From the NCBI GenBank assembly GCA_963682055.1, contig OY821751.1:5022001-5086000 (forward strand): 64,000 bases of DNA. Reading direction: 5' to 3'. Below, piece after piece: positions 1 through 64,000 of the stretch (positions are counted from its first letter, which is position 1; every line of letters starts with the position of its first letter). Origin of the DNA: Primula veris. Lineage: Eukaryota; Streptophyta; Magnoliopsida; Ericales; Primulaceae. The position numbers and the translations under genes were made by a program. Below the pieces are notes generated by a model, which did not search any database, had not been told where the DNA came from, and saw nothing but the letters and a program-made list of their open reading frames with translations.

Positions 1-3000
1 ATTCTTCGAGGCTGTCCAGATCGCTCCGGCCCAACTAGCCTTGAATGGTTATCGTACGCTGAACGGTATTAACAGGTTGTCGGAGTTGTCCGGGATACCG
101 ATCGAGCTGAAAGATGTATTCGGGGTATACATTTTGAGTTTCGAGCGTCGCAGCTCTTATCTGAAGACTCTGCGCTCTTTCTGTCGGCTTGTCATCGGTC
201 TGCCCGATACGAACAAAGAGCGTAACCTTGGTGTCGTTATTGTTTCCGGAGAATGGGGTTGTGCCGGACACCCGATTCCGGGACCTGTTACGACAGCTCC
301 CGATATGCCAGACCTCGGTGCTCCCAATGTTGAAGCCCTCGTGGCCCTTTGGAATTGGTGGGGTGCTGGTCCGACGAAGGATCCGGCTAGCCGTACTGCT
401 CCCATGCTGCTTGGGTACCCTGCGGGGCCAGTGACAAAGGGGAATCCTGTGCCTGAGATCCCTAAAGAGCCCGAGGAGGAATTCTTAAAAGTGGTCCGAG
501 CTCGAAGTGCTGCTCGGGTAGGGAAAAAGCCCGTTCGTTCGAAGCGTCGTGCATCGGACCCCGTGGTTGAGACACCAAAAAGGGCTAAAGGGGCAGAGAC
601 AGCAGTATCGTTGGTTGCTTCTTCCCAGGGTGATACTGCCAAGGGTGCGTCTACTCCTGCCGATGTACGTATATATTTTCTGTGTGAATTGTTGGTCTTG
701 TAATTCTTTTGTTCTTCGCCTTATAGGTTATTCTGTTTCAGCTACTGACTTCTTCATTGGTTACCCTTGCTCTTGCCCGGTCTATGGGTATTATTGTGTT
801 TCAGGGGTCGATAGATGACGTATTCGGTCATATGAACCTCTTGGTGGATATGGGCGAGGAGACGATGACCCTGCCTGTCATCTCGCCTACTCACACCGAG
901 GACCCGATAGATCGTCCTGTTTGCTCGCCCATCCGTACTGTGGAGGTGACCGAGCATAGGGCCCCTGAGACTGGTCCTTCAGAGGAGGTGAGGGAAGAAG
1001 AGGAGGTGGAAGCCGGCAAGGATAATGTCGTGGAGGTTGCGACTGGGGGTGAGGATGAGGTTTCCGAGGAACCTGAAGAGGGGTCGGTGGACGGGGTCGC
1101 GATGACCCGTTACATTGATCGGTGTAAGGGGAATTTGCTGGAGCAGCCCCGAGTCTTGAGGATGGGGTATACTGCTCTCAAGCCCCTCGTTGTCAAGGAC
1201 GCCGAGAAGATAGCTGCTCGGCCTGTAATGTCAGTGATAGAGCAGGCCAGTACTGATGCGCTTCGGGTAGGTTGCTCACGTATTTTGTTGTATAGGTCAT
1301 GATGTTCTTGTTTTGGCTGGTGTTTGATGTTTGTAAATACAGGTTTTCGTAGATATCGCTGTGTTACGGGATCAGTTGGCAGCACTAGTGGCTGAGAACG
1401 ATAAGCTGATGGCCGAAAACAAGGCCATGGCTGAGGATAAAGCTCAGTCAGTGAAGTTGGTCGCCGAGCTAGAGGCGGAGAAAAATAAGCTGGTGGCCGA
1501 AAGTAAAGCAACGGCCGAGGAGAAAGCTCAGATGGCTAAGTTGGCCTCTGATTATGAGAAGTTGGTGGGAGACAATGTACGCCTGACTGAGGAAATTGAG
1601 AAGTTGGGGGCCGAGAAAGAGCAATTGGTCGAAAAATACGAGCTTTTGGAGGCTGATAATTTGCTCATGGCAGAGGATGTAGAGGCCGGAACGTCCGAGG
1701 TTGCGGCCCTGAAAGGGGCGCAAGCAGATGAACGGGCAAAGTTTGCAATGATGGCCAACTTTTCCGTCTTTTGCGCTCATGTTCGGGCTCTTAACTTCGC
1801 GAAGGCTCCTTTGTCGGACCGGGCGTGGTCGGAATTGGTGTATCCCTGTCCCCAAGGTGCACCGCCGAAACCCGTAGACTGGGCGAATCTTCGGGATGAG
1901 GAGCTTCCCCGACTGCCAGGGCAGACAACGTCGACAGCGCTTCGTTCCCATTTCGTGTCGGCCCCGTCCACTCCTCGGTCTGCTGCTACTGTTACCCCGC
2001 CACCCGCATCCCCTCAGGTGGAACCTTGATCATATACTGGTATTTTCTTGTGTAGCGTAGTGTAGGATATTTTGGCACCCGAATTAAGGGTCTCTTTTGT
2101 AACTAGAAATATATTCTTTTGGGAAGTGATAATAGAGGTGCTATGTTTTTTTGTTTTTTTTTTTTTTCGGCTGTTTTGATTATTTGCATGTTGCTCGTTG
2201 TCATCTTTTGAAGGACATAAAAATCTTGTCAGGTACCTGTTAATCCCCTGGCCATAGTGGTATGGGCCCCTGTTAGTCGTAGTGTAAATGATACTAGTAT
2301 AGGTGGTTCGGAGAGGTCTAAGGCGTCCCTAATTCTGGAATTGGATGCTGCCCGCCGTAAAATCGAGGATCTGAATATTCATATTTCCAATTTGTCGATT
2401 CGGTTACGCGATTTGGGTGAGAAATTGAGCAAGAAAACCGCCCACTATACAACAAACAAAACTAAGGCCAAGGAGCTTCTAAGTGCGCTGCGACGCTCTC
2501 GTGATGAAGCCCGGGGCCGAGGGACGAGTTTGAACTTGGTGTTGGGGGCCGTTTTTGAAGACGCGGACCTGTTATTATCCTTCATTAAAGCCCATCAGAG
2601 TCGGGCTCATGCACTCGAGGTGTATGAGTATGTGAATGGTACTCATGGTGTGACCCGAGCGGAGCGTATGGCTGACGCTAAAGCCCGGTTAACTGAGACC
2701 ACTAATGAGTTGAACCGAGTGGATGAGGCCGTGCGGGAACGTTTGGGGACGCAAATTGCCTCATTGCGAGAGATTCATTTTGTTAATGTCGTAGAGACCT
2801 CATCGTCTGTCGATGGGTTGTCGGATTAATGATTGAGTAGCGTGTCTTGTCTTTGAAATGTAGCTTGTATAATATTCATCTCTACCCTTTTGCCGTTTTT
2901 TTTTTTTTTTTTTTTTTAGGAGATCTCATCGTCTGTCGATGGGTTGTCGGATTAATGATTGAGTAGCTTGTCTTGTCTTTTAATTGTAGCTTGTATAATA

Positions 3001-3683
3001 TTCATCTCTTCCCTTCTTCCGTTTTTTTTTTTATATAGGCCCGTGCTACTACGTCGCACCAGGCTGGTTCTCCAAGCCTAGTTAGTCCGGGGCCAGGACC
3101 TATTGGTGCTGCCCGAGACGTGGTCTCATCTGGTGCGGATAGCGACGTGCATGCCAAGTGGCCTTATATTGTTTTAATGGGCAAAAACGTCGAATTGCTC
3201 AATCGGTGTGGCCGACTTAGGGCCAAGTTGAAAGCTCAGGCATCTTCTTTTCGTGAGTACGCTCGTCGTTCCGAGCATGTCGTTAAGGTTCAGGAGCGTC
3301 GTTTAGATCGATATTGGCGGGTAAAGGAAAAATACTTTGGTAAACTAAAGTCGTTGGTAACCCAAGCGAACATGCTGGTGAAGTATTTCCGTTTGTCCCG
3401 ATCCCGATCCTATGCTGCTGCCGCTATGATCGAAGCTCGCAAGCTTCCTCTCGACAATGCTCGTCGGAAAGCGGCCTCGGATGCTCACGAGGTCACTAAA
3501 GGAGCCGAGTTTTCTGCAAGGCTTAAGACGCTGACATGCGTTGGTGCTCATACGGTCAACTTTGACGCCCTTATTACCGAGGAGCACTTTGATGGCGAGG
3601 AAACTGATGGCGATACGTCGACGGATGACGAAGAGGTCGAGCTCGGTCAATTGCCGCCGTGCTCCTCATGTAGTAGCTCTTAA
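1..3683 (+). CDS. Antisense ORF (aORF) of the Tat element, gypsy-type 'transposase' domain protein, 5' end missing
   Basis: The frame is open from base 2 and enters the window inside the domain that Pfam calls 'Transposase (putative) gypsy type' (Transposase_28), with the conserved FF..vqIAPaQLalNGyR start and a later RLVIGLPDTNK block. Exons inferred from GT-AG sites, every junction phase 0: <2-664, 805-1266, 1343-2017 (or to the stop at 2029), 2233-2829 and 3039-3683. The protein continues as an acidic linker, then a long Lys/Glu/Ala coiled coil (about 1360-1700) with repeated MAE-KA units, then a second coiled coil (2300-2750). The 2233 exon ends in TAA at 2829 unless a weak donor at 2791 (phase 0) is used, which would join 3039-3683. 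The last exon resembles the preceding one loosely and may be a duplicate. Function is unknown; despite the name no transposase activity is established. It runs antisense to pol. Confidence 0.72.
2794..3038 (+). repeat. 126-bp tandem duplication at an aORF exon/intron edge
   Basis: The stretch starting gagacctcatcgtctgtcga at 2794 recurs at 2920 (gagatctcatcgtctgtcga), an offset of 126 bp, with few differences. Each copy includes the in-frame TAA, a T-rich tract and an AG that looks like a splice acceptor (2919 and 3038). The duplication therefore doubles an exon end plus the downstream polypyrimidine tract, and it makes the intended splicing of the final aORF exon ambiguous. Confidence 0.75.
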
Positions 3684-4069
3684 ATAAATTTCTTTATTGT
3701 TGGTTGTACCTTGTTGCCTCCGTAATGCGGGCGAGGACTATTCGTTTTATTTCTTTACTCTTGTGTTCGGATCTTCTCATTGTCGTACTGATTTTTCATC
3801 GATTGAATTGATTTTCCGTTGCTGATTTCTTCGTTTGGCATTGTGTTGCCTCCCTAAGGTGGGCCATTATTATCTGATTTATTTCGTTATACGTGTATTG
3901 GACATTCCCGTTGCTGCTATGTCATTGTTTTAATTGATTCCTTTTCGTTGTTCTCGTCATTTGGTAATTCATCGTCCCCATAATGTGTGCCTGAATTATT
4001 CTTCTCCTTGCTGTATTGCTTTTCATCCTTGCTCATTGGATCAATTGGTACCTGCATATACATAAGTAT
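3684..4069. other. Non-coding spacer inside the Tat element
   Basis: T-rich DNA after the aORF stop, with recurring motifs such as ttgttgcctcc..aatg and cgttgctg at irregular spacing. No ORF or RNA is visible. It probably serves as the aORF 3' UTR and joins the tandem array. Confidence 0.5.
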
Positions 4070-4838
4070 TCCTAGGCATTCTTTTAGACATGCCATGTTG
4101 GGAATGTCATAGTATTCCTAAGCGTTCCTTTGAAAACACGCCATGTTGGGAATTTCATAGTATTCCTAGGCACTTCGGCCATGTTGGGAATTTCACAGTA
4201 TTTCTAGGCGTTCCTTTGGTAACACGCCATGTTGGGAATTTCATAGTATTCCTAGGCACTTCGGCCATGTTGGGAATTTCAAAGTATTCCTAGGCGTTCC
4301 TTTGGTAACACGCCATGTTGGGAATTTCATAGTATTCCTAGGCACTTCGGCCATGTTGGGAATTTCATAGTATTCCTAGGCGTTTCTTTGGTAACACGCC
4401 ATGTTGGGAATTTCATAGTATTCCTAGGCACTTCGGCCATGTTGGGAATTTCATAGTATTCCTAGGCGTTCCTTTGGTAACACGCCATGTTGGGAATTTC
4501 ATAGTATTCCTAGGCACTTCGGCCATGTTGGGAATTTCATAGTATTCCTAGGCGTTTCTTTGGTAACACGCCATGTTGGGAATTTCATAGTAATCCTAGG
4601 CACTTCGGCCATGTTGGGAATTTCATAGTATTCCTAGGCGTTCCTTTGGTAACACGCCATGTTGGGAATTTCATAGTATTCCTAGGCACTTCGGCCATGT
4701 TGGGAATTTCATAGTATTCCTAGGCGTTCCTTTGGTAACACGCCATGTTGGGAATTTCATAGTATTCCTAGGCACTTCGGCCATGTTGGAAATTTCATAG
4801 TATTCCTAGGCACTTCGGCCATGTTGGGAATTTCAGCT
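4070..4838. repeat. Tandem array with 86-bp higher-order unit (38 + 48 bp)
   Basis: Two monomers alternate. Both begin catgttgggaatttcatagt and share 30 bp; one ends acttcggc (38 bp), the other ends gttcctttggtaacacgc (48 bp). The 48-bp monomer junctions fall at 4142, 4228, 4314, 4400, 4486, 4572, 4658 and 4744, exactly 86 bp apart. The array ends with two 38-bp monomers in succession. It sits between pol and the antisense ORF, where Tat elements often carry subrepeats. It is not a CRISPR: there are no unique spacers and the host is a plant. Confidence 0.93.
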
Positions 4839-4850
4839 GCACTGGTTAGA

Positions 4851-4972
4851 CAGCATGATAAGATTATTTATTCAAAAGACAATGACAAAAGATAAAGACA
4901 ATGACAGCATGATAAGATTATTTATGCAAAAGACAATGACAATGATAAGATTATTTATTCATCGTATCTGTA
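4851..4972. repeat. Short degenerate repeat downstream of pol
   Basis: The motif cagcatgataagattattta occurs at 4851 and 4905 (54-bp offset), with a shortened third copy near 4940; the intervening sequence is variants of aaaagacaatgac. It lies just beyond the pol stop on the minus strand. Confidence 0.7.
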
Positions 4973-4985
4973 TTGAGGAGATGGC

Positions 4986-7900
4986 TTATATGTAGTACTT
5001 CTTTAGGTTAGCCACATTCCAAGAGTTTTTCTCCCCTCTGCTATTTTCGAACAGAACGCTTTTGAGTTTGTAGGTAACCGGGCTTGTTCTTTTGACGATC
5101 TCGTACGGTCCTTCCCAGGTGGGGCTCAGCTTGCCATGTATTTCGTTGCGGGTATAGACCGTTACTTTGCGCAGCACCAGCTCTCCTACCACGAATTCCT
5201 TGGTCCCTTTTACTCTCTTGTCGTAAGCTTGCTTTACGCTTTGTTGGTATTTGGCGAGGGTAAGGGCTGCTATTTCTCGTTTCTCGTCTATCATGTCGAG
5301 TTCCTCTCTCAATCTTTGCTCATTGTTTCCTTGCTCGACTAAAGTTGTTCGGAGTATGGGTAGCCCGATTTCTGTCGGAATGATGGCCTCGACCCCGTAC
5401 GCTAGGCTGAACGGGGTTTCCTTGGTGCCCGTCTTTGGTGTGGTTCGGCAAGACCATAAGACGTTGAGCAGTCGTTCGGGCCATCTTCCCTTCGCTTGTT
5501 CCAGGGTTGTCTTGATGCCGTCTAGTATTGTTCGGTTAGACGCCTCAGCTTGCCCGTTGCCTTGTGGGTAGGTCGGCGTCGAATAGAACTTTCGGATTCC
5601 TAGTTCCTCATACCACAGTTGTAATTGGGCATCTTTGAACTGGGTTCCGTTGTCGGCGACAATAGCGTACGGTATACCGAACCTGGTTATGATGTATTCC
5701 CAGATGAATTGTTTGACATTGCTGGCTTTGATTTCTCGGAGGGGTTCAGCTTCGACCCATTTGGTGAAATAATCCATCGCGACGATCAGATATTCCATGC
5801 TTCCAGGTGCTCTCGAGAGTTTTCCGATCAAATCAATTGCCCATTGTGCGAACGGCCATGGAGCCGATACGGGGGCCATCAGAGACGAGGGGAGTCGTGG
5901 TATTTTGGCGAATCGTTGGCACTTATCGCAACGTTGGACATATACATCCGCGTCTCGCTTGATATAGGGCCACCAATACCCTTGGGTGACTGCCTTGTTT
6001 GCAAGGGATCGCCCTTTGATGTGTGCTCCGCAGGATCCTTCATGGATTTCCTCCAGGACCGGCAATTGTAGCTCGGAAGGGACGCACAGTAGGTGGGGTC
6101 CCCGGTAACTGGATTTGTATAGTTTGTCATCCTCGGATAGCCATAACCGAGGAGCTTTTCTCGTAATTTTCAACGCTTTTATCTTGTCGGCCGGGAGCGT
6201 TCCACTTCGCAGATAATGAGTCATGTCATCCATCCAACCTAGTTCGTACTGCACTGACGTCACTCGATCTACCCTTTTAATTATGCTCGGGGTCATCAGT
6301 AGTTCCACTGTGATCGACCGGGTGTCGGTCATTGTTAATGTCGAGGCTAGGGTGGCCAAGGCATCGGCATGCGCATTTTTGGTGCGATTGATTCTGATTA
6401 ACTCGCACTGTTCGAAGGTGGCCATCAAGCTTTGGACTTTCTCTTGGTAGAGGATCATTCTGTCATCTTTGGCTTGGTACTCGCCGATGGCTTGATTGAC
6501 GATGAGCATGGAGTCTGAACTTGCAATTAAGTGGGAGCACCCGAGGGACCGGACGACGAGCATTCCATTTATCATGGCTTCATATTCTGCCTCATTGTTG
6601 GTAGCTCGGAAACCCAGTTTTATGCTTTTTTCGATGATTGCTCCCTCTCTAGACTTTAGGACGATCCCTGCTCCAGATCCGTTCTTGGTGGCTGATCCGT
6701 CGACATGTATCTGCCAGTGTGATTGTGGGGAGAGTGTCGAAGGCTCGTCGTGGCCTTCAGTGAACTCCGCGACGAAATCGGCCAAGACTTGTCCTTTTAT
6801 GGCATGTCGGGGTACGAACTCGATATGAAATTGGGATAGTTCGACCCCCCAGGCGGCAACTCGACCGCTAATGTCCGTCCGTCGAAGTGACTCTTTGATA
6901 TGAAATTTCGTGTATACCCGGATCTGATGAGCTATAAAATAATGTGGCAGCTTCCTAGTTGCGACGATCAATGCCAGACACAGTTTTTCCAAGGGTAGGT
7001 AACGTGTTTCGGCTTCGACCAGAGTTTTGCTGACGAAGTAGACCGGAAATTGTTCACGGCCTTCTTCTCTTAGTATAACTGCACTCACCGCTGTAGTGGA
7101 AACTGCTAGGTAGCATGCCAGAATATCTCCTTTGTTTGGCCTTACTAGCAGTGGCAGTGTCCTCAAGTACTCTTTGAGATTGTCGAATGAAGCCTCACAT
7201 TCCGGGTCCCACACGAATTTCCTATCCTTCTTGAGTGATTCGAAAAACGGTCGTCCCTTGTCTGCGGATCGACTGATGAACCTGCTCAATGCGGCCATCA
7301 TTCCCGTGAGCTTTTGTACCTGTTTCTTATTCTTGGGCGCTGCTAGGTTTCGTAGAGCTGTGATCTGATCGGGATTAGCCTCTATTCCTCGTTGGCTGAC
7401 CATGTGCCCTAGAAATTTTCCTTTGCTGATGCCGAAAGCACACTTGCTCGCATTGAGTTTCAGTTTGTGCTTGCCCAACGTCTGGAAGACATCTCTGATA
7501 TCTTGGAGGTGGGATGTAGCACTTTCGCTTTTGATGACCATGTCGTCTATGTATACCTCCATCGTCTTTCCTATATGGTCTCGACATACCCTTGTTATCA
7601 TCCTTTGGTATGTTGCTCCCGCATTGCGCAGACCGAACGGCATTACCGTGTAGCAATAATTTCCCAAAGGCGATATAAACGACGTCTTTTCCTGATCTTC
7701 ATGGGCTAGGGGAATTTGGTGGTATCCTGAATATGCGTCAAGAAAGGTCATCCTTTCTGCTCCCGCAGTCGCGTCCACTAGTTGATCAATCCTTGGAAGG
7801 GGAAAGTGGTCTCTTGGACAGGCTTTGTTGAGATTGGTGAAGTCTATACAGACTCTCTCCTTTCCGTTCTTTTTTGGGACGACAACTGGATTGGATAACC

Positions 7901-9926
7901 ATTTGGGATAGAAGACCTCCCTTATGGCTCCAGCCTCCAATAGCTTTTGTACTTCAGCAATTATAGCTGCTCTGTGCTGTACAGACACTTTTCTGCTCCT
8001 TTGAGCTATCGGCTTGTACTCCGCATCAACACTTAGGTGGTGGCATGCTGTTTCGGGGTCTAGGCCTGGCATGTCTTTGGGACTCCAGGCGAATTTATCA
8101 ACGTTGCTGAAGAGGAATGCTTCCAACACTTCGGATTCCAGTTTTTGAAGGTTATCGCCGAAGAGAAAGTAGTGCTCCTTGTCCATATCTGGGATATATA
8201 CCTTCCTAAGTGTTTCTCCGACTTGTTCTTCAACAACCTTCTCGGTTGTGGATATTAGGTTGATCAGCTTCTTTGTGCTGGTGGGTTGTTCGACAACGAT
8301 CAGCTGTTTTTGCAGGGCTGCGGTAATGTCTTCACAGCGTCTTGAATCTTCTTGACATCCTCTGGCTGTCTCGATCTCTCCCCTGTCATTTGGGTATTTG
8401 ACTTTTTGGTGGTAGGTCGAGGGTATGGCCCACATGGCATGCAGCCAAGGTCGGCCCAAGATTGCGTTGTGGTCGGAGTTGTCGTTGACTACTAAGAACT
8501 CCACGAGAACTGAAACGGATCCAGTTGTGACGTCGAGGACGATCTTACCCAAAGGTTTAGTCGTCTCGGAGATGAACCCGATCAATGTGACATCGGTAGG
8601 CTGGAGATCTTGTAGCTTGAGTTCCATCTTGTCGAAGAGCTCTCTGTACATGATGTCACAAGAGGCTCCTTGGTCGATAAGCACCCTGCTGACCGTGTCA
8701 AGGCCAATTTGAACACGGAGATTAATGGCATCCCCATGGGGATAAATCACCCCTTCTTCGTCAAGATACGAGAAGGAAATGGGTGGATGTCGTCGGGGTG
8801 TGCATTGTCTCTTAGAGGTCGATGCTTGTGACGCCTTGGCTACCTGGCCGAAGTGCGCCAGTTGCCGTTGTCGTGATCGTTCTCCACCTGTTCCCTTGGG
8901 TCGTGACATATGAACGACGTTGATCGTTTTGCCCTGCCGGTTGTCGGCTCCCTCGATGGCTAGTTGTTTGCCTTTAATCCCCGCGCCTTTGATGAACTTG
9001 GCTAGGTATCTCGCATCACCCCACAGGTTCATTTTCCATCGCAGGTTACGGAAATGTTCGGTGAGGTGGTCGTGGTCCTCGTGATATGTGCAGAAAAGCT
9101 TGGAATCTCTCATATTGGGGGGAGAAATAATCGGTTGTGGTCGGGAGTACCAACTTTCCCTGCATATATCCTTTAAGATATCTTCAGCGGACATGTTGAA
9201 AGTGTATCGTAGTTCGACCGGTTCGAAGATATTTTGGCGTTCCTTCTCTTGGAACCGATCTTGTTGGAGTGGTTTGGGGGGTATTGGATAAGTGAGCTGG
9301 AGCGGTTTATGTTCGTTGATCGGTGTTGGGTATGCGATCTGGAGCGGTTTGGGCTCAGATTCTCGTTGTCGCTCTACCCTCCTATGGACCTCGGGACCTT
9401 TGTCCTTCCTGGTCGGTTTGAATGCTTCTTCCTGGTTGTTCCTGGCTCTTTTACGACCCACCTGTGCTTCCCGAACCATTTCTCTTCTTGGTAGGGTTCG
9501 GTTGAGGAAACGCACTTCATCATTTTTATCAGTGAGGTGGGTACAGTAGGCCAGCAGGGAATCCGTGGTCGGAAAGTCTTTGCCTATGAACTTCCTTCTC
9601 GCCCAATAGCCATTAGGAATGGAGTTGATAAAGTTCTGGATGGCTATATTATTGGCGTACTGTGGAATCTGGTTTGCTACGTCGATGAAACGTATGCAAT
9701 AGTCGTTGAGCCTCTCATTCGGTATCATCGTCATTTTCAGAAGGGTTTCGATGCTAACCTTCTTTTTCATATGGGCAGCGTATCGGGTGGAGTACGCTCT
9801 CAGCAGCTCTGCCCAGTCTCTTATGGAGCCCCGTGGTAAGTTGTGATACCACGACGAAGCCTCTTGGCCCAAGCTGTTTTTGAAAAATTTGCACATGAGC
9901 GCATGGTCATCGCTCCACAATTCCAT
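4986..9926 (-). CDS. Gag(C-terminal)-protease-RT-RNase H-aRNase H-integrase polyprotein of a Tat retrotransposon
   Basis: An uninterrupted 1,646-codon ORF. Domains in order: retrotransposon gag core (about 1-140); a Cys/His knuckle C279-x2-H282-x4-H287-x3-H291, where Tat relatives usually have Cys last; aspartic protease DQGAS at 418-422; reverse transcriptase with FLDAYSGYHQ (728-737) and catalytic YIDD (792-795); the gypsy RNase H region (about 930-1050); a second, archaeal-type RNase H with D1074/DGSA, E1112 and D1138 regions and HADAL near 1186; integrase zinc finger H1295, H1302, C1333, C1336; integrase core D1365, D1425, E1461 (D-35-E spacing); and GPY motif WEGPY near 1605. The first ATG (9926) is not the true start: the same frame is open upstream to about 10105 and contains gag sequence, so this ORF is the frameshifted continuation of the gag ORF. 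Its product would direct reverse transcription and integration of the element. Confidence 0.92.
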   Translation of the reverse strand: MELWSDDHALMCKFFKNSLGQEASSWYHNLPRGSIRDWAELLRAYSTRYAAHMKKKVSIETLLKMTMIPNERLNDYCIRFIDVANQIPQYANNIAIQNFINSIPNGYWARRKFIGKDFPTTDSLLAYCTHLTDKNDEVRFLNRTLPRREMVREAQVGRKRARNNQEEAFKPTRKDKGPEVHRRVERQRESEPKPLQIAYPTPINEHKPLQLTYPIPPKPLQQDRFQEKERQNIFEPVELRYTFNMSAEDILKDICRESWYSRPQPIISPPNMRDSKLFCTYHEDHDHLTEHFRNLRWKMNLWGDARYLAKFIKGAGIKGKQLAIEGADNRQGKTINVVHMSRPKGTGGERSRQRQLAHFGQVAKASQASTSKRQCTPRRHPPISFSYLDEEGVIYPHGDAINLRVQIGLDTVSRVLIDQGASCDIMYRELFDKMELKLQDLQPTDVTLIGFISETTKPLGKIVLDVTTGSVSVLVEFLVVNDNSDHNAILGRPWLHAMWAIPSTYHQKVKYPNDRGEIETARGCQEDSRRCEDITAALQKQLIVVEQPTSTKKLINLISTTEKVVEEQVGETLRKVYIPDMDKEHYFLFGDNLQKLESEVLEAFLFSNVDKFAWSPKDMPGLDPETACHHLSVDAEYKPIAQRSRKVSVQHRAAIIAEVQKLLEAGAIREVFYPKWLSNPVVVPKKNGKERVCIDFTNLNKACPRDHFPLPRIDQLVDATAGAERMTFLDAYSGYHQIPLAHEDQEKTSFISPLGNYCYTVMPFGLRNAGATYQRMITRVCRDHIGKTMEVYIDDMVIKSESATSHLQDIRDVFQTLGKHKLKLNASKCAFGISKGKFLGHMVSQRGIEANPDQITALRNLAAPKNKKQVQKLTGMMAALSRFISRSADKGRPFFESLKKDRKFVWDPECEASFDNLKEYLRTLPLLVRPNKGDILACYLAVSTTAVSAVILREEGREQFPVYFVSKTLVEAETRYLPLEKLCLALIVATRKLPHYFIAHQIRVYTKFHIKESLRRTDISGRVAAWGVELSQFHIEFVPRHAIKGQVLADFVAEFTEGHDEPSTLSPQSHWQIHVDGSATKNGSGAGIVLKSREGAIIEKSIKLGFRATNNEAEYEAMINGMLVVRSLGCSHLIASSDSMLIVNQAIGEYQAKDDRMILYQEKVQSLMATFEQCELIRINRTKNAHADALATLASTLTMTDTRSITVELLMTPSIIKRVDRVTSVQYELGWMDDMTHYLRSGTLPADKIKALKITRKAPRLWLSEDDKLYKSSYRGPHLLCVPSELQLPVLEEIHEGSCGAHIKGRSLANKAVTQGYWWPYIKRDADVYVQRCDKCQRFAKIPRLPSSLMAPVSAPWPFAQWAIDLIGKLSRAPGSMEYLIVAMDYFTKWVEAEPLREIKASNVKQFIWEYIITRFGIPYAIVADNGTQFKDAQLQLWYEELGIRKFYSTPTYPQGNGQAEASNRTILDGIKTTLEQAKGRWPERLLNVLWSCRTTPKTGTKETPFSLAYGVEAIIPTEIGLPILRTTLVEQGNNEQRLREELDMIDEKREIAALTLAKYQQSVKQAYDKRVKGTKEFVVGELVLRKVTVYTRNEIHGKLSPTWEGPYEIVKRTSPVTYKLKSVLFENSRGEKNSWNVANLKKYYI

Positions 9927-9943
9927 CTTTGTCTTGTAGTGCC

Positions 9944-10906
9944 TTAGATGGTCGATAGGACAACTCCTTCCATCATAAAGCTTGAACTCAGGGATGACGA
10001 ACCCCGCCGGATTGCGATATCGCGTGATCTGGTCGGTACATGGGGTTTCTTGGCATACGTTCCATGCCTGTTGGAACGCGTCATCCGAGGCTTGGTAGGG
10101 GGGTATCCCCCCTGATGGGGTGGCGGGCCGTATCCTTTCCTGGTCATGCGTTCGGGATATCTATTGTCCTTCGTGTGGGTGTCGAGGACATGTTCCCTAT
10201 GAGTGTTCGTGTGGACGATTATCGGAGGGATCATTTCCGGGACATTGCCCCCTTGATGGGGCACTCTTGTATCGGTCTGTCGACCTGCTGCTTCCAGGGC
10301 GGCCCTGTAAGCTGATTCTTCCGCTTCACGGCGTAGATCTTTGTCTGTATTGGCGAGTTGGGTAATTGGAAATGCGATGCCGGCTGCTGTCATGGCCGTC
10401 ATGCATGCCGCCAGTTGAGCTTGTAGCTGGGCGTAGTTCCTTTCATCGGCTAAAGGAACAACGTGTTGTACTTCCACCGTGGGTGGGGTAATTATCCTCG
10501 GCGGATGAGTCGGTAGTCGGGACAACTGTTCGAGTACATGATCCCTGGGCATACCATATCGGTGAGCTTCGTTCGTTTGTAAACGAGCACCGGAGTTGAC
10601 CGAGGCTGTTAGCAAATGGACTCTTGAGCTCGGCCCTGCTTGGGATCCGGGTAGTCGTCTTCGTGCACGCCTTAATACGGGAATAACTTGTTCGTCCGAG
10701 GACGAGGGATGTTCGTCAACAATCCCTTCAAGTTGTTGGGGTTGTTCTTGGTTGACATAGGAGGTTGTTGGTTGGTTTCCGGACTGGATAGCGTCATATT
10801 TGTCACGGATGGCGAGCAGATTGTCGAGGTCTTGTTGGCTAATTTGCGCGTTTTGGTTATTGGTTTCTACTATCTCGGGATGGGTTTCTTCTTCATTGTT
10901 CACCAT
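9944..10906 (-). pseudogene. Gag N-terminal ORF of the Tat element, frameshifted
   Basis: Starts at ATG 10906, 60 bp after the PBS on the minus strand. The N-terminal 270 residues are low-complexity, Gln/Pro/Arg-rich and predicted disordered, as in other Tat gags. After the GGYPP codons (about 10097) this frame becomes meaningless and stops at 9944, while the pol frame takes over with good gag sequence (RYRNPAGFVIPEFKLYDG region, about 10040-9960). The switch lies in a C-rich run (G run on the plus strand, 10098-10103), which suggests a single-base deletion or a sequencing error. If real, this copy cannot make full Gag from a standard frame unless ribosomes slip there. Confidence 0.8.
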
Positions 10907-10965
10907 TGTCGCTCGTCTGGTAGAGTATGGGTATTCGAATTCTAAACTAGCTGGGGGCTAGATGT

Positions 10966-10983
10966 TTCCCGGAGACGGCGCCA
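10966..10983 (-). promoter_or_regulatory. tRNA primer binding site (PBS)
   Basis: On the minus strand the sequence TGGCGCCGTCTCCGGGAA lies two bases beyond the LTR end. It begins with TGG, the complement of a tRNA CCA tail, and resembles the complement of the plant tRNA-Asp 3' end as in other plant gypsy elements; the exact tRNA is inferred. Confidence 0.8.
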
Positions 10984-10985
10984 TT

Positions 10986-11562
10986 TGATAAAGCCATAAC
11001 ATTGGGGGGTCGCATTAGGCTTTTCAACAATAATATAATTGTAAATTAAACGTAAACAATGAACACTTTCTGGTCTTATTTATTGATCGGATTAGTACAC
11101 TCGTTCGGATTGTTACACTTGCTCGGATTATTGCTTATTTATTACAATTATGCTTGATTTGATTATTTAATCTCTCGTCTTGGTCGATCTCCTGATTCTT
11201 GGTGGCTCGGCTCTTTCACTGTTCGACTTCTTTCTCAATGGGTTAAGCTTTGGCTAGTTTCTCTCTTTTCTCAACTTCTCTCTCTATTTTTTGGATAGAT
11301 TTTTCTGCCCTTTTCTTGGGGGGGATACTTGGCTATTTATAGGCAAGTATGCCTCCTAAGATGTTGACAAATGTCCCCATCTTGGGAGATTTTTCAGACA
11401 TGGGTCCCTATTTAAGTGGGCTTGGGCTTTTAGTAATATCCAATCTTATTCTTAAAGAAAAGGCTTGTGATAGCCCATTTAAGCATTGGATACCCCTCTA
11501 TGATGGGTGGGTCGATTCATACCCGAATAGATACATTCGGGTCTAATTTTTATGTCCTATCA
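10986..11562 (-). repeat. 5' LTR of the Tat element (577 bp)
   Basis: On the minus strand it runs TGATAGGACATA...GGCTTTATCA, with a 5-bp terminal inverted repeat TGATA/TATCA and canonical TG..CA ends. The 3' end abuts the PBS after two bases. It contains a TATA box (see separate entry). The 3' LTR lies outside the window, so divergence dating is not possible here. Confidence 0.8.
11333..11341 (-). promoter_or_regulatory. TATA box of the Tat LTR
   Basis: Minus-strand TATAAATAG in the middle of the LTR, the usual position for the U3 promoter, would place genomic RNA starts near 11300. A pyrimidine-rich stretch on the plus strand (11220-11320) lies just downstream of it in transcription. Confidence 0.55.
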
Positions 11563-12070
11563 ATACGCTTGGAGATTGGACTAAAATCTATGAATCTGGT
11601 ATATACAATATAAACATTAATGTTTATCCGGGTTTTATTGTTATTGTTTTATCGACCTTCTCAGCATACTGTGTGAAAGGTACAATTACTAAATTCCTTG
11701 TTGTTTTATCTCGGTAGGTACTGTATAAATACGCCGCATGATAAACGATAATCAAATAAACCTACCATGTTTGAACAGTTATATGGAATAGTATTGAGTT
11801 AATTATTTTTATGTGTTTGAGACCATATATGATTAATATAGTATTACCTCGGTAATTTATTCGTCACTGCAATGATATATATTTAGTACTATTACATTGA
11901 TACTAAGTGAAAGATTACATGCTGCAGTCAATTAATCATGAAAAATGTGCAACTCTGATGAGTAATAATTATTATACAAGGATACCGATGGGAGCATTCT
12001 GCTCGGTGGAGCACAGTGAGTTCGGTGGTCGGGGATAAGTGGAGTTCTTTTGAATCACTCGACATTTGAC
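11563..12070. other. AT-rich flank, probably degraded copia interior
   Basis: No ORF of note. It sits between the Tat LTR and a copia polypurine tract and LTR, so the part nearest 12070 is probably untranslated 3' sequence of that copia element. No recognisable pol domain remains. Confidence 0.4.
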
Positions 12071-12450
12071 TTCAAGTGGGAGATTGTTGAGTTGTGGAGC
12101 CAAATGAGGTTTGGTCATATTTTCTAATTATCCCACATCGCCTGGAAATGTAATTGTAATATGACCCACTAAGTGTTCTATTTATATTCCCCAATATATT
12201 GTATTTTTAATTGCACATTTACATCTACACAAACACCTTTACATATTGTAAAGAGAGAGTTCTAGTTGCGAGAGAACCATAGATTTGTGATCTAGCTAGA
12301 TTACGTTTGTAATCCTCTTTTAATATATATAAGTGTCACGTGTAGCGGCCCGGAGACGTAGTCAATTTGGGTGAACTCCGTTATCAAAGTGTGTGTATGC
12401 TCGGTTTGAGTCCCTGTCTTTCTTTGTGCTCGACCTGATCGACCCCGACA
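12071..12450 (+). mobile_element. 3' end of a Ty1/copia element: polypurine tract plus LTR (12085-12450)
   Basis: The purine tract AAGTGGGAGAT directly precedes TGTTGAGTTGTGG, the classic copia PPT/LTR junction. The LTR contains an attatcccacatcg block, a run ending tatataagtgtcacgtgta and the segment gggtgaactccgttatca, and is placed to end at ...ccccgaca (12450). It aligns along its length with the solo LTR at 17492-17813, so both belong to one family. The internal region is missing or unrecognisable. Confidence 0.72.
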
Positions 12451-12976
12451 AACCAAAAACACGCTGGATCTTGCTTTTTGTCATGACTAATAATAGCTGC
12501 TGTTTGTCCTTTCAGGAAAACAAAACGAAATAATAATACTCAAAATGCTACAAGTTTATTAGACAAAGACAAATGAAAGAATGAGCGGGTACGGATCCTG
12601 GAAGCGGGTAAGAGACCCTGGCTTGTATAGACCGGTCCGAGATCTTTAGGGGCCTCATTTAGTTTTAACCAAGAAAAAAAAAGTGCCTATTATTAACATT
12701 GAAGAAAAAATTTAATATTATTTGCAATAAAAGAAACAACAATTAATATCAAACCATATATATACTTATTTACTACAGAAAATCTAACCAAAATATAATT
12801 TGAACTCTTAAATTGCTTAAGTTGACAAAAAATAAAATATCAAACTGAACATTATATATTTCAACAATTGGAATCAAGTAGAGTATCAAACTACACAGTA
12901 AATTTATTCAACACCGAAATAAAAATACTCTACTTGATTCCATTTGTTGAAATAATTATATGGGCATTGTTGATTA
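12451..12976. repeat. Intergenic DNA with a hairpin (arms 12857-12886 and 12925-12954)
   Basis: The two 30-bp arms are complementary with one mismatch (tatttcaacaa[t/a]tggaatcaa... against its reverse complement) around a 38-bp loop. It lies just past the 3' end of the DC1 pseudogene. The rest is AT-rich without ORFs. The hairpin may be a small MITE. Confidence 0.7.
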
Positions 12977-14700
12977 TCAACAAAAAGATTTATACGGGCA
13001 TCGAAGATGAACCCTGAAGTTACAAGTTTTACATTCAAGCGCAACACAAGCTGCTAAACCACTTCTCAAAAGCTCACCACAACTGCTGCAGCGAGAGCAA
13101 TCGTAAGTAGATGAAATCGTAGTAAGCTTGTGTTCGTGTCGTGTTTGGGATCTTCTTTGAACATGTGGGACTTTCCATAGTTGACCTTTGAATCTGCCGC
13201 ACATTCAAGCATGCAGACTGTATGAGTGAATTGATCAGCAAAGACGCAATGGTAGTACCAGAGTTTTGGGTTAAGCGTTTCCAGACATGCTCACATATAT
13301 ATTCGTCTTAATGATTTTGACGTGCAGAGTAAGTTAATCTGAAGGGCTCTGATTTCCAGTACCTATGCTTTATGACACCTGGCGCCATAGCACACATAAA
13401 ACATAATTCGATGCTACATGTATTGCAGTGAAGGATATACTCAGATTTTGTGGAATCACATGCAGTACATGTGCTGGAAAAATTGATTATTGGTTTAAAG
13501 GGGTGTTTGTGAGCTTCGTGGCATACAGTTCCTTGCAATATTGAAGCACACTTGATGTCGATCAAAAAGTCTTCACTTACGTAGAGAAAAGAATTGCTTG
13601 TTTGGTCGCAGCAAATACACTCGAAGAACATCGATCCACTCTGTAGGTCGAGTTGGAATTCAGGGTGGAGTGGGTGTTGAATCTGTTTGGGTAACTCGGT
13701 ACAACACCCGTGTAGAAAATAATCACAGTCTATACAACCGTAGGAGGGAGGCGATATCTGTATTGCACATGCTTCACATGTTTTATCATTCGCTTTCTCA
13801 TCAATTAGACTCAAAGGGTGCTCATGGTCAAAATGAATCATTGTATTATCTATATTAGCATCTCCGTCTATATACTTCCCAACAAACCGTGATATTAACT
13901 CTGCTGAATCTTGTTTCATGGGCAAAACGATATATTGGTCCCTACAGGTTTGAATGCACTAAGTTAGAAAAAAAATCACAGAAGTATATTATGGATGGAA
14001 AATATCAAAATACACGAACCCGAGATATATACATAACATGAAGTTATTAATATTTTTAGATCGACTAACCTTGACGTTGACTGTATGGTTTTTGATCTTG
14101 CACAAATGACATGGGAAAAAAACAGACAACCTACGCACGAATAGTTGCATTGAAACATGAAGAGCTTACTGTGACAGATGTCACATTTTTTGCAGTGCTT
14201 GCTATATTCGAATGGAACTGATGGCAAAAGTGTAAGAAGATGTCTATGATCACTATGCTTAACTGTGTCAGATATCAGGGTACAGTTCTGATGAACCCAA
14301 AAAGAGTAAACGTTACACTTGTAAGACAAACCTTCTTCCGTTTTCAGACAAATATCGCAGGCAAACGAGATAGGGACCTGTATGGGAGTTAATAGATGTG
14401 GATGGCATTTGTCTTGAATCGTACGTGTTCATGTCCACAATAAACGAACATATAGAACAATTGTAAACCACCATTTCAAACCCAGTTTCTTTACATAAAC
14501 TACATTTTAAATCGGGACCATTGTGCCAACGGCGGATGAGAGGGTGTTGTGGGTGCAGGGGGTGGTCCAATACTCTCGGTAGTTCGGTGCATACTTTATG
14601 CAAGTAGTATGGACACTCTTCACATCTGTAGAAAGGGCACGAAATTGCTATCTGACACCCATCACACTTAATCTCTGGCTCTGGATGATCATTACCATTA
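12977..14700 (-). pseudogene. DC1 (cysteine/histidine-rich C1) domain protein, broken
   Basis: Minus-strand fragments encode repeated plant DC1 zinc-binding modules: CxxC...CxxC blocks with HPLHP and the HEHPLSLI/LTY spacing. Order: 14700-14313 (KCDGCQIAIS..., PHLLTPIQ after a frameshift near 14420), 14400-14070 (CDICLKTEEG...), an intron with donor at 14069 and acceptor at 13942 that restores frame, 13941-13308, then a TAA at 13308-13310. Past it, further DC1 sequence (NPKLWYYHC-like, then CSSCGELL...CKTCNF) persists to a stop at 12977 but in changing frames. At least one early frameshift, one nonsense codon and two later shifts make a functional product unlikely. DC1 proteins are a large plant family of mostly unknown role, some linked to defence. 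No start codon or upstream exon was identified. Confidence 0.78.
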
Positions 14701-14868
14701 CATCAATCGGGTAAAATCGTATCATGAAACAGTTCTTATCAAATGCAAAAGAATAATAATTAAACAGTATCATGAAATCCACCCTAAGGCATAAGCAATC
14801 AAGCATGCATGGAATCTTTTCAGGTTTCCTACTAATACTTAACTAACAAAAGGTATTAATACACTTAC

Positions 14869-16498
14869 AAATGAAGAACCACAATTGATCGTTATCAAAA
14901 GTCATGCAGGCCTTAGAAATATATGAATAAGACTCTAGATTTGGAAGAAGCTCTTCCATCCTCAATATATTAACCAAGAAAACAAAGTGTGTTCATATAA
15001 ACTCAATTTCATGTTTGAGAGATCTGTAAGATTTAGACGACATGGTTACCTGCAATTCTTTTATTAGAGTATCACAGAACCTTTGCTCGGCAACTGCTGC
15101 GAAATATTTTGCCTTGACAGCATTACATGCTCTCTGTTTTGCTTGTAGGGCCAGTTGTACTTGTACCTTGTCGAGCTTCTGCAACAAAATAACACGTCAT
15201 TATAAGAAAACTATTTTACAGTATTAGCCACCCACAGATTCAAGAAAGTAAATAAACTCAAAACTATTTGTAAGATTTTTTTTACCGAACGAGATTTCGA
15301 TAGTATAATGAGACACTGATGGCGTTTTTGGAATACTTGCCTATCTGGGAACAAAACGGATATTTATTTCAAGTTCCCAACTCTACCTGTTGAGTTCCTT
15401 TCGTTATTCCCTCCATCGAGTAGATAAGTTTTAAGCGACCGGCAGGGCTTGCTATAGCATCTTGAAACTGCAGATTTTATAAAGAAAGTAAATATAATGA
15501 GGAAGTTTTTAAAGCAATGGTTTTTAAGAATAATTTTTTTTGACCAATCCACAAACAGTTTCATTTCCCCAAGGGTTGTGCACAAAGAAGTCAATTAGCA
15601 GAGAACGATATTCAATATCAGCAATTTAAACAGTAGTAAGCTATTTTATAATTAGAAACTGACACCAAAAAAATGTAACCAAACAGTAGAATATATGCAG
15701 AGTTGAAGAACGTAAAACATGGCAGTTCCACACTCATGACAAAATGCCATTAACATATAATGCACAACTTTGTCTTAAATTTTCTACCTATACGTGCATT
15801 ATATCCAGAGGCAATCATGTGAAAAAAAGTAGGATGATTTTACCATTTTTAGACAGGTTAAGCATACAACGGAAAGGAAAAATGATATGAGACCTTCTAG
15901 AGGTGATTTTGAAATATTACCCTAGAATAACATGTTTGAAATGAAAAGATTCAGCATTAGCTACGAGCCTAGAAGATAAATCATAAATATTGAGTTCATA
16001 CTTCATTCAAGTAAAGATTATTCATACGGTTGTACCTGTGAGTTTATAGAGTTCAATAATGATGTTTCCTTTAGCATCAAATCTTTAATCTCCAACAAAG
16101 CATTATATGTAGCATAAAGCTTACGAGTTTTGCCAAGTTTTCCTTGTACACAGGGGGGAAGCTAAGTGGGGACGATCGGGTGCCACGGCACCCCCCATAA
16201 TTTTAGAAATCCCAAGTGACGCAATTTTTTTTAGTACAATTTCTTTTTAGGTGTAGATTTGGCACCACCCATAAAAATATGTTACTTGTACATATATTTT
16301 GGCACCCCCCATTTACACATCCTGGCTTCGCCCCTGCCTGTACATTTAGCATTGAGAATTATAAATTGTTGAAAGTTACAAGAATGTGTGCATGCTCTAA
16401 ACTACTTAATTACAGATATAATCAAAGAAATTTCAATTTTTGTTTAAGCCACTCTTACCTGAATATGAGCATCTAGTTCTGAAAAACGGTGTTCATAC
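14869..16498 (-). CDS. Exons of an unrecognised coiled-coil protein (partial)
   Basis: Minus-strand exons with GT-AG borders: 16498-16459 (YEHRFSELDAHIQ), one ending at 16036 (GKLGKTRKLYATYNALLEIK..., start near 16142 unresolved), 15178-15050 (43 codons, KLDKVQVQLALQAKQRACNA...) and a terminal exon from 14960 that, in phase, stops after about 15 codons. The composition (Leu/Lys/Glu/Gln, alanine-rich heptads) indicates a coiled coil. I do not recognise the family and cannot find upstream exons; 16499-16878 shows none. A hAT-type insertion lies at the upstream edge of the second exon, where its acceptor should be, so the gene may be dead. Confidence 0.42.
16143..16344. mobile_element. 186-bp non-autonomous hAT element (16151-16336) with 8-bp target duplication
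   Basis: Ends are CAGGGGGGAAGC and GCTTCGCCCCTG, a near-perfect inverted repeat of the hAT type CAGGGGCGAAGC. Flanks are cttgtaca (16143-16150) and cctgtaca (16337-16344), 7 of 8 identical, the target length expected for hAT. The interior contains 'ggcacccccc' blocks common to this plant MITE family. A related fragment (gtgtgccgtcgcgcgtgcccgat) lies near 20850. Confidence 0.82.
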
Positions 16499-16878
16499 CT
16501 ACCCAGAAAAGTTGTGAGTAAAACTAATAGTTTTCATATTTTTCCCCTCAAAATAAATCAGAACAGAACATAAAAAATGTATTAGGAATGTATAAGATGA
16601 GATACATAACTGGATAAGTTCTGCTTGAGTAGGAACATCATCAAGCTATCTCTTAATACTGGGAAAGATGAGATATATGTAGTATGGCATTGTAATACTG
16701 GGAAATTAGATAAGTCCTTAAAGCATGTGTGTTTCTTTCCCCTACTCCAAAAACACAATTTTTTCACTCAATGTTGCAACTAAAAATATATCACTCATAT
16801 AAGTAGATGAAGAAAACCAAACACTAGATTCACGGATATTATTGTCGTAAATAGCAACTGTAAAATACCCTCTTTGCA

Positions 16879-17878
16879 GAATTTAGTGTGTCGTTAGAAA
16901 TGTTTAACGAAATTCATGCTCAATACTTTCCTAGGAAGAATAAAAATCATCATGCTACAGGTTAATCCCAAGAATCTTGTGTCGATTATATTATACCTTA
17001 TCAAACAATCACAGCCGCTCGCAACTCTGAATTTTTTACATAGAAAATCCTAGATAATGCAACCTATTTAAGTGAATATTTTTTTAGTTTGCGTCATTGT
17101 ATTATAACTTTGAAACACAATCCATACTAAACACATAACATGTAACTTGCATAAAGATGTATTCACAATGAAATGCCTACATTTTCCTTTAAAAAAGTAT
17201 GTTTTACTGTCTCTAGATTGTTTTGTTCTTGCTTGTGGTGTTAACGTAAGATATATGTCCATATGTGTACAACAGTATTAATTTCAACTTGGATTAGATA
17301 ATCACAATTACTCAATCTAATATGTAATGCCAAACTCAATTTATGATGATTTGTAAGTCGTTGGCAAATATTCCGTGCAGTTTTTAACCTTACGTACCTA
17401 TTTCTCTCACAATTTTGAGCAGATATATTGTAAAAGTTGGTGATAGACGGGTTCACAAAGTTTATTCACTCTTTCAAATCTTTCTGAATCTTGTTGAGTT
17501 GATGTTCACTAATTATCTCACATCACTAAGAATTGTAATAAGACTCACTATGGGTTCTATATACACTCTACTTATCTTGTATTTTAATTATCACATGTTA
17601 TCACATAATAACAGAGAATATTGTAGAGAAATAGTTCTATTTGTGAAAGAAGCATAAATTTGTGATCAAGTTAGATTACGTTTGCAATCCTCCCTATAAT
17701 ATATATAAGTGTCACGTGTAGCGGTCCGGAGACGTAGCCATTATTGGGTGAACTCCGTTATCAAATTGTGTGTGTGCGATTTATCCTTTATTTAGCTCAT
17801 CGATTTCCCAACAAGTCTCTGCACTTGAAACATCAGCGTAAGAACAAAGCAGATTGATCGCTGATAGACGCAAATCAT
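16879..17878 (+). repeat. Duplicated PAI 5' flank (left copy, interrupted by a solo LTR)
   Basis: From gaatttagtgtgtcgttagaaatg to gacgcaaatcat this stretch matches 22108-22777 nearly base for base (about 670 bp) once the solo LTR and target duplication at 17492-17818 are removed. The right copy continues into the PAI start codon and exon 1; here the last shared bases read caaatcata, so ATG has become ATA and the PAI exon sequence is absent. Homology stops exactly at that point and copia-like sequence follows. Confidence 0.88.
17487..17818. mobile_element. Ty1/copia solo LTR (17492-17813) with 5-bp target duplication
   Basis: TGTTGAG...CCCAACA, 322 bp, in the same family as the LTR at 12085-12450 (shared gtgtcacgtgtagcgg[c/t]ccggag and gtgaactccgttatca). 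Flanks are aatct (17487-17491) and agtct (17814-17818). The paralogous empty site at about 22706-22720 (ctttccgagtctctgcac) shows a single agtct, which proves both the insertion boundaries and the 5-bp duplication; the left copy has one substitution. No internal region is present, so this is a recombined solo LTR. Confidence 0.92.
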
Positions 17879-18458
17879 AGACTTTGAAAGGTTTAAGGAT
17901 GATAATGCGGATCCATATACAAAGATGCTTGACTCGTGGAGGAGTCGAAGCTTCATCGAGGGGAATGAGCTTTGACGCCCATTAAATTGAAAACCTTCAC
18001 ATAGGCTACCCAACCTGAACTGCAAACTCCAGAGTATGGTTCAAAGGGAAAACCGAACTATGTGGGTGACCAAACAAATCATTCGAGAACATAAGTTTTT
18101 AGCCCATTTCTATAATAAAAGAGTGATAGACTTGTATCATATGAAAAGTGAGCAAAAGGCTCTTAATGAAAACAACTATCTCGAAGTTCGAGGAGAGGTG
18201 AGTCAGGACACCTTTGATTTGAAATCAGCTATAACGAGTGTGTATAGTTGATACTATGTGATGAGTTAGGGCTAAATCGTTATAGCACTCGGTTGAATTT
18301 GGCAAGACAGTTCAAGATCAAATATGGACAACAACTAAAAGGGCATAGTAAGTGGTGTAGAGAAGGCATTGTGTGAGTACTTTCTTTGGTATACACAAAA
18401 TGTTGATGGTTAAAAGCATTACGCTACCCAAGACAAGTATATATCCAAATGCTATTTC
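17879..18458 (+). mobile_element. Remnant of a copia 3' end (RNase H tail and downstream)
   Basis: Codons reading DNADPYTK at 17900-17925 resemble the end of copia RNase H ('NLADPFTKGL'), followed by sequence recalling copia 3' leaders (tacccaacctgaact...tcaaagggaaaacc). Many stops and shifts are present. Assigned by resemblance only. Confidence 0.4.
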
Positions 18459-20504
18459 TGTAAAATACCGTATTTTGTTTTATTATATTTATTTACTAAT
18501 GTTTAATACTTGGTGCTGCTTTGATATTTTAACAAGATGTCGGGAAGCAAGGACTCAGACTAATAATAAGGATGAGTAATTAAGTTGAAATAAATAAGAA
18601 AAGAGGGTTACAGTAGAAAATAAAGTCTGTCTTTTAATTCCTTTCTAACGCATATGCAGAGAAATAGAGCATTTAGTTCTCTTATTTGTATATATATACA
18701 TATACATATACCTACACACATATTCATATATACACAATGGAAACGGTAGGTATAGAGAGAGATCAGCCGAGAGACAGAGAGACTGGAGATAAATTCTTGT
18801 CATGTTATCTTCATCAAGGTAAATCTAGTATACCTTTTAATTTATCTGGTTGCTCGGTCTAGATCACAAGGTTTTTGTTTATATGTTTTAGGCCAGGTTA
18901 CTAAGTTCTAAATTTATTAGTGATGATTAAATTATGAATCTGCTACTAAGGTTATAGGATCATTGTAGAGTATAAACTTGTAAATTTCTAGGAGAACAAA
19001 TTAATGATGGGTAGCTGTTTATTCAAATTAGTTCTTGATTTAGTCATGCCCTCGTGTCGAAGTCCATGAGTTAGATAACGTTTGGTAGCACTGTAGCGAT
19101 GATATGAATTTGGTTGGTTCAATATATGTATACACAGACCTTATAAAATACATAAGTTGCTAGGATTAAACTAATAGAAATTTGATCCGGCGTATGTATA
19201 GTTGTAGCTTTGTAAAATATTTATAACCTTTCTTCGAGTAATCCAATGGAAGAATAAATGAATTTGAATGCAAGAGAATTAGATGATCAGGAATATGTTT
19301 AGTATTATCTTAAATGAGTTGATGACAGTGGCTTAGGACTTAGGTTGGAGTAGCTAAATGATTAAGGTAAAATTTAGTTGTTGCACACTAGTATTGAGAA
19401 TTAGCTATTATATATATATTTACAAGTTAAGCTGTTTTTGGTAGCCTTGTTTAATAGAGACATTCGGGTTAGCGAGAATCCGAGTCAGGTGAGTGGGTTT
19501 TGTCTTTCTACTACAAAGTATCCCATTGTATTTTTACGACAAAGTAATTGCATATTTTTAGTGATTGTTCACAAAACAGTATTATTATATAAGTATATTT
19601 ATATTAAATGTTGAAAGAAAGAAAGAAAGGTAATTTTATGAAGTGCCTATAATTTTATGAATTGAAATTTTATATTAAAGACAGTTTTATGTTATGGTGC
19701 GCTTATGATTTTGTATTGGTATCATGAGAGAGAAGTCCAACGGAGATTCCTCCAAGCCCATCAGTGGAGTGACGTTGGCAACTAAACAAATGAGTTTAGT
19801 TCTCAACGGTTGAGTTAGCGATTGTACATAGCTTCGTCAATCGGAACATTTTAAGGAATAGACTCAGCCGTCATGCTGTGGTGACCTTAATTACGTAGTG
19901 CACGTATGGTTTATACACCTGAGAAAAGATCGTCGATAAAGAGATTGAGTAAGTCAATCGAGCTTGTTACCGTAACATAATACTTTCATATTTGCGAACA
20001 CCATGATAATAAAGAAGAAAGATATTATTTATATTTCATTCAATTTGTTCAAGTAATTTCTAAAGAATTGCATTAGGAATTTTACTTAAAAGAAAAGCAT
20101 TTAATTTGAAAGAAAATATAAAGAAAATCTTATTTATGTCCCTTATATTATATTGTAAGACATTCTCTCTCATTAAGCTCGTTTAGCTCACCCCTCCTTT
20201 TTAAAATGTTTTTCAGGTAAGTGATCGGGTATTTAGATTTGAAGTCAATTAGTTAGGACCAGACAGACCTTATAGAAGTTTAAGTTATATTTTCCGCTGC
20301 GATTTAATTTTTCTTTAGCTTATATGATGTAAAATTACTTGGTAAGTACCGTAGTTAAAATTGTTATTAATGAAGGTATAGAATTTTGGGTATATTTCAT
20401 TATTCTACTATTTCTGAATGTTTGTAAATTAGGTTTTGTTTAGCACGTGTCGACATACGTGTTATTCGGCCGTGTGACTCCCAAATTAGGTCAGGGATGT
20501 TACA
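18459..20504. mobile_element. Probable 2.05-kb gypsy solo LTR
   Basis: Starts TGTAAAATACCG and ends GGGATGTTACA, matching the TGTAA..TTACA termini typical of large plant chromovirus LTRs (Tekay/Del type). The interior contains agagagacagagagactgg and a cttccgctgc-like segment seen in such LTRs. The flanks atttc (left) and atttt (right) could be a mutated 5-bp duplication. No coding sequence is present. Polarity and boundaries are inferred from the ends only. Confidence 0.5.
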
Positions 20505-22107
20505 ATTTTGCTATGGCAGATTCAAGATGCGCTACCTGGCCTTATGCAGTGAATTCTCGTGATTCCATCAATTGTATTTAGTTGCACGTTGCATGTTTTA
20601 AATCGCATTCATGTGGGGATTACTAGAAAACAAGTGGTTTTCATTGTTTTGAATGTCATTTATTTTAATGGTTACATATACATTTATTCTCCCCATTTAT
20701 GTGTGTATTTATTTGTAAAATGAGTTACAAATTGCATGTTTAATAAAAAGAATGGTCTTGCTCCATTTTTCACCAATCTTTTCCGAGACAAATTTCAAAA
20801 ACATGAGAGTACCACACCACCCTAGAATGTAATTTTAGGAATTATGGGGTGTGCCGTCGCGCGTGCCCGATGGTCTGTATTTACCTTCTCCCTGACTATG
20901 TGACTTTTGGTTACTGCTTTTTAAGTGTTCGATGAAATGCATCAACTGAATTTACATTATTGGAGATCAACGTACACCTTCTTTTATAAAATTTAATTTG
21001 GCAGTTCTTTTTAATAGTTACATTGATTATTCAAGTAATTTACTAGAATCCACTGCCAGGTCATCAATTTTCCTTTTCTTTTGCTAATAGTTATTCTGCT
21101 TTTTTGTATTGCAATTAACAGTTTTTTTTTTTGAAATAACAGAAACTTGTTTCAAAAATAGCTATTTAGACGCCAACTGTCCGACATAAAGCCTTAATTG
21201 AATTTTCGGGGTAGCATTTAGTAATTTTCGTCTTTAATTTTTGGTGAATTCAATGTTACAACTGTTTGAATTGATTTCTTTCAGTTAATATAATTTTACT
21301 TATATGACTATGAATATTTGTTTGTTTACATACTGATGTAAGAATTGTTGTTGAAATATAATTGAAGTTGACAAAAAAATTTAAAACCACTACATTATGG
21401 AACAGTATACATTTATCAAAGAGTTAAAAAAAAGTTGAGAGGATGCAGGTTGGGTAATCCAGTTACAACTTGGTATGATATGAATAATGAATTACAGGTT
21501 TGTTTAAAGTAACGCACTCCCATTGTAGAAAAAATGAGAGAAAAAACATTATTTTCTTTGTTTTTTGGGTTTCATGTCATTACTGAGTTCATATTAAAAC
21601 ACAGTTATGAGTTTTATGCCATTACGTGTTAATGGCAGCTCACGGTTGTTGAGGTTAGACCTCGGATAATTTCACAAAAGTTGTCTTGGTTTTTTCTTAT
21701 TATCTTCAGATTACTGTAGATATATAGATTTTGAGTCGTTGATTGCGTGATTTTGCTTGCAACATTTAACTAAGCATAGCTAAACTCTCTCTATAGGCAG
21801 GCGCGTTGATACCGTTGAGTAATTTCATAAGTGCTGTTGTCTATCGGGTACTTTCTCTTTTCTCAATGTCAATTTATTCATTTATATTGATATTCCTATT
21901 ATCATCAGATTATTGTAGTTTCGTAGTGTTTAACGTGTCCTTCTGTTAACTTTTTAATCTGTCTCAATGCAAAATATTTTGCAATGGCTATGAGATGTCT
22001 ACAAAGTACAAAAAAAGGTTGAATACGCTTGAGGGAAAGACTGGCTTCAATCGAACATAGCAGGGGTTGACATAATCAAATTGGATTTAAAATAACTTAT
22101 AGATTGA
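20505..22107. other. Intergenic, no gene seen
   Basis: AT-rich DNA. A short piece at 20820-20880 resembles the hAT family at 16151. Nothing else is recognisable. Confidence 0.5.
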
Positions 22108-22775
22108 GAATTTAGGGTGTCGTTAGAAATGTTTAAGGAAATTCATGCTCAATACTTTCCTAGGAAGAATAAAAATCATCATGCTACAGGTTAATCCCAA
22201 GAATCTTGTGTCGGTTATATTATACCTTATCAAACAATCACAGCCGTTCGCAACTCTAAATTTTTACATAGAAAATCCGAGATAATGTAACCTATTTAAG
22301 TGAATATTTTTTAGTTTGCGTCATTGTACTATAACTTTGAGATACAATCCATACTAAACACATAACATATAACTTGCATAAAGATGTATTCACAATGAAA
22401 TACCTACATTTTCCTTTAAAAAAGTATGTTTTACTGCCTCTAGATTGTTTTGTTCTAGCTTGTGGTGTTAACCTAAAATATATGTCCATATGTGTACAAC
22501 AGTATTAATTTCAACTTGGATTAGATAATAATAATTAATCAATCTAATATGTAATGCCAAACTCAATTTATGATGATTTGTTAGTCGTTGACAAATATTC
22601 CGTGCAGTTTTTAACCTTAGGTACCTATTTCTCTCACAATTTTAAGCAGATTTATTGTAAAAGTTAGTGATAGACGGGTTACAAAGTTTATTCGCTCTTT
22701 CAAATCTTTCCGAGTCTCTGCACTTGAAACACCAGCGTAAGACCAAAGCAGATTGATCGCTGATAGACGCAAATC
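22108..22775 (+). promoter_or_regulatory. PAI1 promoter and 5' leader region (right copy of the duplication)
   Basis: The 668 bp before the PAI start codon, the intact counterpart of 16879-17878. The last 60 bases (gagtctctgcacttgaaacaccagcgtaag...) are the likely 5' UTR. No TATA position can be assigned with confidence. Confidence 0.55.
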
Positions 22776-25700
22776 ATGTTCTCAGGTACCCACTTGCCTC
22801 ACATATGTGTGTGTGTATGTGTGTGTGAATTCCTGCAGATATGAACTTTTTATTTGTTTGTAATATTAGCTGTTTTCGATTTTCAGCTGGATTTTCGCTA
22901 TGAAATTATTTACATCAAACCACTTGTTAGTAAAAAAAAATTGATTTTATTTATTTATATATTCTAATTGATTTGTCTGTCCTGGCAGAGTCTAAGTTAT
23001 TATCTCAATTATGTAAAATTACTCATTTGAACTTTTGTCAGGGTTAAGTTTGGGAAGTCACGTACAACACAAATTCATCAACCTGCATCATCAGAAAATC
23101 ATCGGTATGTTTGTTTTACTCGATTTTAATTTTTCAATTTCATTATGGCATTCTTTATGAATGTTCATTATCTTAACCCGTGATCGAAATCCTCCCGCCT
23201 CTACTAAACGTACCCATATAGAAGAGCTTACAGGGAAAGTTATTTTATTTTTTATCTTTTTATGTTTCTAGAAGCTAAACAGCTCAATTCAAATACTTTA
23301 TCGTTTGTCACTGTATTTAATTATGGGGTATTTTGGATTTTTAGCCACAATTTTGTGTAGTTTAACCTTTCCCTTTGGACCATGCCGGTTGCTTGCAATC
23401 TTGAGCTACTTATCACTATTATTAGCCAAATGTTTATGGGGTGTTGTATGAATTTGATCATGTGACTTAACATTTCATTTCCATTCTCGTTTCCCTAGTT
23501 GTGCATGTATTATAAGAGTTTCCGATCTCGAAAAATGATACAATAAATTCTTATCAATTCAGTGTGTAAGAATCAGGAATAAAAGTTGGAAGTTTACTGA
23601 AATACTCACAATAATTGAAAGATGCATCGTACGGGTTTCATTGCCATCTGGTTTATCCCTTTAATTTATCGACGAAGGCTAATTTATTTGAGAAATGATA
23701 AGCTCACATATCTTGTGGCAGATTTGCCAACTGATCACACTTTGTTTGGCACCCAAACTGAGACCTGAATATTTTGTTCCCGCCCATATTTGAGGCATAA
23801 GTGAACCCAAAACAGTCACCCCCAATTTTTAGTGACCTTCTAAAGCAGTTGTCAACTTATTCTATCTCTCCTTTCCAAGCCTTTACTGAATTTATGGGTG
23901 GTGACTGGTGAGTATTCTTTTCTTCATGGATTGACATTATATGCGCTTTGGTTGGTACTTAATCCATTTCTCCACTTTGGTTTTCATTGCTTCACACACA
24001 CAATATATCACAAAGGGATGCTTTGCAAGATAGACTGTTTGTGTATGATTACTTTCGTAACTTCTTGTAATTACAGGTTTGCCAAGTTCTGGTCTTTGTT
24101 TTCCAAGATCAAGGTGTTCACCTAAGACTCAAATCAAGTGTGTGTTACATCAATCAAGTGAAGTTTCTTCTACTATTGACAGAAATGACGTAATTAAGCC
24201 TTTGGTTAAAATGTGTGGAATCACATCAGCTAGTGACGCTGCTTTAGCAGCACAAGCAGATGCTAATTTTATTGGAATGATTTTATGGCCAAATTCGAAA
24301 CGTTCAATATCACTCTCGGTTGCAAAGGAAATTTCAAAAGTAGCTAGGGAACATGGGGCGGAGCCTGTAGGGGTATTTGTCGACGATGATGTGGACACAA
24401 TATTGAGGGCTTCTGACGCAGCTGACCTTGAATATGTACAAGTAATTCAACCTTATGTTCTAATTTTTTCCGATCTAAAAATTTGTAGTCAATATATATA
24501 GCTTAAAGTTTTATACCCTGGTGTATCATTTATAATAAATTTTGCACACCAACATACATAATTTCAATTTAGAAACCTAACATTGCTTTTAGGTTTTGTA
24601 CTCTGTGTAGACATGGTCTACACAGAAACGTATATTAGATTGGGGACCAAAATAGAAAAAGATATACGGGATAAAATAGTATTGAAACGATGCAAAAAAT
24701 CGTTAGGATAGTGGATACAACTTATGATTTTATAATTATTTAGTATTGCAAGTTGCAACTTTTGATTTTTTCAGATTTGGTACACTTGTGAGAAATGTAA
24801 CGACGGTGTAAAAATTACAAGTTTCTGATATTGTATAGCTTGGTTGTCTTTTTCATTGGGTTCAGGATTTACTTGGTTCATTTTATTTTCGTTCCTAAAA
24901 AGTGGAATAAATAGGAATCTTCTTTTTTAGGTTTTAATATGAGGTGATCTTAGGATATTTGTCTTAGAATGATTTTTTGGTCTGATGCACCAAAGGTGTT
25001 CTCTTACGTTTCTGTTTTTGATAATCAGAAAATAGTTTTCAGGATCTAAAATTACATCGTTAACTATTTTTCATTTACAGCTTTCTTTTAGTTCCCTATT
25101 TTCAGTTTTGATTTTTGAAAACTCGGCAGCTTCATGGCGATGAGTCTCGAGCTGCGTTTCCGATTATAGTAAAAGACAAACAAGTAATTTATGTTCTTCA
25201 TGCAAAAGAAAATGGAGAACTGTCGAACCATATATCAGAGCAAGACTGTTCTTTAGTTGATTGGGTTCTCATTGATAGTGCAACAGGTGGAAGGTGATTA
25301 TTTAACTATTTCGGTACTTCCTCTACTCATAGGTTTAGAAACGTTACTTGTTGCGCCTGTTAGATGGTTCAACTAAAAGGTTTCATAAGCAAGATCAATT
25401 GCATATGGTGTACTACTTAGTAATCGATTAATCATTCTAGCATATGTGATTTTTATGTATTCAAATTGTCACAATTAATAGCAGCTAAAGGGACTTGTTA
25501 CCTTAAGGGCTTTGTTCAAAACCTGGCTCAAATTTGCTCCTCCTACCAACAAAAGCTATATATCCTACCATTGAGAGAAGATTAGTTCAACATTTAAAGC
25601 ACAACTATTTTTTGTTTATTGCTGGGTTGAATTTAATGGTTGTGTAATTAAATCCTCTCAATGAGCTTTAGAATTGGAGAATTGTTTCTTAGTTGCTTTT

Positions 25701-26134
25701 AGGATCCAAAATTTCGAAATATTAAATATCTGAAATCTGAAGCCATTTATTGTTGTAAATATGAATCGTAATATTTCGCACATCATTGCAGTTCCTTTGT
25801 CCCTGCTAGAACTAACTTAGGTGAATATACCAAACCAATTTTCTCACTCTTACTGATTATATATTTGCTTTTTGTTATGCCTACAAGTCAGATATTAATT
25901 ATTTGCAGTGGTAGAGGATTCGACTGGAAAAGGTTCACACTACCACTGATCAAAAGCAAATACGGATGGCTATTGGCCGGTGGAATAAAACCGGAAAATA
26001 TATGTGAAGCTTTTTGTGTTCTTAGGCCACATGGAATCGATGTAAGTAGTGGCATTTGCGATTCTGATGGAATTCAGAAGGACAAACTTCGCATATCATC
26101 TTTCATGAGAGCTGTAAATTCCGTCAAATATTAG
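22776..26134 (+). CDS. PAI1: Phosphoribosylanthranilate isomerase, chloroplast (5 exons, 275 aa)
   Basis: Catalyses isomerisation of N-(5'-phosphoribosyl)anthranilate to CdRP, the third step of tryptophan synthesis, in plastids. Exons: 22776-22785, 23042-23104, 24077-24441, 25130-25293, 25909-26134; all GT-AG, phases agree, total 828 nt including TAG. The first ~60 residues (Ser/His/basic, few acids) are a probable transit peptide. The TrpF fold follows: [12 protein letters not shown] with the catalytic Cys, [59 protein letters not shown] with the general-acid Asp, [12 protein letters not shown] and [18 protein letters not shown]. All catalytic and phosphate-loop motifs are intact. The start is ATG 22776, just 10 coding bases before the first intron; exon 1 is therefore tiny. 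The extra copy of its 5' flank lies 4.9 kb upstream in direct orientation. Confidence 0.93.
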
Positions 26135-27100
26135 TCGATTTCGGATACTCTAACTTAGAATTTAGTTAATTAAGAATTTTCAAGAAAATCTGTATTACTA
26201 CTCTTTTTCTTGTCTCTTGCTTTTATACTAAAATAAATTAAAGGTTGACACCATTACCCTTCTTTATTGTAACTATGCTAATGTGCGGAGCCATCGGGTA
26301 AATTTGCTGATGGTATATCTATTTTGACTGCTACAATCTTCAGAGCGGTCTTGAGGGGATGCCGACAGTCCGAGCGACTGGGCAACCCATTCGAGGGGCA
26401 AATAATTTCCGCAAAAAGAAAACTAAATGCAGGAGGAGACACTTAACCTACCTTGTTAATTTAGTTATAAAACATGTCTCTAAATAGTATTAATACAAAA
26501 CATTGTCATATCCAATTAAGAAAAATTATTAGGAATACATGTTTTTTTAAAATAATGTCTGAAAGTGTGTAATAAATTTCAACTTTTCCATAATTTTTTT
26601 GTTTTTTTGCATGTTCAAGTTCAACGTAAGATCCACAAAACTTAAAAACTAATTATAAAAAAATTACTCCCTTTCTTAAATTAGAATTTATGCAAATACA
26701 TAGTTTTACTTACTTTACCAAATGGACATTTGATGAAAGAATGTTATTGCTATCTCTACTTATTTTGGAACAATCACTTACCGGTTATTATTTTGCGTGT
26801 TGTAAAATAATAATAGGAATCATATCATAAGCACAACAAAATAATACTATTTAATTTGTGAGTCACAAATAAATATTCTGTGACAAATTTATCACAAATG
26901 GATGGTGCTATCATAAAATCGTTGTAAAATTTGTGCATAAATAAGTTTTGGAAGTTTTTAGTGTTGGAAACATTTTTTATTTTACAGTGTAAAACTGACA
27001 TTGGATCTTGATTATAGTGTATATGGATTATATAAAAACGATACATAAATACCCCACGGACAGAGGTATCACACTTGATATGGACTCTCAAACCGTTAGA
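26135..27100. other. PAI downstream DNA, no gene seen
   Basis: 3' UTR and AT-rich spacer. A GC-richer patch at 26340-26410 (cttgaggggatgccgacagtccgagcgactggg) stands out but matches nothing I recognise. Confidence 0.45.
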
Positions 27101-28030
27101 ATTTCTTAAAAAATATTTTATGAGACTTATATTTCTTTTCCACAGTATAGAAGTATATTTATAGGTTACAGTAGAGACCTAGTGCGCAGGAAAAATAACT
27201 TTTACTTAACCTAGATCTCTAACCCTGATTAGATTATAATTTAATTAATAAATATTATCTAGTCTTAATTAAAAGACTAATATAATATTATCTGATTAAT
27301 ACTTTTATAATCATATGATAATCTATCAGTGAATTATATTTATTTCCATTACAGAATATAATCGCACTCTTAATTCTTCTCAAAATAATATTTGAGAGCA
27401 CATTATTAAATACTTAAATATTTACTCACGTTAAGATTACAGATATCAGCCGAGTAAATAAATTACTGATAATTATTTTACTCGGCATATTATTTCCTCG
27501 ACCTTTACACTTAACTTATTTGTTGTGTCGGATATAAAATTCACTTGCAAGATTTGACATAAACAAAACTTGTAAGCTTCTCGAGAGGATATCATCGATC
27601 CTTGTTAACGGACGTGAATTCCTTCGATTATAGACACACCATATAAATAATATCACTGCCCAACGTACGGGTTTGTTGATCACAACAAATTTCACCCATG
27701 TAAATCAAAGCAGTATATATTATAAATATATATATCGAAAATAATCTAGCGATTAAGAGTATAAGTAATCATAATAATTCCTTAGGTATAATTATTTTAT
27801 TCTGGTCAGTACCATAAAATAATACTTAGTTTGTCCTGTTAAATATACTCTAAGTATACTACACAAAGAGTCGGAACTCAACCATTCCCTGTAGTCAAGA
27901 CAGACCTATTAAAATCATGTGCTACAACTATACCGATGGTTATTCATTCCATCTAAATTTGTGAACGATAAAATATATTTTGTTAGAACCAGTGATTTGA
28001 TCTTCCGTGTGTAAGTTGTACTCTACACAC
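27100..28030 (-). repeat. AT-rich dispersed repeat, copia-LTR-like, minus orientation
   Basis: The part around 27890-27960 (tagtcaagacagacctattaaaa...tgctacaac) is homologous, in reverse orientation, to 63120-63180 (ttttaatatgtctgtcttgacta). On the minus strand the block ends ggttctaaca. It looks like a diverged LTR or its flank; boundaries are not resolved. Confidence 0.4.
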
Positions 28031-28599
28031 CAAATCACTTACTATACGGAATAAATACACATGTATATATAAATAAAAAAATACAACATTGCTCAAAACT
28101 ATTCTCAAATAAATCATTCATCGTTAATAAATAAATACTAAAAATCAATGTGTTTTTAGTATATCATTTTAACATTCAGGTAGAATGAGAGAGTGAGATG
28201 TGCATGGTATTACATGTAAAAGTTAAAAAATGATCAAAACTGGTAGTAAACAAATAGTTGATAGGAGTATGGGATTCCCTATAATATTGTACTATTTGAG
28301 AACTGTTCTACTGAATAATATTAATATAGCACCGATAAATTAAATATACTGGCATAACTGACACACTAACACCTCACCATATATAGGCACCACCATAAAT
28401 GTGTCAACTTCCTGATAAAAAATAAACCCTGATTATTATCTTAAATTTACTACATTTAAGCTTTACTTTTTACTATTTCAAAATAAAATATATGTAACCG
28501 ATTTCCGCAGAAATGATATCCCAATCATCATGTTTTGTGATAATTTCTTAACCAAAGAAGATAAATATTAATTAATAATATAATAGAACGTATAAAAAG

Positions 28600-28740
28600 A
28601 TAACAACAATTTAGTTTTTGAACATCGTTGGTAAAAATGAGTTTCGTTAAAATTTCAGCAACATGATTAACTACTGTTATACTACTAAAATTTAACGAAA
28701 CTCAATTTATCAACATTTTAAAAAATTAAACTATTGTTAT
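28600..28740. mobile_element. Short palindromic MITE
   Basis: The arms ataacaacaatttagtttttgaa... (28600-28656) and its imperfect reverse complement (28687-28740, ending aaactattgttat) pair across a short loop containing ttcagcaacatgattaac. No coding potential. Confidence 0.65.
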
Positions 28741-31740
28741 CCGAATTTTTTCTAATAATGTTTTCGTAAACATTTTTTAAAAAAATCATTTGTTTTTGCA
28801 TGTTACTTGTGCAAAGTGAATTTGTTATAGCCCAAAAATAAATAAAAAACTACAATCTACACCAAAATAGATGGTTGGATAAATTGTTTTGTAGAATCAA
28901 CAACAAGAACAACTCAATGAGCCAATCATGCTACATATTTGTAAGAAAATCTGCATGGTTTTCTTCACTAACACGTGACAAATTAATAATTAAAAAGTTA
29001 AATTAAAGTTATACATCTGCATGTTAACTTTAATTTCATTTTTCAATCGTAATTGTATATTTCGTTTTAGCTAAAATAGTAACATTTAGTAATTAAAATA
29101 TGGTGGAGAAAACTTTCTTTCTTAAAATAAATAATTATAAAAGACACATTATACTGGTATTAAACTCATTATCTTCTAATTACTAATGAATAATAAAGAC
29201 AATAAGCTGTCTAAATAGAAAAACAAGCTAACCCTAATGGATTTATGGGGTCTGCGTTTCCTAAAGCCAACATTTTATTAGGTAAATAATTGAAATAATA
29301 ACAACAAGATCGATTATACATAAATTGGTTTGCATCATTTGTGCCCATCCTCGAAAACAATATTGTCCTTAAGTTTGTTGCAACTGACGATTGCTGTAAA
29401 ACCAATATCGTGTATACGTCGTCTCTCACGGTCCCGTGAAATCTCAGAAACACTCCTCCAGCCTCTTTAACAAAACTCTCACTCAATAAGGTAAAATTCC
29501 GCTCAAACTCTATCACCCAACCAATCGACTATTTTATTCATCAAACCACTAACCATGAAAAAAATGCCAAAGTCATAGCGGTAAATGGCACGAATATCTG
29601 ATGTGGCGCAATCGTATATGATCGATATTGTCCCAATAAAACCATGTACAGAGCCCTTCTGGACTACTTCGCCGAGATACTTTCAATATGGATCCATATA
29701 GTTACTTGGCGGTTTACCCATATTGTGTGACACCAACTCATATTGGTACTTGATTCTTGCATCATATAAATGACTTGTCAAGTGTAAACAATATTGTAGC
29801 ATATTAAACTCATCATATCCAACTCATGTTTATTTGCCCCCATTGACATTCAACAAGTCCACATCTACTTCTCTTTTGTTTCTTAAAAACCTGATCTCGA
29901 CCTAACTAAAGATCCTTATTGACCTGATCGTCATCATGGACCGATCTTTCACAACCGATATATCATATTATTGTTTTTCTCCGTATTTTTTCGGTGGGGG
30001 GTTTAGTGGTGGTATTGTGGCAGTGGTGATGATGACGGTCGAATGGGTTGCAGTGTTAGTTTGGTTATGGCAGTATTGTAGTGGTGGTGTAGGAGTAGGG
30101 GGTCGATTGTGGCAGCCAACGAGTCCTCGTTGCCAGCTACTCCTTCCATTCTAAATTATAAGTCCATGTTTTCATTTTGGGTTGTTGCACTTTATAACTA
30201 CATCTTTCGTAAATATAAAAAAATTGTTAGGTAAAATTACATGTGTCCTTGCCACATTAAATTTTATGAAAAATTAATTGGTAAACTTGGAAAGTATGTG
30301 AAAAAATTAGGTAATCATGATGTCCCCGTAAATTGAGTGAATTCCCGTAATGGACTTATAAATTAAAACGAAGAGAGTATTAACCGATTTAAAAGAGACA
30401 CTAACGATTCAATACACATACGGTGCTCGGTTTGTATTCTATACAAATCATTAAATGAAACTTTGCCCACAATACACCAGACGAATTGCTCTAGTACTCT
30501 AGTACAAAATGACGGAGATCACTTTTCTCCATCCGACAAATTAGCGATTTATCAACTAAAAGGAACTAAAAAAAGGAAAATTAGGGTGAGAAAATTAGAA
30601 GATTAGGTGAGAAAATACACTTATCGTCGATAACGAACAATGGAGAGTCGGAGACAACAAGCTGTTTAAATAGCTAGAAAACAAGTTAACCCTAATAGGT
30701 TTTACGGATATGTATTTTCTAACAATATCACTATAAAAAAATGTCTAAATATTGACGGGAATAATGACAAATTTTTTGTGACGAGTTGTTTAGCCTCGAC
30801 TTTTGTGTCGATTTTGTGATATTTTAGTTTATTTGTGAAAGTTTTGTAAAAACTTTTAAAATTAGTGACAATTTTATGACATCTTTTGAGTACCATGACT
30901 AAATCAACATTATTTTGTAATGAATAGAGTACGATCACCTTTTATTGGCGTTAAATAACTGGAAAAATAACAATAAATAAATAAATTGGCTAGTTAAAAT
31001 TGATAAAGTTAAGGATTTTGTATTAAATATGGAGAACAGAGCTGATCTTTAAATTTGTATGGAAACATAGACTACATACATAGTAATCAAGAAAACTAAG
31101 AATGCTCAGATTATTGTTTATGAAAAAATTATACTTTGTGAAAGAAAAATTTACAAGAGACACGTCGATTATTTGGATCCTTTTTATTTTAGAAATGATA
31201 TTGCAACCTAAAAAACTTTATATCAATCGTTTTATTTTATTTTTTATATTAAAAACATATTTTCATATTTAGTCGGTTCATTTCATTGGAAATGTTAAGG
31301 GATAAAATTTTTGAATGGTTATATCAAATACTTTTTTATATAATACTGGTAACTAGCTAATTTTAGATATTTGTGGAAACTAAGTAATCAAGAAAAGTAA
31401 ATCTAAGATTATTGTTATAAAAAAGTGGGATTATTGTTATGAAACCGAGAAATCAGTAAGCAAACATAAAATAATGATAAAAGCAACCGAGTAGATGACA
31501 AGTTGCACATTTATTTATACTTTTGCCTTAAATACGTCAATTTGTTGGTCACACCTCTTCACACGTGTCAATATTTTGGATGTTTAAATTTCTGACGGTG
31601 TTACTTTTATGTAGAACATAATGAATACCTGAATAACTGATTATAACAGAAATAACTAACTCGAATTCGAAACGCCGCATAAAACATTACGTCCTCCATC
31701 CACGCTATAAGAAAAGGTTTAGATAGTTATTATTATTTTT
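28741..31740. other. Intergenic, repeat fragments only
   Basis: AT-rich. A ~70-bp segment at about 29200-29270 (aagctgtctaaatag..aacaagctaaccctaat) recurs diverged at about 30655-30725 in direct orientation. At 30729 cactataaaaaaatgt resembles the CACTA(C/T)AAAAAA end of En/Spm-like non-autonomous elements, but no matching end was found. Short ORFs here (for example 29211-29516 minus) look fortuitous. Confidence 0.4.
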
Positions 31741-31749
31741 AGTATCGGG

Positions 31750-31822
31750 TAAATAACTGCGGCGGCTGATAAGCGGAAATATAATATTTCACATTTTGTA
31801 TGTCAGCCGCCGCAGTTATTTA
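31750..31822. repeat. Perfect 20-bp GC-rich inverted repeat
   Basis: TAAATAACTGCGGCGGCTGA (31750-31769) and its exact reverse complement (31803-31822) flank a 33-bp loop. It lies about 270 bp before the demethylase start codon in otherwise AT-rich DNA. It may be a tiny MITE or a promoter stem-loop. Confidence 0.9.
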
Positions 31823-32091
31823 TAGAACCTGGTCCCATCATCTTAGAATATCTAAGATGTGTGTTACAACCTCATCTTCTTTTCATCATATACTTGCATT
31901 AAAAAAAAAAAAGAAGATCCTATTTCTTTTCTCAGTTAATAACAAAATGAGGCACATATCATCTAGAGAAGTCTGAAACTTGTGTTTCTTTATTTGGCAG
32001 AGGAAAAAATGCAAGCAATTTGAAGAGAAATAAGTTAAAAGATAAGCAGAACAAGGAAGGAAAAGACTAATATTTTTATCTTGTTCTAGAA

Positions 32092-43957
<11,866 letters not shown>

Positions 43958-44494
43958 TATGCCCTCAGGCTCTATTTGGCTCAGTTAGATCCGAACTATT
44001 GGATGAACAACTGAAACGTGTTGAACTTTTTTTCTTCTTCCCGCGTTTGACAGTGTGTATGCTAGTTCATTGTATATTTCTTCCGTGTAGTTGATTTAAT
44101 TTATGCTCGAAGTAGGAAATTTTTCAGTAGATAGATTTTTCGATGCTGCTAGAACAAATGTAGCGTTTGAAGTTGAATGTTAATGAGTTACCTTGTAGAA
44201 CGGCAAAACCTGGGTACTGGTCTTGTGTGTGGCCGTGGAAAAGAAGGCAGTACTTTTCGACAAGATTACAGAAACAGTGTGAATTTTGCCTAGTAATCTA
44301 GATGTCAATAATAATAAATTATAAATCAACATGGATAAAAGTTTAGTTTTGGCAAATCTCTCATTATCTAACTAGTGTCATACTGAACAAGATGAAACGA
44401 GATTATATCCATGCATTTTTTTCTTGTGAAACCCAACAAGAGGAACTATAGTTTAACAAATATGTGTTGGTGGTTTTTAATCGGGGTTTTATAG
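43958..44494. other. Demethylase 3' UTR and spacer
   Basis: Sequence after the stop, with an aataataaattataaa stretch near 44310 that could support polyadenylation. No ORF. Confidence 0.45.
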
Positions 44495-44971
44495 GTTTAG
44501 TACACCAAACTATCTGTTTTTAACGATTTGGGTATCCATCTTTCAAATTTTCCAATTTAGGTACCACACTATAATAAATTTTCAATTTAGGTACCACCGT
44601 CTAAATAAATCACGGAATCACGTCACGTGACATTTGACAAACATTAATTTGAGAGTCTAATTTGACAATTTTGCATAAAAATATGTCATCCTATAAAAAT
44701 ATTTTTTCCAATTTTACAAATAACAAAATTTTGGATTATATGCTAAATTTGGATTATATGCTAAAAGTTTTTCTAGTATGACATATTTTTGTGTAAAATT
44801 GTCAAATTAGCATATCAAATTAATGTTTGTCAAATGTCACGTGACATAATTTCGTGATTTATTAAGACGGTGGTACCTAAATTGGAAATTTATTATAATG
44901 TGGTACCTAAATTGGAAAATTTGAAAGATGGATGTCCAAATCGTTAACCATAGTATAGTTTGGGGTAGTAA
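44495..44971. mobile_element. Fold-back element with ~200-bp inverted arms
   Basis: The left arm begins ggtttagtacaccaaactat and reads through gtaccaccgtctaaataaatcacg and cacgtgacatttgacaaaca. The right arm repeats these blocks in reverse complement (tgtttgtcaaatgtcacgtg, cgtgatttattaagacggtggtac) and ends atagtttggggtagtaaa. A short central spacer carries two copies of ttggattatatgctaaa. No ORF. It would form a long hairpin RNA if transcribed. Confidence 0.85.
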
Positions 44972-47452
44972 ATATATTTTTTCCCTTTTTAATACCTTGT
45001 ACTTCTTTTTTAATTCTTTAAGTTTAATACAACTATTTGTGCACGTATATGTGAATTATTAAAATAGACAATCAAGTCAATCCAAATGCTAATCTGTGGG
45101 GTTAAGTTCTTTAATTGTAATTGTTGAGCTGGGAAAATATAAACAAGGGATAAAACAATTCATTTTTTTCTTACTAGATTCATGAATATAGCCTCGCTTA
45201 GTCGCTCTCAAAGATATTTCTTCATTTTATTCGGGTTTTATATCTTTTTTTACCTTCGTTTATTCATTTTTTTTCCTGTTTTGTACATTGGTTTCTTGAT
45301 TTATTTATTTTTTTACCATAGTTATCTATTTTTTATTTTTTTGTCTAAAACTAAGGTATAAAAATTAAAAACCAAGGTACAAAAAAGAAAAATTAAGAAA
45401 TAAATGTACAAAAACGAAATAAAAGTAGAAACCATGGTACAATTATTTTGTTAAGAAACCGAGGTACAAAACGAGAAAAAATAATAAACAAAGGTACGAA
45501 AAGTTAATAAACTCATTTTATTCCCATGTTCACTAGTTGGATTTATTATATTGTTCTCTTAAGAACCAATTTTTTTTTAAACTGCCTTAAAATGAAATCA
45601 TGGAGCTAATTAGCTTTGGTAGTGGCTAATAAATAAGTACATATTGTCTTCATCGAGACGTTTTAATTTTGAACAACAAATAATAATTTGATCCTCGATG
45701 TGCCACTTGCGAGACCATGTTCATTCAACCAACATACATTTAACATTTTTTCAGATAAATCATTCATGTCAAATTAATTTCGAAAATATACACTATTATT
45801 GGATGCTAACCTATGGAGGCTAATTTTTAATTAGTCACTTGAAATATTTGCAAATTTCAAGTGATATTCTTGTTTGATTTTACCCACTTGTCCACTTGAC
45901 AACATGTACTAAAGTCATAGCCTCATGGCAATTAGGCAATAATAATCACCACATATTAAACCTACAATAATGCATATCTCAAAATTAAATATATATCTAT
46001 ACTATTACTTTATGTCAACATCTCTTATAAAGCCTTAAAATAACTATTTACAAAAAAAACTCTTCAATTACACAAATTGTAAATAAAATAAATATTAAAT
46101 AAAACTGCTATGTTATGTTACCTGTCATCACACTTTCAAATTCATTTGTCTCTCCCCTCTTCTCTCTCCTCTTCTCTTCTATCTCTCCAATTTTTTTACT
46201 ATTCCAGGTATGAAATTTTATTTTTTTTCCAATAATATTATTGTTATTAATTTATGTGATTTCAATTTTATGGTTGTCAAGTTTATATTCGATTTAATTA
46301 ATATATATGAATATAGGTTATCGTCAGACCAACGCATCACGTAGACAGGTTCGCTAGTCTACTTTAATACAAACTTACAAAGTCATGAAATGTCAAAACT
46401 CATGAAATATATGCCATTTGGAGCTCCTCCTACGCAATTGGAAGTTACAGCCTCATTCAGACAAAAACAAAAAGGAAAAATGGAATTCATTATTTAGGAA
46501 AAGATAAACATTTGTCAAGATTTTAACTCGCGAAACAAACTATTGAAAGAAAATAATGTTTTATGTGGGTGAATAATCAATAACCGACGTCTTTTGGTAG
46601 ACAATCAATGCGCATGTAGAAACGCTTTGTCCATGCAGTGCCGAATACTTGCCTCAGTTTCGGTGAAGAGTGTGGCTCAACTAACAGAGAAGAGTTATAG
46701 GGAATCGATTCCTCCAACACCAACGACTATATAAAAACTTGTTAGCATATTGTTTACGAGTGTTAATTTAGATGGGGAGTGCACTGTTTGTTTGCTGAGA
46801 ATGACATGTCAAGTTTATGGGTGTGAGTTTAGACGTGGTGTATAAAATTTAAATATAAATAAAAGAAGAAATAAAACATTACCATGAAAAATTCATTCAT
46901 TAATAATAAATGGAATCCTACTTCAACAACAAAATAAATAAATTCATGATTTAAAAATATTTTACATTTATAAGTTGTTTAACAATGAATTTAACTATTT
47001 TAAAACAATGTGTATTTATTTATGAATTAAAAACTTGTTTTAATTTTTTTTATTGAACAATTGAGCGGAAGTGGAACCAACACAGAGATAACGGGACAAG
47101 AAGTAAGAGATATAATCAAAAAACCAACATCTCGTCGCACACATAACAACAATCTGAATATATAAAATTGGTCAATTGGGTTTAGCGGTGCTTCGCCTTC
47201 CGCAAACCAAACCCTTAACACATGATATTACGAAAACCTACTGGTACCCTTGGAAATTATAATTTTCTTTTTACAAATAACCCACATGAAATATAAGTTA
47301 TGCAATCAAACGATGAGTGATTATATAATCATCCTTTACAAAAAAAAAAAACCTAACCTATTTTAAGTATTTGGACGAAATGTATGTAAACTTACGAAAA
47401 GTGGTAGTTTGAGGGTTTAAAAAAATAAGTTGCTAGTTTAGAGGCCAAAATC
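44972..47452. other. Intergenic, no gene seen
   Basis: AT-rich, with runs of aaggtac(a/g)aaa at 45350-45500 and a CT-rich tract at 46140-46200 (ctctcccctcttctctct). The latter resembles a 5' leader, but no convincing ORF follows. Confidence 0.4.
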
Positions 47453-48190
47453 TTAGTAAGTAAATAGATACTCAAGGGTGCAAAACCAATACTACAATAC
47501 TAAACATTTTTACCGTTCATGAAGTAGAATGGCAAGGTTCCATAATTAATAGGGGTTTATTTGTAAATCACATGTACTTTTTAGGCGTTATTTTCACTTT
47601 ACAGACGACAGTGTACATTGTACGATGTGGTAATTTCATATTAGTCACAATTTTGATACTTAATCACTAAAAAGTCACACATTAATGTTTGTATCCCCAA
47701 TAAGTCACATTTTTTTTTTAAAATTCAACTAATTTACAAAATTGTCATTATAGCAACATAGAAATGATCATTTATCTCTTTAAAAATAAAAAAAAAACTA
47801 TATATGAAAAAAAAATCGAAATTACAAAAAAAAAAATTAGCAAAAATTAAGAAAACTCACTTTTCTCAACAAAAAAATAAAATAAAATAGTTTTTTCACG
47901 AATTTTTTTCGAAATTATCATTTATCTCTTAGTAAGTAAATAGATACTCAAGGGTGCAAAACCAATACTACAATACTAAACATTTTTACCGTTCATGAAG
48001 TAGAATTGATAGGTTCCACAATTAGCAGGGATTATTTGTAAATCACATATACTTCTTAGGCGTTATTTTCACTTTAGCAACGACAGTGTACATTATACAA
48101 TACAAGGTACTAACTACTAAACATCTTTTAACCCGTTTACGAAGTATAATTGGAAATTTCATAGTTAGTAGGGTTATTTATAAAACGTGT
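47453..48190. repeat. Direct repeats, two good copies and one diverged
   Basis: The block agtaagtaaatagatactca...ccgttcatgaagtagaat...ggcgttattttcacttta at 47453-47625 recurs at 47929-48100. A shorter diverged copy lies at 48112-48190, and a tail fragment (ttataattaacaggggg...tattttcactttata) at 48950-49020, just upstream of the kinase gene. Probably debris of one transposon family. Confidence 0.7.
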
Positions 48191-49022
48191 TACTTTCACT
48201 TTACATAACCATTTCTCTCTTGTTTCTCTATTACACACTCTCTTTTTCTATATATACTAGCAGACCGACCCACGTGCGTGGTACAACATATATATATATA
48301 TATATATGTATTATAATAATTTCTAAAAATCGCAATAAAGGAAAATAATGCAAAAAAAAAGAGAGAGAGTGAAATTGAATACACATGGTCTGTTTTGAGA
48401 GGGAAGGGTGGTTGTATATAAAATATAATGAATGAAATGGAGAATGAGACATGGTTGATGCCAGCGAACTCAGGTTAATACATTTTCTTTTTATAATTTA
48501 TTTTGTAAATAATAAATGAAGAATAATAATAATTATTTTGTAAATAATAATCAACAAAAGTTTAGCCTGTCAAATTTTACTTTTTTTCAAAAATACTCCA
48601 ACTCTATTTTAATAATTACTAATGTAGCCAATCTAATTAAATAACAATTTGTCCTCACTATATTTTTCTAATTATGGATATAGACTAAATTAATTAATAA
48701 TTCGTTTTAACCTGCATAACTACAATAAATGATACCAAATCTGAATATTATGTTCAAAATAAAACATATTACGATATTTATACTATTACGTGTCTCACAC
48801 GCAACGCGTGTATACCTTTTACTAATATATATATATATATACATATGGACATTCGAAGACGAAGCTAGCTTATCGCCTAATCTGGTCTAATCCTGCTTAA
48901 TCAACCTCTAATCACCTAATTTCGCTTAATCTACTTAATTATTAATTGCAAGTTTTTATAATTAACAGGGGGCTATTTGTAATACACCCATACTCCACAA
49001 GCTTTATTTTCACTTTATACCC

Positions 49023-49024
<2 letters not shown>

Positions 49025-49081
<57 letters not shown>

Positions 49082-49132
49082 GATATATATATACGTATAC
49101 ATATACATACACATATAGATATATAGATACAT
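49025..49132. repeat. (TC)n(TA)n microsatellite before the CTR1-like start codon
   Basis: About 17 TC followed by TA-rich repeats (tatatatat, tatacatatacatac) run right up to the ATG at 49133. TC-rich tracts are common in plant 5' leaders, so this is likely promoter or 5' UTR. Confidence 0.8.
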
Positions 49133-49891
49133 ATGGAGCGGCGATCGGACTACACGATCCTCCCCCAAATTCCGCCACCGGCGGAGGCGGCGGCAAACCG
49201 GCCGTCGAGCGGCAGCAGCTTTGCGGACGAGAGCTCAGTCTCGTCCTCCGATCACTATGCTGCCTATAACACCGCCTCGGCCTTGGCGAAGAGCTGGGCT
49301 CAGCAGACTGAGGAAGGATACAGGCTCCAGCTCGCACTCGCCCTCAGGCTATCCGACGATGCCACATGTGCGGACGATCCTGGGTTCCTGGATCCCTTGA
49401 CTGATGACGTGGCGGGGAGGAGTGTGGGTGGGGGGTCTCCGGAGGTTCTTTCGCATCGGTTTTGGGTGAGATTTGTCACCTTTTGTTTTAATTGGGGCTG
49501 TTTTGGTAATTTATAGAATTAGCTGAACTAATTTGATAATCATTTCCCCCTCTCTCTCTCTCTCTAAATCTTATCCCTCTATATATATGTACACATACAA
49601 ACAAACACACACACACACAATGGCTGAGCAAAACACCGGAAAAACCGAACCGAACCGATAGAACCGAAAAAGACCGAAAAAACGAACGAAAAAACTTCGG
49701 CTCGGTTTCGGTTTTCAATAAAACCGAACCGAAAAAGACCGAAAAAACCCGAAAAATAACCGAAAAACCGAAAACCCCCGAAACTGGACCGAAAAACCCG
49801 GTCCGGTTTGATCCAAAAAATAAAAAGACCGAAACCGAAAAATATGCTCGGTTTCGGTTTTGCTAAAAACCGAACCGAACCCAGCCCTATG

Positions 49892-49934
<43 letters not shown>

Positions 49935-52900
49935 CGTAGCTGAACTTATTTGATAATCAGAAAAGTCAGTTCATTGTGTTTCTGCTCCGGAGGTGCTTTT
50001 GAATCAGTTTTGGGTAGGGATTTTGTAACCTTTTGTTTTACTTGGGGCATTTTTGGAAATATGATTGAATTAAGTGGACTAATTTGATAATTAGAGAAAA
50101 CTACTATTTAAACGTTATGTTTTAATTAGGGAATTTATTGTTGATTTAGAGAAGCGAAATGTGCACTAATATGTATACATAGAGCTCTCTGGCGATGCCA
50201 CCTGTGCCTGATGAGATGGCGGTACGGTCGGGAGTGTTTCCGTTCCGGAAGTGCTTTCGCATCGGTTTTGGGTAGGGGTTTTGTAACTTTTGTTTCACGT
50301 GGGGCATTTTTGGAAATCTGATTGAATTAGGTGGACTGATTTGATAATTAGAGAAAAATACTATTTAAACGTTTTGTTTTAATTAGGGAATTTATTGTTG
50401 ATTAAGAGAAGCGAAATGTGCACTAATATGTATACATAGAGCTCTCTGGCGATGCCACCTGTGCCTGATGAGATGGCGGTACGGTCGGGAGTGTTTCCGT
50501 TCCGGAAGTGCTTTCGCATCGGTTTTGGGTAGGGGTTTTGTAACTTTTGTTTCACGTGGGGCATTTTTGGAAATCTGATTGAATTAGGTGGACTGATTTG
50601 ATAATTAGAGAAAAATACTATTTAAACGTTTTGTTTTAATTAGGGAATTTATTGTTGATTTAGAGAAGCGAAATGTGCACTAATATGTATACATAGAGCT
50701 CTCTGGCGATGCCACCTGTGCCTGATGAGATGGTGGTACGGTCGGGAGTGTTTCCGTTCCGGAAGTGCTTTCGCATCGGTTTTGGGTAGGGGTTTTGTAA
50801 CTTTTGTTTCACGTGGGGCATTTTTGGAAATCTGATTGAATTAGTTGGACTGATTTGATAATTAGAGAAAAATACTATTTAAACGTTTTGTTTTAATTAG
50901 GGAATTTATTGTTGATTTAGAGAAGCGAAATGTGCACTAATATGTATACATAGAGCTCTCTGGCGATGCCACCTGTGCCTGATGAGATGGCGGTACGGTC
51001 GGGAGTGTTTCCGTTCCGGAAGTGCTTTCGCATCGGTTTTGGGTAGGGGTTTTGTAACTTTTGTTTCACGTGGGGCATTTTTGGAAATCTGATTGAATTA
51101 GGTGGACTGATTTGATAATTAGAGAAAAATACTATTTAAACGTTTTGTTTTAATTAGGGAATTTATTGTTGATTTAGAGAAGCGAAATGTGCACTAATAT
51201 GTATACATAGAGCTCTCTGGCGATGCCACCTGTGCCTGATGAGATGGCGGTACGGTCGGGAGTGTTTCCGTTCGGGAAGTGCTTTCGCATAGGTTTTGGG
51301 TAGGGGTTTTGTAACTTTTGTTTTACTTGGGGCTGTTTTGGAAATTTGATTGAAGTAGCTGGACTAATTTGAGAATTAGAGAAAACTCCTGTTTAGGAGT
51401 TTTGTTTTAGTTAGGTATATATTGCTTTGCGGACGAGAGCTCGAGCTCTCTCTCCTCCTGCAATCACTACGCCGCCTATAACACCGCCTCTGCATCGGCA
51501 AAGAGCTGGGCTCAGCGGACGGAGGAGAGCTACAGGCTCCAGCTTGCACTCGCTATCAGGCTATCCGGCGACGCCACATGTGCAGATGATTGTAATTTAT
51601 TGGATACCCTGCCCCTTGATGACGTGGCAACACAATCTACCGCTTCGGAGGTGCTTTCTCATCGGTTTTGGGTAGGTGATTTGGTTTAATAACTAATTAG
51701 GTAATTTTTTGCGATTTTAGTTAGATAGGCCGACTTATTAGATAATCTGAATATTCGGTTGTTATGTGTTTGGCATCTGCTTTTTTGGGTCAAAAACCTG
51801 TTTTAATAATCATGAGAAAAAAGCTTGCTTCAGAGTATGTGTAGTATGTACCTGATGACATGGCGGTACGGGTGTGAGAGGGGGCGGTTCCGGAGGTACT
51901 TTCACATCCGTTTTGGTTGAGATTTGAAACTTTTGTTTTGGTTGGGGCATTTTTGGAAATTTGGTTGAATTAGCTAGACTAATTTGAGAATTAGAGAAAA
52001 CTCCTGTGTTAGGAGTTGTTTTAGTTAGGTATTTATTGCTTTGCGGATGAGAGCCCAGTCTCCTCCTCCGATCACTACGCTGTCTATAACACCGTCTTTG
52101 CCTCCGCGAAGAGCTGGGCTCAGCAGGCCGAGGAGAGCTACAGGCTCCAGCTCGCACTCAGGCTATCGGACGACGCCACATGTGCGGATGATCCTGGGTT
52201 TTTAGATCCCGTGCCCGATGACATGGCGGTACGGACTGAGGGTGTTCCTAGTGATGCTCCGGAGGTGCTTTCACATCAGTTTTGGGTGAGTTTTGTGACT
52301 TTTTGTATTACTTGGGGTAATTTTGTACGGTTTATTGAAGTGGCGGACTAATTTGATAATCAGAAAAGTCTGTTCACTGTGTTTCTATTCCAGAGGTGCT
52401 TTTGCATTGGTTTTGGGTAGGATTTTTGTTACTTTTGTTTTATATAGGGTTGTTGTGGTAATTTTTGGAATTATCTGGGCTAAAGTGAGAATCAGAGAAA
52501 ATTCAGTTCATTCTGATTTGGAAATGTGATTAAATTGGCTGACTTTATGAGAATTAGAGAAAACTCCTAAATACTAGGAGTTTTGATACTTTTGATTTAC
52601 TTGGGGATATTTTGGAAATTTGATTGAATTAGCTGGACTAATTTGATAATTAGAAAAAAACCCTTCTATTTAGTAGTTTTGTTCTGTTTAGGGATTTATT
52701 GGGATTTGAAATAGATAAGCTGACTTATTCTGATAATAAGAAAAGTCGGTTATTGTATTATTGTTACTCTAATTTATCTCCATAGTGATCTCATTGTTGT
52801 ATGTAGTGTAAAAACATTAGGGCATTTTTTGTTGATTTAGAGAAGCAAAATATACCCTAATTTGATTACATACTGTATATATAGCTATAGGAAGCAGCTT

Positions 52901-53951
52901 CGCCGACGAGAGCTCAGTCTCCTCCTCTGATCACTACGCCGCCTTTAACACCGCTTCGGCGTCGGCAAAGAGCTGGGCTCAGCAGACCGAGGAGAGCTAC
53001 AGGCTCCAGCTGGCACTCGCGTTGAGGCTATCCGACGAGGCCACGTGTGCCGGCGATCTTGGGTTTTTAGATCCCCTGCCTGGCGACGTGGCAGAGAGGG
53101 AAGTTGGGGGGTTTCCGGAGGTGCTTTCACATCGGTTTTGGGTAGGTTTTTGTTACTTTTTGGTTTGCTTGGGGTAAATTTGGAAATTTATTGAAGTAGC
53201 TGGACTAATTTGAGAATTAGGACAAACCTTCTATATAGTAGTTTTGTTCTGTTTAGGGACTTATTGGGATTTGAAATAGATAAGCTGACTTATTCTGATA
53301 ATAAGAAAAGTCGATTATTGTATTATTGTTACTCAGTTACTCTAATTCATCTCCATAGTGATCTCATTGTTGTCTATGGTGTAAAAACATTAGGGCATTT
53401 TTTGTTGATTTAGAGAAGCAAAATATCCCCCAATTTGAATAGATACTATATATATATAGCTATAGGAAGCAGCTTCGCTGACGAGAGTTGAGTCTCCACC
53501 TCCGATCACTACGCCGCCTATAACACCGCTTCGGCCTCGGCAAAGAGCTGGGCTCAGCAGACGGAGGAGGGATACAGACTCCAGCTCGCACTTGCCCTCC
53601 GGCTATCGGACCACGCCACGTGTGCGGACGATTGTAATTTCTTGGATCTCGTGCCTGGTGACGTGGCGGGGGTGTCTCCGGATGTCTTTCACATCGATTT
53701 TGGGTGAGATTTGTTACTTTTGTTTTAATTGGGGGTGTTTTGGAAATTTATAGAATTAGCTGGTCTAATTTGATAATTAGACTAGTCGGTTCATTCTGTT
53801 TTTGATAATTAGTCGGTTCATTCTGTTTCTATTCCGCAGGTGCTTTCACATCGGTTTTGGGTGAGATTTGTTACTTTTTGTTTTGCTTGGGGGTGTTTTG
53901 GAAATTTGGTTGAATTAACTGGACTAATTTGATAATCATCTCCCTCTCTCC

Positions 53952-53985
<34 letters not shown>

Positions 53986-56900
53986 GTATATATATATACG
54001 ACACATTATATAGCTGGACTTGTTTGTCAATTAGAGAAAACTCCCATTTAGGAGTTTTGTTTTAATTAGTGACATATTATGATATTTATTAGATAAGCTG
54101 ACTTGTTTAATAATTAGGGAAGTTGGATATTGTTCTCCTAGTAAGTCACAAAAATTGTGTCAGAATTGATTCCTGAATTTTCTGAAAGAAAGAATAATGC
54201 ATTGGTGGAGCTTGCCTTGCTGTTTTACTGGGTTTTCAGAAAAAGTGGATTCGCGCCTTAGTGTTGTTATAGACTGTTGGAGTACTTTGTTTAGTATGTT
54301 GTTTTTGCTTTTTCTAAACTGCTACTGCCATTCTAATAAGATTGTATATATAGATTGACATATGACGTCTAACAATTTTCCTCGTTGCAGTTATCCAAAC
54401 GTCTAACAATTTAGTTATCTAAATTTGCACCATCCAACATCCTATTTGGAATCTATGCTTATGATTTTTCTCCTTTTTCCCGTGTCATAAAAATATACTG
54501 TATTGACATTTAGCTTCGACTGGTTTAATTAATTAATAAATCTACCATGCATCAGGTGAACGGGTGCCTATCATACTCTGACAGAGTTTCTGACGGTTTC
54601 TATTTAATTCATGGGATGGATCCCTACATATGGAGTGTGTGCACTGATATACAAGAAAATGGACGGATCCCTTCAATTAATTCACTAAAGGCCATCAACC
54701 CCAGAACAGACTCATCAATTGAAGTAGTCATTATTGATAGATTTAGCGATCCTAGCTTACGAGAATTGCAGAATAGGATGCAAAGTGTCTCCAACAGTTG
54801 TATCACTACACAAGAAGTTGTGGACCAGCTTGCGAAAATTGTTTGCAATTGCATGGGGTAGGTTTTTTGGCATATGGTAGTAGGTGAATTGTAAATAACC
54901 CTTGTATACATGGGTGGTTTGCAAATAACCTCCACATACTTCAGATACTTACAATTTAACCACATGTACTTTATTAGTTCTGCAGCCAACCCATGTCCGA
55001 ATAAAATTAAATAAATTTTCCCTTGGTTTGCCGTCTGGTACTAATTTTTTTTTGTTTCATGTATATTGTCGATATCTATGCGGTGTAAGCAGTGAAACAC
55101 GGTTTGGCACTATATCTTTGCAAGAACCTACTTTTCTGCTTTCATAGATTCTTTTAGGTAAATTTGCATAAAGTGACTTTTTCAAAATGACAACACTCTT
55201 AGACGCATATTTATAAACAAAAGAAAAAAGTCTTAACTCAAGACAAAGAACTGAAGAGTTGTACAAATCTAAAATTGGATGTGGGGCTGATTGAAACACT
55301 TATATAGTACATTGGGTCTATTTGCAAAACACCAACAGTACATTTTTTTTTTCATTTCGCCATTATTTTTTGTTGGTTAATGGTAAGTAAAAACATTAAA
55401 ACTTATGTATATAACTAAGTTCTATTGCTGCCACAAGGGGTGTTGCTTCGACTGGAGAAGATGTCTTTGTTCCTATTTGGAAGGACTGTTGCAACAGCCT
55501 TAAGGAATGCTTAGGATCCGTTGTGATTCCTATTGGAAGCCTTTCAGTTGGTCTTTGCAGGCATCGTGCTCTACTTTTTAAAGTATGCTTATTCAGTTAA
55601 ACTTAAAATTTTTTTATCAAGACCTTGAGTATTTGTTTTTATTTTTTTCAGTTTTGAAATATGCAGGTGCTGGCTGACTCAATTGATTTACCTTGCCGTA
55701 TTGCCAAGGGTTGTAAATATTGTTCTAGAGGTGACGCTGCCTCTTGTCTAGTGCGAGTTGATGTAGACAGGTAACATTTTTACAATATTGAAAACTTCTA
55801 ACGATTCATACTAAGACCTTGCTTGGTTGCGGCTAGTAAGCTCAGCTAATTATATATTTGAAAAGTTGTGCTGTTAATGGCTGACGAGCTTAAGAGCCGA
55901 CCTTGCCTGTTTTTTCTGGCCTGAATGGGCTAGAATCTCTAAAAGTGCTTAAAAGTTGCATCCAGACAAGCCCTAACCTTTTCATTTGAATATTGCATTC
56001 TGATAATGTGGTCATTGAATGATCATTAGAGGTGCGCTGCACCAGGTTGAAGTTATTCTTATTTGGGTCATGTATCGATTTCTGGCCTTTCAGCAGTCTC
56101 TTTTGTGTAAAAGTTGCTGTTTAGTTTTTTTATGAATTCAAAAGATGAACTATGGTAAAGGTTATAGGGAAATACTGTTACTTGTCTGGGTTAGATTTAG
56201 ATTTTTTCTGTTACAACTTATAATCTAGCGTATTCGTGAGCAATTATATGTCAGTTTTATCCCGATCTTCAAAACTAGCTGTAACAATTTTTTTCTTCTT
56301 AAAGTAGGAGTATAATTACCGAAAATTGAAAAGGTGGAAACTAACTGATGTAACTGAGAGCGACCTAAGAGTTTAATAAAATATATGAAATAACGTAAAG
56401 TGAGACGATCATTCTCTTAATGACAATTAAAGTTACATGTTATAAGAGAAATCAGTAGAATCGACTAGGAAAATAGAGAGTGGAGGAAAGAAAGGGGATA
56501 CACCCTAAATCCATAGCGTGCCTTGAATTGGACTCAAGGAGAACTATGAAGAAGAAAAAAATTGCGAAATCCTGGAGTGATAGAATAAAAAATTGCCAGA
56601 AACTGTTTTTATTTTGTTCCTGATCTCCATTAATCTGTCAGCATAGCCTTTATATTCAGATAAACTGCTTACAACTGGAAAATATTCAGAAACTACTGCC
56701 TATCATCCAGAAGTAACACCTTCTTACGGATTTGCCAGGGAGTTTCTTGTTGATTTAATGGGGAAACCGGGTTTTTTATCTGCACCTGATTCTGTATTAA
56801 ATGGCCCTTCTACAATCTCAGTTTCTACCCCATTGCGGTTCCCAATATTCAATCAAGTTGAACCTTCAGTTGATTTCAAGTCGCTGGCGCAAAAGTATTT

Positions 56901-59900
56901 CTCGGATTGTCAAGTTCTGGATATAATATTCAGCGATTCTTCTACAGGTTATCTCTATAAACCCATTTGGTCCTTTTTATCTATTTAAAATCATCTCGTA
57001 ACTTAGCTACAAACCATATTATGGGGCTTGAACCTGGAACATCCGCCAAAGTACCAATATTTCCCTTTGGTTGTCTTCATTCCTTGATATTTTTTATAGA
57101 AGGATATGCATATAGCGTTTCCAGCTTAATGGGAGTATGTGCCAGTACCAATATATTTTTCTTGGGTGTCTTTGATCCTTTCTGTTATGTATAGAAGAGT
57201 ATACAAAATGATGGTACTAGCTCTTTGGTAATTTCTGACAGTGATATTGTGCCCGATACATTTGGTCTAAATTCTAATATGATTCAAGAAAATGGAATAA
57301 AATTGGAACTTTACAAATATTAGAAAGTGATTATGTTCTAGTCTAGTTATTTATACATGAGGAGACTAGAATCTGAAAGTTGAACAGTTCATTGCATATT
57401 TGATATACCAAATAGAAGAGAACTTGTGGGAACGCGATCACCCAGAAGAAGTGATTGACTACCCATCTCATAGTTTATTAGTTTTTTGACCCACCTCTTA
57501 TGGACTAAGATGCATGAATTTTGTACATTTTGTTCAATACTGTTTTTTAATAAATTAAATACATTCTTACACTTTAAGAAAAATAAAGAGATAAATAATT
57601 TCCATATCTTAGCACTATCATAATATCCTAAATTGTCAAAATTGACTGTATAGATGTACTGGTTATCCAGTCACATAGTGCCTTACTTCTTATTAAGGAA
57701 CTTTATTGATTCGGTTAGACTTCATCCTATATTAGCTATGCAGAAAAAGATACATGTCCATGTATTTGCATTTTGTTTGGAACTCCTGACTATGGTTGCT
57801 TTTGCGTTTTATAAAAGTAGATACTTATGATAATCAAACAGTTTATCTTCCTTGTATGCATTTTAATCATTTGTTGCGGAGTTGTAATATTAGTGATGAA
57901 CGTCATAGGTGTTGCTTTTGACGGAGATGCTGCTGAAATTCCTCAATTACCCTTGGGTGCCTTAGCAAACCCTCATTATAGTGACTTTCCACCTTATGTT
58001 GATGGTAGCCATTTGGTATCAGCTAAATCAAATCAAGATCTTTCTCTTGATGTGGAAGATCTAGATATCCCATGGAGAGACCTTGCTTTGAAAGAGAGGA
58101 TAGGATCAGGTAAATATAAAATCTCATATTTAAGAACCTTCGAGCAAAGTTTCAGGAGATACCATCACTTGACTTGTGATGCTGTTTTCCTAGTGTTCGA
58201 AAAAATGTTCCCCTTCATTTATTATTTTTTATTACCTGAAGCCTTCCTACTTTTCCTTTGGGAAAATGTCACTTTTGTACACCAACCTTCTTCTTTTTAG
58301 CATGTAGTAGACCATACTACTAAATTTCACAATTTAGAGACTAATCTACAGAAAATTGAACAATTAGTACACTGGTGTTTTAAAGTTCAACTCAAAAGAA
58401 CTCGTATGTATTGAATGCTCGTTCATACTCGTCTACTAAGCACCAACATTCACAAAATAAAAAAATTAATATGCCATCCTTAAAATTTAAACTCAACAAA
58501 TTTGATAATTTGGTTTACAATGAGATATTTTTCCTTTTAGGGAGTAATATCTAACATTGTGACGAATTGGTGCATTTTCAGGTTCCTTTGGAACTGTTCA
58601 TCGCGGCGATTGGCATGGATCGGTAAATACTAGTATGAAACTCTAGTTGTAAATTACTTGGTGAGTGTTCTTGATATACTAAATAGTTGATTTTCTTTTC
58701 AGGAGGTTGCTGTCAAGATTCTTATGGATCAAGACTTGCATCCTGGACGGTTGGATGAATTCTTGCGGGAGGTGCGTAGAAACTATTTTCTTATGTTTCT
58801 TTTCTTTCCAATTTCCTACTGCTAAGTCTATACCAACTTTTCTAGGTGGCTATCATGAAACGTTTACGGCATCCAAATATTGTGCTTTTCATGGGCGCTG
58901 TTACTCAACCCCCAAATTTGTCCATCGTTACAGAATATTTATCAAGGTTTGGCATGTCCTTTTTGAATTACCAAACCATTGGTGATGACACATAATTTTT
59001 TGAGGTCCATTTCATTTGAGTGTTGTCAATTTTACCACTTTGGTTATTTTTTATATGCAGAGGTAGTTTATATAGGCTTTTGCATAAACCTGGTTCAAAA
59101 GAAGCTTTAGACGAAAGGCGAAGATTGAGTATGGCTTATGACGTGGTATGCATTTGTGCCAGTTTTTTTTCTTCATAAAAAGTGGTCATATGGCCAACAA
59201 TAACAGACTTTAAACGACTATTATTGACTTTCTACAGGCTAAAGGAATGAATTATCTTCATAACCGTAATCCTCCTATCGTTCACCGAGATTTAAAGTCT
59301 CCAAATCTTTTAGTTGATAAAAAGTATACGGTAAAGGTGAGAAGACTTGTTGAGCATTAAATAGCTCAGTCTTTCGCATGTTACTTTTCCTGTTCTCCAT
59401 GGTGTTTATTAGGATGCCCAGTGTACATGATTTGATATTTATGGAAAAATTGACGTTCTTTGTAATTTATTTGATTACTTCTACTACAAGCTAAGCGGGG
59501 GATATTTTAGTATAAGAGCAAGTACTTAAGCACCATTATTTGATCAGTAGTGTGTTTTATTCACTCGTGTAATGGGTTTTTAAACATATTCTTGCAGTTC
59601 TAGACGTTACTTGGCTAGTTTGTTTCAAGGATTTCATTTTTTAGATGAGCAAATATATTTGCCTCGTTAGTAGATGATTCTTCTAAACTCACATCAGTTG
59701 TACATTTATGAATCATGAATTATCTGACTCCATTAATAAAGAAAATATCATTTAATCTCGTGGACGAGACCGTAGTAGGATACTATGTTAAACACACTTG
59801 TTATTTAATGTTATTTTCTTCGTAATATTCTCACCACATAATGTGTAAATAGTTAGGAGACATGATTGATATTTTTCTTTTCTTTTCTTTTCCTTCCATC

Positions 59901-61028
59901 AACCAGATATGTGATTTTGGCCTTTCCCGTTTAAAAGCAAACACCTTTTTATCATCAAAGACTGCAGCAGGAACTGTAAGTTCCATTTATGTTTTGCCTT
60001 TCAATTTAACCACTTTTTAAAATGTATTTTACTTAGCTTTCGTCATTACTAAATGTTCTTTATTTTTTTATATATTCTAGCCTGAGTGGATGGCACCAGA
60101 AGTATTCCGTGATGAGCCCTCAAATGAAAAGTCAGATGTATATAGCTTTGGCGTAATATTGTGGGAACTTGCAACATTATTACAACCTTGGGGAAATTTA
60201 AACCCAGCACAGGTTTGAATCTTCATTTTACTTGTTGTATAGTCTATATTCTGGATAGATGTTAGGGGGTTTTGTTAACTGCACTGGATTTGTTAGTTGT
60301 TGGGACAGCTTTAAGTAAGCACTAGTTAATAAATGTTGTATTCTTTTCTTCTAACAATATCAAGGGAGCTGATCTGACCTGGAGCTTGCTGCAACCTAGC
60401 TTGTGTCATACTTTCTATCGTTCCCCATCTAATTGTTTGCATGTACTGGTAGTGTCCCTGGAATTCCCAAACCACTTGTTATCTAGCAACTAGTTTGTTG
60501 CAATCCTAATTTATTACTGGATTACTCGTATATTTTTGGCGCTTAATCAACTTCCATGACCTCAGTTGACCTCACGATACAATGATAATACTGAAAACTT
60601 CCAGATAGAATAGTATTGATGTCCAGATTTTGATAAATTTATGGTTCTTTTATTGATTCAGAATTTAGCCTGCTTACTTAAGATTCTGGTAAATTTCTCT
60701 GTAAGATCAATAAAATGTTTGCCATTTTCTCAGGTTGTAGCAGCAGTAGGTTTCAAAGGAATGAGGCTTGAGATTCCTCCAACATTAAATCCTGAAGTAG
60801 CAACTATAGTTGAAGCTTGTTGGGCCAAGTGAGCTGCTATTCTTCTTGTTATAACATATGATTTGGTGCAACTTCCAAAAGCTTCTTTCTGCTAATTTAG
60901 TTTTTTTCTGGAAATACAGTGAGCCACGAAATCGGCCTTCATTTGCGAGTATTATGGAGTCTTTGGGAGCTTTGATTAAAAAGCTAACTCCCCAACCAGT
61001 TCGTGAAGATAGTCATTTGCTTAGATAA
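49133..61028 (+). CDS. CTR1: CTR1-like Raf-type serine/threonine kinase (15 exons, 697 aa)
   Basis: CTR1 is the negative regulator of ethylene signalling: docked on ER ethylene receptors, it phosphorylates EIN2. Exons: 49133-49465, 54556-54857, 55438-55582, 55667-55770, 56739-56947, 57909-58109, 58582-58622, 58703-58771, 58846-58946, 59061-59145, 59238-59336, 59907-59975, 60081-60212, 60734-60828, 60920-61028; 2,094 nt, phases agree. N-terminus: [32 protein letters not shown] and SHRFW. The EDR1/CTR1 regulatory domain spans about 112-365 ([25 protein letters not shown]). Kinase domain from about 424: IGSGSFGTV loop, K450 in [14 protein letters not shown] (D548), DFG (566-568), APE (591-593), ending NEPRNRPSF. 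All catalytic residues are present. It is shorter than Arabidopsis CTR1 (821 aa), mainly at the N-terminus and in the linker, so a CTR1 paralogue is possible. Intron 1 (5.1 kb) contains repeated copies of exon 1. Confidence 0.94.
49620..49890. mobile_element. CCGAA-rich hAT-like MITE inserted in a (CA)n tract
   Basis: Dense variants of accgaaccgaaaaagaccgaaaa and their complement ctcggtttcggttttg, ending cgaacccagcccta, the TAGGGCTGGG.TCGG terminus of a widespread hAT MITE. It is bounded on both sides by ACACAC repeats, as expected if it landed in a microsatellite. The left end (aatggctgagc) is diverged. Confidence 0.55.
50150..51400. repeat. Five near-identical 257-bp tandem units in CTR1-like intron 1
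   Basis: The landmark agagctctctggcgatgcca starts at 50181, 50438, 50695, 50952 and 51209, exactly 257 bp apart. Each unit holds a truncated exon-1 tail (ggcgatgccacctgtgcctgatgagatggcgg...ctttcgcatcggttttgg|gtagg) followed by intron sequence. A diverged half unit precedes the array (from about 49985). Units differ by only a few bases, so amplification is recent. Confidence 0.95.
51411..51671 (+). other. Exon-1-derived cassette, copy 2: open, in-phase candidate exon (87 codons)
   Basis: Preceded by ttttgttttag and followed by gtaggt; 261 nt with phase 0 at both ends and no stop. From 51426 it parallels exon 1 ([47 protein letters not shown]). Spliced between exons 1 and 2 it would add an 87-residue N-terminal repeat. 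Whether it is used is not known. Confidence 0.55.
52025..52285 (+). other. Exon-1-derived cassette, copy 3: open, in-phase candidate exon (87 codons)
   Basis: Same architecture as copy 2: acceptor gttgttttag, donor gtgagt, 261 nt, phase 0/0, no stop. Retains [50 protein letters not shown] and VLSHQFW. Copy 2 and copy 3 lie 614 bp apart, and their immediate upstream sequences also match. Confidence 0.55.
52893..53141 (+). other. Exon-1-derived cassette, copy 4: open, but no phase-0 acceptor
   Basis: Open across [20 protein letters not shown]...SHRFW with donor gtaggt. Upstream AGs (atatagctatag|ga, ggaag|c) give phases incompatible with exon 1. It shares a ~575-bp duplicated unit with copy 5, including a tatatagctataggaagc stretch before it. 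Confidence 0.6.
53468..53703 (+). pseudogene. Exon-1-derived cassette, copy 5: broken
   Basis: An in-frame TGA at 53489-53491 (gagagttgag) and a shifted 3' end (gatgtctttcacatcgattttgg) inactivate this copy; the central [22 protein letters not shown] region is otherwise intact. Confidence 0.8.
53704..54555. other. Rest of CTR1-like intron 1
   Basis: Contains one more exon-tail fragment (ctattccgcaggtgctttcacatcggttttgg near 53830), a (CT)n(AT)n microsatellite at 53940-53998, and then unique AT-rich sequence up to the exon 2 acceptor at 54555. Confidence 0.6.
55816..55977. mobile_element. hAT-like MITE in CTR1-like intron 4
   Basis: The left end ccttgcttggttgcggct and right end ttgcatccagacaagccc are imperfect inverted repeats and resemble the demethylase intron MITE at 36985-37172. 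Confidence 0.45.
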
Positions 61029-62866
61029 CGCTTATTCATTTAAGGTTTGTAGCTCTCACTAATCTTTTTAAATTGCTCTCATTGAATCTGCATTTGTTGA
61101 CTTTTATGCTTATTTTTAGGTTATTGTTTAAGAACTGTTTTTTTTTTTTAAACTAAGGGGAGGTAAATCAAGGACCTTGCAACATGACAATATAGTGTAG
61201 CTTTAATCTTTTGAGTATTCTGTATCTCGCAGATAGTAGGCATATATATGTCTCTACTTAACTATTTATAGCAGTTTTGACAAGTGCCCTTTTGTGAAAT
61301 TGCAGTCTTTATGTATTGTCGCAATAATGCTGGATCATCATGGACAATTTCACAAATAATTTGCTGTTTTTGTTGTACGCGTATGTTGAAACCATTATTA
61401 CTTATTCTTTGCTGATTAACTTATACAGCAATTGACATTACCTTGCTTCCTTTATATGGTATAGACTGAAGGTAAAGGGTGTCATAATGAAATGTAGGAT
61501 TGTAATAACAGAAAAAAACCCATTTTTTTGTGTCATTACTAGTTATCAATTATGCCACCATCTCTATTTTATTTAGTCAATCCTTTTGAAAGGACATTTA
61601 ATAATTACTGATTGCGTGGAAACGAGACTCGTTCTAGGTTTGAAATTCTTAATTCCAATTACATTATCTCCTGCAGGATCATTTTTGTACATATCATCCA
61701 ATTCACATTGAGTTAGGAAAATCGGATTCTGCCCAACCAAAGAAGTCACAGGAGATGCCTTACCTTTTCCCTTGCTTATGTATATACTTTTTTTCACCCA
61801 AAATTTTGTGTGCCGTCAATCTCTCGGTGTTCATTCATGTTAATTTATGATGCAATCTCTTTGCTTATAGTTTTGTATACGACAATCACTGGGTGGAAAA
61901 TCATTTAATCAGCTTCTATCAACTTACAGACACTATACTGTACCCATAACTTTGTATGCAGTTATCTGAAGGTTCTTTTGAAAAAAATGCCCCTTTTCCG
62001 GTTAAACATTCAAATATTCTAATTATATCTGCGGACTTGCTGAATTTAGAGTCATTTAATTGTCAAGTTGATATTTTGATAGATAGAAATAATTTATGCT
62101 ATATAAAGGGGGAACTATTGTCTGGTACCAAATGCTGAACCAACTGTTAGAAAATATATTTTTTGTCATTGTTTTCTTTACGTTTTGATAAGTTTGTTAG
62201 CAAATGCAGGGTTAGATTAAAATTTGACGGCTGAATACATTGTACAAAAAATGATGTTTAAATATTTATTTTAAATTTCTTTTCATTCAGTCATCAAACT
62301 GTAATATGAAGGCTTGATTTCTGCCAATAATAATTCCCTATCAGTTGAAAATATATAAACTTTTCATGTATTAATACTGTTCCTTATGTCGGAACTTTCA
62401 AGCAACAATTTTAGAATCCTTAAACCTCATTTTCCATAATTTCGGAAGAAATTTCATCGAACATATTTGTTTAACCATTATTGTTATGGCATGTGTTTCC
62501 TAAATTTTGTGCAACCAAAATATGTTCCCCAATGAATATAAGGAATTATTTTGATTCCTTGAATATCTCTTTACTTGTCCAACTCTCTCTTACTCAACAT
62601 GTCAAATTATAAACAAGAAAAAATCAATAGAAATAATCGAAGGCAAATGATAAATGCGAAAACTCAGTGTTTCAGTAGTATAGAACTTAAAAAATTTCAG
62701 GATTGTGTGAACTAATATTTTTCAATTCCGTTACATGAATCGAACAAAAATCCTAATTAGTAAACAAACCAAACATTTATTTTTACTTTCTGTACATGAA
62801 ACTAATGACGAATTGGAGACCAAAACATCTGATAAAATAGTGTATAAGAAGGATAAGTTATTACTG
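61029..62866. other. CTR1-like 3' UTR and intergenic DNA
   Basis: AT-rich DNA; possible downstream UTR introns cannot be judged. No supported gene. The short ORFs here are of random character. Confidence 0.45.
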
Positions 62867-63400
62867 TTAGAAATATACTAAAATGCAGGTTTGTTTTTTG
62901 GATTGTGTTTAACAATGTTTTAATTTGATTTATTAAATGATAATATTATAAGTAATTATTATTTAGCATTATTGATTGAATGACTAAATAAGTTTATTTT
63001 ATTTCATTTAGTAAATGGTCTAATGTGTAAAGTATAGATTACACTGTTGGACTGTCGGTTCTAATGGAATATAAGTTACATGCTTACAACTTTAAATGAA
63101 AATTTATAAATAATTGGTAAAATTGTAGTACGTGTGGTTTTAATATGTCTGTCTTGACTAAAGATAATGATTTAGTTCCAACTACATTTAATAGTACAAT
63201 TTGTGTGTATTAAACAGTACTATTACGAATACCTACCTTAGCCTATATATATAAGGCATCTTCTTGGTAGAAAATAAGTTTTTGATAACTATATTTTCGA
63301 GTCAGAGAGAGAGAGAGCTCACACTCTTTCAAGGAGTAAAATGCTACATTTGATCTATTCCATCTCACAAACGTCATCTGTACCCTTCTTATATTTGGTA
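62866..63400 (+). repeat. Copia-LTR-like fragment, plus orientation
   Basis: Begins tgttagaaatatac and includes a block (ttttaatatgtctgtcttgacta...gatttagttccaactac) homologous to the reverse complement of about 27870-27960. The gcctatatatataaggcatcttcttgg segment at 63240 could be the TATA region of an LTR. The 3' boundary is not resolved. Confidence 0.4.
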
Positions 63401-63531
63401 TGATCTAAACATATACACTAAAACTATATTTAAGTTTGATAATATATATATACATACTAAATCTAAGATTATGTACACGTTTTTTCCGTTGTGCTTCCTA
63501 GTTTTCTATCCATGACGGGATATGTGAAGGG

Positions 63532-63688
63532 ACAAGGGGTGCCAGACTATACATTTAGTATAGTTTGAAAAACTATCTCTGTGGTACCATTGGATTCTTA
63601 CAGTCTGTGGGCCCTTCTGTTGATCCAATGGTGCCACAGAGGAGAGTTTTTCAGACTATACATTTAGTATAATCTGGCTCCCCCTGTG
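63532..63688. mobile_element. Inverted-repeat MITE with nested palindromes
   Basis: Arms 63532-63595 (acaaggggtgccagactata...gtggtaccattggat) and 63621-63688 (gatccaatggtgccacagag...agtataatctggctccccctgt) pair along their length. Each arm also contains the palindrome actatacatttagtatagt or its variant. The ends resemble hAT termini. Confidence 0.75.
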
Positions 63689-64000
63689 TATGTGAAGTGT
63701 ACAAATGTAGCTGTTTTACTTTACTAGTACAGAGTGTAGCACTCCTGATTTTTCAGATACATATACATATATACTGTCAGACTTAATAATAAAAAAATCA
63801 ACATCGTATTTTTGTTATTAAAATTGATACATACCAATGTAGCATCATTAACCAACCAAATTAAACACAAATAATAAAAAAGCTAAAATCATATAGCTGT
63901 TGTAATACAACTATTAGCTAGGTATTTAGGGAGACAGAAGTAGAGAGAGGGGAGAACAGTATGATATTTATTTATGAATGAATATGAATGTGTGATAAAT
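63689..64000. other. Window end, no gene seen
   Basis: AT-rich sequence with no supported feature. Confidence 0.5.

Follow-up and report, generated by a model that had tools for sequence, protein, structure and literature searches.

Tandem copies of the first coding exon within intron 1 of a CTR1-like kinase gene in Primula veris

The 64,000-nucleotide stretch of DNA analysed here (the window) contains a kinase gene whose first intron carries additional copies of its first exon, and this raises the question of whether such copies are exons in current use or the remains of older duplications. The host gene is intact: a hand-made model places 15 exons at 49133-61028, with 697 codons uninterrupted by a stop and GT-AG boundaries at all introns. 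In a protein search, the 697-residue product matched CTR1 proteins of many flowering plants, with a best score of 1106 bits and identities of 63-85% over the aligned part (best 120 of 2538 matches), and the part encoded by exon 2 matched PF14381 above the curated cut-off. By this homology the gene is a CTR1-like kinase gene with a presumed role in ethylene signalling; the kinase assignment reflects overall similarity to CTR1 proteins, the Pfam domain scan having covered the exon 2 part. With CTR1, a Raf-like kinase of ethylene signalling, it has in common the KSWAQQTEE module, the SHRFW/V junction, and a single unbroken frame that spans the EDR1/CTR1 domain and the kinase. However, it differs from the CTR1 homologues in its short N-terminus (697 residues in all, in comparison with 679-1035 for full-length homologues among the matches listed) and in the additional exon-1 units of intron 1, which are seen in none of the homologue proteins among the matches listed. 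As no protein above 85% identity was found among the best 120 of 2538 matches, this species and its near relatives are apparently absent from the matches listed. The KSWAQQTEE...SHRFW module is without a Pfam match, and by eye it resembles what we take to be a ubiquitin-interacting helix. The exons on either side of intron 1 are as follows.

49133..49465, plus strand: exon 1 (c1) of the gene model, start codon to ...SHRFW, phase 0, donor gtgaga
54556..54857, plus strand: exon 2, start of the EDR1/CTR1 domain (PF14381, E 3.2e-30)

Two copies within this intron, c2 and c3, had been proposed in a preliminary description as cassette exons, and their geometry was confirmed. Each is exactly 261 nt long and open, lies between an upstream AG and a downstream GT (gtaggt; gtgagt), and is in phase 0 at both ends, which fits the junction between exon 1, ending in phase 0 at 49465, and exon 2, starting at 54556. 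When either copy was joined in silico, the frame was held to the natural stop with 784 residues, and when both were joined, with 871, in comparison with 697 for neither; the proposed gains of 87 or 174 residues are thus correct for a transcript that includes them. The AG acceptors are also present as described, but the earlier account had overlooked a second AG located 4 nt downstream of each phase-0 acceptor (TTTTAGTTAG), so that each copy can be read as two alternative exons.

51411..51671, plus strand: copy 2 (c2) from the first AG, 261 nt, open, phase 0 at both ends, donor gtaggt
51415..51671, plus strand: copy 2 from the second AG, 257 nt, frame-shifting, better acceptor score
52025..52285, plus strand: copy 3 (c3) from the first AG, 261 nt, open, phase 0 at both ends, donor gtgagt
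52029..52285, plus strand: copy 3 from the second AG, 257 nt, frame-shifting, better acceptor score

An exon beginning at the second AG would shift the frame and end it, in the in silico joining, at codon 198 (c2) or 170 (c3). Splice sites were scored with a matrix built from the gene's own 14 introns, a small set that makes all scores rough. On this scale the donors of c2 (5.6) and c3 (7.6) lie inside the native leave-one-out range of 1.6-8.8, whereas the phase-0 acceptors reach -2.6 and 2.5, respectively, with native acceptors at -2.1 to 10.6 (median 2.1), and rank 172 and 61 among the 271 AGs of intron 1. For the AGs located 4 nt downstream, the scores are 8.7 and 5.5 and the ranks 7 and 20, mainly owing to the GT that follows them, which is frequent at native acceptors. 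An upstream AG may still win over a downstream one by its position. The two copies also stand out as GC-rich islands (0.54-0.56) in flanks of 0.29-0.35.

The two proposed cassettes are part of a larger array. By using an nhmmer profile of the exon/intron unit, 16 matches were found within 49133-54555, five of them long (exon 1 and the four long copies of intron 1, c2-c5) and eleven partial, with the 3' end of the exon present in nine of the eleven. The preliminary description, accurate as to c2 and c3, had thus left out two further long copies and all eleven partial units, including a 257-nt array repeated 5.6 times in which the unit comprises the 3' part of the exon, the donor and the start of the intron.

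49976..51415, plus strand: tandem array of truncated copies, 257 nt x 5.6 (Tandem Repeats Finder, 96% matches; nhmmer)
51849..52003, plus strand: partial copy, 3' exon end and intron start, donor lost (ttttggtt) (nhmmer)
52388..52664, plus strand: two partial copies (nhmmer, 52388-52510 and 52579-52664), one with 3' exon end plus intron, one with intron only
52891..53141, plus strand: copy 4 (c4), open frame, donor gtaggt, within the open reading frame 52866-53177
53466..53703, plus strand: copy 5 (c5), in-frame TGA and frameshift, broken
53832..53953, plus strand: partial copy, 3' exon end and intron start (nhmmer)

c2 and c3 resemble the unit far more closely than chance allows; their nhmmer E values are 1.5e-102 and 6e-110, with c2 and c3 themselves being part of the model. 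With copy 2 as a DNA query against the 436.5 Mb assembly, a single search returned at least five places, a lower bound; the five were the long copies of this locus, all at E <=2.3e-45. An origin from a present-day paralogue is unsupported by this one DNA search, as all five places fall in this locus. The long copies of intron 1 begin inside exon 1, at about ...GSSF, and the start codon is therefore absent from them. Outside the intron, a weak 51-nt match to the exon-1 profile at 46651-46701 (E 4.5e-4) is probably due to chance.

Other repeats were seen in the window. Intron 1 contains at 49630-49880 a low-complexity stretch rich in AACCGAAAAA, parts of it in both orientations. Upstream of the kinase gene, at 47451-48101, lie two near-identical stretches, one match covering 107 nt at 93% and the other 74 nt at 89%, separated by about 476 nt, and at 44520-44947 an inverted repeat with 185-nt arms, 91% complementary and 58 nt apart, looks like a small inverted-repeat element. 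The minus strand holds a 1724-codon open frame at 4986-10160 that, by eye, resembles a Ty3-type retrotransposon polyprotein. Open frames that by eye look like a phosphoribosylanthranilate isomerase (24061-26134) and a DEMETER/ROS1-type DNA glycosylase (34044-38712) were noted as well.

Copies 4 and 5 differ in condition from c2 and c3. Copy 4 (52866-53177) is open, and its differences from exon 1 lie mostly at third positions, yet it is without a good in-frame acceptor. Its acceptors at 52885, 52891, 52895 and 52898 all shift the frame, and phase 0 is obtained only at 52911, inside the exon, with a score of -7.0 and an in-frame product of 774 residues if it is used. A role of c4 as an alternative first exon was rejected, as its open frame has no ATG. 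Copy 5 has its TGA near the copy start and its frameshift near the 3' end, and in the in silico joining early stops resulted from four of four c5 acceptors and from four of the five c4 acceptors tested. The copies are mosaics, as c5 shows: its codons 1-34 are nearest c4 (8/96 sites differ), codons 35-55 are nearer c1 (7/63 differ, versus 14/63 to c4), the intron downstream of it is nearest that of c1 (K 0.11), and the codons TGT AAT at columns 56-57 are common to c2 and c5.

An open frame in c2 and c3 was rejected as proof of function, since 39-64% of simulated copies remained stop-free after neutral evolution at the observed divergence. The acceptor of c2 and c3 is common by descent, with K of 0.12 in the flanking intron, so it counts as one event and not two. 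For both reasons, the earlier argument that dead duplicates would not be expected to stay open and symmetric is weak.

In the codon analyses, c5 was cut at its frameshift, its stop codon was masked, and gapped codons were excluded. Pairwise dN/dS among all five long copies was 0.12-0.50, and the range of 0.12-0.25 for exon 1 against the copies suggests that constraint acted at some point along those paths in the past. Such values below 1 were rejected as proof for c2 and c3 themselves, because pairs with the broken c5 give 0.22-0.28 too, the paths to exon 1 carry exon 1's own constraint, and synonymous change falls mostly at CpG-capable sites. For the c2-c3 pair the value was 0.50 with an interval of 0.26-1.06, so that mild constraint is compatible with it. 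Branch values fitted on the four best of 15 topologies separate the copies: exon 1 is constrained (0.07-0.08), followed by c4 (0.13-0.14; likelihood-ratio statistic against 1, 15.0-16.5) and c5 (0.22-0.37; 3.7-7.1), whereas c2 (0.50-0.74; 0.3-1.3) and c3 (0.38-0.68; 0.2-2.9) are indistinguishable from 1. The pooled tips of c2-c5 reject a value of 1 on the four topologies (7.1-29.4). By these fits, c2 and c3 are the two copies without demonstrable selection, and c4, which is hard to splice in frame, shows the most.

Differences between c2 and c3 are spread over the three codon positions as 14/12/17 of 77, with third positions at 17/77 versus 26/154 for first and second (one-sided Fisher P 0.22), while those between c1 and c4 are 6/8/27 of 81 (Fisher P 2.9e-6). 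In neutral simulations run 400 times at each of five settings, with CpG rates of 1 to 40 times, the c2-c3 third-position share of 0.40 compares with 0.33-0.40 (P 0.19-0.53 over the five settings), whereas at every setting all 400 runs stayed below the c1-c4 share of 0.66. The remaining pairs that include c4 gave P <=0.045, c1-c2 gave 0.013-0.090 and c1-c3 gave 0.007-0.058. A count of private synonymous and nonsynonymous changes (6/21 in c2-c4, 5/2 in exon 1) carries little weight, because variable third positions rarely count as private and the count is thereby biased against synonymous changes. In the preliminary description, dN/dS near 1 among the copies had been named, together with a lack of junction reads, as what would speak against use; the branches of c2 and c3 and the lack of a significant third-position excess between them agree with a value near 1, but the pairs of exon 1 with the copies do not.

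At conserved sites, changes were observed in both proposed cassettes: relative to residues conserved in homologues, c2 has, for example, Q to R, P to C and P to T, and c3 has R to Q in SHRFW. Length changes relative to exon 1, on the other hand, keep the frame in six of six cases (c2 +6, +3 and -9; c3 -6 and +6; c4 -3), in comparison with 5/30 array-intron gaps divisible by 3. The chance of six in six is 2e-5 at the array-intron rate and 1.4e-3 at one third, figures to be read with some changes ambiguous in direction, gaps of related pairs non-independent, and the changes possibly dating from an earlier constrained time. From these length changes and the c4 result together, it seems likely that coding constraint formerly acted on some of the units.

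Intron divergence served as a neutral reference. The introns adjoining the copies differ by K of 0.10-0.37, and among the copies dN is 0.08-0.18 and dS 0.35-0.71; dN thus ranges from less than intron divergence to roughly the same level, and dS clearly exceeds it. CpG context accounts for some of this excess of dS. In CpG-capable neighbour context, the proportion of differing sites is 0.38 for third positions and 0.15-0.18 for first and second ones, figures that use neighbours only, one CpG mask being biased towards variable sites; at other sites the three positions differ at 0.165, 0.111 and 0.114. As third positions are the more variable in CpG-capable context too, CpG would explain only part of the pattern.

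Tandem exon duplication is a kind of structure already known, and alternative splicing has been described as arising from it (Kondrashov and Koonin 2001, as cited in the available text of PMC2674458 and PMC3064661). The present locus has in common with such systems homologous exon copies side by side in one gene, with inherited donors and with matching phase for c2 and c3. It differs in that the copied exon is the first coding exon, minus its start codon, that most units are truncated or broken, that c2 and c3 look unselected, and that the locus is known from DNA alone. A literature search, with subscription journals mostly outside its reach, found nothing like this locus for tandem exon duplication in plants and nothing of this kind for exon duplication or splice variants of CTR1. 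For tomato LeCTR4, a splice variant is said to have been reported. A pattern search for two KSWAQQTEE-type modules found them in none of 280 distinct homologue proteins among the matches listed in three protein searches (best 120 of 2538, best 120 of 642, and 90 of 90); most of these are predicted proteins from which rare isoforms would escape, and none is from this species or a near relative.

Taken as a whole, the locus is probably, although with considerable reserve, a tandem exon-duplication array that was partly coding in the past and is now drifting. The order of events that we infer begins with a unit in which the greater part of exon 1, from ...GSSF to SHRFW and lacking the start codon, is joined to the beginning of intron 1. 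An old array would have grown from it through successive duplications in place, with some pieces lost afterwards and with recombination between units producing the mosaic copies. The donors were inherited together with the unit, whereas the phase-0 acceptors of c2 and c3 may have arisen once, in adjoining upstream intron sequence, in the common ancestor of these two copies. Some copies, most clearly c4, seem to have been under coding constraint for part of their history, which may mean that they were formerly spliced into mRNA. At present c2 and c3 would be drifting, c4 has no good in-frame acceptor, c5 is broken, and the normal transcript would run from exon 1 to exon 2.

That c2 and c3 are working cassette exons, one or both adding 87 or 174 residues as KSWAQQTEE...SHRFW modules before the EDR1 domain and altering receptor docking, is unlikely. 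Such use would suit their open phase-0 frames running to the natural stop, their GC-rich islands, native-range donors and in-frame length changes. It would also be in line with Arabidopsis CTR1, whose N-terminal domain, according to the available text of PMC9870993, binds the ethylene receptors; once that domain is removed, the protein enters the nucleus and no longer rescues the mutant. Against it stand the neutral-looking differences between c2 and c3, a phase-0 acceptor that is the weaker of two adjacent AGs, the changed conserved residues in both copies, and the lack of two-module proteins among the homologues listed. The sequence lends no support to a present-day function for c2 and c3, and changed ethylene sensitivity through isoforms is a conjecture. 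A related proposal, that CTR1 N-terminal isoforms with one, two or three modules tune receptor docking or nuclear movement and have left their trace in the in-frame changes and the coding signature of c4, is to be regarded as quite unlikely.

It is similarly doubtful, and to a marked degree, that c4 and perhaps other units served as coding or alternative exons until recently, or stood in exon 1 through unequal crossing-over, so that function moved between units and the present state is a snapshot of turnover. The coding-like differences between c1 and c4, the c4-like and c1-like parts of c5 with its c1-like downstream intron, and the codons common to c2 and c5 would all fit; c4, however, is without the start codon part and has as its sole phase-0 acceptor one scoring -7.0, and CpG context inflates third-position change, although simulations with up to 40-fold CpG rates fall short of c1-c4. 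Least probable, and very much so, are poison exons, whose inclusion through 51415, 52029 or from c4 or c5 would shift the frame, lead to transcript decay and lower the CTR1 level: the well-scoring second AGs and the early stops from these, from most c4 acceptors and from all c5 acceptors tested are consistent with them, but nothing points to inclusion or regulation, the acceptor scores from 14 native introns are rough, and the frame constraint of c4 is left unexplained.

The decay of a tandem exon array is the favoured reading. If the copies are leftovers, the locus would clearly illustrate how such decay proceeds within an intron of a plant gene, since its five long units would have reached different stages: one is still constrained, another keeps an old coding signature, two remain open but drift, and the last is broken. 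If they are used, they would provide a means of varying the number of N-terminal modules in the central kinase of ethylene signalling.
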